Shown here: positions 1 to 64,000 of the stretch, piece by piece | How the letters are laid out: each line of letters starts with the position of its first letter | How positions within the stretch are numbered: position 1 is the first letter of the stretch | Virus record (IMG/VR): IMGVR_UViG_3300024258_001044 | Location: 124,001-188,000 of that record | DNA: 64,000 nt | Direction: 5' to 3' (one strand) | Source: a virus | The notes under the pieces: model-generated | Seen by the model: only the letters and a program-made list of their open reading frames with translations | What the model was told of the DNA's origin: nothing | The model's database searches: none | Program-made: the position numbers and the translations under genes

Positions 1-71
1 ACTGAACGAATTGCTTTATGAAGCTGATTAGGACTCGGATCTTTAAATGGAATGATTACGCTAACTTGCAT
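1..71 (-). CDS. N-terminus of a GT2-like glycosyltransferase (cut by window edge)
   Basis: Twenty-three codons are readable from the ATG at 69-71 to the left edge, beginning MQVSVIIPFKD and continuing without a stop. A strand of the form VSVIIPFK right at the N-terminus, followed by a short loop and a helix with an A-I pair, is how family 2 GT-A glycosyltransferases usually begin. The start overlaps the end of the upstream glycosyltransferase by 11 nt, as expected in this tightly packed operon. Only the first 23 residues can be seen, so no DxD motif or acceptor can be judged. The family assignment is inferred from the N-terminal pattern and the neighbour. Confidence 0.55.
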   Translation of the reverse strand, partial: MQVSVIIPFKDPSPNQLHKAIRS

Positions 72-1017
72 TTATAACTCCATACATAATTATGTTATAT
101 TCCTGTACAATTTCCACATCGGAGAATGCCTTGTGTGCGAGCCGACTTGCTCCATAAGATAACTTTTTATGCAGAACATCATCTGACATAATCTCATCAA
201 TAGCCTGCACATAGTCCTCAATGGTTCTATTAGTTATGATGCCTGTTGTATAATTGATTCCAGGCATATATATCTTTGGATGAACAACAGATGGGACTCC
301 AGCCATATGTTGTTCCCACAGAGCAAGACCCATCGTTTCACTTAGTGAAGTGCATATGAAGAGCTTAGCTTTTTTGGCCTTTTCAATGTGAGCCTCATAA
401 ACATAAGGCTTTGGATGCCCCATAAACTCAAACTTATATTTTCCCTTTAACCTTTTAGCTATCTCAATTCCGAACTTCACATCTTTAACATACTGCTTTC
501 CGTTACCTTTCCATAGTATGAATTCTTCCCTTTCTTCATCCAGAACTGGTTTCCATAATTCAGCATCTGGACCCACAACGAACTTTTCTATTTTATTCAA
601 AGGGATGCCATGCTCTTTTGCAACTTTGTATTTCAGTCTATAATTAGGTACCAAGATTTTATCATATTTGGTTCTGGATAAGTACTCTTGCTCATTTTTA
701 AAATCAACAGTGTCTATAAGGTTGGGGCCGATAAGCACCGCTTTATTCTTTTTCTTTGCGTATGCACAAAGAGATGAAAAACTCTTATTGAGTCCGCTCC
801 AATGATGGACGATGTCTGACCTATCAATTGCTTTCTTAACTCTATTTATAGATGATACCCCTGCAACTCCTTCGTAAGGAGAGTCTAAAACAGAAAAGAC
901 ATTAACTGTGTAAGCTGAGTCTCTAAGGTAGGTTACTAAATTATGTAAACACATGCCGGGACCGTTTACGTATCGTCCCGCTGTGCCGTAATTAAATGTC
1001 AAAAATGTAACTTCCAT
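61..1017 (-). CDS. GT4-family glycosyltransferase (GT-B fold)
   Basis: The 318-residue protein probably transfers a sugar from a nucleotide-sugar donor in the cytoplasm. The C-terminal half carries the GT4 donor-site pattern: an SETMGLALWEQHMAG segment near residue 230 with the paired acidic residues of the E-x7-E motif, followed by a GVPSVVHPK strand. The N-terminal half has a glycine-rich loop (YVNGPGMCL) near residue 16, as in GT4 N-domains, and DIVHHWSG near residue 68. Length is a little short for GT4 (usually 350-400). A purine-rich Shine-Dalgarno (GGAAGG) lies just before the ATG. Donor and acceptor are unknown. It lies about 8.6 kb from the main glycan island, separated from it by the nucleotide-metabolism genes. 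Confidence 0.8.
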   Translation of the reverse strand: MEVTFLTFNYGTAGRYVNGPGMCLHNLVTYLRDSAYTVNVFSVLDSPYEGVAGVSSINRVKKAIDRSDIVHHWSGLNKSFSSLCAYAKKKNKAVLIGPNLIDTVDFKNEQEYLSRTKYDKILVPNYRLKYKVAKEHGIPLNKIEKFVVGPDAELWKPVLDEEREEFILWKGNGKQYVKDVKFGIEIAKRLKGKYKFEFMGHPKPYVYEAHIEKAKKAKLFICTSLSETMGLALWEQHMAGVPSVVHPKIYMPGINYTTGIITNRTIEDYVQAIDEIMSDDVLHKKLSYGASRLAHKAFSDVEIVQEYNIIMYGVINAS

Positions 1018-1035
1018 CTGCCTTCCATTATCAGG

Positions 1036-1851
1036 TTATTTGACCCTCTTCCATGCTACGCTTACTGATGGTAGATAACGAGAACCGGATCGTCTTCCTC
1101 GATAATCGTCAATTACGTCTACCCTTCCATTGGTGGTAGCAAAATATGGCATACCAATCCATACCTCTTCAATTAAGGATGCATCTACGGGGCCACGAAC
1201 TCCAACCTCATGTTCACCCACTCCTGCGACGGGCTCACCTTCTTGCCTTGGTACACCAATGACGTAGGCTGGTTTATCCGGCGTTGCCTTGTATTCGGAT
1301 GGTGCAAACCCATGAGCATAATGAGCTGCTGAGTCTGGCTCCGTTGAAAAATAAGTCAATCCTATCTGCTCATCGCCAAGGTTATAATCGCCAAGAGATT
1401 CTATCCTGCCTGTCTCCTGAATGAACATCCATTCCTCATAAGACATGCCCCTATACATTAATGGTCCTTCTTCGGGCAGCTTCTCGATCCAACCGTCCTT
1501 AAGCCTTGTCCTTGAAGTTATACCAAATTCGTCTTCCTCTTCGTATACCTCGGACATATCAGAGTTGTATCGAAAAGAGCGCCTCGGGATCATCTCGCCT
1601 GAGTCCGGATGTCTCATGTATTGAAACTGCTCAGGCCAACCAGAGACACCTGATGGAGAAACCCTATAAGATTCTATATCGTCATCATCTTCTCGGGTTA
1701 TCTCATATCTACCAGAATCCCTTAATCTTTTCATCTCAGGGGAGATCGTGAAGATGTCATCTTCTTCGCTAAGCTTTAAAATCTGCTCAGCTTCTTTCTT
1801 GAAACCTATCTTCTTCAATGCTTTGTACAGGCTCGCTATTCGTTTGTCCAT
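1036..1851 (-). CDS. Putative ADP-ribosyltransferase (R-S-E type) with N-terminal leader
   Basis: I take the ATG at 1849-1851, giving 271 residues, because AGAGGG sits six to seven bases before it; an in-frame ATG seven codons further upstream lacks this. Residues 1-28 form a helical leader with the pattern L-x-K-x-G-F-x-x-E-A-E, shared with two other proteins in this region. Residues 36-110 are acidic and low in complexity. The C-terminal 140 residues carry the three ART landmarks in order: Arg134 in MYRGMS, Ser169-Thr170 in YFSTEPDSAAHYA, and Glu213-x-Glu215 in GEHEVGV. This arrangement is typical of arginine-directed mono-ADP-ribosyltransferases such as T4 Alt and ModA; the phage comparison is from general knowledge. 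Substrate is unknown. It could be a virion-delivered or early host-modifying enzyme. Confidence 0.6.
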   Translation of the reverse strand: MDKRIASLYKALKKIGFKKEAEQILKLSEEDDIFTISPEMKRLRDSGRYEITREDDDDIESYRVSPSGVSGWPEQFQYMRHPDSGEMIPRRSFRYNSDMSEVYEEEDEFGITSRTRLKDGWIEKLPEEGPLMYRGMSYEEWMFIQETGRIESLGDYNLGDEQIGLTYFSTEPDSAAHYAHGFAPSEYKATPDKPAYVIGVPRQEGEPVAGVGEHEVGVRGPVDASLIEEVWIGMPYFATTNGRVDVIDDYRGRRSGSRYLPSVSVAWKRVK

Positions 1852-2446
1852 CAGAGACCCTCTTGAATTCATCTTGAATTAAGGCCGCCAACACAAAGGC
1901 GTGCCCCATAGGTCTACTCGGATTATTAATAACATCTTTCAGTGTCATATCCAGGGCAAGATGGTTGTAACCATCATAATCCCATAAGGTAATCTGTCTT
2001 CCAGCATTGTAGCCTTCCTTTAGAAGGTTGAAAGCTTTTGTTCTTATTACCGCTGCGGCATATAGGGGGAAATATATCCGCTTTCTGGCCTCAATGTATC
2101 CAAGCTTCTTTCCGTTCCACCACGAGTATTCTGGGATGGCTCCTTTTCCCATAGGGTAACGATGAGCGCGAGTGTCACGCCAGCCCTTTTTAGCCCACTC
2201 AAAATATTCATCTGTTGGATCTCCATTGTCATCTGTATGACATTTATACACCTTAGAGAACTGCCAAGCATTCTCCACGTTTAATGCCTGAGCTGCAACT
2301 GCCCCAGGATATAGGCTCACTGGCCCAAGAATAAACGGACTGAAGCTACGCCCTATACCTTTGCAGGATGAGGTCGTGTTGATAGCCTTTTTTTCCCTTG
2401 GATCTCTTGCTCCGATAACTCTAATTGGCACTCTTTCAATTTCCAT
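1787..2446 (-). CDS. DUF6939-like protein of unknown function
   Basis: The 219-residue protein has a highly patterned sequence that I recognise, from memory, as DUF6939-like: an N-terminal RVIGARDPREKKAINTTS segment, ENAWQFSKVY near residue 59, RAHRYPMGKGA near 95, YSWWNGKKLGYIEARKRIY near 107, and ITLWDYDGYNH near 152. The last conserved element is NNPSRPMGHAFVLAALI. Only the terminal 30 residues look variable, and these overlap the downstream ADP-ribosyltransferase gene by about 65 nt in another frame. GAGGGG precedes the ATG at 2446. The family has no established function that I know of. The alternation of an E-x3-Q-x-S-K motif, a conserved D in a W-D strand and a late M-G-H-x-F helix faintly recalls NADAR-type N-glycosidases, which is speculation. 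Confidence 0.6.
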   Translation of the reverse strand: MEIERVPIRVIGARDPREKKAINTTSSCKGIGRSFSPFILGPVSLYPGAVAAQALNVENAWQFSKVYKCHTDDNGDPTDEYFEWAKKGWRDTRAHRYPMGKGAIPEYSWWNGKKLGYIEARKRIYFPLYAAAVIRTKAFNLLKEGYNAGRQITLWDYDGYNHLALDMTLKDVINNPSRPMGHAFVLAALIQDEFKRVSDGQTNSEPVQSIEEDRFQERS

Positions 2447-2496
2447 CTTTCCCCTCTATTTTTCATCTTGAAAATAACTTTGTCACCTTGCTTCAT
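2353..2496 (-). CDS. Possible 47-residue ORF or leader peptide
   Basis: A small frame starts at the ATG at 2494-2496 and ends in TAG at 2353, encoding a basic 47-residue peptide that begins MKQGDKVIFKMKNRG. Two things support initiation here: an excellent GGAGGT Shine-Dalgarno five bases upstream, and an ATGA overlap with the stop of the preceding gene. Against it, two thirds of the frame overlaps the DUF6939-like gene in another frame, and the C-terminal part has no protein-like character. It may be a short leader that couples translation into the DUF6939-like gene, or a remnant of a gene that was displaced. Confidence 0.35.
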   Translation of the reverse strand: MKQGDKVIFKMKNRGERWKLKECQLELSEQEIQGKKRLSTRPHPAKV

Positions 2497-2816
2497 GTGC
2501 CACCTCCAGTCATAATTATGGCATATCTTGGATTAGGTTCGTCACTTGATATAAGAACAAATAAAAAGGGATAAGCTCCAATTTTTTTATAGAAATCTGT
2601 AGCCATACTTCTAAGCTCTTCAACTTCAGGCTTTGTTTGAAACTCAAACTTCGGAGTAACTCTTGGGTACTCCACATCTTTCAGCTTATAAACTACAGCT
2701 TCCCCACACGAACTCCCATAGTATGGGGAACAAATGTGTTCCGCCTCATATTTCTGAGATAAACTTACTCCGATATCTTCGGAAAAAAAATGACAAAATT
2801 CTTGCACCCTAATCAT
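2493..2816 (-). CDS. Hypothetical protein (107 aa)
   Basis: Not recognised. The 107-residue protein overlaps the nucleoside hydrolase stop by ATGA (2813-2816), so it is translated as part of the same operon. It contains three cysteines (CHFF, HICSPYYGSSCGEA), an amphipathic helix around residues 65-78, and two hydrophobic strands near the C-terminus (YPFLFVLISS and RYAIIMTGG). The alternation of helix and strand suggests a small alpha/beta domain. No membrane segment or signal peptide is seen. Its place between a nucleoside hydrolase and a DUF6939-like protein is the only functional hint. Confidence 0.65.
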   Translation of the reverse strand: MIRVQEFCHFFSEDIGVSLSQKYEAEHICSPYYGSSCGEAVVYKLKDVEYPRVTPKFEFQTKPEVEELRSMATDFYKKIGAYPFLFVLISSDEPNPRYAIIMTGGGT

Positions 2817-3709
2817 CCTCCGTTTAAAACCTCAATAAATCTCGGCCTATCATAATCTATGATAATCTCAAGTTTGGACTCAGGATTCAAAATAGCTCCC
2901 CACTGTCCTTTTCGTCTATACAAATCAACCTTAGCCCATGTGCCAACCGATGTATCAATTGCACATGCTGCCGCCAATGGATCGTGAAGCTTTTTGCCAT
3001 CTCGGCAGTTATATACAAACGTGTTAAGATACCTGCGAAGTAGGAGGTTCTCGCGACCATGTCCCTTGTTAATCTTGTGTAACTTGGAATACATAGACCG
3101 CTTAATCTCGTCATCAAAGTATACACCATGACATACATTCTTAGATACGAATTTCTTCTCTGAAAAATATGGAGAGTCAACAACCAGCAAAGCCGATTTC
3201 GGATCGCCATTCAAATTATAAGTGGGCACATGCGTTTTGCCCGAAAACTTCTCAAGCTGGAGAGCAGAAGGAACTACTCCTTCTCCTGCGAAACCACCCT
3301 GCACGATTATTCTGCCAAGTTTTCTTGGCGCAAACTCCCGCAAAAATTTGCCCACGTTCTTGAGCGGGCTTCCCGTAATCAATGTTACGTCTTCGGCATA
3401 CAAGGAATCTAATAGCTCAGCACCATTCATGTCTGGGGCTACTCTCGTCCTATCTAAATCTACTGTTTTGTAATGCCAACCAGACACTCTGCTTGTCGTA
3501 TCATCCTCATCAAGATGGGCTCCGACCGGTACGTTCTGCACTCCGAACTTTTTAAATGCCTGCTTAACTACTGACACTTGATCCCAACTACCTGGATTTA
3601 CATTCACACCTATGAGATCAACCTTCGGGTGACCAATTAAAAACAAAAGAGTTAGGTAATCATCAGGATCACCCGTCTCCATCTCCCATATTACTTTCAT
3701 CTTTTCCAT
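2813..3709 (-). CDS. IUNH-family nucleoside hydrolase
   Basis: The enzyme should hydrolyse the N-glycosidic bond of a ribonucleoside, or a related N-ribosyl compound, to base and ribose. The N-terminus reads WEMETGDPDDYL (residues 8-19), the variant form of the Ca-binding DTDxGxDD motif that defines the inosine-uridine-preferring family. The other family hallmark, HDPLAAACAID near residue 241, supplies the conserved His and the last calcium-ligand Asp. An LITGSPLKNV segment near residue 110 matches the family's LxxGPLTN element. Length (298 aa) is normal. In a phage this could salvage bases or act on a modified nucleoside or NAD-like compound; substrate is not readable. GAGG precedes the ATG by about five bases. 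The 81 bases upstream (3710-3790) hold no convincing gene; they are AT-rich and could contain a weak promoter. Confidence 0.8.
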   Translation of the reverse strand: MEKMKVIWEMETGDPDDYLTLLFLIGHPKVDLIGVNVNPGSWDQVSVVKQAFKKFGVQNVPVGAHLDEDDTTSRVSGWHYKTVDLDRTRVAPDMNGAELLDSLYAEDVTLITGSPLKNVGKFLREFAPRKLGRIIVQGGFAGEGVVPSALQLEKFSGKTHVPTYNLNGDPKSALLVVDSPYFSEKKFVSKNVCHGVYFDDEIKRSMYSKLHKINKGHGRENLLLRRYLNTFVYNCRDGKKLHDPLAAACAIDTSVGTWAKVDLYRRKGQWGAILNPESKLEIIIDYDRPRFIEVLNGG

Positions 3710-3790
3710 ACAGCCTCACATTTCATCTTGAGCATATGCATTATCGGCACAATAACTCTCATCTAATTCATTATTTTAATATGTTTTCGA

Positions 3791-5365
3791 TTACAAAAGT
3801 TGTATGCCTTCAATGGCAATATTGAGATTTTCAGGATTCACATCAGGATCTGCCTTGAACTTTTCAATATGCTTCTGTACATAATCTTTGCTTATTTTCT
3901 TAATAGCTCTTGACATGAAGCTCCACGCACCTTGCCATTTAACATTACTTTTTAAAATATTTTCAAATATTTTCATCAGAATCCTAGGCTTTCGTGACCA
4001 AGAGGTATTTCTATGTACAAGCTCAGAATATATATCCCCCAAATACCCCGATTCAGAGAGGGCGTCGGATTTATATCTTTCGACTAAGGTTTCGACTATG
4101 TCTGAGTCATTTGTATATTGAGAAATCGTGAAATCTATATCGGAATCTGCCTCATGAATAAAGGCGCCCAATACTTTGCGAGAGGCCCATGATTTCGTAA
4201 CCCCTTTGTAAATATTTTCATTTACTATTTGTATAATATTTCGGAAAAACCTATCCTTATCCGTATCATGTTGAAAACTATCAAACCTTTTCTTTACCCC
4301 CTCCGTAAATGCTTTGCCCCTTAAATCATAAGGGTCATCCTCTCTTTCTTCGTAATAAAGATGCAGATTCTCGGACATAACATGAGCTGATTCGGAATCA
4401 CCAAATCCTTTGCTTACATCATCCGAATTTAATTGAAGATTTTCTGGAGATGTCTTAAGGTGGCTGTCATCATATTCTTTTGCAAGCTTCTTTACATTAT
4501 CAGGTACAGTTTCTCCATTGAGAAGCTTGCTGGTTAGTTTCGTTAATAGCTGGTAAGGAATATCTTCATCATTTACATCCATAAACTGTTTAGAACCAAA
4601 GCTAAACTGAACCCTCTGCTTTTCGTCAGCTTTATGCATGAAGATAATCAGTGGGTCATCAGGACTATGATAATCTTCGTAATAGCTCAAGCCAGGAGCC
4701 GCCGTACACCACTCCGTCCCTTTTCCTAAGTGACATGCTGCTGCTTTATTCGTCGGAATGTAAACCTCATATTCTTCATCTTCAAAAATCTTATTCATTC
4801 CGCCGGCAACATCCTTTGTCGAAATCCTTTCTTCAAGAAGCTTTTTATATGTGTATGAGACATTTTCGACGGCACGAACAAAACTTATATAATCCTGGTA
4901 CTGATAGATATCAGGCTCTTGAAGTATTCCCTCAAAACCTTGCTCTTTTATCTGAAAAAAAGTTTCCAAAGAACTTCTTACTTCGCTTAAAATGCTTGTT
5001 CCAAGTATCTGGGGATTATGTTTGTCTGGGTCTCTAACAAAAACCGTAATAACCCAATTGAGAGCATGGGCCCTGTCCTGCTCAGTTATATCAGAAGGTA
5101 TTGCCCACTCTAAAGCTCCTGCTATATCTTGATAAATTTTCATAAAATCAGAATACTCTTGAGAACTCTCATCCCAAAAGTCTTCCGGTATAACTCTTAA
5201 ATCATTTCCAAAAAAATACTTCTTAATAGCTTTTTCAAATTTTTTAGAATAAAGCCTCTCTTTGACTTGGCTATAGTCTATAGAAAACTTTCGGATATAA
5301 TCAGACTCGCTATTAAATCCAAGTTTTGATAATAATGATATTAATGAGGATAACTGACTCATCAT
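3791..5365 (-). CDS. Large phage protein with WCTA motif and N-terminal leader
   Basis: The 524-residue protein is not assigned to a function. Residues 1-28 match the leader shared with the ART-like proteins (LISLLSKLGFNSESDYIRKF). A middle domain at about residues 195-270 has a distinctive conserved-looking run: VYIPTNKAAACHLGKGTEW, then CTAAPG near residue 219, a DPLIIFMHK strand, and VQFSFGSKQFMDVND near residue 253. I recall similar WCTA-containing segments in other phage proteins but know no assigned activity. The rest is helical and strongly charged, without membrane segments. GGAG lies five bases before the ATG at 5365. The Cys-Thr pair and clustered Asp residues could be an active site; this is only inference. 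Confidence 0.6.
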   Translation of the reverse strand: MMSQLSSLISLLSKLGFNSESDYIRKFSIDYSQVKERLYSKKFEKAIKKYFFGNDLRVIPEDFWDESSQEYSDFMKIYQDIAGALEWAIPSDITEQDRAHALNWVITVFVRDPDKHNPQILGTSILSEVRSSLETFFQIKEQGFEGILQEPDIYQYQDYISFVRAVENVSYTYKKLLEERISTKDVAGGMNKIFEDEEYEVYIPTNKAAACHLGKGTEWCTAAPGLSYYEDYHSPDDPLIIFMHKADEKQRVQFSFGSKQFMDVNDEDIPYQLLTKLTSKLLNGETVPDNVKKLAKEYDDSHLKTSPENLQLNSDDVSKGFGDSESAHVMSENLHLYYEEREDDPYDLRGKAFTEGVKKRFDSFQHDTDKDRFFRNIIQIVNENIYKGVTKSWASRKVLGAFIHEADSDIDFTISQYTNDSDIVETLVERYKSDALSESGYLGDIYSELVHRNTSWSRKPRILMKIFENILKSNVKWQGAWSFMSRAIKKISKDYVQKHIEKFKADPDVNPENLNIAIEGIQLL

Positions 5366-5385
5366 GATAACTCCAGATATTCAAA

Positions 5386-6906
5386 TCATTCTTCATTATT
5401 AGTATCTTTCTCTTCTATATATTTTTCGCCATGAACCCATCCTGACTGACTAATGAAAGACAAATGATGCTTGGCTCTCGTCGTGATGACGTATGCCAAA
5501 TTATCCTCTTGGCGCAGCATCCACTCCTTGGTAGCATACGCAGAAGGTATCAATCCCCTCTCAAGCCAGAAAACATGTTCCCACTCAAGGCCCTTTGATT
5601 TGTGACCTGTGCATAAGGTTAACATGGACTCGTCGGTTTCCTTAAAGATCCTTGCAATCTCGTAGCAAAGATCATCCACTGTCCTGTAGTCCTCATCTAA
5701 ATTTTGAATGAAAATATTGATACACTGATACTTGTCTTCAACAGAAATCATAAGAGACTCATTGCTTCTCTTACGAGCCTTCTCCATTTCTCTCGTATAC
5801 CATTTCTCAAGCTTAACTTCAAGCTCATCAATGTCCTCGGTCCTCATCTTATCGATAAGGAGAATTAGCCCTTCGCCAATATCTCTCCCTAGCATCTTAA
5901 CCCTGCGCCCCCTCCTAATGAACCCATATGCCAATGAGATTAATGGTGCCGAGTTTCTACAGATGACAACGTCGCCATCGTCAAAAGTATTAACTGAGAA
6001 CTCTGCAAGCTCTTCTACGATGCCATCACCAGCGTACTTCCTTGGCTCAATATGAGGGACCCATTGCTTTGCGTGTTCTACAATCGCTTTATCACATCTA
6101 TATGTAACGCTGAGAGGAAATTTAACACAGTCAAAATCATCTGCCAGTTTTCCCATTGATTCGGAGTCTGCACCGCGAAATCCATAGATAGCCTGATGCT
6201 CATCACCAACAGCAATGAGTCTTCCATCTGCATTTAACATAGACTCAAGGAGGGCATGTTGAATGGATGACAAATCCTGTGCCTCATCAATAAATATGAT
6301 ATCAAATCTTCTGAATGTTGCCCCATAAAGCAAAGGAAGGTATAGCATATCATCAAAATCGATTACATATCGTGCTTTTGAAGATTCTACCAACACCTTC
6401 CGTGCGTATAGGATTCCAACAGTTTGATCGCCTCTTGCCGAGGGGATTCTGAGATCATGGCGGTCAACAAGTTCGTTCCAGGCATCTAATGTATCAGGAA
6501 GCAAGTCGGTACCAATCCCCATATTCTTAGCAAGACCGACCAATTGCTTTATGAAATACCCGTAAGTTTTTACATCGTCCTCTTCAAAGAGTTTCCAAAT
6601 GATTGACCAGACTTTGTCTTCGTCAACTTTTAATCTTCTGTCGTCGCAGAAGTTTCTCCATGCTTCAAAGCAAATTGAGTGAAATGTTCTTGCTGCAAAA
6701 TTTGCTGGGACCTTGGATGCAAGCTCGTCCGCAATTGATTTATTGAATGCAATGAAGATAGCATTATATGTATTAATATGCTTCATGCATTCTAACAAAG
6801 TATAGGTCTTTCCAGATCCCGCTACTGCCTGAATAGAAAGACAATCATCAGTATTCTTTACGGCATCAATAATTGCCTTTTGGTATGAGCTTAAAGTTAA
6901 CCCCAT
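5386..6906 (-). CDS. UvrD/Rep-like superfamily 1 DNA helicase
   Basis: The 506-residue protein should unwind DNA 3'-5' at the cost of ATP. All core SF1A motifs are visible in order: the Q-motif (LSSYQKAII), Walker A AGSGKT at residues 29-34, motif Ia/TxH-like RTFHSICFEAW near 72, Walker B FIDEAQD near 205, motif III GDEHQAIYGFRGA near 235, motif IV TYRCDKAIV near 265, motif V TGHKSKGLEWEHVF near 433, and motif VI YVITTRAKHHL near 474. It is shorter than UvrD (about 720 aa) because the 1B and 2B insertions are reduced, as is common in phage versions. It is likely to serve phage DNA replication or recombination. It directly abuts the preceding gene (stop at 6907). Confidence 0.9.
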   Translation of the reverse strand: MGLTLSSYQKAIIDAVKNTDDCLSIQAVAGSGKTYTLLECMKHINTYNAIFIAFNKSIADELASKVPANFAARTFHSICFEAWRNFCDDRRLKVDEDKVWSIIWKLFEEDDVKTYGYFIKQLVGLAKNMGIGTDLLPDTLDAWNELVDRHDLRIPSARGDQTVGILYARKVLVESSKARYVIDFDDMLYLPLLYGATFRRFDIIFIDEAQDLSSIQHALLESMLNADGRLIAVGDEHQAIYGFRGADSESMGKLADDFDCVKFPLSVTYRCDKAIVEHAKQWVPHIEPRKYAGDGIVEELAEFSVNTFDDGDVVICRNSAPLISLAYGFIRRGRRVKMLGRDIGEGLILLIDKMRTEDIDELEVKLEKWYTREMEKARKRSNESLMISVEDKYQCINIFIQNLDEDYRTVDDLCYEIARIFKETDESMLTLCTGHKSKGLEWEHVFWLERGLIPSAYATKEWMLRQEDNLAYVITTRAKHHLSFISQSGWVHGEKYIEEKDTNNEE

Positions 6907-7521
6907 TCAGACCTCAATATATTTGCTATCGATTTTTCCATTAGGAGTTATTACTACAGCATGCGGAACATTTCCCGCAAAAAATCCCCCTCCAGTATAC
7001 TCGGCCCACTGCTCATCCTCTGTTCCCTCGGATAACTCTACTGCCTCTTCAAAACTTATTGGCCGATCGATATCTTTCTTGTTCGATTCGTACTCTTCAT
7101 CAGTTTCATAAGGTATAAGCTCAAGGCCATGAAGCTTTGTCTCCGGAATATCATTAATCAAAGATGACAGGTTGATCTTCAAAATCTTCATATCATTCTT
7201 ATTCACAGGGTGCTCAGATAAACTTTTTGGAGGCACAGTGAAAAAAACATTTGGCCCTTGATAAGTTATTGCAAAAGATGGATCATCCATTCTTTTTAAC
7301 CAATGCTCTCTATCCTTTTCGTCTGGATGAATTTTAGTCAAAAGCTCTTTGTCCTTAGCAATTAATTTACCGCTAAGTAATCCGCTCTGCCTTACAGAAT
7401 CTTCTGCCCAATTTGGTATTGCAGAATAAACATATACGGAGTCGCCAAGCAAATCCTCAGCTTCTTTTTCAAGTCCCCAAAAATCCAATATGTCGGTCCA
7501 TTGCTTTATCCATTTATGCAT
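6907..7521 (-). CDS. Leader-bearing protein, possible ART-fold domain
   Basis: The 204-residue protein begins with the shared leader (WTDILDFWGLEKEAEDLL, residues 8-25). Right after it comes YVYSAIPNWAEDSVRQSGLLSGK, written here as a 23-residue region at about 29-52: a strand, a helix and a GLLS turn. This resembles the opening of the ART superfamily branch that includes KptA and DarT, where an H-x-T strand is followed by a helix and a G-L-x-S turn. Later elements are NVFFTVPPKSL near 87 and a terminal strand GNVPHAVVITPNGKI. A clear catalytic glutamate cannot be assigned, so the fold call is tentative. The gene lies between thioredoxin and helicase, with only 3 bases to each side or none. 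Confidence 0.45.
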   Translation of the reverse strand: MHKWIKQWTDILDFWGLEKEAEDLLGDSVYVYSAIPNWAEDSVRQSGLLSGKLIAKDKELLTKIHPDEKDREHWLKRMDDPSFAITYQGPNVFFTVPPKSLSEHPVNKNDMKILKINLSSLINDIPETKLHGLELIPYETDEEYESNKKDIDRPISFEEAVELSEGTEDEQWAEYTGGGFFAGNVPHAVVITPNGKIDSKYIEV

Positions 7522-7524
7522 AGC

Positions 7525-7836
7525 TTACAGATTATCATCTACGAAGGAGTCAACGTTTTTTGAACCAACCATTGAGTCTACAATTTCACCATTTCTAAAT
7601 GCTAAAAACATCGGAATGCTTTTGACATTAAATCTCATTGCAAGCTCTTGGTTCTCCTCAATATCTACCTTGACAAATTTAGCATCAGCAACCTGCTCAG
7701 ACAAAGCCTGATAAACTGGAGCTACCATCCTGCAAGGACCACACCACGTTGCCCAAAAATCAACAAATACAGTTTCGCCTTCGTGGTCAAGGACCTCACT
7801 CTGAAAATCCTCAGAGGTTACATTCACTACAGACAT
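7525..7836 (-). CDS. trxA: Thioredoxin
   Basis: The 103-residue protein is a complete single-domain thioredoxin. It has the active site WCGPC with redox cysteines 32 and 35, the buried Asp in VFVDFWA, the FVKVDIEEN strand, and the cis-proline turn SIPMF near residue 74. It is a disulfide reductase in the cytoplasm. In phages it may keep ribonucleotide reductase reduced or act as a polymerase processivity factor, as host thioredoxin does for T7; neither partner is in this window. GAGGAG lies just before the ATG, and the start codon abuts the end of the small upstream gene. Confidence 0.95.
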   Translation of the reverse strand: MSVVNVTSEDFQSEVLDHEGETVFVDFWATWCGPCRMVAPVYQALSEQVADAKFVKVDIEENQELAMRFNVKSIPMFLAFRNGEIVDSMVGSKNVDSFVDDNL

Positions 7837-8031
7837 TTACTTCTCCTCAGTACTATGTGCTTCTATTTTCAGATCAGGATCCTTCAGGGACTCATCTAAG
7901 ATCTTCTTAAACTTGTTAACATCTTCTACTAAGTCATCTACTGTGTATCGCTCAGGAGTTTCGTCAGCAACTTTTGGGCTAACTTCCTTGCTATCTTTGT
8001 AGACTTTGACTTCGCCATCTTTTTTGAACAT
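7837..8031 (-). CDS. Small charged hypothetical protein (64 aa)
   Basis: Not recognised. The 64-residue protein is dominated by Lys, Asp and Glu and has a predicted helix DDLVEDVNKFKKILDESL in its second half. It ends flush against the thioredoxin start. Its first 94 bases overlap the 3' end of the deaminase gene in another frame, and the AAGGA ribosome site lies inside the deaminase coding sequence eight bases before its ATG. The overlap is long, but the coupled arrangement and protein-like composition favour a real gene. Confidence 0.55.
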   Translation of the reverse strand: MFKKDGEVKVYKDSKEVSPKVADETPERYTVDDLVEDVNKFKKILDESLKDPDLKIEAHSTEEK

Positions 8032-8519
8032 TGTATTTTTTCCTTAATTTTAACTCTAGGATCTAATGGGCCATTTCGACCCTCAACCTTAACCCCATGT
8101 TTTAATAGATATTTCACGCCGTTATCACCGCGAAAACCCCCATCAATAACAATGACCTTTTGGATGCCTGCATGGTGGATTAATTTGGCGCACAAAGGGC
8201 AGGGCTCACAGGTTAATATTAGCCACGCCCCTCCTGTTCTTACTCCGTTGGCAGCCGCATTACAAATGAGATTCATTTCTGCATGATGACAGCCTTGCTC
8301 AATCTTTGTACCTGAAGCAATATTTTCTTCGTCCCTGACGCAACGACTGCCACCGCATAGTTTGCCACCATTACGAGGACCGCCATTATATCCATCCATC
8401 AATACAACGTTTCTGACCGGGTCAAGCAGCAGTGCCCCCACCTTTAGCCTTGGGCAATTAGAAGCCTTTGCTAACGCAAGGCACTGCTCGATTCTTATCT
8501 GGATATGCTTGTCCTTCAT
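7938..8519 (-). CDS. dCMP/cytidine deaminase family protein
   Basis: The protein (193 aa from the ATG at 8519, chosen because GGAG lies six bases before it; 11 further in-frame upstream codons lack such a site) has the zinc-dependent deaminase core. His79-Ala80-Glu81 in HHAEMN gives one zinc ligand and the catalytic proton shuttle, and Pro106-Cys107-x-x-Cys110 in CEPCPLC gives the other two ligands. A Cys-rich insertion (KLCGGSRCVRDE, residues 53-64) matches the second zinc site of ComEB-like dCMP deaminases. It likely converts dCMP to dUMP for dTMP synthesis. The last 40 residues are a basic tail (KKMAKSKSTKIARKLAQKLL) outside the enzyme fold, overlapping the next gene. It could act on free cytidine nucleotides other than dCMP. 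Confidence 0.82.
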   Translation of the reverse strand: MKDKHIQIRIEQCLALAKASNCPRLKVGALLLDPVRNVVLMDGYNGGPRNGGKLCGGSRCVRDEENIASGTKIEQGCHHAEMNLICNAAANGVRTGGAWLILTCEPCPLCAKLIHHAGIQKVIVIDGGFRGDNGVKYLLKHGVKVEGRNGPLDPRVKIKEKIQCSKKMAKSKSTKIARKLAQKLLTKLLSDTQ

Positions 8520-8567
8520 TTGTTCTCCAACGGCGCTTCCGCCTGCAACCACTATCTACGCTGCGGA

Positions 8568-9599
8568 TTACTCTTCGGACTTAAGCTCGCTTTTAAGAAC
8601 CTTGAGAGAATCAATTGTGTTGTCAATTCCCTCAATTAATTCCAACTGCTCTTCCCTCTCAATTTCAAGAAGTCTTACCGCAATCTGTTCACGAGTTGCG
8701 CTCTTCAGAAGTACGGGGAGCTTTACCTTACCCTCTTCCAAATCAGATAATTTGATATGTCCTCTGTCGGGATCGGAAAGAACTGAGCCCATTTCTAGTT
8801 CGACTCTTCTCATAGCCGTAGAGTTTTTTGGATACACACGCTCATTAGCTCCTGTTCTTCTTGCTAATGGAATGCAACCCTTGAAAAATCCGGTCACCTT
8901 TGTGGTCCTGTGTTGCTTTGCAAGCCTATACTTTTTTCCAATAGAGAGTGGGCGGACCTCTCTTCCTTCCACTGGAGGATATATCGAATGTCGGCACCGA
9001 GCACCAAGCCACTCAAGACGCTCAATCTCTGTCAAGCCGCTAAGCCCTTTATTCGAAATCTTGTATAGAATATCATCCAACTCACCTGTGCCAAATGAAT
9101 TAATGATTTCTTTGCGATTCTCTTTTGCCCAAGTTTTTTCCGCCTGAAGAGACTCTAATCTGTGTCGTTCCTGTGTTTCAAGACGTTCTTGTGATTTAAA
9201 CTTAAGCTGTTCTTCTTCGAGTGACTTTCTTTTAGCTTCCATTTCCTCAATCTGCTCAGGAGTTAAGTCTTTAGCAACGGCCTGGACATCACTTTCTTTT
9301 GGAAAGTGAACAAGACAATCTTTGATGCAAAAACATTCCTGATCCTCTGAGTGGTCATGAGTACAGGTGCATTCTATTTTCTCTGCCCTTGCCTTCTCTG
9401 ACGCCTTTGGTTCGTCCAATTCTTTTGCTGCGTCACTAAGCTCTGCGGCTCGGACTTCTAAATCCTTTTCTATTTCAAGATTCTCAGCCATTTCGGAAAC
9501 TATTTTTTGCTCGCCATCCGTTGTTAACTCTTTTTTCTTTAACAAATCTGCAACCAGCTTCTTCGCTTCTTCATAAAAATCTCTTTGATCACCGCTCAT
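8568..9599 (-). CDS. Coiled-coil protein with Cys/His cluster
   Basis: Not recognised. The 343-residue protein is highly charged. Residues 1-75 and 112-160 are helical with heptad-like spacing, suggesting coiled coils. Between them lies a Cys/His-rich patch (ECTCTHDHSEDQECFCIKDC, about residues 76-95) that could bind a metal, most likely zinc. The C-terminal half contains a segment with basic and aromatic residues, including RPLSIGKKYRLAKQHRT near residue 213, then an acidic helix. Translation begins at ATGA overlapping the sulfotransferase-like stop, with AGGAG upstream. A structural or scaffolding role is possible but unproved. Confidence 0.6.
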   Translation of the reverse strand: MSGDQRDFYEEAKKLVADLLKKKELTTDGEQKIVSEMAENLEIEKDLEVRAAELSDAAKELDEPKASEKARAEKIECTCTHDHSEDQECFCIKDCLVHFPKESDVQAVAKDLTPEQIEEMEAKRKSLEEEQLKFKSQERLETQERHRLESLQAEKTWAKENRKEIINSFGTGELDDILYKISNKGLSGLTEIERLEWLGARCRHSIYPPVEGREVRPLSIGKKYRLAKQHRTTKVTGFFKGCIPLARRTGANERVYPKNSTAMRRVELEMGSVLSDPDRGHIKLSDLEEGKVKLPVLLKSATREQIAVRLLEIEREEQLELIEGIDNTIDSLKVLKSELKSEE

Positions 9600-10360
9600 C
9601 TTAACTCCTTTGGAATTTCTCCCCAGATTTGGGAGTAAAGATCTCTAATTTCAGGATCCTTCATTGCATCCATATAAATCGAATCTCTTGTCATTGTTTT
9701 ATACCGTTCTAACACTGGCATGAACTGTGCTTGCTTATCATAACTTGTGCCCTCAAAAGAGCTACCATAACCATGACTTGAAACTATATTCAAACCTACG
9801 TCTGTAAAATCGATACCAAAAGCCTCAGATACAGAACGTCTGTATTCCTTACTTAGATACCATTCATTAAAATTGATCCAAATATCATTTGGCTCTGGAT
9901 TCAGATAACCTTTGGCATACTCTTTCCACAAAGATAGCGCTTTGTCATCGATCCATCCTACCTTTCCAACTCGGTTGGTGTTTCGATTTTCTCTTTCAAG
10001 CTTTATAGATAATTTACGGCGGCTCGCAAACATATTAAAAGGATCACGTATTACATGTCCATTAAAAACCTCTTCGCTATGCCCGTCCATCAGTCTATTT
10101 TTGTATCGCTTATAAAGGGTGGAAACTTGTGACGGCAATAGCTCTTCGAAATTGATAATGTAGCAAGACCGGATCTCGTCCGGCATACCCCATTCCTCAT
10201 CAATAGTAGGTTTGCTTCTTGCTGCAAATTCCATAATGTCATTTCTGTGAAGAACATATCCCTCAAAGTGAGGTATCAGCCAATTGATTATTCCATGATG
10301 ACCAGAGCGCATCATGGCAGTTAACCTAATCTCTTTTAGATTTCTTCTTTCCGACCTCAT
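9596..10360 (-). CDS. Sulfotransferase-like P-loop protein
   Basis: The protein (254 aa from the ATG at 10360) has the two phosphosulfate-binding elements of sulfotransferases. The first is a strand ending in MMRSGHHGIINWL, residues 16-28, which serves as the 5'-phosphosulfate loop. The second is HVIRDPFNMFASRRK, near residue 110, the 3'-phosphate-binding R-D-P-x6-S-R element. It would transfer sulfate from PAPS to a sugar hydroxyl. PAPS would have to come from the host, as no PAPS synthesis gene is in the window. The gene begins inside the end of the epimerase gene and overlaps the next one by ATGA. A second in-frame ATG lies two codons upstream but is too close to GGGGG. Acceptor unknown. 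Confidence 0.65.
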   Translation of the reverse strand: MRSERRNLKEIRLTAMMRSGHHGIINWLIPHFEGYVLHRNDIMEFAARSKPTIDEEWGMPDEIRSCYIINFEELLPSQVSTLYKRYKNRLMDGHSEEVFNGHVIRDPFNMFASRRKLSIKLERENRNTNRVGKVGWIDDKALSLWKEYAKGYLNPEPNDIWINFNEWYLSKEYRRSVSEAFGIDFTDVGLNIVSSHGYGSSFEGTSYDKQAQFMPVLERYKTMTRDSIYMDAMKDPEIRDLYSQIWGEIPKELR

Positions 10361-11303
10361 ATGCATCCCCCAAATACCACTGTGCAGTTAGCTCTAATCC
10401 ACGTAGCACAGAAACTTTTGGACTGTAGCCGAACCAAGATTTTGCCTTATCGAAAGATGCCCAAGAATCCTTTACATCTCCCGGCCTATCGTCATAAGTA
10501 TCGTACTCTTCGACTCCAATCATATCTAAAAGATCATTAACCGAAGTCCTTTCTCCGAAAGCTATATTGAACCCTTCGCCATTGAATCGTGAGTTATGCT
10601 GGCTTGCCTGAATAAATGCCTCCACAACATTATCCACATAACAGAAGTCTCTGGTCTGTTCTCCATCACCATATACATTGGCGCTAAAGCCCTTCTTCTT
10701 TGCTTCTAAAAATGCTGCGATAACAGCAGAGTATGCCGAGTTGCCTTTCTGTCTGGGCCCAAAGACATTGAATAGCCTTAGAGCTACTGTATCAACTGAT
10801 GTATTCTTTGAGTAATACCTGCAATATTCTTCACCAATATACTTCTGCAAAGCATATGGTGACTTAGGCATAAGCAGAGACGCTTCGCTTGTTGGCATTT
10901 CTGCTTTACCGCCATAAACAGAAGACGAAGAGGCGAATAACACTCTCTTTGTCTCAAATTTTTCTGCCATAGCAAGAACATTGGCAGTGCCAACAAGATT
11001 TACCTCGGCTGTCTTCGCCGGCTCAAGCACTGACTGATATACCCCAGGGATAGCTGCAAGATGAAATACCATCTCCGGTCTAAACACTCTGAAAATATCA
11101 TGTAACCCTTCTCCTTCAATACCCTGATTTTCTATCATACAGTTTGAGTTCTTGAAGTGATCTTTAATGTTTTCTTTATCTCCAGAATTATAGTTGTCAA
11201 CTACACAAACCTCTAAGCCATCGCTTAACAATCTGTCAACAAGGTGACTTCCTATAAATCCGGCTCCCCCTGTTACCAGGGCTCTTGTGTATTCATAATT
11301 CAT
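10326..11303 (-). CDS. NAD-dependent epimerase/dehydratase (UDP-glucose 4-epimerase type)
   Basis: The 325-residue protein is an extended short-chain dehydrogenase/reductase. It has the NAD-binding GGAGFIGSHL at residues 11-20, the Asp that binds the adenosine ribose (VVDNYNSG), the catalytic Ser region ASSSSVYGG near 125, and the Tyr-x3-Lys dyad in SPYALQKYIGEEY near 148. ARLFNVFGPRQ-like and FCYVDN elements follow. This is the pattern of GalE/WbpP-type 4-epimerases, and a UDP-glucuronate epimerase or decarboxylase is also possible. A UDP-glucose dehydrogenase lies immediately upstream, so a uronic-acid substrate is plausible. Its stop overlaps the sulfotransferase-like gene. Confidence 0.82.
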   Translation of the reverse strand: MNYEYTRALVTGGAGFIGSHLVDRLLSDGLEVCVVDNYNSGDKENIKDHFKNSNCMIENQGIEGEGLHDIFRVFRPEMVFHLAAIPGVYQSVLEPAKTAEVNLVGTANVLAMAEKFETKRVLFASSSSVYGGKAEMPTSEASLLMPKSPYALQKYIGEEYCRYYSKNTSVDTVALRLFNVFGPRQKGNSAYSAVIAAFLEAKKKGFSANVYGDGEQTRDFCYVDNVVEAFIQASQHNSRFNGEGFNIAFGERTSVNDLLDMIGVEEYDTYDDRPGDVKDSWASFDKAKSWFGYSPKVSVLRGLELTAQWYLGDAYEVGKKKSKRD

Positions 11304-11305
11304 AT

Positions 11306-12157
11306 TTAATCTTTCCTCATCTTATTTCGTTCACTAATACATGCCTCAAGAACTTCGCAAGGAACGCCGTGACGTTTCATAAAGTCTCGCAAAGCATTGG
11401 TGTCCTTGGGGAAACATGCCCCTCCATAACTAAATTGCCCGTCTGGTCCCGGCACATCAGTGTGCATAGGATTAATCCAGCCGTTTCTAAGCATAGTGCT
11501 TCTCACATCTTCATATTTAACGCCCATTCTTTTGCAGGTCAAAGCAAACTCATTGAACAATTGAACCTTTACTGCATAGAAGTTGTTACAGAATAGCTTC
11601 ATCAACTCTGCTTGTTCAGCATCACAAATCGTATACTGTGCCTCGAAATGTCTCTGATATAGAGCTACAACCTTTTGGCATACGGAGAACTCAAAGCCTC
11701 CAACGACTACATGCTTCTGGTTGGCAAAATCTTCAACCGCAGTTCTTGCAGTAAGAAATTCCGGGTTATGAACCATTGCTAACTTATACTTATCAGCTAA
11801 AGCTCTCAAAGTTCCTGGCTCCATGGTGCTTTTGACGACGACGATTCCCTGGTACTTTGCTTGTGCCAACTTCAGGAAATTCTCATGCAGCGCTGTATAG
11901 TCAAAGCCGAACCCTTCAATGTAAGGTGTAGGCAGACATATAAATACAAAGTCTGTAGGAATTAAATCCTCAAATTTGTTACTTGCAAATTCCCCTTCGC
12001 CTCCTGGTATAGTCCAGAGTTCTTTCTTATCATAGGAATACATAAGTTCTCCTGCTTTCGAAAAAAATTCAAAAACGGATCCTCCAACAAATCCCATCCC
12101 AATGACACCGATCTTTACAGGCACAAACTCTTCTTTTGTTTCAGCTTCTTCACTCAT
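11306..12157 (-). CDS. UDP-glucose/GDP-mannose 6-dehydrogenase, C-terminally short
   Basis: The enzyme should oxidise a nucleotide sugar (most likely UDP-glucose) to its uronate with two NAD. The N-terminal Rossmann motif GVIGMGFVGG, the STMEPGT loop, HNPEFLTARTA, and the catalytic Cys248 in GGACFPKDTNAL are all present. Canonical members have about 390-450 residues, with a second Rossmann-like UDP-binding domain after the catalytic helix. This one ends 35 residues past the cysteine at 283 aa, so that third domain is missing. Some other phage and bacterial family members are short too, so it need not be dead. Its product would feed the epimerase gene just downstream. Confidence 0.82.
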   Translation of the reverse strand: MSEEAETKEEFVPVKIGVIGMGFVGGSVFEFFSKAGELMYSYDKKELWTIPGGEGEFASNKFEDLIPTDFVFICLPTPYIEGFGFDYTALHENFLKLAQAKYQGIVVVKSTMEPGTLRALADKYKLAMVHNPEFLTARTAVEDFANQKHVVVGGFEFSVCQKVVALYQRHFEAQYTICDAEQAELMKLFCNNFYAVKVQLFNEFALTCKRMGVKYEDVRSTMLRNGWINPMHTDVPGPDGQFSYGGACFPKDTNALRDFMKRHGVPCEVLEACISERNKMRKD

Positions 12158-12158
12158 T

Positions 12159-12797
12159 TCAACCTCTCAGTATCTTGTTCCTAAAATATATTTCTTCCCT
12201 CCCCCAATCATGCTTTGAGATGAGGAAAGTATTCTTAATGCTCTCTACCTTTCCGGTAACAGGATTTACAAGATCATCTTTGTTGTAGTAATGAATCTGA
12301 CCACCGGTTTTTCTTTTGCTTCTATTCTCTCTGCAAAAAGAAAATCCATAAACTCTGCTTCGGTCCAAGCCACCCGTAACCTTCTTGATGCTATAGAGCA
12401 AAAGAAGACCTGTGCTTGGGCATCGCCCAAGGTCCTTCGTAAGCTCCAGCTCATTTTCAAGCGGAAGCACGTAATATTTTATACCGTTAGTCTTGCAGTA
12501 GTCTCTAAACTTCTTATTTCTATCATCTTTGGCGCGAAGGATAATGAGATCTAAATCTTCTAATAATTCCTTCTTCTGTTCCATTGTGTAAACCAGTTTA
12601 TCGTTAGTTCCTCGGATCCATATATTTACCTTGGAGCCATAATCCTCCTGAAAACCTTGGTCCAACGAGAAATCATTGAACCTGAAGATTAACTTGTGAG
12701 AATCAATCTTCTCACCATTTTTCTGGCCAACTTCGCATGGCGAATTTCCTACTATACAATAATCAAAATCGTTTCGTTTTAAAAGCTTCTTAAACAT
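12159..12797 (-). CDS. GT29 sialyltransferase-like protein
   Basis: The 212-residue protein carries the sialylmotifs of family GT29. Motif L is seen as CIVGNSPCEVGQKNGEKID (residues 14-32) followed by IFRFNDF with Asn41. Motif S is CPSTGLLLLY (126-135). A motif III-like IHYY lies at 168-171, and the motif VS His196 followed by Glu201-Glu202 in KHDWGREE. It lacks the N-terminal anchor and stem of eukaryotic Golgi sialyltransferases, so it is cytoplasmic. The donor would be CMP-sialic acid or another CMP-linked nonulosonate. NeuB, NeuA and KDO genes in the same island supply such donors. The gene overlaps the gmd stop by 8 bases. Whether it uses sialic acid, KDO or another sugar cannot be told from sequence. 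Confidence 0.7.
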   Translation of the reverse strand: MFKKLLKRNDFDYCIVGNSPCEVGQKNGEKIDSHKLIFRFNDFSLDQGFQEDYGSKVNIWIRGTNDKLVYTMEQKKELLEDLDLIILRAKDDRNKKFRDYCKTNGIKYYVLPLENELELTKDLGRCPSTGLLLLYSIKKVTGGLDRSRVYGFSFCRENRSKRKTGGQIHYYNKDDLVNPVTGKVESIKNTFLISKHDWGREEIYFRNKILRG

Positions 12798-13764
12798 CTA
12801 ACTCGGCCAAATCCGCTTCATACATTTCCTTAAGAAGTTTCTGCCAATCGTACTCAGGCTCCCATCCAAGAACGGTCTTTGCCTTTGAAGGATCGCCTCT
12901 AAGGAACGGAACATCCGATGGCCTCATGAATCTGGGGTCTGATCTGTATACATCCTCAAATTTCAAACCTGCAAGGTCACATATATACTTAAACATATCC
13001 TCTATGCTTGCCCCATAACCAGTGGCAATTACGAAATCATCTGGCTCTTCCTGCTGCAACATAAGCCACTGAGCCTTGACATAATCTTTTGCATGACCCT
13101 CATCTCTATACGGCTCAAGGTTGCCCATCCTCAAATGCTCTTCCATTCCAAGCTTCACCTTTGCGATACCTCGGGTCATCTTTCTTGTGGCAAAATCATG
13201 CCCTCTTCTTGGCGAGGAATGATTGAATAGAATTCCTGAACAGGCAAACAGACCGTACGCCTCTCTATAATTCCTTGTGGCATAGAATCCTGCGGCCTTT
13301 GCCACTGCATATGGTGAGCGTGGATAGAACGGAGACTCCTCTGTATAACCCGTATCAGGAACATGAAGGCCACCGAACAGTTCAGAGGTAGCAGCATTAT
13401 AGAAACGGGTTGCGGGGCTGAACTCTCTAATGAGATCAAGCTGCATAACAACTGCCCTACCTGTTACGTCAAATGTATGAACAGGATCTTTAAAGGAGTA
13501 TCCTACATGGGACTGTGCCGCAAGACCGTAATACTCATGCGGTTTGAAATCGTGCAGAATTCTTCCGACGAAAGTTGGGTCTGTAATGTCTCCATGCATC
13601 ACCGTTAGGTTAGGATGATCGATAATATGTTTAAGATTTTCGTTCTCATTATTAACAGAACGACGGCGAGTAAACACCAAAACTTCATATCCCTTCTCAA
13701 GAAGAAGGTCTGCCAAATAGGACGAGTCCTGGCCGGCACCTGTTACAACTGCTCTAAGCATCAT
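12790..13764 (-). CDS. gmd: GDP-mannose 4,6-dehydratase
   Basis: The 324-residue SDR should convert GDP-mannose to GDP-4-keto-6-deoxymannose. Family-specific features are visible: GAGQDSSYLADLLL at the N-terminus (the GMD form of the glycine motif), YGLAAQSHVGYSF near 78, the catalytic ATSELFG near 125, YAVAKAAGFYATRNYRE with Tyr-x3-Lys near 152, and LFNHSSPRRG near 178. The last of these is an almost diagnostic GMD element. No GDP-fucose synthase or GDP-rhamnose reductase is found next to it. The 4-keto product may be finished by a host enzyme or by a gene outside the window. AGGAGCT precedes the ATG, and the start overlaps the methyltransferase stop. Confidence 0.92.
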   Translation of the reverse strand: MMLRAVVTGAGQDSSYLADLLLEKGYEVLVFTRRRSVNNENENLKHIIDHPNLTVMHGDITDPTFVGRILHDFKPHEYYGLAAQSHVGYSFKDPVHTFDVTGRAVVMQLDLIREFSPATRFYNAATSELFGGLHVPDTGYTEESPFYPRSPYAVAKAAGFYATRNYREAYGLFACSGILFNHSSPRRGHDFATRKMTRGIAKVKLGMEEHLRMGNLEPYRDEGHAKDYVKAQWLMLQQEEPDDFVIATGYGASIEDMFKYICDLAGLKFEDVYRSDPRFMRPSDVPFLRGDPSKAKTVLGWEPEYDWQKLLKEMYEADLAELDV

Positions 13765-14396
13765 AGCTCCTTTAACTTTGTGTTTATAAATACTCTTCCT
13801 GATTTTACCATGAAGGATGACTTGATCCTTTTAACCTTTGGTGTACCGTCTTTCTTATACTTTACAAAGTGGTTAATCTTTTTCTGTTTCATTGTTGATT
13901 TAATCCGAAGAAGCTTTGTGAGTTCTTTATCTTCATTTAAGCCATAACTATGAAATATATCTTTCCAATAAGGAAATAATTGTTCATTGACATGATGATG
14001 CCCTTTTTGACCCGGAGTTGCATGAGTTATGACCACAACTTTGCACAAAGCAAATAATGGCATAAAATTCTCAATGTATTTCTCATCAATATGTTCGAGA
14101 AATTCTGTTGACCACCCAATGTCGAAATATTTTCTTTTCGGAAGAAATGGCAGATCATCTTTAGCTGCTTTTTTCTTAGAAAAATCAAAAAGATTAACAT
14201 GCTTCAACTTTGTCATCTCAGGATCTCCATCGACCCCAATAGCAGATAGCCCCAAAGCCTTCGCCACCTCAACCTGTTTGCCTGGACCGCAACCTATATC
14301 AATAAATGTTTTGGCATTTTGAAATCTATCTACCAAAGCTTTTAAGGCACCATAATCTATCCAAGTTTTGCCTTCGTGTCCGCCAACATGTTTCAT
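13761..14396 (-). CDS. SAM-dependent class I methyltransferase
   Basis: The 211-residue protein has the SAM-binding motif I FIDIGCGPGKQ (residues 35-45), the acidic residue at the end of strand 2 (VDGD), and WSTEFLEHID as the post-II motif where the strand-4 catalytic region lies. It then has VVITHATPG. This is the pattern of small-molecule or sugar methyltransferases. Its place between gmd and a sulfotransferase suggests O-methylation of a sugar. The C-terminal 50 residues are Lys-rich. Target not determined. Confidence 0.78.
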   Translation of the reverse strand: MKHVGGHEGKTWIDYGALKALVDRFQNAKTFIDIGCGPGKQVEVAKALGLSAIGVDGDPEMTKLKHVNLFDFSKKKAAKDDLPFLPKRKYFDIGWSTEFLEHIDEKYIENFMPLFALCKVVVITHATPGQKGHHHVNEQLFPYWKDIFHSYGLNEDKELTKLLRIKSTMKQKKINHFVKYKKDGTPKVKRIKSSFMVKSGRVFINTKLKEL

Positions 14397-14404
14397 ATAT
14401 TTCC

Positions 14405-15022
14405 TCAGTAAGTATAGCTGAAAGCTTTGATTTCATCTGCAAAGCGCTTTTTAACTATTTCTATTGTTTCTTCGTTGTGCAGCTCAGAATAATGTCCAAC
14501 TTTTCTGATACCAGATTTCTTTCTGGTGTCTCGGATTTCTTCGGGAGTTATCTGTAAATCAAATTGCCTATTAAGCTCATTATACATTTCATTTAAGTTT
14601 TCATAAAAAAAAACTTTATCTGCTGCTATCTCTCCACCAATAGTGTATATTTTCCAACCGACCGGAAGCCCCTTAGCTGCTATCATGTACTTTGTGAAAT
14701 CCATACCAGCATACTTCTCTGGTTTCACTTTGTTATGCCAAAAATATGAACTAACAACTTTGTCCCAAGGATTTCGTTCTATTGAAAATTTATAGTAGTT
14801 CTCGAATTCCTTTGGAAAAATCTTCTTAATCTTTGACAGATTCATGTGCCCGTTAGATATGTTTGTATTAACTTTCGATGTCCCATCACGTTCGGAACCG
14901 GTGCAGATATCTTTCGGCCCAAGCCTGCTTGACAACAGAAACTCCAGAGTAGAACCTGATGTTTTTTTAGTCTTAACGAAAATCAATTTATATTTATGAC
15001 TGATTATCAATTGCCGCCTCAT
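14405..15022 (-). CDS. Sulfotransferase (Sulfotransfer_2-like)
   Basis: The 205-residue protein resembles the carbohydrate sulfotransferases related to heparan sulfate 2-O-sulfotransferase and bacterial counterparts. The 5'-phosphosulfate loop is FVKTKKTSGSTLE (residues 15-27), and the 3'-phosphate motif is FSIERNPWDKVVSSYFW, with Arg83 and Ser91. A HYSELHNEETIEIVKKRFADEIKAFSY C-terminal region (residues about 177-203) matches the final helix pattern of the family, where the sequence ends with F-x-Y. It would sulfate a sugar residue from PAPS. It is the first minus-strand gene left of a 46-bp divergent promoter gap. Confidence 0.8.
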   Translation of the reverse strand: MRRQLIISHKYKLIFVKTKKTSGSTLEFLLSSRLGPKDICTGSERDGTSKVNTNISNGHMNLSKIKKIFPKEFENYYKFSIERNPWDKVVSSYFWHNKVKPEKYAGMDFTKYMIAAKGLPVGWKIYTIGGEIAADKVFFYENLNEMYNELNRQFDLQITPEEIRDTRKKSGIRKVGHYSELHNEETIEIVKKRFADEIKAFSYTY

Positions 15023-15046
15023 TTCCTTCAGCTATGTTACATCTCA

Positions 15047-15054
15047 TATTAATA
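15047..15054. promoter_or_regulatory. Possible bidirectional T4-late-like promoter octamer
   Basis: TATTAATA lies in the 46-58 bp gap between two divergent genes. Being palindromic, it reads the same on both strands and differs from the T4 late consensus TATAAATA by one base. It sits 25 bases before the minus-strand ATG at 15022 and 27 bases before the plus-strand ATG at 15081. The match is short and the region AT-rich, so this is only a candidate. Confidence 0.35.
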
Positions 15055-15080
15055 TCGAAATAATTAGTATGGGTGAACGA

Positions 15081-15854
15081 ATGAAGATTATATGCCATGA
15101 TGACAAAAAATTCTCAAGTCATTTCTCGTTCGGAGCTAAGGCTCCGCTTATGAACTTATACGAACAGGATTTAAGAGCAATCAAAAGCTCTGGTTATACT
15201 GCCGTAGTTACGGGACTTGGAAGACTTAAACTTATATCAAAATTTGAAGAGCTTGGCATTCCATACTTCTTTCTCGACAGGGCTTATATTTTTGGGGAAA
15301 GAAAATTTTGGATACGTGTATCCTACAACTCCCTTCAGATGAATGAGATGAGAGATATTAAAGGATGGAGAAACGTCTCACCTGTAACTCCCGAGCCATG
15401 GAGAAAAGGGGGCTCTAAAATTGTGGTGTGTCCTCCAAGTAAAAAGACCAGCGAGTTCTATAAATTTGATAAAGATAAATGGCTAAATAGAGTTGTTAAA
15501 TATCTTGATAAAAACTCCGATAGAGAAGTGATCATAAGGTACAAGCCTGATAATAAAATCGCAAGGTATCATGGAGATACATCATTGTTAGCTGCACTTG
15601 AAGATGCTCACTGCATCGTTGTGTATAATAGCAATGCAGCAACTGAGGCTATCTTTAGTGGGGTTCCAGCAATCGTCCTTGGAGATGCCGCAAGCAAATT
15701 TGTTGCCAGGACAGACCTCTCAGACATAGAGAGCCTTTGCTATCCTGATAGAGAGCTTTGGTTGAAAAACTTATTCTGTAACCAATTCACTGTTGACGAA
15801 CTGTCAAACGGTGAAGCTATAGACTTTTTAACTAAATACCATAGGATAACCTAA
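15081..15854 (+). CDS. KpsS-like capsule-type glycosyltransferase, paralog A
   Basis: The protein (257 aa from the ATG at 15081; an in-frame ATG at 15069 lacks a ribosome site, while GGTGA precedes 15081) is close to the next gene over its whole length. It contains the recurring elements of a six-member family in this window: YFFLDRAY near residue 70, EPWRKGGSKIVVCPPS near 110, a VIIRYKP strand, IVVYNSNAATEAIFSGVPAIVLG near 180, and a terminal PDRELWLKNLFCNQF. The N-S-N then G-V-P pattern resembles the C-terminal nucleotide-binding half of KpsS/KpsC capsule transferases. It is likely a GT-B-like transferase; CMP-KDO is a possible donor. It is one of only three plus-strand genes in the window. 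Confidence 0.55.
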   Translation: MKIICHDDKKFSSHFSFGAKAPLMNLYEQDLRAIKSSGYTAVVTGLGRLKLISKFEELGIPYFFLDRAYIFGERKFWIRVSYNSLQMNEMRDIKGWRNVSPVTPEPWRKGGSKIVVCPPSKKTSEFYKFDKDKWLNRVVKYLDKNSDREVIIRYKPDNKIARYHGDTSLLAALEDAHCIVVYNSNAATEAIFSGVPAIVLGDAASKFVARTDLSDIESLCYPDRELWLKNLFCNQFTVDELSNGEAIDFLTKYHRIT

Positions 15855-16627
15855 TGAAATTGATTTGCCATGACGATACGAGATTCACTCGTGAATTCGC
15901 AGAAGGAGCCAATGCTCCCATCACAAACATACACAAACAAGATTTAGTAAAGCTAAAAAAGAAAGGATATACCGTTGCCTTTACCGGCTTCGGAAGAATG
16001 AAGCTAATCATAAAACTTGAGGCTTACGGAATTCCTTACTTCTTTATCGATAGGGGATACATTATTGATGACGGAAAGAAGCAATGGATGCGAGTATGTT
16101 ATAATTCTTTTCAAATGGAGAGGATGAGAGACTTTAGCTCATGGCGTAGAGGTATCAAAATTAAGCCTAAATCTTGGAAAAAAAACGGAGATTACATTCT
16201 TGTTGTCCCTCCATGCGCAAAGGCCGGCAGGTATTGGGGGTTTGATAACAAAAAATGGCTGGAGTCTACTGTTACCGAACTCAGGGAATATTCGAATAGG
16301 GACATCCTTATTAGGGCGAGACCAATAGTTCGAGATAGATACGAAGGTTCAAAATCCTTAGTTAATGCCGCTAAAAATGCACATTGTATTGTTGCTTATA
16401 ACAGCAATGCTGCTACAGAAGCTATTTTCCATGGCACACCCGCAATCGTACTTGGCGAAGCTGCCAGCAAATTCGTATCAGCACAAAAGCTCTCGAATGT
16501 TGAAAAACTTATCCGTCCAGACAGAACAGAATGGATCAAAAATCTTATGTATAATCAGTTCAGTCGTGAAGAGCTTACAAGTGGAGCGGCCTTAAAGGCA
16601 CTCATAAAAATGCATAATCTCAAGTAA
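15854..16627 (+). CDS. KpsS-like capsule-type glycosyltransferase, paralog B
   Basis: The 257-residue protein is a tandem duplicate of the preceding gene. It starts at TAATG overlapping its stop, and the two share near-identical opening residues (MKLICHDD against MKIICHDD), YFFIDRGY, a PKSWKKNGDYILVVPP element, and IVAYNSNAATEAIFHGTPAIVLGEAASKFV near residue 180. The C-terminus PDRTEWIKNLMYNQFSREEL ends as in paralog A. Its 3' end overlaps the convergent minus-strand gene by 36 bases; no hairpin terminator is seen there. Retention of two tandem copies suggests separate linkages or sugars in one glycan. Confidence 0.55.
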   Translation: MKLICHDDTRFTREFAEGANAPITNIHKQDLVKLKKKGYTVAFTGFGRMKLIIKLEAYGIPYFFIDRGYIIDDGKKQWMRVCYNSFQMERMRDFSSWRRGIKIKPKSWKKNGDYILVVPPCAKAGRYWGFDNKKWLESTVTELREYSNRDILIRARPIVRDRYEGSKSLVNAAKNAHCIVAYNSNAATEAIFHGTPAIVLGEAASKFVSAQKLSNVEKLIRPDRTEWIKNLMYNQFSREELTSGAALKALIKMHNLK

Positions 16628-17404
16628 CTTCTTTTTAAAAGTAAACGGAACGCATTGGTAAAATAGCAGCTTATTGAGAGCATCGACTATCTGCTCCTGG
16701 CTATGAAACTTATTTCTCGATAAACTCTTTTTATTTGAAGACATGTGAACAAGGGGGCCGGCTCCTAAATCAATAAATGGCATTCCATATAGAAGAGCAT
16801 CTACCGAAGCAATGCTACTATGACAAATCAAAGCAGATTTTTCGCTCATATCATTATAGATAGGATTGTGTAACATACGCTCCTCTCTATCTTTAGATTT
16901 CTTTCTCACATAGAAAGAGTCAAAATAGGAAGAATATTCTACATATTCAACAACCTGAGCCCATCTTACTGGATCTATCTCTTCAAGAAAACAATACTTC
17001 CTTGATGGAGGAATAATAATGGCGCCATTATATGCACTGTAGTCATACTGATTCTCCAGCATCTTAAGATACTCCGTCTCATAATATTTGTCATATCCCC
17101 TTAGAAACGAAAATATTTCTCCACGAGGAACGTCGTAGTCTGGCGGATGCATTGCATTTGGAATCATTCTTGTATATTTGACTTTATCTCTGAAATTACC
17201 AAGATAACCTGAGTCTACAAAAATATAGTTCTGCGGAAAACCACCTGTATGCCTTTTGATCGAGATCATTTCTTTCATCCCATTTACAAAAAGATAATCA
17301 TCTCTAATGTCTGAGAATTTTTTAACTACCCTCGGTTTTAAAGCCCTTATCTCATCTCTGATTCCGCCTTTAAAACCGCTATCATGTTTTACGGAAAATT
17401 TCAT
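16592..17404 (-). CDS. KpsS-like capsule-type glycosyltransferase, paralog C
   Basis: The 270-residue protein is the most divergent of the six-member family. It keeps YIFVDSGYLGNF near residue 81, GAIIIPPSRKY near 132, a FYVRKKS strand, and ALICHSSIASVDALLYGMPFIDLG near 190, which corresponds to the N-S-N/G-V-P element of the paralogs. The final PDRxxW segment of the paralogs is not obvious; the C-terminus is instead HSQEQIVDALNKLLFYQ. It overlaps the next gene by ATGA. It is probably a cytoplasmic glycosyltransferase of GT-B-like fold. Confidence 0.5.
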   Translation of the reverse strand: MKFSVKHDSGFKGGIRDEIRALKPRVVKKFSDIRDDYLFVNGMKEMISIKRHTGGFPQNYIFVDSGYLGNFRDKVKYTRMIPNAMHPPDYDVPRGEIFSFLRGYDKYYETEYLKMLENQYDYSAYNGAIIIPPSRKYCFLEEIDPVRWAQVVEYVEYSSYFDSFYVRKKSKDREERMLHNPIYNDMSEKSALICHSSIASVDALLYGMPFIDLGAGPLVHMSSNKKSLSRNKFHSQEQIVDALNKLLFYQCVPFTFKKKLLEIMHFYECL

Positions 17405-18171
17405 AGGTTTCGTTTGTGGTATCCTTTTTGATGATCAAAAAAGTTACCAAGGTCTCCTCTCATAATGACGTGTGATTTTGACCTACCTGTGTCTCCATAA
17501 TCAGTTACTAAATCTATACCTTTCTCCTTAAGCTTAGGGTTTGCATCAAGAACATAAAAAAACATGTGTGCATCGTTCCACCATTCGTGCTGTTTAAATC
17601 CAGCACCATTATACTTCTTAATCCATTTGGATAATGCCTTCTTAGAGTACTTATCGTTCTTAAACCCAAGAAGCCCTGTCTCTACGCCCATCCTTTTCTT
17701 GGTACGGTCCCTGCCGAGATGATAGCCGAATGACTTTCCTTGAAGTGCTTTAACTAAATCTTGCTCAGTAAACGTATTTGTAAAAAAGCAATCGCAATCT
17801 ACCCACATAAAGTAATCATATTGGTCCGTATAATTTTCCATGGCGTACTTCATTGTTGCAATCTTCTTAGTCCACTGCGCAGTTCTATAGTTTGGAGTCT
17901 TAAATGCCTGAAAACTACTTTCCTTTGTAGCTTTGCCACCAAATTTTTCAGGTATAATATCAAGATTTGCTTCGAACCATCTTCTATAGAACCTATTATC
18001 GCTCATGTCTTCAACTGTAATATTTTTGCCATTGATTAAAGAAGTGTCCATACCTTCTACGTAACAAAAAAGGTCACCTTCTGTTTTGGTTTTCTTAAAG
18101 GTCTCAATAAGCCTCTTTCCTGTTAGATTATAGAGATGACCACTAAAAGATGTGATATATAAAATAGACAC
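17401..18171 (-). CDS. GT-A fold glycosyltransferase with DxD motif
   Basis: The 256-residue protein has the metal-binding D-x-D in FMWVDCDCFF near residue 122, preceded by a strand and an IATMKYAMENY helix that positions it. ETGLLGFKND near 165 and QHEWWNDAHMFFYVLD near 195 look like acceptor or catalytic parts of a GT-A fold such as GT34 or GT8-like enzymes. An N-terminal YITSFSGHLYNLTGKRL region forms the first Rossmann strand and loop. It needs a nucleotide-sugar donor and Mn. Precise family and linkage are not readable. It is co-transcribed with paralog C by an ATGA overlap. Confidence 0.65.
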   Translation of the reverse strand: MSILYITSFSGHLYNLTGKRLIETFKKTKTEGDLFCYVEGMDTSLINGKNITVEDMSDNRFYRRWFEANLDIIPEKFGGKATKESSFQAFKTPNYRTAQWTKKIATMKYAMENYTDQYDYFMWVDCDCFFTNTFTEQDLVKALQGKSFGYHLGRDRTKKRMGVETGLLGFKNDKYSKKALSKWIKKYNGAGFKQHEWWNDAHMFFYVLDANPKLKEKGIDLVTDYGDTGRSKSHVIMRGDLGNFFDHQKGYHKRNL

Positions 18172-18172
18172 T

Positions 18173-18928
18173 TTACTCCTTAATTAATTCTTGATATTTC
18201 TCAAGATAACATTCCTTTACCTCGACGTACTTTTCAAAATCTTTGAACGCACCTTTTCCAACCCAGATTATACTGTCATCATTTAACATCCAATCTATAT
18301 GTTTATCTAAAAGCTGATAATGATTGACAAACTCTCTGTTTTTATAAAAAGTTCCTCTTAGCGCTATCTGATCCGAATACCACTTAAGAACTCCGGCCTT
18401 TGAGACTTCCTTTTTTAAGGTCTTTGTAAATTCAAGAATTTTATCTGAATTCTTAAAATACAATACACCACTTAGTGCCCCTTTAGTTTTACTTGCGCCT
18501 TCCCTTAGTCGGAAAGCAATATCGTAGCCCTTAACATCTTCATAAAACAATTCGATATCCTTATTTAAAATAGAATCAGTATCCAAATAAATCAAATCTA
18601 AAAGCTCTCTTGACTTTAGCAATTTGTATATTACTAAGAATCTTAAGTTCGCAGAGTAAGCCATTAGCTCGCTGTATTCTTTAGTCTTATGTCTCTTATT
18701 GATTGACTCATCCAAATCTTTGAATATATAATTCTCTTCTATGAGTATGTCATTACGCAATGCTCTAAGCAGCTCAAACTCCTCTTCAAGGCTCTTCCTG
18801 TTTTCTTCAGAAGCGTTGATTATATACAAAATTAGCCTAATATTTTTGGAGTGAGTATATATGGATGATAGCATAGCCTTTGCATTTTCAATGTATGAGT
18901 CACTAAATGTTAATAATATGTTTCTCAT
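18173..18928 (-). CDS. GT8-like glycosyltransferase
   Basis: The 251-residue protein begins with ILLTFSDSYIENAKAMLSSI, the strand and helix of GT8-type enzymes. It has the metal-binding LIYLDTDSI (D-x-D near residue 114) and SGVLYFKNSDKI near 150, a family-like acceptor-side strand. KWYSDQIALRG near 185 matches the D-Q element of GT8. Several GT8-like phage and LPS enzymes have this size. Donor is probably UDP-glucose or UDP-galactose, but that is inference. A TATAAATA octamer lies 17 bases before its ATG, so it may head a transcript that runs left. Confidence 0.7.
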   Translation of the reverse strand: MRNILLTFSDSYIENAKAMLSSIYTHSKNIRLILYIINASEENRKSLEEEFELLRALRNDILIEENYIFKDLDESINKRHKTKEYSELMAYSANLRFLVIYKLLKSRELLDLIYLDTDSILNKDIELFYEDVKGYDIAFRLREGASKTKGALSGVLYFKNSDKILEFTKTLKKEVSKAGVLKWYSDQIALRGTFYKNREFVNHYQLLDKHIDWMLNDDSIIWVGKGAFKDFEKYVEVKECYLEKYQELIKE

Positions 18929-18944
18929 TAGGTAGGCTTCCTTA

Positions 18945-18952
18945 TATTTATA
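18945..18952 (-). promoter_or_regulatory. Perfect T4-late-type promoter octamer
   Basis: The minus strand reads TATAAATA, the exact T4 late promoter consensus, in the 78-bp divergent gap. It ends 16 bases before the ATG of the GT8-like gene. T4 late promoters need a phage sigma-like factor and a sliding clamp. Whether this phage has them cannot be seen here. The opposite strand of the same gap carries TATAAAAG and, at 18959-18964, TATAAT, which could serve the plus-strand gene. Confidence 0.45.
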
Positions 18953-18958
18953 TAAAAG

Positions 18959-18964
18959 TATAAT
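18959..18964 (+). promoter_or_regulatory. Possible -10 element for the plus-strand gene
   Basis: TATAAT lies 43 bases upstream of the GTG at 19007 and just before the 22-bp tandem repeat. No good TTGACA-like -35 is visible 16-18 bases upstream, so it would need an extended contact or a phage factor. Confidence 0.3.
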
Positions 18965-18970
18965 AGTAGC

Positions 18971-19014
18971 GACGGAGAATTAACGTGAGACTGACGGAGA
19001 ATTAACGTGAGACT
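18971..19014 (+). repeat. Perfect 22-bp tandem duplication across a start site
   Basis: Two identical 22-bp units (18971-18992 and 18993-19014) lie head to tail. Each holds GGAG, a seven-base spacer and a GTG start codon. The second GTG (19007) opens the long gene. The first (18985) opens a six-codon frame that ends in TAA at 19003-19005, one base before the second GTG. The unit looks like a recent slip or unequal exchange; a functional leader peptide is also possible. Confidence 0.9.
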
Positions 19015-20041
19015 GAAAGTTGGGATTTTTTTAGAAACGGTTGGTAACTCATCCACTGACTCAAAAAGACGAATTTTGCATAGCTTTGCAGAAGGTGTTA
19101 GGAAGTCTGAAGATAGAGCAATTATCGTAAATAAACCAGAATATAGAAACTGCGACATCGCTCTTATCTTTGGCTTTTATGGGCAAAATCTTGGGTATAC
19201 CCAAAGTGTGCGAAAAAAAGTATTTAAAGCTCACTTGGCGCGCGGCAAAAAATGTATATTCATTGATGCTGATCCGCTAAAATATGCCGGCACCAATCTT
19301 CCGAAAAATCAAATTGATCCACTTCATTACCTTAGAGTCTCTCATACTTCTGTGTATCCAAGCGATGGTTACTACTTTAATGAAGGCTCTCCATCAGATC
19401 GTTGGGATAAAATTAGTAAAGAGAAAAATATTGTACTAAAACCCTATCGTAAAGAAGGTGATCATATTCTCATATGTCTTAATAGTGACAATAAACGTGG
19501 TCGCGGATGGTCTACTCGAAATTATGACGCAGACAAATGGCTGAGAAATACTATCAAAGAAATTAGAATGAAAACCGATTTCCCGATTAGACTCAGGTTT
19601 CATCCAGGTGGAGATGAAATCACTCACAGATCAAGACACTGGAAAAAATTTCTCGGAGTTAATAATATAACGTTCTCTGGAGGAATTATAGGCAGACATC
19701 CATCAATTATTAACAATACCACAATGCTTGAGGAAACAGAGCGCGCTATCGCCTGCATTACTATGACATCTTCGTCAACTATTGTGGCGGTCATCAATGG
19801 CGTCCCAATCTTTACCGATAACAAAGACTGTTTAACATATCCTGTTGCCAATCATAATTATAGCAAAATCCTTACACCAAAATTTCCAAATAGAGATCAG
19901 TGGCTGTACAACTTAGCTTATAGCTGTTGGAACTGTGATGAAATGAAAAACGGAATCGTATGGGATCGATTCCGTAGTCGGCTAAATGATAATGGAGATT
20001 ACTCTAAGAAAAAAGCTCGCAGATTAGGAGTCATACCTTGA
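19007..20041 (+). CDS. KpsS-like capsule-type glycosyltransferase, paralog D
   Basis: The 344-residue protein starts with GTG inside the second 22-bp repeat, seven bases after GGAG. It is the longest of the six paralogs and has a fuller N-domain. Recurrent elements are KCIFIDADPLKY near residue 85, SPSDRWDKI near 128 (shared with paralog E), KPYRKEGDHILICLNS near 146, IRLRFHPGGDE near 197, an AIACITMTSSSTIVAVINGVPIF stretch near 245, and NRDQWLYNLAYSCWNCDEM near 302. The H-P plus S-S-S-x-x-x-A-x-x-x-G-V-P arrangement is what KpsS-type transferases show. It is convergent with paralog E and overlaps its 3' end by 18 bases. Confidence 0.55.
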   Translation: MRLKVGIFLETVGNSSTDSKRRILHSFAEGVRKSEDRAIIVNKPEYRNCDIALIFGFYGQNLGYTQSVRKKVFKAHLARGKKCIFIDADPLKYAGTNLPKNQIDPLHYLRVSHTSVYPSDGYYFNEGSPSDRWDKISKEKNIVLKPYRKEGDHILICLNSDNKRGRGWSTRNYDADKWLRNTIKEIRMKTDFPIRLRFHPGGDEITHRSRHWKKFLGVNNITFSGGIIGRHPSIINNTTMLEETERAIACITMTSSSTIVAVINGVPIFTDNKDCLTYPVANHNYSKILTPKFPNRDQWLYNLAYSCWNCDEMKNGIVWDRFRSRLNDNGDYSKKKARRLGVIP

Positions 20042-20923
20042 TTTCTTAAGCCTCTGCCATGGAATTCCTTTGAGAATTTCATTTGAATTCCACTGAGAGT
20101 ATGCTATATCAAAAAGGAGTTGCTCTCTTTTGTAGAGCTTCAATTTATTTAGTTTTTTCATATTGTTGGAAATAGGATAAGCCATAGAACCTCTATCGAA
20201 AGCTACAATCGGTACACCCATAATTGCTGCGTCAACTAAGGTATTCGAATTAAAAGCAACGCATACATAAGAATCCTTAAGATCTTTCTCCAATGACCTG
20301 TCGGACCAACCTATATTAACTCCAGCTAAAGCCTCTTTGTAAAGACTTGGCTTTGCGAATAAAGGATGAGGTCTGAAAATAACATCTTTGTCGTAAGTTT
20401 CTGACAAATAAATTGCAGTATCTCTAAGCCAATTAAGATAACCTTTAATCATCTTACTCTTACTTTTCTCTTTTGTATAATTGATGTGCTGAACATTGGT
20501 GTCCCAGGCTACTTGGCCACATAATAGAATAATTCCGTCTTCCTTAACGCGCCAGGGGGATAGTTCTATGCCTAGCTCCTTGTACCTATCTGATGGACTT
20601 TTGTGGTTATAGAATTCAGCTCTACCATTTACGTTGCTAAATCCAAGCGAAAAATAATCGCTACGCTTTAGAAACCCTCGCTCCATAATCAGCATATCTT
20701 TGCCGGCTTTCTCTTGCCCATCAAAAATAGCTTTCCTTACTCTTCCGCCTTTAGTAGCGTATTTGTGTAATCCATAAGTAATAGCTATGTCGGAGACTTC
20801 GTATTCATCCTCGTATTTGACCTGAAAATCCTTCTCAAGAGAGGACATCGATTCCATCAGCATAGGATAAATGATATCAATCATCGGCTCCTTCTTTCTT
20901 CTCTTGTAAAGGATGATTTTCAC
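20024..20923 (-). CDS. KpsS-like capsule-type glycosyltransferase, paralog E
   Basis: The 299-residue protein is close in layout to paralog D. It has KDMLIMERGFL near residue 75, KSPSDRYKELG near 107, SPWRVKEDGIILLCGQ near 122, DVIFRPHPLF near 179, and VAFNSNTLVDAAIMGVPIVAFDRGSMAYPIS near 220. It ends with KREQLLFDIAYSQWNSNEI near 266. The R-P-H-P followed by F-N-S-N is the best KpsS/KpsC-like match of the set. The N-terminus MKIILYKRRKKEP suggests a first Rossmann strand. It is likely a GT-B-like transferase; donor unknown. The start overlaps the methyltransferase stop by ATGA. Confidence 0.58.
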   Translation of the reverse strand: MKIILYKRRKKEPMIDIIYPMLMESMSSLEKDFQVKYEDEYEVSDIAITYGLHKYATKGGRVRKAIFDGQEKAGKDMLIMERGFLKRSDYFSLGFSNVNGRAEFYNHKSPSDRYKELGIELSPWRVKEDGIILLCGQVAWDTNVQHINYTKEKSKSKMIKGYLNWLRDTAIYLSETYDKDVIFRPHPLFAKPSLYKEALAGVNIGWSDRSLEKDLKDSYVCVAFNSNTLVDAAIMGVPIVAFDRGSMAYPISNNMKKLNKLKLYKREQLLFDIAYSQWNSNEILKGIPWQRLKKSRYDS

Positions 20924-21528
20924 TTTCTTATAACCAAAACCTGCTTGGTATAGAATTCGCCGCTTGTATCATAAAGTGGCATGATAGAAACTTGAAGTTC
21001 CTGATCTTCCATAAGCTCATGGATAAGATTATTGCATCCAAATTTCTCTGTTCTTTTTGCAAGAAGATCTTTGTCATCGCAATCATAATAGTCATCAAAA
21101 ATGATTACCTTACTGCGCCTGACTTTGGAATAGTCGTGTCTAATAGTATCTATGTGATGCCCTCCATCAATATATACAAAATCATATTTCCCTTTACGCA
21201 GAACATCATTTGTATTGCCTTTAACAAGTTCAACCTCGAAGTCTCCATTCTTATTTTTTCGAACTTTTCTTGTTACCTTATTCTCGATGACTTCTTTAAC
21301 CTTACTCACCTCTGTTCTCGTAGTTTTACCGTTGAATTCTTCAGTATCAGTTTCATCGGAAGCTTCTTCGAATAAATCGTATCCTATATAGCTTACACCG
21401 TTATTATACTTAAGGGCCGCCAATAGCATAGAGATTGCTCTTCTCCCACTGAAGGTTCCAATCTCACAGATAGTAAGGGGCTCGTATTCTGCGATAGTTT
21501 TAGTTACATTTCCATATCTATTTGCCAT
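20920..21528 (-). CDS. Class I SAM-dependent methyltransferase (Methyltransf_24-like)
   Basis: The 202-residue protein has motif I as TICEIGTFSGRRAISML (residues 17-33), a strand-2 acidic turn YIGYDLFEEA, and KYDFVYIDGGHHIDTIRHDY near 122. That last motif, with Asp-Gly-Gly-His-His, is typical of Methyltransf_24 sugar or O-methyltransferases that bind a metal. VIIFDDYYDCDD near 145 adds the second Asp pair. A 35-residue charged insertion lies between motifs I and III. It likely methylates a sugar or nucleotide-sugar hydroxyl in the glycan pathway. Confidence 0.7.
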   Translation of the reverse strand: MANRYGNVTKTIAEYEPLTICEIGTFSGRRAISMLLAALKYNNGVSYIGYDLFEEASDETDTEEFNGKTTRTEVSKVKEVIENKVTRKVRKNKNGDFEVELVKGNTNDVLRKGKYDFVYIDGGHHIDTIRHDYSKVRRSKVIIFDDYYDCDDKDLLAKRTEKFGCNNLIHELMEDQELQVSIMPLYDTSGEFYTKQVLVIRK

Positions 21529-21531
21529 GAT

Positions 21532-22470
21532 TTACCTTTTAAAATCTTTTTTCATTCCAAGCTCATAAATATATGAGTTTGCTTTTCCATCAAGAACTTC
21601 CTTGTTGGACCAAGTTGTATGAGCTAGTCTGTAAAACCATTCGGTTCTATTCGGCCTTAAATTTTTTTTGAAATTTTCGTATCCAACCACTGCTGTTGGA
21701 CCTGTAAAATATCTGCACCCTACCACTGTTGGGATTCCTGCGAAAACTGATTTGATCGCAACGCCAGAGTTGTAGGTAAACACCTTCTTCGCTCCTTCAA
21801 AATCATCTTGTAATGACTTTTCAAACGGAGAGACTTCTATCCTATCAGATAATTCTGTTAATCTTTTGCCGAACCTCAAATTCTCATTCTGGTGATATTT
21901 CCTTGGATGGAATCTATATATAATCTTTTCATCTGTCTTCTTTAACAAATGCTGTATACAATTATACGCCCAAGTATTGTAACTTATGTTATAATAATAT
22001 GAGAAATATGGAGGGCGACTATTCTGAGCACAAAAGAGAAAATAGTCCCCATTTCTTTTCCATGGCTGTATGGAGAAACCTGTAGGTTTTCTCTTTATCA
22101 ATCTTCTAATATGTTCCGGTTGCATCATCCTTTTTTTTGGAAAAAGATTGATGTGTCCTCCGCTATCAATATACGAAAAAGTCATTGTCATATTCCCCCA
22201 TCCGGAGAATATTCCTTTAGTCACGATAAGCTTAGGGCAAGATGAATTCTTAATGACATCACTAAGGGCACGAGAGCTTTTTGAGTGGTTATGCCCAGTT
22301 CCCATTGGAGATATAATTAAATCTGCTTCAGGTGTTCCATCAAGAGCGCAAGATACTGTAATCTCAGGATCGATTTTCAGATATTCTGAAAGTCCCTCAA
22401 CCCAAGGAATACTATCTATTGCAGTCGATTTTCTTTTAGCATAAACTATGTCAATCCTTGTCTTCTTCAC
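21532..22470 (-). CDS. KpsS-like capsule-type glycosyltransferase, paralog F
   Basis: The 312-residue protein belongs to the six-member family. It has MTFSYIDSGGHINLFPKKR near residue 95, IQPWKRNGDYFLFCAQNS near 133, KIIYRFHPRKY near 178, VFTYNSGVAIKSVFAGIPTVVG near 228, and RPNRTEWFYRLAHTTWSNKEVLDG near 272. The R-F-H-P and N-S-G/G-I-P pair match the donor-site half of KpsS-type proteins. ADLIISPMGTGHNHSKSS near 50 is a glycine-containing loop in the N-domain. It ends 3 bases before the methyltransferase gene. Confidence 0.55.
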   Translation of the reverse strand: MKKTRIDIVYAKRKSTAIDSIPWVEGLSEYLKIDPEITVSCALDGTPEADLIISPMGTGHNHSKSSRALSDVIKNSSCPKLIVTKGIFSGWGNMTMTFSYIDSGGHINLFPKKRMMQPEHIRRLIKRKPTGFSIQPWKRNGDYFLFCAQNSRPPYFSYYYNISYNTWAYNCIQHLLKKTDEKIIYRFHPRKYHQNENLRFGKRLTELSDRIEVSPFEKSLQDDFEGAKKVFTYNSGVAIKSVFAGIPTVVGCRYFTGPTAVVGYENFKKNLRPNRTEWFYRLAHTTWSNKEVLDGKANSYIYELGMKKDFKR

Positions 22471-22471
22471 T

Positions 22472-23233
22472 TTATATCCTTAATGATTTTCCTTTCGGAA
22501 CATACAGGCAATCCTTTCCAAATTTCAGCTCTTCTACATATCCTAAATTAAATAACAATTCTCGTATTTCTTCTATATCATGAAATTCTCCATTACCCAT
22601 AGAAACTTCCACTATTAATATAGGCATCCATTTTTCAATAGTCTTTGCTGCTCCAAGTAGAGCCTTATACTCAAAACCTTGGATATCGAATTTGATTAGA
22701 TCAACCTGATCTGTTTCTTCTATCAAATCGTCAATCCTGCAAGTCTGCATACCATCACTGCCTTCTTCAAAATAATTCATGCCGGTATTCTCTATATGAG
22801 AGACTATTGAACCGGTTTCCTTACCTGTTCCTACAGCCTCATTGATGTGAAGAACTTTGGGGCAGTTAAGCTGAAGGCACTGATAATTTCTTTGATCTGG
22901 CTCGATAGAAATTGTTGTGTTGAATATTTCGGACATTGCTCTTGACATGAAACCAACATGAGCCCCAACGTCTACCGCCACTCTTTTTTCTTTCAAATAA
23001 ATGGTTGCAAGCAGAAAGGTGGCATATTGATATCTATCGTGAGCCTTGGGAAAATGACTATCACCATCCGGAACAAGCAAAGAACCAAACATTTTCCTTT
23101 TTTTCTTTTGAAAAAAAACCTCGTCCTTAGTTGCGTTTAAAAATAGATACTTGTATTCTTTCGATAAAGCTCGTGCCTGTTTTTTAAAAAGCTTTTTGCT
23201 CTTTAAAGGATTTGTTAAAATAACTTTCTTCAT
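22472..23233 (-). CDS. FkbM-family methyltransferase
   Basis: The 253-residue protein shows the FkbM pattern: VAVDVGAHVGFMSRAM near residue 86 as motif I, a TISIEPDQRNYQCLQLN strand-2 region with the conserved E-P-D, and LIKFDIQGFEYKALLGA near 178 with the family's K-x-D-x-E/Q-G-x-E core. ILIVEVS follows. FkbM proteins O-methylate sugars and polyketides with SAM, and are common in capsule and LPS clusters. The 80 N-terminal residues, rich in Lys, are not part of the SAM fold. It overlaps the next gene by ATGA. Confidence 0.82.
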   Translation of the reverse strand: MKKVILTNPLKSKKLFKKQARALSKEYKYLFLNATKDEVFFQKKKRKMFGSLLVPDGDSHFPKAHDRYQYATFLLATIYLKEKRVAVDVGAHVGFMSRAMSEIFNTTISIEPDQRNYQCLQLNCPKVLHINEAVGTGKETGSIVSHIENTGMNYFEEGSDGMQTCRIDDLIEETDQVDLIKFDIQGFEYKALLGAAKTIEKWMPILIVEVSMGNGEFHDIEEIRELLFNLGYVEELKFGKDCLYVPKGKSLRI

Positions 23234-24036
23234 TTCTTATTACTTAGGTTTTTTCGCAACTCAACCCATTCGTTAGAGTATTGAAGATCTGTAAATCTTT
23301 CAGCAATCCAAGTATCAAACCATGGTCCGCCAGTAGTGAAATGAACATTCTTTGGCTCCAAATCTTCTGGAGAGTGACCGTCAAGCCAGTTCCACTCTTC
23401 AGGTAGAGCACCAATGTCCTGATCCTCCAGCCACTTGAAATTATGAAGCCATGTTCCGGACTTCATATTAACATCTCCAACTGTAAGGTTATCGTGACCT
23501 GCGTGTCCACAGTTCCAAAGCATTACACTGGACCAATTCTTTCTCCTGTAGAAAGTCTGCGGACATCCGTATAGTTTTAACTTAAGATTTCCACCATGCT
23601 CATACTCGTGCTGAACACACTGAATTGCTGGTGCATCTTCTGTTGCGAAATTATCAAAAATCTCACAAGGGTCACTTCTGAAATACATATCGCAGTCCAT
23701 GAATAGTGCGAATCCCTCACGCTGATTCAGGAATGGTACAAGGAACCTTGAGAAACTAAACTCTGTAGAATATGGCTTGCCATCCATTCTGTCATGCATG
23801 TGCCCAAAAGGATTTGAGGCCCAAACTGTAGAATCCAGATGAGGCGCCCTTGTGTATAGTCCCGCTTTACGAAGGCCCATCTGATTCAAGGTCACAATGT
23901 TAAGAGGTCTTGATGCATGACGCTCAATTGAATCAATTAAAACCTCAACTGCTTCATGCTCCCTGCTATCGTACCCGATATAAATTGTATCAAGTCTTCT
24001 TACTTTCTTTCCATCTTGATTAACTACTGATCTCAT
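23230..24036 (-). CDS. GT8-like glycosyltransferase
   Basis: The 268-residue protein opens with DTIYIGYDSREHEAVEVLIDSI, a GT-A first strand and helix. It has the metal motif FALFMDCDMYF (D-x-D near residue 113) and a downstream KNVHFTTGGPWF near 238 that mirrors the H-F-x-G-x-x-K/W ending of GT8 galactosyl- and glucosyltransferases. Length is typical. Donor is probably a UDP-hexose; no more can be said. GAGGAG precedes the ATG, and KdsD follows with an ATGA overlap. Confidence 0.72.
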   Translation of the reverse strand: MRSVVNQDGKKVRRLDTIYIGYDSREHEAVEVLIDSIERHASRPLNIVTLNQMGLRKAGLYTRAPHLDSTVWASNPFGHMHDRMDGKPYSTEFSFSRFLVPFLNQREGFALFMDCDMYFRSDPCEIFDNFATEDAPAIQCVQHEYEHGGNLKLKLYGCPQTFYRRKNWSSVMLWNCGHAGHDNLTVGDVNMKSGTWLHNFKWLEDQDIGALPEEWNWLDGHSPEDLEPKNVHFTTGGPWFDTWIAERFTDLQYSNEWVELRKNLSNKK

Positions 24037-24617
24037 TTAACTTCTCCTCTTGATTTCTGTCCAAGATAGCCGCCATGATGCCTTTTAGAATACTCCTCAA
24101 TTGAGAATTCCTTAGCTTCCATTACCATCATAGATAGAACATCTCCGATAACAAGCATCGCTGTTGTTGAGCAAGTAGGCGCCATTCCAAGTGGGCACAC
24201 CTCAGGATATCCTCCTGTCTCGATTACCACATCGGAGATTAATGCAAGCTCAGCAGCCCTGTTGGATGTTACTGTAACTAGTTTCATGCCGTCAACTAAA
24301 ATCTTAGCAAGAGAGACGGTCTCAACAACTTCTCTCGTCCTACCTGAGTTCGAGAATGCCAGTATCATATCGCCTTTCCCGATCATTCCCAGATCGCCAT
24401 GCTGCGCCTCGCAAGGATGCATATAAAATGCTGGCGTTCCTGTTGAGGCAAAGGTCGCTGCAATTTTTCGTGCAATTAAGCCAGCCTTTCCCATACCTGT
24501 AAAGACAATTTTACCTTCGCAGGCCACGATGGCGTCAACAGCTTCTTGGATACCGGTTAAAGGTATCGCCTGAAGTGCCTTAATCTCTTCCTGAATTATC
24601 TCTTGCGCTGTTTTCAT
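24033..24617 (-). CDS. kdsD: Arabinose-5-phosphate isomerase (SIS domain only)
   Basis: The 194-residue protein should interconvert ribulose-5-phosphate and arabinose-5-phosphate, the first step toward KDO. It has the SIS-domain fold with KIVFTGMGKAGLIARKIAATFASTG (residues 35-59), a sugar-phosphate-binding FSNSGRTREVVE near 89, and the family-specific PCEAQHGDLGMI near 68 and CPLGMAPTCSTTAML near 140. Bacterial KdsD/GutQ proteins have about 320 residues with two CBS domains; this one ends after the SIS domain. Active CBS-less versions are known. Together with KdsA and KdsB it forms a CMP-KDO set. The 56 bases upstream hold no clear gene. Confidence 0.88.
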   Translation of the reverse strand: MKTAQEIIQEEIKALQAIPLTGIQEAVDAIVACEGKIVFTGMGKAGLIARKIAATFASTGTPAFYMHPCEAQHGDLGMIGKGDMILAFSNSGRTREVVETVSLAKILVDGMKLVTVTSNRAAELALISDVVIETGGYPEVCPLGMAPTCSTTAMLVIGDVLSMMVMEAKEFSIEEYSKRHHGGYLGQKSRGEVK

Positions 24618-24673
24618 TACTTTGTTTCATCCTGTTACTTTCTGATAAAATTCTATATCTTTTATTCTATAAA

Positions 24674-25474
24674 TCATGACCGCACTTTTTCCCGCTTCTC
24701 CACAATCTTCCTGACCCTATCGAGATCCTCTTGGGTATCTACCGATATCTTATTTACATCCGTACCAAAAGCTGTATAAACAGGAATGCCTTCGTAAAGC
24801 CAAGTTAATTGTTCAAGCTTCTCAGTCTCCTCCAAATAAGAAGTCTCCAATCCCCTAACCTTATCGATAGTCTTCTTTGTAAAACCATAAACGCCAAGAT
24901 GCTTAAGATAAGGACTCTTCTTACTAAGAAAATCTGTATAGAAATGGGAGACGCTATCTCCCTCCCTTGTATAAGGAATTGCTGAACGACTAAAGTATAA
25001 CGCTCTTCCATTTTTATCGGTAACAACCTTAGCAACGGAAGGATTATTTATCTCGTCTTTCTTAAGAGATGCCACAAGCGTCAGCACCGCCATTTCATTT
25101 GGCTTGAAATTGACAAGATTAAGCGACAGCATCCTGATGGTATACTCTTCGATCAATGGCTGGTCGCCTTGGATATTAATGAAGTAGTCGTAGTCCTCAA
25201 ATCTTTTCATACCTTCAACTTCACACATTCTTGCGGTGCCAGATACATGATCCATAGATGTCATTACGACATCGCCACCGAAAGCCTTAACTACGTCCAC
25301 AATCCTTTGATCATCTGTAGCTACAACTAATCCATCAAGTTCCGCAGACATAGCCCTTTCATATACCCATTGAATCATAGGCTTACCTGCTATGTCAGCC
25401 AGTGGCTTACCTGGCAATCTATTGGAGCCATACCTTGCAGGGATAACTCCCAATACTTTTTTCTTACGACCCAT
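24674..25474 (-). CDS. kdsB: 3-deoxy-manno-octulosonate cytidylyltransferase (CMP-KDO synthetase)
   Basis: The 266-residue protein couples KDO to CTP, giving CMP-KDO. The N-terminal VIPARYGSNRLPGKPLADIAGKPM (residues 10-33) is the diagnostic nucleotide-binding loop. FINIQGDQPLIEE near 103 gives the metal-binding Asp, and VLTLVASL, ALYFSRSAIPYTR and LKHLGVYGFTKK follow in the family order. Length matches the usual 245-260 residues. The start overlaps the KdsA stop by TAATG. The product is short-lived, which fits its being made beside the transferases that use it. Confidence 0.93.
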   Translation of the reverse strand: MGRKKKVLGVIPARYGSNRLPGKPLADIAGKPMIQWVYERAMSAELDGLVVATDDQRIVDVVKAFGGDVVMTSMDHVSGTARMCEVEGMKRFEDYDYFINIQGDQPLIEEYTIRMLSLNLVNFKPNEMAVLTLVASLKKDEINNPSVAKVVTDKNGRALYFSRSAIPYTREGDSVSHFYTDFLSKKSPYLKHLGVYGFTKKTIDKVRGLETSYLEETEKLEQLTWLYEGIPVYTAFGTDVNKISVDTQEDLDRVRKIVEKREKVRS

Positions 25475-26253
25475 TATGAACTCGCCGCTTCTCTAACTCT
25501 CATTGCCCTCTCAAGAATTCTCTCAAGCTGGTCAAGCTGCAACTGCGTTGCTGAGTCACTTCCTGCCGAAGCAGGGTCTGGGTGAGTCTCGATAAATAAG
25601 CCATCTACACCAACCGCAACAGCCGCATTAACCATATGCCCAATCATTGCAGGATTGCCACCAGTAACTCCATGAGCTTGGTTCGGCTCTTGCAGGCAAT
25701 GAGTACAGTCCAAAAATACAGGAGCGTACTCTCTCATCTTTGGTAAGGAGGTAAAGTCAACTACAAGATTCTTATAACCGAAAGTTGTGCCTCTCTCCAT
25801 AAGGAATACGTCTGATCCACCACCGGCCTTAATCTTAGTCACAGCATGTTGCATCATTTCCGGAGAAACAAATTGTCCTTTCTTGACCCCAACCGGCAAC
25901 CCTGTAGCTCCTGCTGCCATAAGCAAATCTGTCTGCCTGCATAAGAAAGCTGGTATCTGCAAATGAGTTACGTAGTCCGCAACCAATGCAGCCTCATGAC
26001 TCTCGTGGATATCTGTGATAACTGGAAGTCCAAGTTCATCACGCACTCTCTTGAGAATATCAAGAGCATCCTGTCTGTCAATTCCCGTGAAGGAATCCAA
26101 TCGTGTTCGGTTGGCCTTCTTCCAAGAAGCCTTAAAGATAAAGTCGATTCCACCAAGTCTGTCGCAAATTTCCTTTACAGTATTTGCCACAAGGAATGGA
26201 GTCTCCTCATTCTCTACAGCACAAGGGCCGGCTATCAATGTTAAATTACTCAC
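25474..26253 (-). CDS. kdsA: 3-deoxy-8-phosphooctulonate synthase
   Basis: The 259-residue protein condenses PEP with arabinose-5-phosphate to KDO-8-phosphate. Family motifs are all present: IAGPCAVENEE, FKASWKKANRTR near 40, PVITDIHE near 77, LQIPAFLCRQTDLLMAA near 98, VKKGQFVSPEMM near 122, LMERGTTFGYKNLVVD near 150, and IETHPDPASAGSDSA near 222. It begins with GTG, seven bases after GGAGGAT. Downstream KdsB overlaps it, so the order is KdsA, KdsB, KdsD in transcription. A KDO-8-phosphate phosphatase (KdsC) is not evident. Confidence 0.94.
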   Translation of the reverse strand: MSNLTLIAGPCAVENEETPFLVANTVKEICDRLGGIDFIFKASWKKANRTRLDSFTGIDRQDALDILKRVRDELGLPVITDIHESHEAALVADYVTHLQIPAFLCRQTDLLMAAGATGLPVGVKKGQFVSPEMMQHAVTKIKAGGGSDVFLMERGTTFGYKNLVVDFTSLPKMREYAPVFLDCTHCLQEPNQAHGVTGGNPAMIGHMVNAAVAVGVDGLFIETHPDPASAGSDSATQLQLDQLERILERAMRVREAASS

Positions 26254-26267
26254 AGTTCATCCTCCGA

Positions 26268-26945
26268 TTATCTGGATCTTCCCAATATAGCTTCGATTAT
26301 TCTTAGATCGTCATAGGAGTCCACTTGGAAACTTTCCGACTGTAGCATCTCATAACAACCGATATTGCCTGAGTAACGGCACTCTGACTCCATCAATCTT
26401 TCTTTAGAAGTAATGTAAAAAGCTCCATTCTCTGTATAAACACCGCCAGCAGCATCTTGCCTTCTTGGTCGATTATCTAATTTCCAACTGATTGGAAGAA
26501 GTCTTTTCTCTATAGCTGAATTTTTCCGATAATTTACATCTCCCCACTTGGGAGTCCAGTGATCTATATTCCCTGAGAATACAGAATCATATTGTTCCAT
26601 TAATCTAAGGCCCTCTTTAATGTGGCGTAGCTTCAGGAGCGGCGAGGTTGGCTGAATGAACACCAACCTATCGAACTCAACATTTTCAGCAAAGTGTAGC
26701 AAAGCGTCCTCTGACTGAGAGGTATCTGTTGCCAACTCCGCTGGTCGCATCAATACTTTAGCTCCCCACTCTTTGGAAACCGCAGCAATTTCTTCATCGT
26801 CGGTACTCACCCATGTCTCAAGTCCGGCAAATACAGCCGCACCGATACCATAAGAAATTAAAGGCTGACCGCACACATCGATCAAATTTTTCCTTGGAAT
26901 CTCTTTGCTCCCACCTCTGGCTAATAAAACCGCTACTGTTTTCAT
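26268..26945 (-). CDS. neuA: Acylneuraminate cytidylyltransferase
   Basis: The 225-residue protein should join CTP to a sialic acid or related nonulosonate. It has the N-terminal VLLARGGSKEIPRKNLIDVCGQPL (residues 6-29) that separates NeuA-type from KdsB-type enzymes, followed by TDDEEI near 52, RPAELATDTSQSEDAL near 72 and VFIQPTSPLL near 93. ENGAFYITSK near 173 and a CYEMLQSESFQVDSYDDL C-terminal part, where D-D coordinates metal, complete the fold. The order NeuB then NeuA, with an ATGA overlap, strongly supports a paired role. The exact nonulosonic acid (Neu5Ac, legionaminate or pseudaminate) is not readable. Confidence 0.88.
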   Translation of the reverse strand: MKTVAVLLARGGSKEIPRKNLIDVCGQPLISYGIGAAVFAGLETWVSTDDEEIAAVSKEWGAKVLMRPAELATDTSQSEDALLHFAENVEFDRLVFIQPTSPLLKLRHIKEGLRLMEQYDSVFSGNIDHWTPKWGDVNYRKNSAIEKRLLPISWKLDNRPRRQDAAGGVYTENGAFYITSKERLMESECRYSGNIGCYEMLQSESFQVDSYDDLRIIEAILGRSR

Positions 26946-27784
26946 TTTTTAAACTTATCCCTTTGCACCTGCTCTACCTCAAGAATCTGCTGATTCTTAT
27001 AAGTCAGTGCTTGCGTCATTGCTTTAGAGTCTCGGACTAATCGCCGTAACCCATCAGGCTCCAACGAAGCAGCGTGATCAGTTCCCTTCCACGTTCTATC
27101 GAGAGTGAAGTGCCTTTCCAATACTGTTGCGCCAAGTGTAATTGCGCCCATATCGACGGCGATTCCAAGATGATGACCAGAAAAACCAATTCCCAAAACT
27201 GCATTGCCCCATGTCTCCTTTAATCTTTTAACTTCATAAAGACATACATCCTTGAAGTCTACCGGATAACCTGAAGTGCAGGCGTACAACACGACTCTTT
27301 CACGAACAGGGTCCAGCACTTTCATTATACGAACCTCCTCTTTGCGAGTTGTCATGCCAAGCGAAAGATGAATCTCCCCTGCATAATTCTTGACCAAGTA
27401 TTCGAGCATTTCATACTGAGTATTTCTTGGCGATGGTATCTTGATAAGACTGGGGTTTAACTTAACCAATTGTTTCGTGGATGTCATATCCCACACTGAT
27501 GCAGAATAATCAATCCCCAACTCTTCCGCATATCTCATAAGCTCCATATGCTGATCCATGCTGAACTCTAAAAACTCTCTATGCTCGCCATAGGTAGCTC
27601 CATAAGAATTATATGGAACAGGATGAGGCGCGTCAAATTCCTCTTCGGAGAGTAGTTCTCGGTTCGTTCTCTTCTGAAACTTGACAACGTCAGCATTACA
27701 GACTTCTTTCGCAATACGCATGTGCTCTTTCGCAATTTCAATGTCACCTTTATGGTTGCATCCGACCTCTGCAATAACTCTCAT
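26942..27784 (-). CDS. neuB: NeuB-family nonulosonate synthase, no SAF domain
   Basis: The protein (280 aa) condenses PEP with an N-acyl-hexosamine to a nonulosonic acid. I choose the ATG at 27784, where the preceding stop gives ATGA and GGAGGAG lies close upstream; the 22 further in-frame codons are only overlap with the small gene. Features are IAEVGCNHKG near residue 3, VVKFQKRTNRELL near 35, a SVWDMTSTKQL element near 94, IKIPSPRNT near 113, LSLGMTTRKEE near 137, IGFSGHHLG near 196 and LERHFTLDRTWKGTDHAAS near 217. These are the TIM-barrel active-site parts. The usual C-terminal SAF/antifreeze-like domain (about 60 residues) is absent. No NeuC is nearby. Confidence 0.85.
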   Translation of the reverse strand: MRVIAEVGCNHKGDIEIAKEHMRIAKEVCNADVVKFQKRTNRELLSEEEFDAPHPVPYNSYGATYGEHREFLEFSMDQHMELMRYAEELGIDYSASVWDMTSTKQLVKLNPSLIKIPSPRNTQYEMLEYLVKNYAGEIHLSLGMTTRKEEVRIMKVLDPVRERVVLYACTSGYPVDFKDVCLYEVKRLKETWGNAVLGIGFSGHHLGIAVDMGAITLGATVLERHFTLDRTWKGTDHAASLEPDGLRRLVRDSKAMTQALTYKNQQILEVEQVQRDKFKK

Positions 27785-27981
27785 TGCTCCTCCTCTATGT
27801 AGTCTCCGCCATGATATTTGTCCTGATGACCTTCGCAAGCATGGACCCAATAGTAATCGTCATCACCGTAATATTCTTCATCGATGGCTTGTGTATCTCC
27901 CCAGCATGGCTCCTCATTATCAATCGCATAACAATCTTCATTGCAACACTGCGCCTTGATGTATGTGACTGATTCACTCAT
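27781..27981 (-). CDS. Small acidic Cys-containing protein (66 aa)
   Basis: Not recognised. The 66-residue protein is very acidic (YGDDDYYWVHACEGHQDKY near the middle) with four cysteines, in CCNEDC and EEPCW and HACEG positions, which could bind a metal. It overlaps the downstream neuB by ATGA and the upstream HAD gene by 8 bases, and GGAGGAG within its end serves neuB. The precise coupling on both sides argues that it is a real gene and not a shadow. Confidence 0.6.
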   Translation of the reverse strand: MSESVTYIKAQCCNEDCYAIDNEEPCWGDTQAIDEEYYGDDDYYWVHACEGHQDKYHGGDYIEEEQ

Positions 27982-28297
27982 CCATACTCTCCACTAGTTC
28001 TACAAGCTCCTGCTCTTTGCCATCTTCCCAACGGAAACCCCTGTCATCCACAAAGAGATGTACTGAAATCTTGTTGAGGTATAGCCCATGAAATTTGAAC
28101 CCTGCTGCTCGTAGGAATTCGTCAGTATATACATGGTGCTTAAAATGCCTTGCAGTGAAGAAGTAAATCTCGTGACCCTTATCATGAAAAGAATTCACAA
28201 ACTCTACCATGCCTGGTTTGACTGCTGAGTCTGCGTAATTGTTATCGGGTGATCCCTGTGTTAAAACTGTATGGTCTAAATCGAATGCTATCTTCAT
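27974..28297 (-). CDS. Small HAD-superfamily phosphatase-like protein
   Basis: The 107-residue protein has HAD motif I IAFDLDHTV with both Asp residues (residues 3-11), motif II as IYFFTARHF with Thr near 48, a Lys-containing segment (LNKISVHLF), and motif IV VDDRGFRW near 86. It is a capless minimal HAD hydrolase. Similar small proteins sit in capsule and phage nucleotide-sugar clusters. It could supply the missing KDO-8-phosphate or nonulosonate-9-phosphate phosphatase, but KdsC is usually about 175-190 residues, so this is only a hypothesis. Confidence 0.65.
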   Translation of the reverse strand: MKIAFDLDHTVLTQGSPDNNYADSAVKPGMVEFVNSFHDKGHEIYFFTARHFKHHVYTDEFLRAAGFKFHGLYLNKISVHLFVDDRGFRWEDGKEQELVELVESMDE

Positions 28298-29247
28298 GTC
28301 TTCCCCTCAATGTAATCTAAAATGGTTTTAGTTGGCGAGCCTCTTGTGTGATAATTATCTGTAATGAATTCTTTGTAAGTACTAACCCTCTTTCCTTTTC
28401 TATTCGGAATAGCCTCTTGATACTTTCTGAAATACCCTACAGCTTCTGTGCAATAATGTTTATCATATAGCGCCACCATATCTTTGTCAACAATGGCTGG
28501 CAAAATCATCGCAGAGGACGGAAAAGTAAATCCCACCATATCGGCAAAGAAAACTATCTGTTCTTCTGGCCCCTCAAGTGACCCAATTCCTGATATCTTC
28601 CTAAAATTATCAGGGCTTCGAGCATGCCTTTTGATAAAAATCTGCCAATCCGCTCCAAGATCTTTACGAAGCTTATTGACCTCTTTAATCAAAGATTTAT
28701 CTTCCATCCTATGGGATGTATCATACAGAACAAATGCTTTAAAATCCTTCTTCTGCTCAAAACCCTTATACCTTTCAAGCATAGCCTCCACCCTTGGAGA
28801 ACCAGTGACTACAATTTTTTCCTTGCAGCCCCTTTTTCTCATCACCTGCTTTGTAGCTGCACCATAAGCAAAGAATGCTCTTGCATTATAAAGTCGAGCC
28901 CTATACAGATGACTCTTTTTTCCAGAAGCCTCAGTGTACGGCATCATAGGTGGAGCATGATCTACTATGTAGAATGGAACATTATATTTGTTGCAAGCTC
29001 CGGCAACCTCCTTGTCCGCATACCACCATGGCTGAACAAGAACGACTGCATCCACCATTCTCTTCTCGATAAGATCGTGGATGGTATGAGTCTCTTCTCC
29101 ATCAGGTAATAGCTTCCGGATGTTCTTCTCTTCCTTTAATGCAAATCTGGTATAGACTTTGTGTCCACGTTCCTTTGCTGCCTCGACCAATGGAGTTAAG
29201 TTCTCCAGATAATACTGGTAAGGGGAAGAGTAAAATAAGATTTTCAT
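28294..29247 (-). CDS. GT-B-like glycan biosynthesis protein
   Basis: The 317-residue protein has an N-terminal Rossmann half (MKILFYSSPYQYYLENLTPLVEAA, residues 1-24) with VVLVQPWWYAD near 69 and a VTGSPRVEAML turn near 148. A second half starts about residue 168, with IFIKRHARSPDN near 203, VGFTFPSSAMILPAIV near 240 and a helical C-terminus. The R-H then S-S-A pattern is reminiscent of CDP-glycerol transferases and of the NeuC/UDP-GlcNAc epimerase fold. A transferase is more likely than an epimerase. It lies next to the HAD and neuB genes, so a NeuC-like role is worth testing. Confidence 0.5.
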   Translation of the reverse strand: MKILFYSSPYQYYLENLTPLVEAAKERGHKVYTRFALKEEKNIRKLLPDGEETHTIHDLIEKRMVDAVVLVQPWWYADKEVAGACNKYNVPFYIVDHAPPMMPYTEASGKKSHLYRARLYNARAFFAYGAATKQVMRKRGCKEKIVVTGSPRVEAMLERYKGFEQKKDFKAFVLYDTSHRMEDKSLIKEVNKLRKDLGADWQIFIKRHARSPDNFRKISGIGSLEGPEEQIVFFADMVGFTFPSSAMILPAIVDKDMVALYDKHYCTEAVGYFRKYQEAIPNRKGKRVSTYKEFITDNYHTRGSPTKTILDYIEGKT

Positions 29248-30248
29248 ATGAGCTTCTTAATCCTTTTTGTGAACCTTTTAATTCTGATGTCATGATTATG
29301 ATTCAACATGACATAATTGTTCAAGGTCCTTATCTTCTGTTTTGTAATTGAGTAATTGTTGATATGCCAAATAAGATCTTTGTGCAACTGCTCAATATTC
29401 TTTCGATCATAAGTAATGTAGGTGTCCTTAGGGAAAATTTCCAAACCCTCTGTCGGAGAGCACACGAGCATACTATACGCTGCCGGAATCTGAAAATACT
29501 TTGCCGTCATAAAATTACATGTTCCACCACATGTTAGCCCAAACATATTCCTTGTCCAAAATCTAACATACTGCTCCCCGAAATACATCTTTCGAGTTCC
29601 TTTGATCGGATTGGTGACTGCGGATGTAACCAGCATATCTTTCTCCTCAAGCATGTCAAATGCCGCAATCCTATTCGCATACAGCTTCTTGGAAGAATTG
29701 TGTGCCGCCCCAAGGAACCCTACCTTTGGTTTTTTCCTTGAAACATTTATCTGAGAATTTCTTTGGTAAAGTCTTCGGTCAACAGAAAATGGCAACCAAA
29801 ATGCAGGCACCTCAATCGGATGATCCAATGCCACCTTATGCCTGAAGAATGCTGCCGTGTAATTAACATCCTCAAACCACTTCGCCTGTTCTTTCCTGAA
29901 CCCAGACCTACAATAATCTGTAGTTATATGAAACTTAGGAATGTCTACCTTTGATAAAGTCGGAGCAATCCATTTGAATTGAGCTACGTTATCTAATCCA
30001 ATCTCGTAGCTCGAACCATTGCAGTTATATGTCAAAATGATATCGGGTCTAACTTTCTTAAGAAGCTTATCAAAATCTTTAGCTACATTGTCTCGTTTAG
30101 GTACGTAGCTTCTTTTGAAATAGAGAGGCATATGCTCTCCGTAGGCATAAATCGAATGATACTTTCGCTTCTCCATATACTGAAAAAACTTTATGTGCAG
30201 ATCTGAGTTATGCCCATATACCCTATTGTCAATATATAGAATCTTCAT
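29244..30248 (-). CDS. CgeB-like glycosyltransferase
   Basis: The 334-residue protein has a GT-B layout: an N-domain with YIDNRVYG, VRPDIILTYNCNG near 70 and KFHITTDYC near 105, and a C-domain with KKPKVGFLGAAHNSSKKLYANRIAAF (about residues 174-199). CNFMTAKYFQIPAAYSMLVC near 245 and EIFPKDTYITYDR follow, as in CgeB-type spore-coat and phage glycosyltransferases. It probably transfers a hexose, maybe to protein or glycan. No signal or membrane segment is visible. Overlaps the neighbour by ATGA. Confidence 0.65.
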   Translation of the reverse strand: MKILYIDNRVYGHNSDLHIKFFQYMEKRKYHSIYAYGEHMPLYFKRSYVPKRDNVAKDFDKLLKKVRPDIILTYNCNGSSYEIGLDNVAQFKWIAPTLSKVDIPKFHITTDYCRSGFRKEQAKWFEDVNYTAAFFRHKVALDHPIEVPAFWLPFSVDRRLYQRNSQINVSRKKPKVGFLGAAHNSSKKLYANRIAAFDMLEEKDMLVTSAVTNPIKGTRKMYFGEQYVRFWTRNMFGLTCGGTCNFMTAKYFQIPAAYSMLVCSPTEGLEIFPKDTYITYDRKNIEQLHKDLIWHINNYSITKQKIRTLNNYVMLNHNHDIRIKRFTKRIKKLI

Positions 30249-30249
30249 C

Positions 30250-31167
30250 TTAGGCCCTCTTAAAAACTTCGTCCCATCTGTCCAAGTAAGTATCGATATG
30301 AAAATGCTTTATCGCAATCTCTCTGGAACGCGAACCATACTCCGCCCTCATCTCTTCGGACTTAAGAAGTTTATTGATTCCTTTAAGCATCTTGTTTCTA
30401 TCATTTGTAAGGATACAATCCTTTTTATTCTCTACATATTTTCCAATGTCATAATTATCTGTTGTGACCAATGGCATGCCGCACATCATTGCTTCAGCCC
30501 TCGCTCTTGGCATTGCAGAGTGAAGAGTTGTATTCAGGTATAGCTTATGTGTATTATACACGTTTATTAGCTCTTCAAAATTGTCGCACTCTCTGATGTC
30601 GAGCCGCATCTTCTCGTTACCATGTCCGTATATCTTACACTTACTTCTTTTGCTAAGATATTTCCATAGATCATAACCAAGGAATCCTGCCCTTTGTCGG
30701 AATGCATTGCACACACTTAATGCCGGACCAATCCTCTCAAGAGATAAGTCCCGAAACTCGTCTGGATCGAATCCATGAGGAATATAGAAGTGTTGCTTCT
30801 TTGGAAATCTGCCTTTCCAGCGACGCATTACGTCCTCAGAGTTCCACACAACGAAAGGAACCCACCCAGGGATCGGAAAAGGATCTGTTGTCTGAACTAC
30901 CGCAATACCTGTAGCTCCCCTCTTATGAAATGCTTCATATCGTTTTGCATTCAATGGCGAACGAACCATAATTACATCAAAATTATGATTGAGTAACGCA
31001 TCCCTTTCATCAATGAATGTCATGTTTTCGTGAGTGGGCCTATGATCGGCATTCCAATCTGGCGGTAGAGAGTTGCAGCCTGATAGGTAAAAGTCATGCT
31101 TACCTTTGAAGAACTCGTATTGATGACCCTGATGCACGTAAAAATCCATAATTTTAAGTCTGCTCAT
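30250..31167 (-). CDS. GT4-like glycosyltransferase
   Basis: The 305-residue protein is a GT-B glycosyltransferase. VVWNSEDVMRR near 108 and YIPHGFDPDEF near 128 are the hinge region. MPRARAEAMMCGMPLVTT near 219 is the donor-binding acidic segment, with Glu-Ala-Met-Met in the position of the E-x7-E motif. KYVENKKDCIL then shows the G-x-E-N-C ending of donor-site loops. Length is short for GT4. Linkage is unknown. The ATGA overlap with the homing-endonuclease-like gene upstream keeps it in frame with the operon. Confidence 0.72.
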   Translation of the reverse strand: MSRLKIMDFYVHQGHQYEFFKGKHDFYLSGCNSLPPDWNADHRPTHENMTFIDERDALLNHNFDVIMVRSPLNAKRYEAFHKRGATGIAVVQTTDPFPIPGWVPFVVWNSEDVMRRWKGRFPKKQHFYIPHGFDPDEFRDLSLERIGPALSVCNAFRQRAGFLGYDLWKYLSKRSKCKIYGHGNEKMRLDIRECDNFEELINVYNTHKLYLNTTLHSAMPRARAEAMMCGMPLVTTDNYDIGKYVENKKDCILTNDRNKMLKGINKLLKSEEMRAEYGSRSREIAIKHFHIDTYLDRWDEVFKRA

Positions 31168-32558
31168 AATTTCTTCCTGTATAGCCTTTGCCCGGCATCA
31201 TATATTTTTACCCAGCCCATCTCTTCTGCATGTTCTGCTTGAGTCAAATTTCGTTCATCCATGTTGGCTCTGCATTTCAACCTGTTATAGGTTTCCTTAA
31301 AGTCAGTCCACTTCCATCCTAAAGTTTCTTTTTCTAAAAGAAATCCTTTATCTTCTAAGTGCTTACCTGTTCCGTATCTTAAATCTACCCAATAATCTAT
31401 ATTCTTTGCAGAAGAGGTCCTTGTTATGAATTTCATCAATTTGCTTAATCCTCCAATAACTACAAAATTAACTTTAGAACAAAACCTATCTACCTTTATA
31501 GTTTGATCAATTATTTTAAAAGACATAACTGATATCAATTCATTTTCGTAATAAAGCCCAATATGTCTTGAGCTTATTGCGCCCATAAGATGATGCTCAT
31601 TTAGGAAAGCTTGCGCATCGTCATTCGATACCTTTTTGCAAATCGTTTTCCTACCATATACTCTTCTTTCGGATAATCCTAATGAATTATTTATCATTGA
31701 CAGAATGATTTCAAACTTATTCTTAATTTCATCTTCTCTGAATTGAAAAATTCTTAATCCATTATTTTCATATTCTTTTCTCATGTTAAAGTGATAAAGC
31801 TTGTTAGGTGTTCTTTCTTCAGAATGCCAGTATAAACCATCGGTATTAAGTGCAATTTTTTCAGATAGTTTAAAATCTGGCTTAAATTTCAAATTTGGAT
31901 AAATATCTTTATCGAAATATCTGTTATGAAACGCTATGTTTGTTTTCTTATGAAAAATATTTTCAATATCGCTAATTTTAACCTGATAGTTTTTAAGTAA
32001 AGATATAAATTCATCTACCCCATCGAAGCAATTTGAGCGATATATTGAAAGAGTACTAGTTCTGGGCACTCCATATTTTTTGGACCAATAATTTGCAGGA
32101 TAACCATAAATATCTACTGACTTCGGAAGCTTCATCTTTACAGAGTTCAAAGAGGATGTATTTATTGTTCCATATTTTTCAAATTTTGTGGAGTTTATCT
32201 TCTCCAAAAGAATCGGCGAAGTCATAGGAGTATCTCCTCCATATCTTTTTAGCATAGTTTTTCGCCTTGATGAAACAATCTTCTCATCTCCCTTTGTAAT
32301 ATTAAACTTCTTTAACAAAAGACTAATATTATCAGGACCTGTGCCAGCCAATTCTCCGATTTCTCTCATTGATAAATTTTCATTTACGTACTTTTCTTTG
32401 AGCCATTCTGGATTATGGTGTTTTTTGATTCTCTTCAGATTAAACTTTTTTCCATAATAATAAACCATAGCATTGCTCAAATCGAATAGCTTTGCTATGT
32501 CAGATATAGACAGAGAGGTGTCAATATATTTATTGGTAAATTCCTGCCTATCTATCAT
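31164..32558 (-). CDS. Homing-endonuclease-like mobile gene (Vsr/EDxHD type)
   Basis: The 464-residue protein begins with two helix-turn-helix units, LSISDIAKLFDLSNAMVYYY near residue 16 and LSMREIGELAGTGPDNISLLL near 62. NUMOD-like repeats follow (MLKRYGGDTPMTSP near 100; KFEKYGTINTSSLNS near 122). The nuclease segment KFKPDFKLSEKIALNTDGLYWH near 228 resembles the Vsr/EDxHD PD-(D/E)xK-like core, with Asp, a strand and a W-H pair. KTICKKVSNDDAQAFLNEHHLMG near 303 begins a C-terminal domain seen with such nucleases. No glycosyltransferase features are present. It is a free-standing selfish gene in the glycan operon, with ATGA overlaps on both sides. Confidence 0.68.
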   Translation of the reverse strand: MIDRQEFTNKYIDTSLSISDIAKLFDLSNAMVYYYGKKFNLKRIKKHHNPEWLKEKYVNENLSMREIGELAGTGPDNISLLLKKFNITKGDEKIVSSRRKTMLKRYGGDTPMTSPILLEKINSTKFEKYGTINTSSLNSVKMKLPKSVDIYGYPANYWSKKYGVPRTSTLSIYRSNCFDGVDEFISLLKNYQVKISDIENIFHKKTNIAFHNRYFDKDIYPNLKFKPDFKLSEKIALNTDGLYWHSEERTPNKLYHFNMRKEYENNGLRIFQFREDEIKNKFEIILSMINNSLGLSERRVYGRKTICKKVSNDDAQAFLNEHHLMGAISSRHIGLYYENELISVMSFKIIDQTIKVDRFCSKVNFVVIGGLSKLMKFITRTSSAKNIDYWVDLRYGTGKHLEDKGFLLEKETLGWKWTDFKETYNRLKCRANMDERNLTQAEHAEEMGWVKIYDAGQRLYRKKL

Positions 32559-33676
32559 AGTCTTAGCTTCTCCCTTGTAAGTTCCCTTGTTATAAAATCA
32601 GCAACAGTCTCTACCGTCATTGTCTCCCCAATCTCACGAGCTTTATACCCTTTCTCTTCATACAGTTCATGGTTCTCATAAACATCTCTCATCAACTTCT
32701 TCAAATGGTTGACCTTCGGATACGCCCAGTTCTGCTTGTTCGTATATAATGATGACCATGCCATATTCCTTACCGGCCCAATAGTGTGGTTAATGATATG
32801 AGCTGAATCATTATCGAGATGCTCAGTTACTCCGCCAAATTTGGTTGTAATAATCTGCTTGCCAGAAAGCATTGCGTCATGAATCGGCATACCCCACCCT
32901 TCTCCATGATGCGGAGAAATGTAACAATCTGCGGTCATGTGCAGCGCCTGAATATGCTCCTCAGGAATGATGTCATCCATCAGATAGACAGGAGGATAAT
33001 ACTTCTGGTTTAGCCTTCTTTTAATATCAAGAATTTCATACTTGATCTTCTCTCTGGTGTTTCCATTGATGTTAAGTGGATTCGTTTTTACAATTAAGAC
33101 TACCTTATCGTTTCGCGTAAAGGTTCTGTAATAAGAATTTAGAAGCTCCTTATATCCCTTCCTCTCGTTCCATTGAAAAATAGAGTAAAATTTGAAAACC
33201 TCATCTGACAACATGTAGTCATCAGAAAATCCAGACGGGATTACAGCTTTCTTATTAGAGTACCACGTCTCTGCGGGCGTAGGAACCACTCTGATCCTTC
33301 CTCTAAATCCTGCCTGCTTGCAAGCATTCCTGACAAGATTGCAAGGCGCCCAAATCTCATTCACAGAGTTGAGCCCCTTCAGCCATACAGGTGGCAGCTT
33401 ATCTGCTTCCCAATAGAAATACCCGATTTTATATTTGGCTCTTGACCTATGCTTGTTCCATGGCGGACCATGCAGATAAAAGTCAACCATGCATTTCCCA
33501 TCGTAATGGTATAGACGATCATATGTCTCAGCATAATCTATCTTTAACTTGTTGGCAAAAGCAAAATGCGTATCGCACTCGGACTCTGAGAAGGCCAGTG
33601 CAAAATTCTTTACAGCATTACCATACCCAGAGTAGTTATTTAAAGGTCCGAAAAACCTGACCGATACGTTGCTCAT
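32555..33676 (-). CDS. GT4-family glycosyltransferase
   Basis: The 373-residue protein is a standard GT4. VRFFGPLNNYSGYGNAVKNFA (residues 5-25) gives the glycine loop of the N-domain, IGYFYWEADKLP near 83 the acceptor side, and YSIFQWNERKGYKELLNSY near 163 opens the C-domain. CYISPHHGEGWGMPIHDAMLSG near 250 carries the E-x7-E-like motif, followed by KQIITTKFGG. Full length fits the family. Donor and linkage are unreadable. ATGA overlaps occur with both neighbours. Confidence 0.85.
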   Translation of the reverse strand: MSNVSVRFFGPLNNYSGYGNAVKNFALAFSESECDTHFAFANKLKIDYAETYDRLYHYDGKCMVDFYLHGPPWNKHRSRAKYKIGYFYWEADKLPPVWLKGLNSVNEIWAPCNLVRNACKQAGFRGRIRVVPTPAETWYSNKKAVIPSGFSDDYMLSDEVFKFYSIFQWNERKGYKELLNSYYRTFTRNDKVVLIVKTNPLNINGNTREKIKYEILDIKRRLNQKYYPPVYLMDDIIPEEHIQALHMTADCYISPHHGEGWGMPIHDAMLSGKQIITTKFGGVTEHLDNDSAHIINHTIGPVRNMAWSSLYTNKQNWAYPKVNHLKKLMRDVYENHELYEEKGYKAREIGETMTVETVADFITRELTREKLRL

Positions 33677-35229
33677 ATAAACCTACCCTTTAGCTTTACC
33701 ACGTAGTCTCCATTCTCCATTTCAGAAAAATGTTGTTCGGAGTCAATCATTGCAATCATAAACTCACGAGCGTTTGTTCTGATGTCATGGTTCTCCTCAA
33801 CATACCTTCTTGCATTTCCAATCACATCAAGCCTCTCCAAGTTTTCTTGAATCAACTTCCTGTCTTTTGCCGGAGTTCCACTAATAAAAAATCCCGTCTT
33901 GTCATGCTCAAGGATATCAGAGATGGCTCCGACATTGGATGCAAATACTATTGTACCCGAAGACATTGCTTCAAGTATAGATATCGGAGTTCCTTCCATC
34001 TTTGAAGGCAATAAGAATGCGTCAAAATTGGGATACAGTTTATGCACATCCTGCTGAAATCCCATGAAAGCAACGTTGTCCATTCCTTTATCTTCCACAT
34101 ATTTTCTTGAGGATTTGAGCAATGGTCCATCCCCAACAAGGACGAAAGAGTAATCAGGCATCTTTGTTGCAAGCTTAAGAATGTATTCAATATTCTTCTC
34201 TGGAGACATTCTTGCCACAGTGCCAATCACAGCTTTCTTCTCTCGTAAAAGTTTCTTCCTTAATTTCTTGTCTCGGTGTGCGTGCGAAAACTTATCAAGA
34301 TTGATACCGACCGGGATCGTTACCTTCTTCTCTGTAGATACACCTGAAATATCTTTAGCTAAAGACGGAGCAACACGGAACATGGTGTCTACATACTTCC
34401 TCTTCTTCACCTTAGATAAAGCTCCCGGCCATTCAAAGTCGCTATGGTAAATCTCTATGAGCCTGGAGGATATTTGGGTGCCTGCCTTCAGTGACTCAAG
34501 CAGCCTATAAACATCTGCCCTATTGTAATACACAATGTAATCATAATCCGTTGAGATCAGAGAGCCTTTTAATGCGTCAAGGTTTCTACATAACTTCATT
34601 TTTAATCTTGGATCCTGAAGCACATTCATCAACTTATTTTTCCCAAGAAATAAGAAGTCCATTTGGTATCCTGACAAATCAATGTTCTGAATAATGCTCT
34701 GAATATAAACCTCGGCTCCGCCATAGATCCCATAAGGAATGACAAACGCGATTTTCTTTTTGATATCGAGGCCCCCGTCAAATGAGATTGCAGGAACGGG
34801 ATTCCGATTCCTCTTCTTATCCTCCAAGATATCCTCGGCTCTTTTAGCTTTCTCTTCTGTTTCTTCTCGGACAAGTCTAATTCTGCTTAGCTCAATCGTT
34901 CCGAAAGAATTACCTGCCCTTTTCAAATGGATGGCTCCGAGACCATAATCTAATGGGACATCGAATTTGAATCGCACCTCTGCTGTAGAACTTCTCTGGA
35001 ATTCAATATCCTCGGACAACAGAAGGGTTCCGTTCTCGGTCATCACATGCAGAGATACCCTTCCATTTCCTGAGCGCTTCTTGCCAAGGATATGAAGGGT
35101 GTGTTCTCCTGCTTTCAAATCTATGTTGTGGCTGATTCTGGATTTCGCCTTCATCACCATAATGTCTTTGTTTAAGACTATTCCTTTCCCATTCCACTTT
35201 TTGTTCTTGAGCGAATCAAATACTTTCAT
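33673..35229 (-). CDS. GT4 glycosyltransferase fused to N-terminal beta-sandwich domain
   Basis: The protein (518 aa from the ATG at 35229; the upstream stop gives ATGA and GGAGCTGGT precedes it) has two parts. Residues 1-125 have an alternating hydrophobic, glycine and serine pattern (HTLHILGKKRSGNGRVSLHV, then FDVPLDYGLGAIHLKRAG) typical of a carbohydrate-binding-like beta-sandwich. A charged linker with EEKAKRAEDILEDKKR follows. The GT4 part starts with IAFVIPYGIYGGAEVYIQSI near 160, VGTVARMSPEKNIEYIL near 336 and LLPSKMEGTPISILEAMSSG near 414. The fusion may hold the enzyme to its glycan acceptor. I know no exact family with this layout. Confidence 0.75.
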   Translation of the reverse strand: MKVFDSLKNKKWNGKGIVLNKDIMVMKAKSRISHNIDLKAGEHTLHILGKKRSGNGRVSLHVMTENGTLLLSEDIEFQRSSTAEVRFKFDVPLDYGLGAIHLKRAGNSFGTIELSRIRLVREETEEKAKRAEDILEDKKRNRNPVPAISFDGGLDIKKKIAFVIPYGIYGGAEVYIQSIIQNIDLSGYQMDFLFLGKNKLMNVLQDPRLKMKLCRNLDALKGSLISTDYDYIVYYNRADVYRLLESLKAGTQISSRLIEIYHSDFEWPGALSKVKKRKYVDTMFRVAPSLAKDISGVSTEKKVTIPVGINLDKFSHAHRDKKLRKKLLREKKAVIGTVARMSPEKNIEYILKLATKMPDYSFVLVGDGPLLKSSRKYVEDKGMDNVAFMGFQQDVHKLYPNFDAFLLPSKMEGTPISILEAMSSGTIVFASNVGAISDILEHDKTGFFISGTPAKDRKLIQENLERLDVIGNARRYVEENHDIRTNAREFMIAMIDSEQHFSEMENGDYVVKLKGRFI

Positions 35230-36332
35230 ACCAGCTCCAAGATTTGCTTCGCTGCGTTCTCCCATGTGAATTGCTCAAGCGTTTCGGCACGTCCTTTTTT
35301 GAACTTCTTCCGAAGCTTTTTATCATTCTCAAAAGCATTTCTCATCTGCATGGATAAGGATTTCTTAATCGGAATATAAGTCCATGCCTTATCTGTCACT
35401 GTCCAATACTGGTACTGAGGAGAAGCCTTCATCGTTGCTACGTCAACAAGCAGAGAATTATTATCATTCAGGAAATCAAGCTGCCCTGTGCATCTTGGCG
35501 CAATGACAAGCATGTTAGCTGCGAGCCCTTCCAGCAATGGAATGCCAAAACCCTCTGCCGAGGTAGCTGAGACCAACACGTCGCAGGAATTGTATAGCGG
35601 AACCATAGATGGAAACTTCTCCTCAATGAGTTCGATAAGAGGTAGGGAGTCTGCTGCTCTACCATTTTGAATCATTTTATCTTGAAGCAGGGCAATGTCT
35701 CGTGCCACAAGCTGCTCGAAACGATTCCTTTTCTTTCCGATGGTCGGAGTAATCTGTGTCTTGATAACCAAACATACATCGTCTTTAGACGTAAAAGCAT
35801 CGTAATATGCCTGAACCAATAAAGGAATATTCTTCCTATAATGTGCAATGGATACGTTCAGGAATCTGAATGTGTTTTTGTTTCTAAGCTTAAGCTTATC
35901 CTTGTTATTGAAGTCTTCCATGTGGATACCATGAGGAACCACAACGAGCTTCTCCTCCGGCCAGCCAGCTTCAACAAAAACCCTTTTCGAGAATTCCGAC
36001 GAAGGTAGCACGTAATCTACATGCTCGTAAGCTTTGCCGAAAACCTCAGGAAGAGGGATCGTTTCATAATTATAGATGGCAGCTTTTACTTTAGCGTCGG
36101 TTGTGAAGCGGCTATGAAAATTGATAGGAGCAGTATAGGAGATGTCAAGATCGGGATCCAAAACGTTTCTTCTGCAATATTGCTCCCATTCCTTAGGCAC
36201 GCACGAATACTTATTGATGCTCTGGATGTACGGATCGTGGCCATCCTTAATGAATTCTCCGAATAAAGATCTCATCGTGACTGCCCAACTATGGTGCGTG
36301 CCGAAGATAGAATGTGAACGAATTTTCAGCAC
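35226..36332 (-). CDS. GT4-family glycosyltransferase
   Basis: The 368-residue protein starts with GTG, seven bases after GAGGAG. GT4 landmarks are YVLPSSEFSKRVFVEAG near 107, VVVPHGIHMEDF near 132, RFLNVSIAHYRKNIPLLVQAY near 155 for the C-domain start, and LVSATSAEGFGIPLLEGLAANM near 252 with E-x7-E. IAPRCTGQLDFLNDNNSLLVD completes the donor site. Length is canonical. It is the first full glycosyltransferase of the operon that runs left from the baseplate module. Confidence 0.85.
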   Translation of the reverse strand: MLKIRSHSIFGTHHSWAVTMRSLFGEFIKDGHDPYIQSINKYSCVPKEWEQYCRRNVLDPDLDISYTAPINFHSRFTTDAKVKAAIYNYETIPLPEVFGKAYEHVDYVLPSSEFSKRVFVEAGWPEEKLVVVPHGIHMEDFNNKDKLKLRNKNTFRFLNVSIAHYRKNIPLLVQAYYDAFTSKDDVCLVIKTQITPTIGKKRNRFEQLVARDIALLQDKMIQNGRAADSLPLIELIEEKFPSMVPLYNSCDVLVSATSAEGFGIPLLEGLAANMLVIAPRCTGQLDFLNDNNSLLVDVATMKASPQYQYWTVTDKAWTYIPIKKSLSMQMRNAFENDKKLRKKFKKGRAETLEQFTWENAAKQILELV

Positions 36333-36550
36333 AGTTTTAGCTCCTCTAATGTATTATCATCCCGAAGGATATGAATTTGTCTGGAGGGATCGGTGCAGGT
36401 CAGCCTTTGAGCCATCACCCTATTATCAAAGGTATCCACAAAAATGATAACCCTTTTTGTGCTGACCCCACAGGCGCTCGCATCCGTAGTGATCGCCTGC
36501 CAAGTCCCATCGTCCCTCAGGACAACCATATTTACATCAGTCCAGTGCAT
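36326..36550 (-). CDS. Small hypothetical protein (74 aa)
   Basis: Not recognised. I take the ATG at 36550, six bases after AGGAG; another ATG two codons upstream touches the ribosome site. The 74-residue protein has strand-like runs (VNMVVLRDDGTW, KRVIIFVDTF, RQIHILRDDNTLEEL) that suggest a small beta-rich domain. Its end overlaps the GTG of the next glycosyltransferase by 7 bases, and its GAGGAG serves that gene. This coupling is the main evidence that it is real. The 98 bases upstream (36551-36648) hold no gene; TATAAAAC near 36642-36649 is a weak promoter-like match. Confidence 0.6.
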   Translation of the reverse strand: MHWTDVNMVVLRDDGTWQAITTDASACGVSTKRVIIFVDTFDNRVMAQRLTCTDPSRQIHILRDDNTLEELKLC

Positions 36551-36648
36551 ACCCATCTCCTAAGGGAAACCTTATTTGATTAACCCTTGTCTAGGATCTA
36601 GTACCCGTGATAAAAGATCTTAATCAATGATGCCAATTGAGTTTTATA

Positions 36649-39600
36649 TCAAGAGGCAGGAAAGTGAAAATTGCAAGGAAACGGGCCCTGGACAAATGTG
36701 CCAGTTCCTGTATCACCTGTAATGAAGAAGCACTCATCATCTTCATCAAGCACCGTCTCATCGGTACACGTTCCAATTCCAATTCTATTGAGATCATCAA
36801 TACCAACATCAATGTCGCTATTCATGAATCCAGCTTTCTTAAGGAATACTCCGAAGTTAAGAACCGTTCTGTTTTCTGGTACAAGGGCATCGTACAAGAT
36901 ATTCCTTGTATTCAATGTAACAATACCTGTGCTCATATCAAGCGAGGTACCCACTTTGAAAATAACCCCTGTAGTTACATCTTCGTAACCAATCTCCAGA
37001 GTAGCCACATTTGATACAGTAATCGTAGAGTCTGCTGAAGCATCAGGCTCAATCATAAAGCCCTTAAGCTGCCCAGGCAAATGACCCGCAGTTGAGATGA
37101 AAGAAACAATGATGTTCGTGACATCGACAGCAAGCTCATCACCCACAGCAAGTGTCCCAGGGGAGAATGTAACAATCTTATCTGCATCATCCAATAGCGG
37201 GAGGTTAAAGATCTCTCCCAGATTATCTGTATTAAGAACATTGATTCCAATAACATTAAAATCATCATCAAAATCACCAGAGACTTCAGATTCAAATTTC
37301 AAGAAAGCTTCAACAATGTTTGTCTTGCTCGTAACTGAAACAGGGAATGTGAAGGTGCCTCTTTCGATTTCATCAGATGCTTCATCTCTTCCGATATTGA
37401 CGGAAGTCTTTTCATCATCTGAAGAGTAAGCTGATAGCACTTTGAACTCAGATAATCTTACGAAGAATGACTTACCTGCGGATGGAGAATTGTCCTGAGT
37501 AATTTCATACTCAGCTAAGACAGTTCCTTTGCCGGGCTGCATATCCGGGTTCGTTCCGAGTCTAACATAACCACCGAAGCTGGAAAGATCTGTCCCGTCA
37601 AGCTGCCCTGGGACGATATAGTAAGCCTTTACAACATCATTTTCTCTTCTTAGTCTAAACTTAACTTCATCGCCAACGGACTCAGGTGCATCAATTTGAT
37701 ATTCGAATGTGCTTAGCACAGTCATCGTGGCATCTTCAATTACACCAGAGTAGAACAGCTTAGTTGCATTGCCACCGACCAGCTTCCAACCAAGTTTCAG
37801 AGTAGCTACTGAGCTATCGGTGTTGGTAATCGTCAGCGTAGTAAACGCTGATACTTCTCCACCAGAAAGATCGCTATCAATCCATGTAGTTCTGGTCGCG
37901 AAGAAATCTACAATGAAATCACCTTCGAAATCTTGAGCGTCAACAGGAGATACGATTCTTCCGTACCTTGCACCGCTGTCTCCAGAAGTGGTAATGTCAA
38001 ATACAGCAGGTTCGTTAGCGCCAGTTGGATTATCAATGTTAGTGATAGATGTATTGTTGCCTGGGTCGTCTGTCCAGTCCGAGAAGCCTGTGTAGCTCTT
38101 GTCTACAAAGGATTCAGCAACTGACTCTACGCCGAGTCCTATATCAGTCTCGTCAGCATATCCATCAAGACCGTAACCGTCGATAAGACTATCTACATAC
38201 AAGCTGCAAATTGCCTTAGAGAACTTAATTCTTCCTTTAGTTATGTCAGTATCTGTGCCATCATCGCTACAGCCAACGTAGGTTCCATCTGAATACTTCA
38301 TAGCTGGATAGCCTGCGGAAGTTTTGCAACCGTCGTCCTCAGCTTTAATGAAAGTATTGTAAAGATCTATAGCACAGTCATCGATCGTGCCAGGAGGCAA
38401 GGTGATCTTAATGTTCGAGTACTCACTATCAAGTCTGTGAGCTGTATCAGGAGCAGAAAGGATGTTACCATCTGGCAAATAAAGATCGCCAGAGAGGTAC
38501 TGTTGATTCTTATAAATCGGATCACATGCATCTTCATCAACACATGCTGACTCTTCACACTCACAGGAAGAACTCTTTTCCTCAATGAAACTCAGGCCAA
38601 CTAGTCTTCTTAAATCACAGATGTCTAAAAACTCAGCAGAGAATGGAGATTCCACAAAGGAGATTTCGTAGCTGCTTTCCGCAAAAGGAATTTGGGCAAG
38701 GGCTGTGTTGTCTGCGAAGACATTGACCTTGGTTCCACTGGTTAGCGTTACATCAAAGCCTGTGTCTCCTGCAAAAGATACACCTGTTCCGTCCTGATTC
38801 TCTACCGTCAAAGTAACGGTGGTATTGTCGGAGGAGATTGTTTTCGTTAAGATGACATAAGTGCCCGAATCGCTACCGGACTCAATTTCGATCAAGTCTC
38901 CTGGGCGAATGATGAGAGCAGCTCTGTCCGATGCTGTGAACTCTATAGAATCTGTATCAGCAGTTGTCTCTCCGGTTGAAGCATCATCTTCATAAATCTC
39001 AGGATAGTCCTGGGTTTCAAGGATATTCTCTAAGTGGAGCACAAGGTAGGTGAGTTTTTCTTCTGTGGTAAAGTTAACATAACCATCGACAGCATCCTCA
39101 AGAAGCTCGATGTCATCACCATCGACACTCTCGTCAGCATTAAGATCCGCAGCCAAGAAATCAATGATGTCAATCTCTCCACCGAGGATCGAACGTTCTG
39201 TATCTTCTGAGTTAATTGTATTGCCAACCACATCCAGCATCTCAAGAACGTCATTCTGAGTGATCTCACCATCTCGGTCAAGATCGCCAGCAAGTACCTG
39301 TAAACACTCAGCTTTAACTACTCGGTATCTGGCTGTGCAATTACAGTCTGTGTCGGGAACGATAACTCTTCCGATAAGATTGGCCGACAGGAGCGTGGTG
39401 CTTGGGTCTTCAATGATAACCTTAGTTACATCGATGAACCCGGGCTTGTCAAATGTGCCAGTAATGGTTTGAGCATCTCGGACATTCTTGTCTTTTACTC
39501 TTGCCAGTAATAGCGGATAAGTATCCTCTTGCAACTCTTCAAGTCCGGCGCTGTCAACTACGGTTACGGCTAGCGTATCTTTGATCCTCTTGAACACAAA

Positions 39601-41199
39601 GTTATTGGTTCGCGGATGTACGTCAGGAGTTGTGAATTCTTCTACATGGGAGAGGACAACATAGTTTGACTCGCCTTCTTCTACAGTAGCAAGAGGAATA
39701 TTTTTAAGGATAAAGGAGATCTCTGCGCCACCAATAAACTCTTCGGTCTTTTGTAGCGTAACGGCAACACCTTCATCAGAGTATGCTGTACCATCTGTAA
39801 CGCCAATGGAGTCACAGTGTACGACGTACCACATAGATGAATCAGAGTCGCTTATATATCTCTTTGTTACGGGATCGAATTCGAAAAACTTTGAAGTAGC
39901 TTTTCCGTATTCTTCAAATACAGTAAGGGGAACATTCTCTTCTACCTTTCCGGCCTTCGTTGAGAAGCCCTTCTGAAGAATAACGGTTCCAGTTCTATTA
40001 TCGCCCCTTCTTGACAAGAGGAAGGCATAGTATTTATCCTCCTCGATTGTCGGTTCGATGTTAGGATCTGCGATTAATGTGCCAGCAAAGTTAAAGCTAA
40101 CCATTGAAGGTGTAGCGCCAAGTGAGTATCCGAGTTCCTCTAGATCCTCCTGGCTGAATGCCACCTCAATAATCGGAGTGATATCAGGATCGAAGTCGAT
40201 CAAGTCATCAGGGACGGCATCGGTTGGGCAGTTAACATCTGATGCAAGCTCATGAATTGAGATTACAAGTTCGCCAGACCAATCGTATTCTTCCCCTAAG
40301 GCTGCACTCTCATCTTCTTCAGCAGATAGAAGTAGATCGATCCTTTGAAGGTTATTGCATTTTGCAAGGAACTTCTGACCATAAGCTATTGCCGTGCTTG
40401 CATCAGCCTCAAGCTTAATCTCTTCTCTTCCTTCAAGATCAAGGTATAGGTCTCCAACGGAATTAGAAGCACCTAAGCCATCCTCGATCTCATCCTCAAT
40501 AGTGTTGGAGGTTGCAGACGTAATGAATGTAGCCAAGCCAAAGTTAGGTGACTGTGCTTGCTCTGACATGCTCGGAGTTGGATAAACCCAAAGCGGTGGA
40601 GCCTCTCTCACTACGGCCTTACCGCTATTCAATGAGATTAGGTCTAAGCTTTCTTTGCTTGATTCGTAATGTGTTGCACCAGTACCGCCAGAGAAGTTAT
40701 TGAAGTAGACTGCAATGATTTCTCTGAAGTAATAGCTGGAGATCTTTTTGCCATTGCTGGCAAAGTCAAGTACTTCTGCGGTAAGGACACCTTCGGAATC
40801 AATACCGTCGAAGATCCTTCCCAAGAGAAGAACTCTGGTTTTCTCTAACCCTTTTGCATCCACGTCAGTAAGCTCGACCTCAAGTCGAACTCCTCTCGTA
40901 GTGTCTGATACCTGTCTGTCAAAATAGATTGGCATACCATCATAGGTACCGCCCTCAATATCAAGTTTTGAGGAATTTTCGTCATCGCCATCGGTATACT
41001 TTCCAGGCTTACTTGTATCAAGCAGGACTCTTGTTTCGAAGGGGTCTGGCTGTACCACACCACTTCCGATCGCATCAAGTGCAAGCTCGGAAGTAATCTT
41101 CTGAACGTAAATCTGCTCAACGTCTAAGTCTGTCTCAGTCACACGTTGACCATCAAACCAATTTATTCTTTCTGTAGGCAAACGGTTTTCTTTAGCCAT
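36649..41199 (-). CDS. Giant virion protein with internal dockerin-like repeat and DNRLRE-like region
   Basis: The 1516-residue protein is likely part of the tail or baseplate, given its place next to baseplate genes and its acidic, beta-rich makeup. The N-terminus (KENRLPTERINWFDGQRVTETDL) has the look of phage tail proteins. About residues 635-705 contain two EF-hand-like loops: GDLDRDGEITQNDVLEML and ADLNADESVDGDDIELLED, each with D-x-N/D-x-D spacing and a following helix, as in type I dockerins. About 1263-1403 resembles a DNRLRE-type sandwich (LKFESEVSGDFDDDF and VDVTNIIVSFISTAG). CECEESACVDEDACDP near 870 is Cys-rich. AGGAG precedes the ATG. Confidence 0.75.
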   Translation of the reverse strand: MAKENRLPTERINWFDGQRVTETDLDVEQIYVQKITSELALDAIGSGVVQPDPFETRVLLDTSKPGKYTDGDDENSSKLDIEGGTYDGMPIYFDRQVSDTTRGVRLEVELTDVDAKGLEKTRVLLLGRIFDGIDSEGVLTAEVLDFASNGKKISSYYFREIIAVYFNNFSGGTGATHYESSKESLDLISLNSGKAVVREAPPLWVYPTPSMSEQAQSPNFGLATFITSATSNTIEDEIEDGLGASNSVGDLYLDLEGREEIKLEADASTAIAYGQKFLAKCNNLQRIDLLLSAEEDESAALGEEYDWSGELVISIHELASDVNCPTDAVPDDLIDFDPDITPIIEVAFSQEDLEELGYSLGATPSMVSFNFAGTLIADPNIEPTIEEDKYYAFLLSRRGDNRTGTVILQKGFSTKAGKVEENVPLTVFEEYGKATSKFFEFDPVTKRYISDSDSSMWYVVHCDSIGVTDGTAYSDEGVAVTLQKTEEFIGGAEISFILKNIPLATVEEGESNYVVLSHVEEFTTPDVHPRTNNFVFKRIKDTLAVTVVDSAGLEELQEDTYPLLLARVKDKNVRDAQTITGTFDKPGFIDVTKVIIEDPSTTLLSANLIGRVIVPDTDCNCTARYRVVKAECLQVLAGDLDRDGEITQNDVLEMLDVVGNTINSEDTERSILGGEIDIIDFLAADLNADESVDGDDIELLEDAVDGYVNFTTEEKLTYLVLHLENILETQDYPEIYEDDASTGETTADTDSIEFTASDRAALIIRPGDLIEIESGSDSGTYVILTKTISSDNTTVTLTVENQDGTGVSFAGDTGFDVTLTSGTKVNVFADNTALAQIPFAESSYEISFVESPFSAEFLDICDLRRLVGLSFIEEKSSSCECEESACVDEDACDPIYKNQQYLSGDLYLPDGNILSAPDTAHRLDSEYSNIKITLPPGTIDDCAIDLYNTFIKAEDDGCKTSAGYPAMKYSDGTYVGCSDDGTDTDITKGRIKFSKAICSLYVDSLIDGYGLDGYADETDIGLGVESVAESFVDKSYTGFSDWTDDPGNNTSITNIDNPTGANEPAVFDITTSGDSGARYGRIVSPVDAQDFEGDFIVDFFATRTTWIDSDLSGGEVSAFTTLTITNTDSSVATLKLGWKLVGGNATKLFYSGVIEDATMTVLSTFEYQIDAPESVGDEVKFRLRRENDVVKAYYIVPGQLDGTDLSSFGGYVRLGTNPDMQPGKGTVLAEYEITQDNSPSAGKSFFVRLSEFKVLSAYSSDDEKTSVNIGRDEASDEIERGTFTFPVSVTSKTNIVEAFLKFESEVSGDFDDDFNVIGINVLNTDNLGEIFNLPLLDDADKIVTFSPGTLAVGDELAVDVTNIIVSFISTAGHLPGQLKGFMIEPDASADSTITVSNVATLEIGYEDVTTGVIFKVGTSLDMSTGIVTLNTRNILYDALVPENRTVLNFGVFLKKAGFMNSDIDVGIDDLNRIGIGTCTDETVLDEDDECFFITGDTGTGTFVQGPFPCNFHFPAS

Positions 41200-41247
41200 T
41201 AATTTCTCCTATCCACAACTCAATATCACGTCGTATTATTAGTAGTG

Positions 41248-44200
41248 TTAGCATCTTGATTTAATGAACCTTACTACGGCATTTGCGTGAGCAGGCTTAA
41301 GCCTATTAACAAGATCAACAAGTAGCTCCTCAACTTCGCCATCGTTAACTCCGATTACTCTATCGAAATTGTCGAATACATTAATGTCAAATTCAAATAT
41401 ACCATTTTCAGGATCGATAATCGTTGCGAACTTATCAATCCTTTCACCATCTGCATCAAAGTCTTGCAGATAGGTTGTTGCGTCGTCTTTTACGACGGGC
41501 CTTACTGTGTTTATATTACTTGAATAACCCAGGTCAACATAGTTGCCTGCCGAATCTCTCGATGTAGGTCTGATGACTCTGCTGAATCTTAAGTTATCCA
41601 ATCTTCCTCTAATGTTATTATCTCCGAAGATGTCAGAGCCAATTGCAATTAGCTTAAGATCGCTGTTGAGATCAATTTTGTACTCAACACTCTTAGATTG
41701 TCCATCTCTCTGAGCGTACTGCCCATAGATGAATCCTGTGCCGTAAATCAAACCCTCACCGTATCTGATGATTCCTCCCTCTTCACCGTCAACAAAGATT
41801 TTCATTGTGTCGTACCCATTAGAGCCAGTCTTATATGTACACATTACTCTGTGCCATGTATTCTTTTTCCAATCGATTTTCTTATTCACAATGTGATCAA
41901 CATTGTTCGCGGTAATTGCGAAGGTCATGTATCCATTTTCATCCTTGTAAACAGATACTCTATCTCCTGAAGAGTCAAGCGGGATGTATGTCACAATGAC
42001 ATCAACTTTCTGCCCCGGGAGGGACTCCGCCAAGAGTACCTTTGATCCGTTGGCAGATAGCTTTGCACCTACCGAAAAGTCTTTATCAGAACCGGTGCCA
42101 CCCTCAAGTCTGCCGGAGATTTCGCTTCGAGCAATCTCATCAAAAAGGATTCTGCTCTTCTCGCTCTCGGTGTAGAATGTCTCCAGTCTCTTTGCTGAGC
42201 TAATCAGCTTAACACTGACGATATTCTTAGCCTTGTTAGGTAAATCAATTACTCTTGAAGAGGTTGACTTAATTCTATCTCTACTTGCTGAGGATACATC
42301 TACGAAATACCTACGCTCCGCATCAACGGTAGTGTCGATGACAGGACTTGCCCAGAACTCAATAGTTCCTTCTTTGTGACGGAACTCACCAGCTTCATTT
42401 AGCTTGAGTAAAGAGTTACCGTCTACGAAGTATCCTGAGTAACCGAAGTCGTTGTTCACGCTGCTTGAGCTTGAGATGTATTCTGCATATGTTCTGTAGT
42501 ATTTAGAGTCGTCCCAAAGCGGCCCACCTTCTGCTCTGTGAACTTCATAGAAAGTCTTCACAGCATTGTCTTCGTCAAAGCCCATGTTGATCATCTTAAG
42601 GACGAATTTCTCTCCGTCATTGACGTACTCAAGTAGCTCCTCGATCTGTGCTCTGGAAAGATTGAAAGAATAGTTATCCTCCTCGTTAAGGAAAGAGATG
42701 CTTCTTAGCTTTCTAAGCTGTTTATCGATTGGATCGTTAAAATGAAGCAGTGCTGTAGTCTGAGAGTCTGGACAGAACGGAATGCTTTTGTTGAAATCTT
42801 CTGTAACGCTTCTTGTTCCATTAGTGTCTCGCTCCGTTACCCTGGTATCTGATGACATCTCGGAGATGATTCTAAGCTCGTCAATAGCTCCGCCAAATTG
42901 CTGAGCTTCTTCATAGTCAGAACCGATGTAGAGTCTGTCTCCAACTTGTGGCAGACCAATCCTTAGGAAAGTTGGGTAATCAACTGAGTAGTATCCCTTA
43001 TGGAGTTCGAATGGGAACCCTCCATTTGAACCACTTGTAGCAAAGGTGAACGCCCCATTCCTATAAGAAAGAATGTCCGCTGCATCACCATTGTTATCTG
43101 AGGTAGTAATTGGGTTAGCCTCTCGAATCTCAATGACTCCAAGCTCGAAGTAATCTTCGTCAACAACCTCAAGCGTACCTTCCACGCTTGTTACTTCAAT
43201 GAAGTATTTTCTGCCGAAATAGGAACCATTGCGTCCGATGAAGAATGTCTCTTCATCTATGCCGTCTATTGTCTGGCCATAGATTGTGATTGTGCCGGTC
43301 GTACCATCTTGGTATCCATCCTGGTAACCGTCATCAAGTGTATAGTCGCAGAAGTTCACGTTGTCTGACTCGAATCTAAGTTCAAGCAGACGACCAAGGT
43401 TTTGGCTACGGATAACTCTTCCGGACTCAGAAGATACCTTGTGGGTATCTTCGTCGAGGCTTACGTCAAATGTGGTTAGGAACTTATTGTCTCCGATCTC
43501 TGTAGCATCAAGGATCTCCAAGGCGGTCCTTGGCAAGATAACTTTTGTGATGCGTACATCATCAAGAGAGACAGGCTCAGAACTTCTTGTTCTGAGAACG
43601 CTGAGGCCACTTGTATAATCTCCAGACGTACTGTACGTGGAGTGAGGTACCTCAATTATAAACTTGCAGTTCTCAAGGTTTAACCCGAGAGTCTCAACAT
43701 GCACATCCAGATCAGTCGGGAAGACTGTCTGTAGATAGCTACACTCTTCATCCCTACCAACAAACTCAATTATTCTTGTATCAATATTAGCTCTGAACTT
43801 AGGCTCGTAGACATTGCTGCCCTGTATGATATCGATGGTGGTGCCATCAACAGTGTATAGAATACCCCCAAGCTCTTCGATATCTCCAGACGCATCAGAA
43901 CGCTTGATGACGAACCTATTGTTCCTTAGATCTGTCATGATGTCTGAGCGTATGCCGGCAACTGGAGCGAATTTGAATTCGATATCACTTGCAGAGGCTA
44001 CGAAGGTAACCGTTTCAAGGTTAGAACCTGTTGCTAAAGTTACTCGATTTTCATCAATGTAAGATGCAATGATAAGCTGCTGCCCAATTAATGTATCGTA
44101 AAGACTGGAGCCTGTAACAATGATGCTACGGCCAACCATATCTTCTGCAAATGTAGCTGACACTGAAGTAAAGATGCTGGACAATGCCACCGTCGTACCA

Positions 44201-47200
44201 TCAGTAAAGATCTGGCAGAAGTCAATGTCTCTTACTAAGAAGTTCTGAAGAGATTCTTTGCTTACGTCAGAGAACTTATCGTTCACTGCGACAGGAATTT
44301 TTCCACCGAATTTGTAAATGTTGGATGCTTCTTGTCCGTCAACAAAGAGGTGCATCTCGTCCTTCTCGTCAACGCTGTTCAGCTTCCAACTTGCAGCAAC
44401 ATGATGTAGGTCACCAGCAACGAAGTGCTTGATGTTAGTTGAAACGTTGAAGAACGTTGAGTCTCTTCCTTTGAATAATGATTCATCGTAAACCCTGAAG
44501 TTTAAGAATCCCTTACCATCTTTGAAGATGGAGAACCTTCTGTCGCCATCCTTAATTCCTGAGTCTGCGATGTATCTTCTTCTGTCTGAAGAGATGAATA
44601 CCTCATCAATAGATACTAAGTCGCCGTAGCCATCGTATGCATCCCCATACCCGTAGCCATCTACATCGTGTTCGTCAATCGAGAATGAGAATTGAATTCT
44701 ATCATCGGTATGGATGAAGATATCTGTGGACTCAAGATTTGGAAGTCCCTCGGTGTAGCTACCAGAGAAGAAGATTAGATCTACGTCTACCGTGTTGGAG
44801 CCAATTGCGTGGAGGTCAGCAGAATCTACGAGATCAGCGTCCGCAATATGCAGCGCCAGGAATTCCTGTGAGTAAATAGAGCCTGTGTCAAACTCGCTCG
44901 GCTCAGAGAAATCTGAAAGAGAAATCTGAGACAATAGGATGTCATCGACATAGACATTTAGAACACCTGATGCCTCGGTTTTGATAATGGTGTACTCGTG
45001 GAACAATGAGTCGTCCCATACATAGGAGATCACATCAACTACGTCGTCAGTCTCACCATCGATAACAAGCACAAGGTTTTCTCCAATAGAGTTGAATCCA
45101 AGAGATACCTTAACGCTTATGTCCCCATCGCTCATATGGATAGGAGTGATACCAGTTAAGTTACCACTGACAAAGCCAGAGAATGAACCGACTTCAGTTC
45201 CTGATACGGCCGCATATGTATCAACCTTCATTGATACAGTGTACTCTACATCCCCACCTGAACATGGCAGCTTTGTATATAGCATGTTACCAAGAACAGA
45301 CTCTTCCTCTACACAGTCAAATAGATGTGCGGATGGTCCTGCTCTATAGATTCCTTTGGACTCTGAAGTATCAAAGTCGCCATGTTTAACCCATTCAACT
45401 CTGTCAGTTGGAGTTCCTGAGAGCACAACATTGATAAGATCGGAGCTTGTCTCTTCTAACTTATACCAACCATTTGATTCGAGCAATTCATTGCCGCAGT
45501 ACCTAAAGGTTGCAGAGCATACCTCTCCAACATCACAACCGCCGAGTGTTTCGTCGCGATGTGATCTAACAACGGAACCAAAGTCCCCGCTGGTATAAAT
45601 ATCACCCTCAACTTTCTTTGTGACAGTTTCTGAGATGAAGACGTTTTGATAATCTTGGTATCCATTTACGATTACATCATCTGGGCAGAGCACAGAGCGG
45701 TCAGCCCTAACTCTCATGACCCACTGTCCAGCCTCGTCAGAGAATGGGTTGGTGCATAGTTCGTCAAACCAGATAAAGATACCTTCATCAGTCTCAATAT
45801 TCTTTGGAATACCAAGAGGGCTGTCGGGTGAGTCTTCCTTGTTAACACCGAAAGGATGCACGGTTGGGCTGTAACCTGCTGCTCCAATATATACATCAGA
45901 GAGGTTAAAGATATTGTCGTAATGTCCTCTGTGTCTCAACACGCTGAACTCAGATAATACTGACTGGTCCAATGCGGCAAAGAGTACACCATTAAGATCA
46001 TTGGTATCTGTTTGCACCTTGAGGAAATCTGTGTAGAAGTAAGTTACTTTTGCAGTTCCAATATGAACATCGACAAGGTTCTCGCTGGGCCTTCTGTTAA
46101 CTCTGTACTCTGTGTAGTCTGACCAGTCGTAAACAAATCCCGCATCGCTTAAGAAAGCAAGAGAGCTATCGTCTCCGTCGTTGATAGTCGGAAGAACAGT
46201 CTTCACATAGAGATAAAGAGTTCCTGTGGGTAGAGTTCCATTGATCTCATCGGTCCAGTTGGTTGTAGCTGACGGATTGTTTACCGCGATTCTCTTAACG
46301 ATAAGTTTCTCAAAGTCTCCTTTGATCGTCTTGACCTCATCGTCATTGTGGTCTATAAGCTTAATAACTTCATAGAAGTATCCAGCGCTATCTCCTACGA
46401 GAAGCACAGAGTTGTCATCAGTGATAACCTTGTAGTCGTCAAGTGCGTTGTCCAATTCGAATTCCGAACCAAGATCAATTTCAATCTCAAGGTCATTAAT
46501 TCGTGCAAGGTCAGATTGTGTATTGAGCAAGAAGCATTTGCACTTCCTTGTCTGGTAAGGAGGATCAAAATTAGGAATCTCTTCATCTTCCATTGTCACA
46601 GTTGATACGAGATATTCGAATCCATCAACAGGACTTAGAGCAAGCTCTACGCCAACCTCTCTCTTGTCATCAAGAGTAAGGAGGGAGGCTAATCTAAAGA
46701 TTGCCGGATCGGGAACTGTGTCTGTCACGAGGGTATCCATCACTAAACCAAACCTATCAATCTTCATTGTAGCTCTGAGATCAGATGGGGTTAACTGCGT
46801 AAGCGTAGTAAGTTCCTTAAATATACCGAACCTGCTTTGGTCAAAGCCTGAAGCTTGAGAATCATCAGTCCTGAAATTAAAAATGGTCGTACCAAGTCCC
46901 GTCACATCTGTCCCGCCAACTGCTCCATCAGTAGGGTAGATTACAAACCCATCATCATAAGGGCTCTGCTTGGCATTAATACCGAATTTGGCTCTTCCAA
47001 GATTATCAAGATCAAATGTGAGCGTCGCATCATTAGCAACACCTGACCACTCTGGTCTAATCCAGCATTCCAATGTTCCCTCATTGAGAGGCAAACTTGA
47101 GATCGCAGGTACAGATGTAACCACGTCATCATTGTATACAAGCCCGCTATCAAATTTGCCATCAGTGAAGTCAAGGACACCATCATAATGAATGTCTGCT

Positions 47201-50200
47201 GGGTCTACGTAATCTCTTCCGAGAATCCAATTTCCGAAGGCAAGCTCATCGATGTCAGGCTCAATGTCTGTGAATGCTTTAACAAGCTCAGTGAACGCAG
47301 GAATGGTAGGTCCCTTGGGGAATGCCTGTAGAGTTCCTTTTAATGCATCTCTGTATAGTTCCCTATTTACTTCAACAGGGAAGTTTTTGAAAAATGGTAT
47401 ATCTGTTACGCTACCGAAATTAGCTCTCAACGCCTGTCTCAATGCACCGAACTTATAAGTTATGAAGTAACCTTCGCCTTCCGTCAGCGCATCAGAGATG
47501 CTCCAGTCAATTGCGTTGTCACCATACTCATACCACACAACGATCTCGTCATTGAGATATGTGTAATCAAAGTAATGGAATTCGTAACGATAGTCCACAG
47601 CAACGGTGCTGAGAATCTCAGGAGTACCATCTGGCAGATATGTAACCTCAAATTTTTCGCCGTTTGCTATCCCTGAATCTGATGGGATTATGATAGTCAT
47701 TCCAGTATCAGTAATTGTAACGGTAGGCTTAACCACAACCGTTACTGGTCCAACCGCAGGGAGTATTGCAGTAACATTATTTACTGCTGGAGACGCAACT
47801 GTAATGATAGATGTAAAGCTATCAACATCTGTGATGGTGAATCGAGATCCGTTCTCATCAAGAACAAAATCTCCGTCAGAATCCACATCAGCAATGGAGG
47901 TGGAGGAATCAATGTAGACGGTAACCTCGCTGCCGTCAAGAGCCACGCTAACTACCTCTAGATCATCGACCTTGGTAATGTTCAGTTCGTCTGAGAAGAA
48001 TTCAAGCTGCGTAGATGAGCGTACACACTTAACAAATGTGTTCGCATCTGAATCAAGAATGGTGAACTCGAAATCACCGTCAGCATTCATGTACGCTCTT
48101 TTCTCAACAACTTTCTTAAGGTCAATTACATTGTCTGTGAAGGTGCAGAAAGATGAGTCACAAAGGTTTCTTCCGCCGTTCTTGGTGGCAGTTGTTAAAT
48201 CTTCCGCTGAGTATCCAGGGCTGCGGTCAGCCTCATCACTCGCGTTTAAATTAACACCTTCAAGATCTGATCTTTTAAAGATGCTATTGATCGCAAGGAT
48301 GTTATGAGGAACCACAACTGTATAGTCCTCTCTAACCTCACAGATTATAGCAAGGTTATCATTAAGATCAACTGCCTCAGTAACTCCGTCGTATAAAGTT
48401 AGACCATCTTCAATATCATGAATGGTTATCTCGAAGACATTATGGCCGTAGTTTGAGTAAACCTTTGTTGCAAGAGTTAAGTCCTCTGGACCATTAGTCT
48501 TCTTTGCCACAGAAGATGCTGTAAGAATATTCTTTCCGGCAGTCTTATGTGTAGCGTAAGCGTAATGAGCTGTAGATACATTTACATCCTGTTCCAAACC
48601 TACAGCTACATAGACAATTCCGTATCTGTAATCGACAAGGTAGTCTCCCACAACTCTCAATCTTTCGAGGTTGGAGTAGAAATCAGTTCCTTTATCTGCT
48701 GTGAGTGCTTGGCTGATTCCACCTGATGTTGTGGAGCTAAAGCCTGGGTTCACAAGGATAGGCTCAAAGTACCTTTCATTCTCGAAGACATCCTTGTCAG
48801 TAGCGACAAAGGAAGTGTTAACGAGCGAGCCGAGAGCATCACTATTTTTATTTAAGATGCCTTCGTTGTCAAGGTGAATGACGAACGCTCTTGGTCCAAT
48901 GATAACTGTGGAGCCTCTGGTCGGCGGAGATGCAGACACATTGATGCCCACGGATGTAATCAATCCGCCTGAGTCTTCATCACCGAAGAATTTAATCTGT
49001 ACATCTTCTGCGACATAGTCTCCGTCATCATTCTCAAGCTCTCTAAAGTAATACTCGTTGGAGTTCTGAGAGATAAGTTCGCTCGGAATTCCTGGGGAGA
49101 ATTGAATGCTATTATTTGATGCAACAGATGTGATCTTAGCAGTGTGTGTTGGAGCAATGAACTCTCCGATTACTCCAAGCTCTTCGTTTCTGACTCTCTG
49201 AAAATTAGCCTTCTCGCCCTCAGCAGACTTAATCTCTGGAGATCTATTCCCCGCGAAAAAGATCTCAGAGTCGCTGTGATACATGGGCGTGTATAGTTCT
49301 CCAGTTGTCTGGTTAAGAATCCTGAACACATCAGTCACAGGTGTGTGTTGGGGAATAACGCTGAACGATGTATTCAGCCTATTCTCCATAAACTCTGGCA
49401 TCACCTCAATATGAGACGACATCTCGTAGTCAGTACCTTCTGCAAAGACGTAGTCATATCTAATAAAGATTTCTGCTTCTTTGTTCGCAAGCTCTCTGTC
49501 TGGTGTAGCAACCAAGTCTTGGTCGCTAATAGAATAGTCAAGGTCTTCCTTGAACTCTTTTCTGTATAGGTAATCGACAATGTAATTATTTCTTCCCGTA
49601 CCCTCAGTGTTGATGGTCTTACCATACACAAAGACTTCTCCGGTTTCGTAGTCACATGACCACTCTCCAGGGAAAGATGGAAGCCTTGAAGCATTAAATG
49701 TAATCTCTGTAACAAACTCATCAGGAGTTGTTCCGTCATTCTCGCTAACACTAAAGGTAAGAGCGCCAGAGGTAGCCACATTGTTTGAGGAGTTAACGAC
49801 CGGAGCATTATCAAGGAAGAATGAGGTTGCGCTACTTGGTACAGCTTCGCTTATTGCATCTTCAACTCTGGACACCTCAATCTGATCGATTAAGATATGC
49901 CTGCCAAGATCCTTGTACGCATAAGTTACAATGATCGTATCATAGATCGTAGGTCTCGGAAGGTTGCCGAACTCGGACAGAAGAATCTGGTTAGACTCAA
50001 GAGTGTGCAAATTAAAACCATAATCCTGATCGTATCTGTTGCTTGTGATGGCGTACTTGTATCTTTCAACATCATAATTGATTCCGATATCACCATCGCA
50101 GTCTTCATTGTCATCACTACGAATGAGCAATACGGAAAGGATCTTTGTTACATTCTTTTTTGCAAGACTTAATAGGTATCCCTCAAAGCTATTGCCTTCG

Positions 50201-50904
50201 GAGTCAACTGTGATCTCTTCATCTTCAATGATAACCTGCTGAAGAGGCACAGGGTAAACCGGCATGATCTCCATTCTTGGAGCGGACACATCGCTGCTGA
50301 ACTCAATGGTATCAGTTTTGATACTTTCACCGGTGAGCTTCTTGCTTATTCTTACGACCTCGTAGACGTTCTCGTTAGCCATTCTGTCGAAAGCTCCAGC
50401 CGATCTTGTCCTGAACTCGTCAACTACTGTCTCTGAAACATAATTGTTAGAGAGGACAGAGCCGATATCTTTCTGTGCTTTGAATAGTTCATTTGCCTGA
50501 GCAGAAAGAATGTTCTTAAGGATAGAGCCTTCAAGCTCAAACAGGTCAGGGATCCTTCTATAGATCCTGTCTCGGATAGGATTGACGTTATCAATTCCAA
50601 CAAAGAATAGCTCTCGTGAGATTGAGTCATCAAGGAGCCTGGACCCTTTGTTGGATATGAAGTTGAGATCTGTTGCGTCAAGGAACTTAAGGAGGTAATA
50701 GTTACCTGCGACTTGTGGCCTTGTCTTGATAAGAGCTACAGAACCTGCAATGGTTACGCCAGTGACTTCAAGATCGCGCACTGATCCACTAAGAGACTCG
50801 ACCTCAAAATGTATTGAGGACAGAGACTCAGAAAGGTTCTCTGAGAATGTTACCTTTAGTTCAGTGGTAGACGGTATTGAAAATGCTACTGGTCTTAACG
50901 CCAT
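41248..50904 (-). CDS. Giant 3218-residue virion protein with three LamG-like regions
   Basis: This is probably a baseplate or tail protein in the same module as baseplate J. The N-terminal 80 residues look like a fibronectin- or Ig-like fold (TELKVTFSENLSESLSSIHF). Three LamG-like regions are visible. The first, near 1265-1400, has EGTLECWIRPEWSG. The second, near 2070-2195, has HHVAASWKL and MHLFVDGQEAS. The third, near 2830-3115, has EGTIEFWASPV, WHRVMCTYKTG, MKIFVDGEEGG and IRGRLDNLRFSRV. Tyr-Gly-Asp rich DGYQDGYQDG and DGYGYGDAYDGYGD tracts occur near 2520 and 2080. These regions suggest glycan binding at the cell surface. No membrane segment is seen. The only gap is the 48 bases to the gene downstream. 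Confidence 0.78.
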   Translation of the reverse strand: MALRPVAFSIPSTTELKVTFSENLSESLSSIHFEVESLSGSVRDLEVTGVTIAGSVALIKTRPQVAGNYYLLKFLDATDLNFISNKGSRLLDDSISRELFFVGIDNVNPIRDRIYRRIPDLFELEGSILKNILSAQANELFKAQKDIGSVLSNNYVSETVVDEFRTRSAGAFDRMANENVYEVVRISKKLTGESIKTDTIEFSSDVSAPRMEIMPVYPVPLQQVIIEDEEITVDSEGNSFEGYLLSLAKKNVTKILSVLLIRSDDNEDCDGDIGINYDVERYKYAITSNRYDQDYGFNLHTLESNQILLSEFGNLPRPTIYDTIIVTYAYKDLGRHILIDQIEVSRVEDAISEAVPSSATSFFLDNAPVVNSSNNVATSGALTFSVSENDGTTPDEFVTEITFNASRLPSFPGEWSCDYETGEVFVYGKTINTEGTGRNNYIVDYLYRKEFKEDLDYSISDQDLVATPDRELANKEAEIFIRYDYVFAEGTDYEMSSHIEVMPEFMENRLNTSFSVIPQHTPVTDVFRILNQTTGELYTPMYHSDSEIFFAGNRSPEIKSAEGEKANFQRVRNEELGVIGEFIAPTHTAKITSVASNNSIQFSPGIPSELISQNSNEYYFRELENDDGDYVAEDVQIKFFGDEDSGGLITSVGINVSASPPTRGSTVIIGPRAFVIHLDNEGILNKNSDALGSLVNTSFVATDKDVFENERYFEPILVNPGFSSTTSGGISQALTADKGTDFYSNLERLRVVGDYLVDYRYGIVYVAVGLEQDVNVSTAHYAYATHKTAGKNILTASSVAKKTNGPEDLTLATKVYSNYGHNVFEITIHDIEDGLTLYDGVTEAVDLNDNLAIICEVREDYTVVVPHNILAINSIFKRSDLEGVNLNASDEADRSPGYSAEDLTTATKNGGRNLCDSSFCTFTDNVIDLKKVVEKRAYMNADGDFEFTILDSDANTFVKCVRSSTQLEFFSDELNITKVDDLEVVSVALDGSEVTVYIDSSTSIADVDSDGDFVLDENGSRFTITDVDSFTSIITVASPAVNNVTAILPAVGPVTVVVKPTVTITDTGMTIIIPSDSGIANGEKFEVTYLPDGTPEILSTVAVDYRYEFHYFDYTYLNDEIVVWYEYGDNAIDWSISDALTEGEGYFITYKFGALRQALRANFGSVTDIPFFKNFPVEVNRELYRDALKGTLQAFPKGPTIPAFTELVKAFTDIEPDIDELAFGNWILGRDYVDPADIHYDGVLDFTDGKFDSGLVYNDDVVTSVPAISSLPLNEGTLECWIRPEWSGVANDATLTFDLDNLGRAKFGINAKQSPYDDGFVIYPTDGAVGGTDVTGLGTTIFNFRTDDSQASGFDQSRFGIFKELTTLTQLTPSDLRATMKIDRFGLVMDTLVTDTVPDPAIFRLASLLTLDDKREVGVELALSPVDGFEYLVSTVTMEDEEIPNFDPPYQTRKCKCFLLNTQSDLARINDLEIEIDLGSEFELDNALDDYKVITDDNSVLLVGDSAGYFYEVIKLIDHNDDEVKTIKGDFEKLIVKRIAVNNPSATTNWTDEINGTLPTGTLYLYVKTVLPTINDGDDSSLAFLSDAGFVYDWSDYTEYRVNRRPSENLVDVHIGTAKVTYFYTDFLKVQTDTNDLNGVLFAALDQSVLSEFSVLRHRGHYDNIFNLSDVYIGAAGYSPTVHPFGVNKEDSPDSPLGIPKNIETDEGIFIWFDELCTNPFSDEAGQWVMRVRADRSVLCPDDVIVNGYQDYQNVFISETVTKKVEGDIYTSGDFGSVVRSHRDETLGGCDVGEVCSATFRYCGNELLESNGWYKLEETSSDLINVVLSGTPTDRVEWVKHGDFDTSESKGIYRAGPSAHLFDCVEEESVLGNMLYTKLPCSGGDVEYTVSMKVDTYAAVSGTEVGSFSGFVSGNLTGITPIHMSDGDISVKVSLGFNSIGENLVLVIDGETDDVVDVISYVWDDSLFHEYTIIKTEASGVLNVYVDDILLSQISLSDFSEPSEFDTGSIYSQEFLALHIADADLVDSADLHAIGSNTVDVDLIFFSGSYTEGLPNLESTDIFIHTDDRIQFSFSIDEHDVDGYGYGDAYDGYGDLVSIDEVFISSDRRRYIADSGIKDGDRRFSIFKDGKGFLNFRVYDESLFKGRDSTFFNVSTNIKHFVAGDLHHVAASWKLNSVDEKDEMHLFVDGQEASNIYKFGGKIPVAVNDKFSDVSKESLQNFLVRDIDFCQIFTDGTTVALSSIFTSVSATFAEDMVGRSIIVTGSSLYDTLIGQQLIIASYIDENRVTLATGSNLETVTFVASASDIEFKFAPVAGIRSDIMTDLRNNRFVIKRSDASGDIEELGGILYTVDGTTIDIIQGSNVYEPKFRANIDTRIIEFVGRDEECSYLQTVFPTDLDVHVETLGLNLENCKFIIEVPHSTYSTSGDYTSGLSVLRTRSSEPVSLDDVRITKVILPRTALEILDATEIGDNKFLTTFDVSLDEDTHKVSSESGRVIRSQNLGRLLELRFESDNVNFCDYTLDDGYQDGYQDGTTGTITIYGQTIDGIDEETFFIGRNGSYFGRKYFIEVTSVEGTLEVVDEDYFELGVIEIREANPITTSDNNGDAADILSYRNGAFTFATSGSNGGFPFELHKGYYSVDYPTFLRIGLPQVGDRLYIGSDYEEAQQFGGAIDELRIISEMSSDTRVTERDTNGTRSVTEDFNKSIPFCPDSQTTALLHFNDPIDKQLRKLRSISFLNEEDNYSFNLSRAQIEELLEYVNDGEKFVLKMINMGFDEDNAVKTFYEVHRAEGGPLWDDSKYYRTYAEYISSSSSVNNDFGYSGYFVDGNSLLKLNEAGEFRHKEGTIEFWASPVIDTTVDAERRYFVDVSSASRDRIKSTSSRVIDLPNKAKNIVSVKLISSAKRLETFYTESEKSRILFDEIARSEISGRLEGGTGSDKDFSVGAKLSANGSKVLLAESLPGQKVDVIVTYIPLDSSGDRVSVYKDENGYMTFAITANNVDHIVNKKIDWKKNTWHRVMCTYKTGSNGYDTMKIFVDGEEGGIIRYGEGLIYGTGFIYGQYAQRDGQSKSVEYKIDLNSDLKLIAIGSDIFGDNNIRGRLDNLRFSRVIRPTSRDSAGNYVDLGYSSNINTVRPVVKDDATTYLQDFDADGERIDKFATIIDPENGIFEFDINVFDNFDRVIGVNDGEVEELLVDLVNRLKPAHANAVVRFIKSRC

Positions 50905-50914
50905 TGTTTATCCA

Positions 50915-53900
50915 TTAAGTGATTCTAAAATCTTGTCTTGAAGAGGCAGTAAAGCTTACGCTTCCCGCTACGATACTCTGGTTGTCCAAAGATCTGATAG
51001 AAGTTTTTCTTCCCTGCTTTCCAGATTCATTGAATTGGGAAATATTTACAGACTCCACTCCGGTTACTCCGGCTGCTACCGTAATGATATCAGAGTAGTC
51101 TATTGATGAGCCCAAGGATGAAGTGTTCAGAAGATTGACTACAGCGCTGATCACATTCTCAAGTACGGTCTGACTTCCAGACTCCGCATCACTTGCGATG
51201 ACAATCTCTCCTGCAACATCAATATCAATCTCGAAAGCTTCTTTCACAAGAACGTCTGCGGTGATTGGTCGGACAGTTTCAATATTACTTGTCACTGTTC
51301 CTACGAGTCTATTCAGATTATACTTGACGGAAATCCTTTCGCCTTCAGTTGGAGCTTTAAAGTTGTAAACTACGTTGTAAGTAAGTCCATCATCTGGTTG
51401 ATTAACCGGAGTCACAGTTGCTGTGCCAACAAGAGTTCCGGCAGAGCTTCTGAATCCAGATGATACTGAAACAGTGCTAATCCTTGCGAATCTTTTGTCT
51501 GTGATTACTTCCATGTCTGCTCCGAAGTATAGAGTCTCGAAATCATTAGAGTCTCCAATCAAAACAGAAACCTTAACCTCTTCTCCACTAGATAGACTGA
51601 TCTCGTCATTGTTCTCAGTGGATGGAAGGGTAAATTCTGTCGCATCAAGAGTATCATCAAGTCCGGCTACTCCAAAGCTATAAGTGTTATCCATTAATAG
51701 CTGACCAGCCAAGTCGTATTCAACATCTGAGTCAAGTCCTACAACGCTGTCTACTCTCGCTACAAACAATGAGCTTGGCAGAGATGAAAGATTCATAAGT
51801 TCCTTTAATTCAGACTCGATATCAAAGGTGAGCCCGGAAATAGACAGCCCTGCTGTAAGGGTTAGCTCATATCTCTTCAGGGTAGTTCCGACTACCTTAA
51901 TTCTTCCCGGCTTGATTGTGCCTGATACTTCAACTCCAACCCTGGCAGGGCCAAACCTTGAAATATCAATCACTGCACTACCTTCATCGTAAACGAAGAA
52001 GACAGGCTGGTTACTGCCTACAAGGGAAGTTAATGAGGAATCAAACAGTGCATTGCTCGTACCACTTCCATTGATCGGTAGCGAGGTTAGTGATAGTGTC
52101 GGTATTAATTCGTTAATCTCAGCTACATATGTAACATAGACATCCTCTTCGGAAAGGAATGCCTCATCAACAGAGTCAAAGAGGCTGGAGCCTTCCAAGA
52201 TATCCTGAGATGGGAGGGTAATTGTAGTATCAGAGAATGAACCATTTCCATCATCAATGTCGAATAGCTCAACCTTGTTATAGAAGACAACAAGCTCCTC
52301 ACCTACTACGGCAGATGTATCGTCAGGCAAGTAAATAGTCCTACTTGAGAAGGTTCCATTCGCATCAATAGTGTCATAGACTTCTACCTTATCACTGTCA
52401 GTAACGGAGATAAGGTTATCAATTTCAGAGTCTGTAGCTTCAAGCTCAAGACCCTTAACCTCCACACCATCAGAGTCAGCAACCAACGCTACTGTCGCAG
52501 TAACCTCTTCCGCAAAGAATGCAGAAAGGACTCTGCTGATTGAGAAATCTGTTTCGATTGTGTATTCGAATCCATCATCTGTCTGTGTGATTATTGAAAG
52601 TTCATTTGTGATTCCATTACCAACGCCCCAGTCAACCGAATCAGATACGTCCTCATCTTCGAACATGCTAACAATTTCTGCTCCATTGAAATCAATGTAG
52701 TTATCAAACATGTGTCGCCATGTGTAGTCCACACTTAAAACGTCAGCTCTGGATGGCAGAGTCTTACCAGAGATCGAGATCTCTCCGCTCTCATTTAGAC
52801 CTGAGGAATCAAAGTTCTGGTTCTCGATAGCATAAACCTCTCCAGTTGATACGTTAGAGACTCGACTCACGCTGACGATAGGTGTATGGTTAAGAATAAT
52901 GATTGATCTGTCAGAGGGTGCTCGTGATGAATTCTCTCCGGAGATCTGCACATCCTGATAAACAGATTCAATCTGCTTAACATCAGAGAATCTTAGCGCA
53001 TCAACACTATTGATGGCAGATTTAGTAATGCTTTCACCATCAACGTTTTTAATATTTGAAATGAATCTAACTTTATCGAACCCGAATGGACTACCGCCAG
53101 TCTCTACGTTCTCATCTTTAACAAGTTCATAATTTCCTATGAGATTCCCGTCAGCATCAATGATTGCTTCTGCAAAAATACCTGAGCTACTTCCAACTAC
53201 AGAGACAATGGTATCCACAGGCTGAAGTGGAATTTTCCCTTCTTCGAAAGCTTGGACTCTCCTCTCTTCTGAGGTCAAAGAATTGTCGACACCAAACAGT
53301 CCTGGGATATAATCATTCCTTTCATCTGTAGGGTCTCCGATTCCTGACAAATCAGAGTAGATATAAGACTCAGTGATTTCTTCAAGATTCTTACCAAGGA
53401 TATATACGTCTACCTTTCCGCCTGTTCCCGAGTTAAGGATACGAAAGGAGCCATCATTGACTTCGATAGTCTCTGTGCCGTCTCTAAGCATCAAAGTGCT
53501 TCCTGGTTTTACGACGAGGGAATCTAAGACACCACTCGTTCCGAGGGCGGCATTCCTATATCCCGATGCGGTACCCGTGTTAGCTCCACTGAATACAGCA
53601 AAGATCCTTGCTCTAAATGCTGCATCAGATTCTGAATTTGCTCCGCCGCTAAAGGATACTAAGTTAACTACCTTTAACCCGTCAGCAAGATCGGAACTGA
53701 CAATCTGAAGTGGTGCGATGTTTCCACTGGTGCCAACTCTTGTGGCAGAGACAGGGACTTCAATCGCGAATGAATCTGTAATGCCTGCAAGGTTCAGTGC
53801 AGATCTTAGCCTGTTAGCATTAGCAGCATATTTGTTTTTCTCTGCGACAGACATAACATAGCTGCCGATTGTTTTAAACTGATAACCGTTTTTTCCTGTG

Positions 53901-54226
53901 TTAACTGTACTGTTAGGAATTGGGATATCAGAGTTAAGCTCATTGGTCGTGTAGACCACGATACCGTTAGCCAATGCTCCAGATTTTCTGAGCAAACCAT
54001 AGTTACGGGCCCAACGATCAATGTCCCGGCCTCTTGCGAGTTCCGGGCTTTGCTTGTTAGACACAATCTTCATAGATTTATAGAGCCTGTCAAATTCATC
54101 AGCCTGAATGTCAACAAACAAATCTCTAGAAACAGTTCCGCTTTTTGTGTCCAAGTTCGGCTGTGTTAGTCTTAGCCTCTCCATCATTGACTGTACAATT
54201 TGGCTGAAGGTTCTCTGGTTTGCCAT
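50915..54226 (-). CDS. Baseplate J-like protein (T4 gp6-type wedge)
   Basis: The 1103-residue protein has a clear baseplate J N-terminus: TFSQIVQSMMERLRLTQPNLDTKSG, then RDLFVDIQADEFDRLYKSMKIV (about residues 6-55), and PELARGRDIDRWARNYGLLRKSG near 60. Region 165-235 carries TRVGTSGNIAPLQIV and GGANSESDAAFRARIFAVFSG, as in gp6/Mu gp47 proteins where the D-x-x-F-R-x-R element is diagnostic. It would form the wedge ring that links tube and tail fibres. The remaining 800 residues are repeated beta-rich domains not found in the short versions. It lies just upstream of the giant protein and downstream of gp25. Confidence 0.85.
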   Translation of the reverse strand: MANQRTFSQIVQSMMERLRLTQPNLDTKSGTVSRDLFVDIQADEFDRLYKSMKIVSNKQSPELARGRDIDRWARNYGLLRKSGALANGIVVYTTNELNSDIPIPNSTVNTGKNGYQFKTIGSYVMSVAEKNKYAANANRLRSALNLAGITDSFAIEVPVSATRVGTSGNIAPLQIVSSDLADGLKVVNLVSFSGGANSESDAAFRARIFAVFSGANTGTASGYRNAALGTSGVLDSLVVKPGSTLMLRDGTETIEVNDGSFRILNSGTGGKVDVYILGKNLEEITESYIYSDLSGIGDPTDERNDYIPGLFGVDNSLTSEERRVQAFEEGKIPLQPVDTIVSVVGSSSGIFAEAIIDADGNLIGNYELVKDENVETGGSPFGFDKVRFISNIKNVDGESITKSAINSVDALRFSDVKQIESVYQDVQISGENSSRAPSDRSIIILNHTPIVSVSRVSNVSTGEVYAIENQNFDSSGLNESGEISISGKTLPSRADVLSVDYTWRHMFDNYIDFNGAEIVSMFEDEDVSDSVDWGVGNGITNELSIITQTDDGFEYTIETDFSISRVLSAFFAEEVTATVALVADSDGVEVKGLELEATDSEIDNLISVTDSDKVEVYDTIDANGTFSSRTIYLPDDTSAVVGEELVVFYNKVELFDIDDGNGSFSDTTITLPSQDILEGSSLFDSVDEAFLSEEDVYVTYVAEINELIPTLSLTSLPINGSGTSNALFDSSLTSLVGSNQPVFFVYDEGSAVIDISRFGPARVGVEVSGTIKPGRIKVVGTTLKRYELTLTAGLSISGLTFDIESELKELMNLSSLPSSLFVARVDSVVGLDSDVEYDLAGQLLMDNTYSFGVAGLDDTLDATEFTLPSTENNDEISLSSGEEVKVSVLIGDSNDFETLYFGADMEVITDKRFARISTVSVSSGFRSSAGTLVGTATVTPVNQPDDGLTYNVVYNFKAPTEGERISVKYNLNRLVGTVTSNIETVRPITADVLVKEAFEIDIDVAGEIVIASDAESGSQTVLENVISAVVNLLNTSSLGSSIDYSDIITVAAGVTGVESVNISQFNESGKQGRKTSIRSLDNQSIVAGSVSFTASSRQDFRIT

Positions 54227-54236
54227 CTATCTTCCC

Positions 54237-54668
54237 TTAAATAATCCTAAGCTGAACAGCTTCGGTCAGAGTTGTGAGCTTTTGTGTTAAGACCGAGAGA
54301 AAAATGTTCCAAGCTCGTGGATCATTAATATCTCTGGCAACAGAAACATCAACAATGTCTACAATTACTTCTGCGGGAGATAAAAACTGTCTTTTGGACT
54401 GCTGACGCTGCAACGAAATGAGCTTACGAATTGCTTCTTCTGCGGAACTTTGTAGATCAAGTTCTAAAATTTCCGCATCAGCTACGTTACCTATCTGCAA
54501 AACACCTATGTCACTACCATATTGTGGATGATATCTGTTGTCGCCTAACTTAGTCAATAGGATTTTAACGATGTCTTGCTTCATTTTTGCATTGTTAAAG
54601 ACAATATCTACATCACCGCTGGTGCTGATAGCTATATCACCGCCAACAATTTTCAAATCAAAAGACAT
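54237..54668 (-). CDS. gp25-like baseplate wedge protein (GPW/gp25 family)
   Basis: The protein (143 aa from the ATG at 54668, five bases after GGGAG; a GTG just before it is too close) has the gp25 pattern. It shows QDIVKILLTKLGDNRYHPQYGSDIG near 32-56, where the family's R-x-x-P-x-x-G element sits, then an LDLQSSAEEAIRKLISLQRQQ helix and a DINDPRAWNIFLSVLT final strand. It forms part of the contractile tail sheath-to-baseplate link. It is typical for myophages. The gene follows baseplate J by 10 bases and precedes nothing else on this strand for 63 bases. Confidence 0.85.
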   Translation of the reverse strand: MSFDLKIVGGDIAISTSGDVDIVFNNAKMKQDIVKILLTKLGDNRYHPQYGSDIGVLQIGNVADAEILELDLQSSAEEAIRKLISLQRQQSKRQFLSPAEVIVDIVDVSVARDINDPRAWNIFLSVLTQKLTTLTEAVQLRII

Positions 54669-54731
54669 CACAACTCCCTTTCTGTAGATACACTCGTTTA
54701 GCTTCGAGAAAATAATAGAAAGAGTGTAGTC

Positions 54732-56450
54732 TCAGCCAGCAATTCCTTTTACAAAAACCTGATAGCCTGCATATGCGAAATCAGTAACTTCATTAACTGC
54801 TGCAATTCTGCCTTCGCGCCCAAGACTACGATCCGCAATATTGTCCAGCGCGTCGCCAAGTGTAGCTTCTTTTAATCTGTCGTAAGCTGAGTCTGATAGG
54901 AGATTTAGCAGATGTACTTCTGAAATTGAGAAAAGAGCAAGCGAGAATACGAGCATGTCGAGATTGCCAATTCCAATGTCTGTACCAAGGATTGCGTTGA
55001 TACCTTCTCTAATTGGGTCAATCTGGGAAATTACATTATTGGCCCTTCTGCTTTGGATCTCAGCAAGCCTTTCTCTGATTCGTCCACGCGGGACATCAAC
55101 AACCCCAATAAGTCCGCTCATAAGGTGAGCATCGTGAACAGAAGAGTTTCTCTGTGTATTCTTCTGCAAATCAATTGCTCCAGAACTGTTACCAAATAAG
55201 GCCATCATTGAATCCTCAATTAGAAGCTGCTCTTCTAAACGAGATTTTGCAAGGAAGTCTGCAACAAGGGGCATCATCTCATCCCACTCTGTGGTGGTAG
55301 AAGCTTCTCCATTTGATGTAGAACCTAAGCCATCTGGGTCAGGCTCTGGTCCTGGCTCAGTTACCTTCATTCCAATCTTCTCCATGGACGCAACAATCTC
55401 TTCTCTGTCTTTCGCAAATTTTCTTGACAGCCCAAGGATGGCGCTCCTCAGTCTAATGATGAATAGAGCCTCAAGGATGCCATAGCTTTCACTGTAAGGA
55501 ACAACTGTGTCTTCCTCTTCTCCTGAGCCTACACTGATATCTATAGAAACCGCAGCTTCATCTTCGACCATATTATCTGCCGCAATCTTTAAGGACTTCT
55601 GCGAATCTTGACCGCTGAGTCTGTCGATTCTTATCCTTATGATGCTCTCAAGAAGCGTCGGCTTAATTTTCGTAGAGTTGATTTGCCTTGCTCTCTGGTT
55701 GCCGAAGAGTGGGGCTACGATTTTTCCCGGTTCATTAATGCACTTTGAGAATCGTGAGTCTTGAATTGGTGGAAAAAGTAAGTAGCTAAAGGCATATGGG
55801 TTTTGCTCAAACTCATCAAGTTTCGGATAATCGACTTCGTCAAGAACTTCATCATTCAATGAAAGGCTATTTGCATCTTTTTTCTTGACCTCATCAGCAG
55901 TCTTTTTATCCAAATCGAAAATGTAATTGTTGACCTTAACTTTTCTGTCTGCTTTTCTTTTAGCACGTTGATCAAGAACTTCTCTTTCTACATCGGCAAA
56001 GGAAGCTCCAGGCTTATGCTCTCCGCTTTTTGTGACATAAGTAATGGAACCCGTTTGCGCACTATCATCATCTGAAGCTCCACCCGAAGCAAGCCCAAGT
56101 TCGTCAGACTGAGGCATTCCAAGCATTCTCATAAAAGCATTCTCATGAGACTCAAGTTTCCCGAGTCCATCAGATAGCTCCGGAGATAAAGCTCCATCCT
56201 CTTTGAATAGCTCAACTGGAAGAAATGATGAACGCATTGAGCGCACTTCCTTGCCAAGGGAGGAGAACTGTTTAGCCATATTGGTAAACACCTCCTCCTT
56301 TTGGTAAGCTTCTGCCAAGCCATCCTCTTGAAAATAAGTCAATGACTCATACTTATCCGCTCCAGCATCGCCAAAGGTTTTCGATAGCGATATCTTTGCT
56401 GCGTCGATAGCAGCTTTTAATTTTACTTCCTGGTCTGTTGTATCTGACAT
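54732..56450 (-). CDS. Phage structural protein (572 aa)
   Basis: Not assigned to a family. The 572-residue protein lies between gp25 and a 2033-residue tail protein, so a structural role is likely. It has acidic linkers (GASDDDSAQTG; GEEEDTVVPY; PGPEPDPDGLGSTSNG) and several long amphipathic helices. A region near 205-245, PYAFSYLLFPPIQDSRFSKCINEPGKIVAPLFGNQ, looks conserved with aromatic and proline residues. A final helical part contains LDMLVFSLALFSISEVHLLNLLSD, near 497-520, that is hydrophobic enough to be buried or to touch membrane. No signal peptide. It begins at TAATG on the previous stop. Confidence 0.65.
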   Translation of the reverse strand: MSDTTDQEVKLKAAIDAAKISLSKTFGDAGADKYESLTYFQEDGLAEAYQKEEVFTNMAKQFSSLGKEVRSMRSSFLPVELFKEDGALSPELSDGLGKLESHENAFMRMLGMPQSDELGLASGGASDDDSAQTGSITYVTKSGEHKPGASFADVEREVLDQRAKRKADRKVKVNNYIFDLDKKTADEVKKKDANSLSLNDEVLDEVDYPKLDEFEQNPYAFSYLLFPPIQDSRFSKCINEPGKIVAPLFGNQRARQINSTKIKPTLLESIIRIRIDRLSGQDSQKSLKIAADNMVEDEAAVSIDISVGSGEEEDTVVPYSESYGILEALFIIRLRSAILGLSRKFAKDREEIVASMEKIGMKVTEPGPEPDPDGLGSTSNGEASTTTEWDEMMPLVADFLAKSRLEEQLLIEDSMMALFGNSSGAIDLQKNTQRNSSVHDAHLMSGLIGVVDVPRGRIRERLAEIQSRRANNVISQIDPIREGINAILGTDIGIGNLDMLVFSLALFSISEVHLLNLLSDSAYDRLKEATLGDALDNIADRSLGREGRIAAVNEVTDFAYAGYQVFVKGIAG

Positions 56451-59400
56451 TAGTTCTCCAATGCGGTTCCGAAGGTCTGAGCTGTACTGGTTGCAGTCTT
56501 TCCGCCATCAAGCTTAATAGTTGCGGTGCTTGCAAGTCTTACGTAGTAAAGTGTTAAGACTCTGTCGACCTTAACAAGTGCTCCTGGCCTTGTGGCCGCA
56601 GCTTCCTCTACTTCGGATGGAGCATCTGGCACACAGTCAACTTCTTCCTCTTCCTCTGTGGTTGTAATTCCAGCATATGTAACCGCTGCAATAGTCCTTC
56701 CACAGACTGAAGCTCCAAGCTTAACCTCTCCCTCGTTGGTAGAACTAATCCTAACATAGTAGTCGGAGCCATTCTGTTCTATAGTTGTACCGTCATCATT
56801 CTTAAGAATCATTGCACTACCTGTACTGTCAGACAGAATGTTAATCTTAATTTTATCGGACAAGTCTCCTGGCATCTCTATGTCATAGCTGTCACGAGGC
56901 GTAACTCTAATGGTAGCTACTTTTCCAATATCCAGAATATGGCTATCACCAATACCGCCAGCAAACTCTCTTGCTCCAGTGAAGGATGGTCCGCTCTGCT
57001 CAACATCGATATTATCGAGGTCTGAAGGATCAAACACCTCCGGGTACTCTGCGAGCGGAGTCTCATCATCATCTTCCTCAATTAAGAAGGAAGAGTTTAA
57101 TGGGTTCATAACAAATCTACACATGCTATCAGCAGAGTCAGTCAAACAATCGATGAGAGCCTGATGTGCTTCAGCAATAGCTTCGAGATCCATTGGGTCA
57201 GGAATTTCTCCTGCCTGTAGTGACTCCCTAACCTGTTTCATCATATCTCTGATGATGGCTCTGTATGTTTCGATACAGTCAACCGCTCCCTCTACGATGT
57301 CTGCGATATCGTCTGTGTCACCAGTCTCTTCGTTCTCAAGCAGGAACTCGTTGTAAGATGCTGCGTAACAAGAGTTCTGAAGTTCGTCAGCAATCGATCT
57401 CATGTCCACAAAGAATAGCTGAGGAAGGTCAAACACTCTGCCTTCATCATCTGGCACATCGTCATCGTCGGTATCAACTTCTTGATCATCCCTTGTGAAC
57501 CTAAACTTAGGTGCAGAGATGTCATTTATAATTCTTGCTTTGATCTGATCAATATTGTTGTCGCTATCGAATTCAATTCCGTCAGGCTCAATGAAGTACA
57601 GGTTACCCTCTTCATCCATTATTGCCATTTTAGGAATATCATCAAATGTTCTGGTGACCTCTTCGATACCTGTCTCTTCAAGCATCCCTGTGTCAGGGTT
57701 AGGTTCCATAATTGGAAACTCGAAGGTGAGTGTAAGAGGCTTAACTGAACCGGTCTCTCCATCCTTTGTGATGAACTTGGTGCCATCAAGTGGACTGATG
57801 AAGTTGCCCTTACCAGAAGCGATCTTTAATGTGCCATTGTCATTATCGAGAAGGTGGAATGGAGCATCCCTATTCAAAAGAGGATCAAGAACCTTTTTCT
57901 TAAAGAACCCAGAGTTGTCAAGTTTGTCTTTGAATTTGAATTTGACAAGAGTAGGCTGCCCAAGCCCCTTAGTTGACTTAGTGAATGATACAGAGAACGC
58001 AGCATCAAAGTCTTCTCCATTTGTAGTCCTTAGAGACTCAGGATCAATATCCATTGCTTCCAGGTATGAGCTTTCAGTACCTTGATCAATAATTGAGTCT
58101 CCGAGACTATACTCTTCATAGCTACTGCCAGAGTTTGAGCTGATCATATCCTCAATTGAATCATTGGTATAATATTGAGCAACCGGAATTAAAGCCTCCG
58201 GATCATATTCTCCATCGCCAGGAGATACCTTTCCTGCTACCATACCTGCAAGCATAGAGCCTTGAATACCGCAACTCTTATCTCCAATGCCGTCGTCCGG
58301 AGGGCATGGGAAGTTGAAAATCAATTCAAGAATCTGTAGGAAGATTGCAAGGATTGAAATGATAGGTTCGAGGACATCCAAGTCCACATTCAATTCAAAA
58401 AGATACTCGCTAATAACCTCTTCAAGAGTGATGATTGCGTCCCAAAGGTTCTGCTGCTGCGTCGCTATCTCGATTGCCTTTATGATTTCATTGATGGCCA
58501 CAACGGTCTCAATGATCTTAACGATAACACACTCAAGAAGATTCAAGAGGTGAAGTATGAGGCTGAAGAACATAACTGGCACAGAGATCTGTGGAAGCAG
58601 TAACAATAGATCATAGAGACAGTAGAACAACCTGATGACTGCACTTGCCAGTTTGCCTGGATGTAACAGAGAACAGATAACGTCGATGATACAAAGGATA
58701 ACCTGAATAGGGATGAGCAGTGTTTGGAAACCGTTAAGCGCAATCTTGAGATCCGCTGTTAAGTGCCATGAGAAATCACAGAAAGATTTGATAAGGTCAA
58801 GCGGTACCAATGAGTTGTCAAGTTTGACCTGAAGGAACCTAAGAGGGAACTTCTTGATGAGCCCTTTTAGGTCATCAATATCAGGTGTCTTGTCCTTCAT
58901 GAATCCTTCAAGCTTATCGGTCATGTTCTTTCCGATATTCTGAACGAATTTTTCTCCCATGGCGAGCTTAGCTCCAAGCCTTCGGGAGTTGGCAGTAGAC
59001 ACACACATCTCAATACAGTCAAATGCTATGACCGCATCTGGAACTGTGATGACAGCTTCATACTTACCACGAGAGATGCGTCGCGGCGGACCCTTGGTCT
59101 TCGCTGCGAACAAGCCATTAAAGATAACCTTGAAGTTCTTTTTGCAATTCTCTACTTCAATCTTAATCTCACTGCCGGCTGTCAATAAAGAACCATTGAT
59201 CTTGTCGGGAGTGAATCCATTTGCTGCTTCGATGGTTGGTTTGATTAACGTAATTTCAGGAACGTTGCACTTGATAGTAGCAGCATTCGTGAGGTCCCAG
59301 TTTAGATATCCAACTGCTGAGCCAGTCTCGCTGATAGAGAATGATCGTCCCGTCATTACCTCCCCAGAGTCAACCTGCATATAAGATCTTTCTAAGTCAT

Positions 59401-62400
59401 CTATTTCGTTTGAAGCCCCACCGATAAGTGACGTTACATTGCTGATGTTAATCTTCATTGACACGTTAGGTCTAATGGTTAACGGATACAAGAATTTATG
59501 TTCAGCCTCAGTTGATGTTGCCTGATTCAATAGAACTCCAGATGTTCCGCCCGGGATCATAAGATCCGCTGCATTTGTATCTGTGTCTACTGCACCATCA
59601 GAATAGAAATTGACGGAGCTTTCTCCGAGAGTAAGCTCACCATCATCCTGATTGAATGCGTATGTGCCCGCGTCGATTCCGAATGAGGCTCTCTTAGCTA
59701 CAACTCCACTTGAGGTATATCTGAATACCTTATCCTTTTTCTCAATGCGTACCTCAAGCACGCCCTCTTCCTTGATAGATACATTATCAAACGTAGCAAG
59801 GAATCTGCCACCACCAAGATCTTTAATTTTTTCAGAAAGTCCAGACAGTTTTGTTTTCCCAATATAGAACGTAAGTTGCCTTCTGAGGTTTGAACCTTTT
59901 GAGCATGAGAATACGATGCCAAGCTTCGTAAGGTTCTGGAACATTGAAATGCTTCCAACGTCAGGAGTTGCTCCGCCAAATGATTTTTTAATCTCCGCAT
60001 CTTTCTCTTCAATTGTGAATGTAGAAGTGAGTCCTTCTCCACCGGGTTGCTCCGCAACCAAACCAAGAACCGTCGGTCCAAGCACGAATGGCTTTCTTCC
60101 ATCATTATGCCCGAGCCATGTAATTGCATAGTCCCCATCTTCTGGGGTAACAACTCCTGTCGGAGCATCTTCTATGATCCTTTTGTTGTAAAAGATAATC
60201 GCAGAACCAATCGGTGCATTGAGCAATGGGAAAAGGTTATAGTTTTGATATCTGGAACCAGGAATTGATAGGTCAGCTCTTGCGTTAAAGAATTTTCTTG
60301 AGAAATCGGCGCTTGCTGATGCTGAAAATTCATACTCTAAGTTATGAGGAACGTAGAATGTCTTGCCAACTGCTGATACCTCAAGCACATCATCGCCACC
60401 AATAGCGGTAGCTACATCTTTGTCTGTAATTCCAATGTATGCAAAGATATCAAGATTTCCCGTGAACAATCTCTGCTTTGATTTTAATTGCAAGACTGCG
60501 CTTGTCTCTGTGAGAACAGGGATTTCACTCACATATCCTGATTTGAATCGTCTAACTGAGAACTCATCGATCCTGAACTTGGCAAGCTCTTTAGACTTAC
60601 TGATCTGCTCTTCACCCTCTGCTGTATTCACGTAGACGCAATTACCATTCCCACTTTCCCCAGAGATACTAAGAAGCGAAAGTTCGTATTCCTGCCCAGG
60701 TTCCAAACCAATGTAGGATAACTGAGCGCTGCACTCTAATGTTGAAAGCGTGGAACTTCCAGTGTAGACCAGTGCAGGATCGGAGAACAATGTAGTGGTA
60801 ACTGAATCAGTTCCTTTGATCGTAACGTTGATGCCAATTGCATTCGTTAATCCCTCGCCAGAGAAGCGAAGGATAGTTCCTTTTAATGTGGCGAGGATCT
60901 CATCTGATCCCTTATATCCGTCAGGAGAAACCTTTGTAACCGTTGGCAGACCAGTAGAGATTGTAATGTTCTCACCCGCAGCCTTAATGATTTGACCATT
61001 GCCGTCTTCCAAGTAGAGGGCGAAAGATGCTTCATTGCTGAGTGCATCGAAGTTAACCACATCAAATTTCGAATGATCAAAAAGGAGTCTAACTTTATCT
61101 TCGTCGTCTCCTTCTTCTGCCCTATTCATCTCTATCCATTTTGTTGGAACTGTCTGATGCACTCTTGGTCTAACACCTGCAAGTACAGGCACCGCTCCGT
61201 ATGCTTTTGGAGAGAAGAACCTTCTGTCATTTTTGTTTACAGCTTCCGGGCTCTCTGAGTCTGTCAGGACAATCTCTGCCCTATTCTTTTCACCAAAGAA
61301 ACTCTCGGCAGAATATTCTCCGCCGAGATACGGAACGCCTGTCTCTTCGGCACTCTCTTTATCTGAACCAACACTAATACCACCCTCTTCAGGCTTGATG
61401 TAGAACTCGATATCATCCGTCTTAGTTGACAGATCATATTCGATAGTAGGCTCTCTGTTCTTGAAGTAATCATTGATGGTAAGCATCGGAATGGAAAATA
61501 CTTCTAAGCTATCAGAGTAGAATCTGACCGTCCTCTTTGAAGATTCAACAGTCTGACCTACGGACAGGATAGATAAATATGCATTCTTAATGTCTTTAGC
61601 ATCTGTTGCGGTATCGATAGTAATTTCTACGTCGCCAGTGTCAGGCAAAGGCACAGAGGCATCATCTACCGTTGCAAGGATGGGCAGAGCAATCAGTGGG
61701 AATTCTCCCCTACCGTAGCTCCTTCTTCCTTTCGATGCCTCAATGTAGAAGTGAGAATCTTTGTCAAAGATGTCAGAGTAGTAGCCTGCGGAGTCTCGTC
61801 CGGTTATGTCAGGCATTTTAATGTAAAGCTTCTCATCAAAGATGGTATAGTACCCGCCCTCTGTTGCTGGTCCTCTGGACTTTACAATGTCGTCCTCATT
61901 GATATTGAAAACAGCGAACATCTCAAGGACGAGATCAATGATGTCGCTTTCCTTTGGTTTTTCGGATGCCTTAAGCAACTCACGGAAGGTCTTTCCTGAA
62001 GCTCCCACGACGTTTCCAAAATCGTCATCCTCTTCTTCTGCTGGTACCACCAAGGATAGAGCAATATTAAATGCAGTGTAGGGGATGTGCTTGAACTTAC
62101 ACATCCTCGTAATGCTTGAACTTGACTTCTCGTCATCAAGGAGAGCATCATCACCCTGGTAGTAAGAGAAGAATAATTTTGGCGGCTTAGATGAAGCACC
62201 GGACTCAAGAACCTTGAACTCCCTCATCTTGAAAAGGAGTCGATTCAGCGTCATCCTGAATTCATTTAATGAATCGAGTGTATTCTTGAGTTGCAGATCG
62301 CCAAGGTCTGCCAGCCTCTTTCCGACAAGAGAATCTACCTTCTCATCGGCAGACAAGCCCCAATTAGATTGATCGAACCTGACGATGGAGCCTCCAGCAA

Positions 62401-62551
62401 GTGGAAGCCAGTCTCCGAGGAACTCTGGAAAAATAACATCAAGATCTCCAGCACCGGTTTCAGACGAAGGTTTGCCCTCACATTCGAGGACGTACTGTAC
62501 GCACTCATCGAATGAGAATGGGGGAACGAATGCTTCTACAAATGATGCCAT
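56450..62551 (-). CDS. Giant 2033-residue virion protein with TIG-like repeats and a hydrophobic core
   Basis: The protein starts with FVEAFVPPFSFDECVQYVL and then a helical domain to about residue 220. A TIG/IPT-like repeat is seen near 534-640 (TVTKVSPDGYKGSDEILATL, then LRFSGEGLTNAIGINVTI), and a second one may lie near 1100-1180. Residues about 1265-1417 are strikingly hydrophobic: IPIQVILCIIDVICSLL, AVIRLFYCLYDLLLLLPQ, VPVMFFSLILHLLNLLECVIV and IISILAIFLQILELIF, in four clusters. A following CPPDDGIGDKSCG pair and beta-rich C-terminal domains complete it. It could be a tail protein that inserts in or spans membrane. The gene is flush with its neighbours. Confidence 0.68.
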   Translation of the reverse strand: MASFVEAFVPPFSFDECVQYVLECEGKPSSETGAGDLDVIFPEFLGDWLPLAGGSIVRFDQSNWGLSADEKVDSLVGKRLADLGDLQLKNTLDSLNEFRMTLNRLLFKMREFKVLESGASSKPPKLFFSYYQGDDALLDDEKSSSSITRMCKFKHIPYTAFNIALSLVVPAEEEDDDFGNVVGASGKTFRELLKASEKPKESDIIDLVLEMFAVFNINEDDIVKSRGPATEGGYYTIFDEKLYIKMPDITGRDSAGYYSDIFDKDSHFYIEASKGRRSYGRGEFPLIALPILATVDDASVPLPDTGDVEITIDTATDAKDIKNAYLSILSVGQTVESSKRTVRFYSDSLEVFSIPMLTINDYFKNREPTIEYDLSTKTDDIEFYIKPEEGGISVGSDKESAEETGVPYLGGEYSAESFFGEKNRAEIVLTDSESPEAVNKNDRRFFSPKAYGAVPVLAGVRPRVHQTVPTKWIEMNRAEEGDDEDKVRLLFDHSKFDVVNFDALSNEASFALYLEDGNGQIIKAAGENITISTGLPTVTKVSPDGYKGSDEILATLKGTILRFSGEGLTNAIGINVTIKGTDSVTTTLFSDPALVYTGSSTLSTLECSAQLSYIGLEPGQEYELSLLSISGESGNGNCVYVNTAEGEEQISKSKELAKFRIDEFSVRRFKSGYVSEIPVLTETSAVLQLKSKQRLFTGNLDIFAYIGITDKDVATAIGGDDVLEVSAVGKTFYVPHNLEYEFSASASADFSRKFFNARADLSIPGSRYQNYNLFPLLNAPIGSAIIFYNKRIIEDAPTGVVTPEDGDYAITWLGHNDGRKPFVLGPTVLGLVAEQPGGEGLTSTFTIEEKDAEIKKSFGGATPDVGSISMFQNLTKLGIVFSCSKGSNLRRQLTFYIGKTKLSGLSEKIKDLGGGRFLATFDNVSIKEEGVLEVRIEKKDKVFRYTSSGVVAKRASFGIDAGTYAFNQDDGELTLGESSVNFYSDGAVDTDTNAADLMIPGGTSGVLLNQATSTEAEHKFLYPLTIRPNVSMKINISNVTSLIGGASNEIDDLERSYMQVDSGEVMTGRSFSISETGSAVGYLNWDLTNAATIKCNVPEITLIKPTIEAANGFTPDKINGSLLTAGSEIKIEVENCKKNFKVIFNGLFAAKTKGPPRRISRGKYEAVITVPDAVIAFDCIEMCVSTANSRRLGAKLAMGEKFVQNIGKNMTDKLEGFMKDKTPDIDDLKGLIKKFPLRFLQVKLDNSLVPLDLIKSFCDFSWHLTADLKIALNGFQTLLIPIQVILCIIDVICSLLHPGKLASAVIRLFYCLYDLLLLLPQISVPVMFFSLILHLLNLLECVIVKIIETVVAINEIIKAIEIATQQQNLWDAIITLEEVISEYLFELNVDLDVLEPIISILAIFLQILELIFNFPCPPDDGIGDKSCGIQGSMLAGMVAGKVSPGDGEYDPEALIPVAQYYTNDSIEDMISSNSGSSYEEYSLGDSIIDQGTESSYLEAMDIDPESLRTTNGEDFDAAFSVSFTKSTKGLGQPTLVKFKFKDKLDNSGFFKKKVLDPLLNRDAPFHLLDNDNGTLKIASGKGNFISPLDGTKFITKDGETGSVKPLTLTFEFPIMEPNPDTGMLEETGIEEVTRTFDDIPKMAIMDEEGNLYFIEPDGIEFDSDNNIDQIKARIINDISAPKFRFTRDDQEVDTDDDDVPDDEGRVFDLPQLFFVDMRSIADELQNSCYAASYNEFLLENEETGDTDDIADIVEGAVDCIETYRAIIRDMMKQVRESLQAGEIPDPMDLEAIAEAHQALIDCLTDSADSMCRFVMNPLNSSFLIEEDDDETPLAEYPEVFDPSDLDNIDVEQSGPSFTGAREFAGGIGDSHILDIGKVATIRVTPRDSYDIEMPGDLSDKIKINILSDSTGSAMILKNDDGTTIEQNGSDYYVRISSTNEGEVKLGASVCGRTIAAVTYAGITTTEEEEEVDCVPDAPSEVEEAAATRPGALVKVDRVLTLYYVRLASTATIKLDGGKTATSTAQTFGTALEN

Positions 62552-62558
62552 CTAACTG

Positions 62559-64000
62559 TTATCCATTTTTCGTTGTTAAGAGGTTAATCGCCTTACCATC
62601 TGGTCCGACTGCTTCAACCCTGTTGCCCTTAAGAGTTAGGGAGGCTGAGCTTTCAATAAGAATTTGTCCAGAGTTTCTAATGACCATTGGAATGCCTGGA
62701 TTCATACCCGCAATAACAATGCCAGCTTCGCTGATATCAATCATCACATCTGAGTTGCCCATAGGGTTCTTGTTCTCATCATCTTCAACTGCACTACTAT
62801 CATACTGAGAATCGACGAAACCTTTGTCAGTTAGATTAACTCTCATAGAGAATCTTCCTGGGTTCATCTGCGGAGCAGTTGTATCCTGTCCGCTATATGT
62901 ACCACCAATATTAACAAAGACTCCTCCATCCGTCTGTGTAATGATGCTTCTATTGTTCTTATCCTTTCCAATCCAAGATACTACTGAGCCTTCAGTGTCA
63001 AGCACTAAGCTCTTCTTATCAAAATTATCTGCGCCAATTGACATCTCAACCAGACCCATGAAGTTTAGATTGGCCGATCTACCGCCAGCGTCCACTGCCG
63101 GATTTCCACCTTCATCAACAATCTCTGTTTCAAAGTTATCACCATCAAGCTCAAGCTCAAAAAGATTGGAGAATGGTGGATTTAAAGTATCATCCTCAAA
63201 AATATTTCCAGCAACAACTGTATCTCCACCTGGATAAATTGCAGGCTGCTCGGGACCAACACCCACAGTAGACATGAACTTAGGATATCCATCATAGTTG
63301 CTTCCTTCGATAATAACTTCGATGAGCTTCTTAGGATCTGAAAGATACTCTGCGATATCCAAGATTGCCGCGATAGGAGAGTCATTGGTTTCGCCTTCTT
63401 GATCTTCTAACGGAACCAGTACCTCGAATGGCTGACCAGTTGCGTTGCCCTGTCCGATGCCATAGTTATTTGTAAACTCTTCCGGAATATATACCTTCTG
63501 CACTGTGGTTCCGAAGAGCCTTTCGCAAGCAGCATACATATTATGGTATCTTGTCGTGTTAACTCTAAGGCTGGTTGCAACTCCAGTGTCACTTTGTGCT
63601 GGGAAGTAAGGACTCTTCCTTGAATTGGAAAACCTAACTCCAGTACCTCTGCCTTCTTCGGATTCTTCGAGGCCAGCAGGGATTAACGGAACGCCATTCT
63701 TATCCCTCAACATGACAGGGATCCTCTCGCTGGAAGATTCCTGGGCAAGAGAGACATTTACGTTGTCTCCAGGGGCAGTGTAGTCTGCTGATGATGTGAA
63801 TGGAATGTTTCCTGTGTTAGTTGACCTTGGAACAGTCAACTTGAATACACCTTCTTTATCTACATCAAAAGCAAAATTTGTTTCATAGGCGCTTGGGTCA
63901 GTTTTGCGAGAGTTGGTTGCCAACTGGAAATGGTATCCAACACCTCTACGAGAAATTCTCCTCGCTCTATCAAATGACTGCTCTACTTGCTTAGTGGGTA
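62559..64000 (-). CDS. Virion structural protein, 5' end beyond the right edge
   Basis: The reading frame is open to the right edge of the window, so the true start lies outside it. A TTG at 63921-63923 is not a convincing start, because the 25 codons upstream have no stop and read plausibly as protein (RARRISRRGVGYHFQ). At least 479 residues are coded. It has ETNFAFDVDKEGVFKLTVP near the visible N-terminus and repeated strand pairs with IGADNFDKKSLVLDTEGSVV and GSVVSWIGKDKNN. A C-terminal region, VIRNSGQILIESSASLTLKGN, has the alternation of a beta-helix or needle domain such as those of T4 gp5 or VgrG. It may be a baseplate hub or tail fibre part. Confidence 0.65.
   Translation of the reverse strand, partial: PTKQVEQSFDRARRISRRGVGYHFQLATNSRKTDPSAYETNFAFDVDKEGVFKLTVPRSTNTGNIPFTSSADYTAPGDNVNVSLAQESSSERIPVMLRDKNGVPLIPAGLEESEEGRGTGVRFSNSRKSPYFPAQSDTGVATSLRVNTTRYHNMYAACERLFGTTVQKVYIPEEFTNNYGIGQGNATGQPFEVLVPLEDQEGETNDSPIAAILDIAEYLSDPKKLIEVIIEGSNYDGYPKFMSTVGVGPEQPAIYPGGDTVVAGNIFEDDTLNPPFSNLFELELDGDNFETEIVDEGGNPAVDAGGRSANLNFMGLVEMSIGADNFDKKSLVLDTEGSVVSWIGKDKNNRSIITQTDGGVFVNIGGTYSGQDTTAPQMNPGRFSMRVNLTDKGFVDSQYDSSAVEDDENKNPMGNSDVMIDISEAGIVIAGMNPGIPMVIRNSGQILIESSASLTLKGNRVEAVGPDGKAINLLTTKNG

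Follow-up and report, generated by a model that had tools for sequence, protein, structure and literature searches.

According to PMC12887879, the retaining beta-Kdo transferases are the only glycosyltransferases for which covalent double displacement is well demonstrated, and few families of them have been characterised. They include KpsC (GT107), which acts on group 2 capsules, the N-terminal module of WbbB (GT99) and the N-terminal module of KrkA (GT140), in which a Glu, a Gln, an Asp and the His of an HP motif are catalytic or CMP-binding residues (PMC10148158, PMC12887879). KrkA illustrates that such enzymes can be related despite negligible sequence similarity (PMC12887879). No report of phage KpsC-like enzymes was found in the open-access literature.

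The window analysed here is a 64,000-nucleotide stretch of viral DNA (positions 124,001 to 188,000 of the IMG/VR record IMGVR_UViG_3300024258_001044). A first-pass annotation had proposed that it contains six related genes between positions 15081 and 22470, and all six open reading frames are present there. Their products, designated A to F, are given below with the class to which each belongs in the wider viral family.

15081..15854, plus strand: protein A, class III, with Asp66 at the base position, a PPS loop and R-x-K-P; AlphaFold model pLDDT 92.4
15854..16627, plus strand: protein B, class III, a local duplicate with 51% identity to A
16592..17404, minus strand: protein C, class III, the most diverged, with a PPS loop and RKKS
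19007..20041, plus strand: protein D, class II, with an Asp base, a GWS loop and R-x-H-P, and without the nucleophile
20024..20923, minus strand: protein E, class I, a predicted retaining beta-Kdo transferase with Glu81, Gln137/Asp141 (QXXXD) and R184-P-H-P187
21532..22470, minus strand: protein F, an atypical member of the HP clade, with R-x-H-P present and base and nucleophile gone

Gene A has a further in-frame ATG at 15069. The carrier of the six genes is a giant bacterial virus, and the only other phage record with A to F, a 395 kb contig that is 100% identical over E, has exactly the same six copies.

Pairwise phmmer comparison joins all six proteins, from A and B, which are the only close pair as had been claimed, through D and E (2e-16) to C, whose link is the weakest (about 2e-4). 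With E as the sole query the other five are recovered from the phage's own 236 kb record at E-values of 8e-13 to 0.003, and leave-one-out profiles recover every one of the six (E <=5.4e-12). A profile made from 19 sequences, all from other viral contigs, matches all six as well (D 1.5e-60, A 1e-55, B 2e-54, E 8e-45, F 4e-29 and C 6e-12), and gives no match at E<=10 to decoys consisting of 1,200 shuffled sequences, the reversed proteins and 37 other proteins of the window. Chance sharing of motifs is ruled out by this profile and its decoys, and by sequence comparison A to F are a single protein family. The shared motifs are looser than those first quoted, since the pattern [FY]-[IFL]-D-x-[GA]-Y stands for A, B and C and fails in D (FIDADP), E (IMERGF) and F (VTKGIF). 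A recent tandem amplification was also considered, and the tree shows local duplication for A and B only; with that exception the paralogs are old lineages that have been co-retained in many viruses, and not an expansion within this phage.

The AlphaFold models of E (pLDDT 86.7, pTM 0.87) and A, both built from one shared 25-sequence alignment, were compared with the PDB. Ranks 1 to 19 for E are all retaining beta-Kdo transferases (KpsC, WbbB and KrkA, at E-values of 1.9e-7 to 9e-6), and the first match outside this group is at 1.9e-4; ranks 1 to 28 for A all belong to the KpsC, WbbB and KrkA families, and the next match is at 4.9e-3. The global, query-normalised TM-scores of these matches are only 0.41-0.53, with large rmsd, for two-domain proteins at 8-15% identity. 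The retaining beta-Kdo transferase fold holds for E and A as modelled, while the same fold would be assigned to B, C, D and F by homology only. An epimerase or GT9 fold is ruled out by the fold search with the E model.

Among PDB sequences the best matches of the family profile are KpsC (E 0.05) and WbbB, and HHalign comparison with KpsC-N, KpsC-C and KpsS, from the kps genes of E. coli Nissle, gives 97.5% for the family and 97.7% for class I, against at most 0.8% for 20 column-shuffled controls. The likeness to KpsS and KpsC noticed in the first-pass annotation is borne out by the model matches of E and A and by the HHalign result, whereas the PF05159 (Capsule_synth) comparison that it had suggested gives no match to any of the six at E<=10 and matches one of 25 family members (E 0.012). 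A PHROGs search with A to F returned no match. The same 25 members include weak partial matches to DUF6716 (12/25), TIGR04331 (2/25) and TIGR04396 (4/25), for which the scores of the window proteins are far under the curated cut-offs.

Profile alignment of E onto KpsC equates Glu81 with Glu66, Gln137 with Gln156, Asp141 with Asp160 and His186 with the HP His. The QXXXD motif of E is Q137-V-A-W-D141 and its CMP motif, (K/R)XHP, is R184-P-H-P187, and E is the only one of the six in which the QXXXD nucleophile, the Glu base and (K/R)XHP occur together. In A, B and C the nucleophile, the Gln and the His are all gone, with PPSKKT, PPCAKA and PPSRKY respectively at the QXXXD site and RYKP, RARP and RKKS at the (K/R)XHP site. 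Where QXXXD is expected D has NSDNK...GWS, the nucleophile loop being gone, and F has QNSRP, with Asp and base gone; both have RFHP, so that the R-x-H-P motif originally listed as common to the six is present in D, E and F alone. In 195 of the 196 family members found in viruses, the positions of the Arg that contacts cytosine and of the Ser for the CMP phosphate are conserved.

This pattern supports one putative Kdo transferase, E, and five diverged relatives. The alternative that all six are Kdo transferases which make a Kdo-rich polymer, the altered loops being neutral or compensated, would agree with the common fold, the retained CMP-binding Arg and Ser and the adjoining CMP-Kdo genes, but the nucleophile and the carboxylate-binding Gln, which are invariant in GT99, GT107 and GT140, are missing from A, B, C and D, and F is without the Asp. 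Because the full signature is found in E only, this alternative and the "KDO-rich" glycan of the first-pass annotation are left unsupported, and we consider the alternative improbable. Since the nucleophile has been lost in the other five, they may use another transfer route or another CMP-sugar.

In the fetched contigs the family comprises 196 members in 52 non-redundant viral contig groups. There are four classes, each with its own loop: QxxxDxSL; QHDKSLQW, with a Ser at the nucleophile position; QRNGGWSM, with an Asp base and without a nucleophile; and a Pro-Pro loop (PPS/PPT), in which Lys or Arg replaces the HP His. The classes usually co-occur, in a gene order that is recurrent across the 52 groups, and a GT-A-like gene, W, adjoins the family in 45 of them. 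Two scans of bacterial genome contigs by short peptide patterns found no relatives, which leaves room for a bacterial source.

The replacement loops are conserved class by class throughout the 52 groups and therefore look like different active sites, which argues further against six Kdo transferases, as does the distribution of kdsA, which tracks class I only: it is confined to contig groups with the QxxxD class (4/16 compared with 0/36, p=0.0067 in a post hoc test on four positive groups, two of them related). That five of the six have lost the nucleophile might instead mean that the paralogs without QXXXD serve E-type enzymes as inactive or regulatory subunits; we regard this too as having little probability, given that PPS/PPT, QRNGGWSM and the Asp base are conserved across large divergence and that class III is frequently present without class I. 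We suggest tentatively, as a possibility somewhat short of even, that the family is a virus-borne branch of the Kdo-transferase superfamily, in which four co-inherited classes with distinct conserved loops would form an assembly line in recurrent order for a phage-specific acidic glycan, and in which, from the different catalytic loops of the classes, double- and single-displacement transfer would both have evolved within one fold.

The genes surrounding A to F bear on the donors and on the site of assembly.

9596..36332, no strand assigned: whole soluble glycan island, with GT4, GT8-like, epimerase, GMD, UDP-sugar dehydrogenase and methyl-/sulfotransferase genes
12159..12797, minus strand: GT29 sialyltransferase-like protein
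23230..24036, minus strand: partner gene W, a GT-A-like nucleotide-diphospho-sugar transferase (phrog_28018)
24033..24617, minus strand: KdsD-like arabinose-5-phosphate isomerase, consisting of a SIS domain without CBS
24674..25474, minus strand: KdsB, CMP-Kdo synthetase, above the TIGR00466 cut-off
25474..26253, minus strand: KdsA, Kdo-8-phosphate synthase, above the TIGR01362 cut-off
26268..26945, minus strand: CMP-nonulosonate cytidylyltransferase-like protein, PseF-like, under cut-off
26942..27850, minus strand: NeuB-type nonulosonate synthase (PF03102), under the NCBIfam equivalog cut-offs
50915..54671, minus strand: baseplate genes phrog_6 and phrog_2669, upstream of the island and on the strand of most island genes

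KdsA, KdsB and the KdsD-like isomerase support the earlier statement that the phage has CMP-Kdo genes; KdsC was looked for and not found. Since a NeuB-type route is encoded as well, Kdo would not be the sole CMP-sugar available to the phage, a further point against a Kdo-rich product.

The interpretation that we favour, and consider reasonably likely, is that A to F are soluble GT-B enzymes of the KpsC/WbbB/KrkA superfamily, that E is a Kdo transferase, and that the six jointly make an acidic oligosaccharide in the cytosol, for which tail proteins would be the likeliest acceptor. All six probably use CMP-activated sugars. CMP-Kdo would be made by the neighbouring KdsD, KdsA and KdsB together with a host KdsC phosphatase; Asp141 of E would attack it, giving a covalent Kdo-enzyme adduct, which would be resolved when Glu81 activates the acceptor hydroxyl. 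The other five, descended from the same ancestor and without the nucleophile, may act by direct displacement with Asp as the base, which is a guess, or may use a different CMP-sugar. Assembly would be stepwise, in an inferred order of addition, with A to F, W and the other island transferases building a single oligosaccharide that is acidic, methylated and probably sulfated. Cytosolic assembly is proposed because the flippase Wzx (PF01943), the Wzy_C polymerase (PF04932) and the priming transferase (PF02397) are absent from the 395 kb record, and no island product has a transmembrane-like segment.

These same absences weigh against the proposal, which we judge unlikely, that the gene set remodels the host LPS or capsule, for instance against superinfection, by way of the host lipid carrier and export. 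In its favour, sugars of the Kdo, sialic and uronic types are typical of Gram-negative surfaces, and the capsule/LPS gene clusters of cyanophages have been proposed to play a similar role (PMC7824862). Like KpsC, soluble transferases could also work at the inner leaflet on a glycolipid of the host.

Virion proteins as the acceptor are suggested by the baseplate genes upstream of the island and by the annotated tail protein directly upstream of the family genes in Caulobacter phages. In Mosig and L042, on the other hand, the family genes lie beside RuvC, and in Mosig also beside RNR, rather than beside tail genes, an arrangement that speaks against a tail acceptor and for glycosylation of phage DNA to give hypermodified bases. 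Arrays of glycosyltransferases that hypermodify DNA are known from phages, according to work cited in PMC12619734. The position beside tail genes here and in the Caulobacter phages is at odds with that role. We know of no precedent for CMP-ulosonic donors on DNA, and we regard DNA as a very unlikely acceptor.

With its 196 members the family adds a large, diverse and mostly unannotated set of relatives to the retaining beta-Kdo transferases, and its natural replacements of the nucleophile allow the evolution of the double-displacement mechanism to be tested directly. The family also points to a phage glycan system that is widely shared, has a fixed set of enzymes and has not been described before, and because the system is present in the cultured phages CcrColossus, CcrBL9 and Mosig, its product can be searched for on real virions.

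Of the known systems, KpsC resembles E in predicted fold and in having QXXXD, the Glu base and (K/R)XHP, and shares with the phage proteins a soluble GT-B architecture with a CMP site; it differs in its two modules, where E has one, in an identity of only about 12-14%, in the nucleophile missing from A-D and F, and in PF05159, which the phage proteins do not match. The WbbB module is the top PDB match of A and among the best of E, with a weak sequence signal over the region from R-x-HP to S, but it is part of a larger protein that adds a terminal Kdo to O-antigen, whereas the phage proteins are single-domain and have class-specific loops. The KrkA module has the fold of the E model, but E has its general base where KpsC has it, and profile comparison aligns the phage proteins with KpsC, while KrkA is reported to have no significant BLAST match to KpsC. 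The inverting CMP-sialic-acid transferases (GT29/38/42/52/80) have the (K/R)XHP CMP motif in common (PMC12887879), and an Asp-type base would resemble classes II and III, but the first of them (5wcn) appears at rank 30 for the E model (2e-3), far under the Kdo transferases. Four paralogous "capsule polysaccharide biosynthesis proteins" of Tetraselmis virus 1 match A structurally, in a eukaryotic (algal giant) virus rather than a bacterial one. Finally, KpsS1 (GT118), a retaining pseudaminic acid transferase related to KpsS and likened here by its description, uses a nonulosonic CMP-sugar and so provides a precedent for a change of donor within the superfamily (PMC12887879).

The six paralogs and W, their GT-A-like partner gene, lie in the window as follows.

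15081-15854, + strand: A, class III
15854-16627, + strand: B, class III
16592-17404, - strand: C, class III
19007-20041, + strand: D, class II
20024-20923, - strand: E, class I
21532-22470, - strand: F, atypical
23230-24036, - strand: W (phrog_28018)

The open reading frames of A-F are real and of normal length for genes, and both the 236 kb record and another contig of this phage, 395 kb long, carry exactly these six copies; the GC content of their region (14000-23000) is 35-39%, compared with about 41-45% for most of the window. The first-pass annotation had proposed that they form one family, and this is borne out by a search of the whole record with E alone, which recovers the other five, and by a profile built only from other viruses' sequences, which matches each of the six and picks up no decoy at E≤10. 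A and B (51% identity) are indeed the only close pair. The small motifs said to be shared are real, but they are class-dependent and not common to all six.

No family in Pfam, PHROG or NCBIfam covers A-F, and the viral family gives weak partial matches to DUF6716, TIGR04331 and TIGR04396. When confident AlphaFold models (pLDDT 86.7 for E, 92.4 for A) are compared with 350,542 PDB chains, retaining beta-Kdo transferases of the three families with solved structures (KpsC, WbbB, KrkA) fill the first 19 ranks for E and the first 28 for A, separated by a clear gap from the next fold. The global TM-scores, 0.41-0.53 when normalised by query length, are modest, a level to be expected of two-domain proteins that have diverged. 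Independently of the structure search, HHalign aligns the family with KpsC modules and KpsS at 97.5% probability (column-shuffled controls, ≤0.8%). Together these matches indicate that the KpsS/KpsC lead, originally drawn from motifs, is right for the predicted fold and the ancestry of the family.

KpsC, WbbB and KrkA use the Asp of QXXXD to attack CMP-Kdo, a Glu as the base and a (K/R)XHP motif to bind CMP (PMC10148158, PMC12887879). E aligns residue for residue with the complete KpsC set (Glu81/Glu66, Gln137/Gln156 and Asp141/Asp160 in E/KpsC), including the CMP motif R184-x-H-P. D keeps R-x-H-P, with Asp at the base position and a GWS loop replacing QXXXD; F retains R-x-H-P together with the Gln but lacks both the base and the nucleophile; in A, B and C a Pro-Pro loop is present and the His is replaced by Lys or Arg, and in C the Pro of R-x-H-P is also replaced, by Ser. 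A scan with class II sequences as query gave 69 viral loci, and the total of 93 loci reduces to 52 non-redundant contig groups, whose 196 distinct members form four classes with conserved loops.

Catalytic-loop classes of the viral family
Class I: QLPGDASL/QKEGDSSL, 23 members
Class Ib: QHDKSLQW, Glu base, 35 members
Class II: QRNGGWSM, Asp base, 47 members
Class III: PPS/PPT, Lys/Arg in place of His, 91 members

The positions of the cytosine-contacting Arg (a role taken from the solved enzymes) and of the CMP-phosphate Ser are kept in 195 of the 196 members, from which we infer CMP-sugar donors for all six paralogs, less certainly for A-C.

Three or more members occur in 34 of the 52 groups, with a maximum of five, and the window's six are the largest set seen. 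In the tree the members of a single contig are scattered, E pairs with a podovirus copy (support 99/98) and D groups with copies found on two further contigs (99/94), which argues that the classes are older than the phages carrying them. In the Kps-rooted tree, where the long branches of C, F and KpsS leave the finer placement uncertain, class I sits close to the root and class III forms a single derived clade (96/97), a topology compatible with an ancestor that resembled a Kdo transferase and whose nucleophile was later lost. A class I gene with the full QXXXD signature lies at 4792-5610 of the comparison locus L012 (MW202713.1), where the GenBank record has no CDS annotated for it. Within the window, a 317 aa GT-B-like protein (28294-29247, - strand) with KRHA and PSSA motifs, a weak TIGR04396 match and no Pfam match is possibly a seventh, remoter relative, and a phrog_3339 homing-endonuclease-like gene (31164-32558, - strand) lies within the glycan island. 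Tetraselmis virus 1 encodes four structural relatives (BFVD A0A2P0VNK4, A0A2P0VP54, A0A2P0VP72, A0A2P0VP74). Kdo-type sugars are abundant in Tetraselmis scales, which would fit the presence of these relatives.

W is found in 45 of the 52 groups, mostly less than 100 bases from a family member, and the gene order is often W-III-(I)-II-...-Ib. Among 50,697 phage records W has only 18 matches, 15 of them Caulobacter-phage and Mosig records that A also matches. The kdsA gene occurs in four groups, every one with class I (4/16 vs 0/36, p=0.0067; 5/17 with the window added, p=0.0022), an association tested post hoc on few groups, and this co-occurrence offers independent context for class I as a putative Kdo transferase. 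The window's KdsA and KdsB exceed curated cut-offs, its KdsD-like protein is a lone SIS domain, and KdsC, absent from the window, would be supplied as a function by the host. In Synechococcus phage S-SCSM2R (locus L049, 11995-15520) a W homolog lies two genes from kdsB and kdsA, with no KpsC-like member detectable. In Stenotrophomonas phage DLP6 (locus L051, 8686-9477) a W homolog adjoins a protein whose N-terminus, by eye, is GT29 sialyltransferase-like, a pairing which suggests that the CMP-sugar transferases with which W would work do not all share one fold.

All proteins encoded by the island (9.6-36.3 kb) are soluble, and no Wzx, Wzy_C or priming transferase is found in the 395 kb record, which favours a glycan that would be built stepwise in the cytosol on a protein, its donor, linkage, order and acceptor all being putative. 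In the window the island has baseplate genes and very large tail-region genes upstream of it, the family genes of Caulobacter phages follow shortly after an annotated tail protein, and virion glycosylation is established in mycobacteriophages, according to work cited in PMC12619734. In Mosig, a phage carrying the family, and in the viral locus L042, the family genes adjoin replication genes, not tail genes, so that DNA or a host glycolipid is also a possible acceptor. For the favoured protein acceptor, a candidate is the 3218 aa putative tail protein (41248-50904, - strand) encoded beside the baseplate genes, which carries a lectin-like domain (Laminin_G_3) close to the C-terminus.

No description of a multi-class viral branch with conserved nucleophile replacements and a near-constant partner gene was found in the open-access literature that was searched; the fold itself, like the mechanism of class I, is already known.
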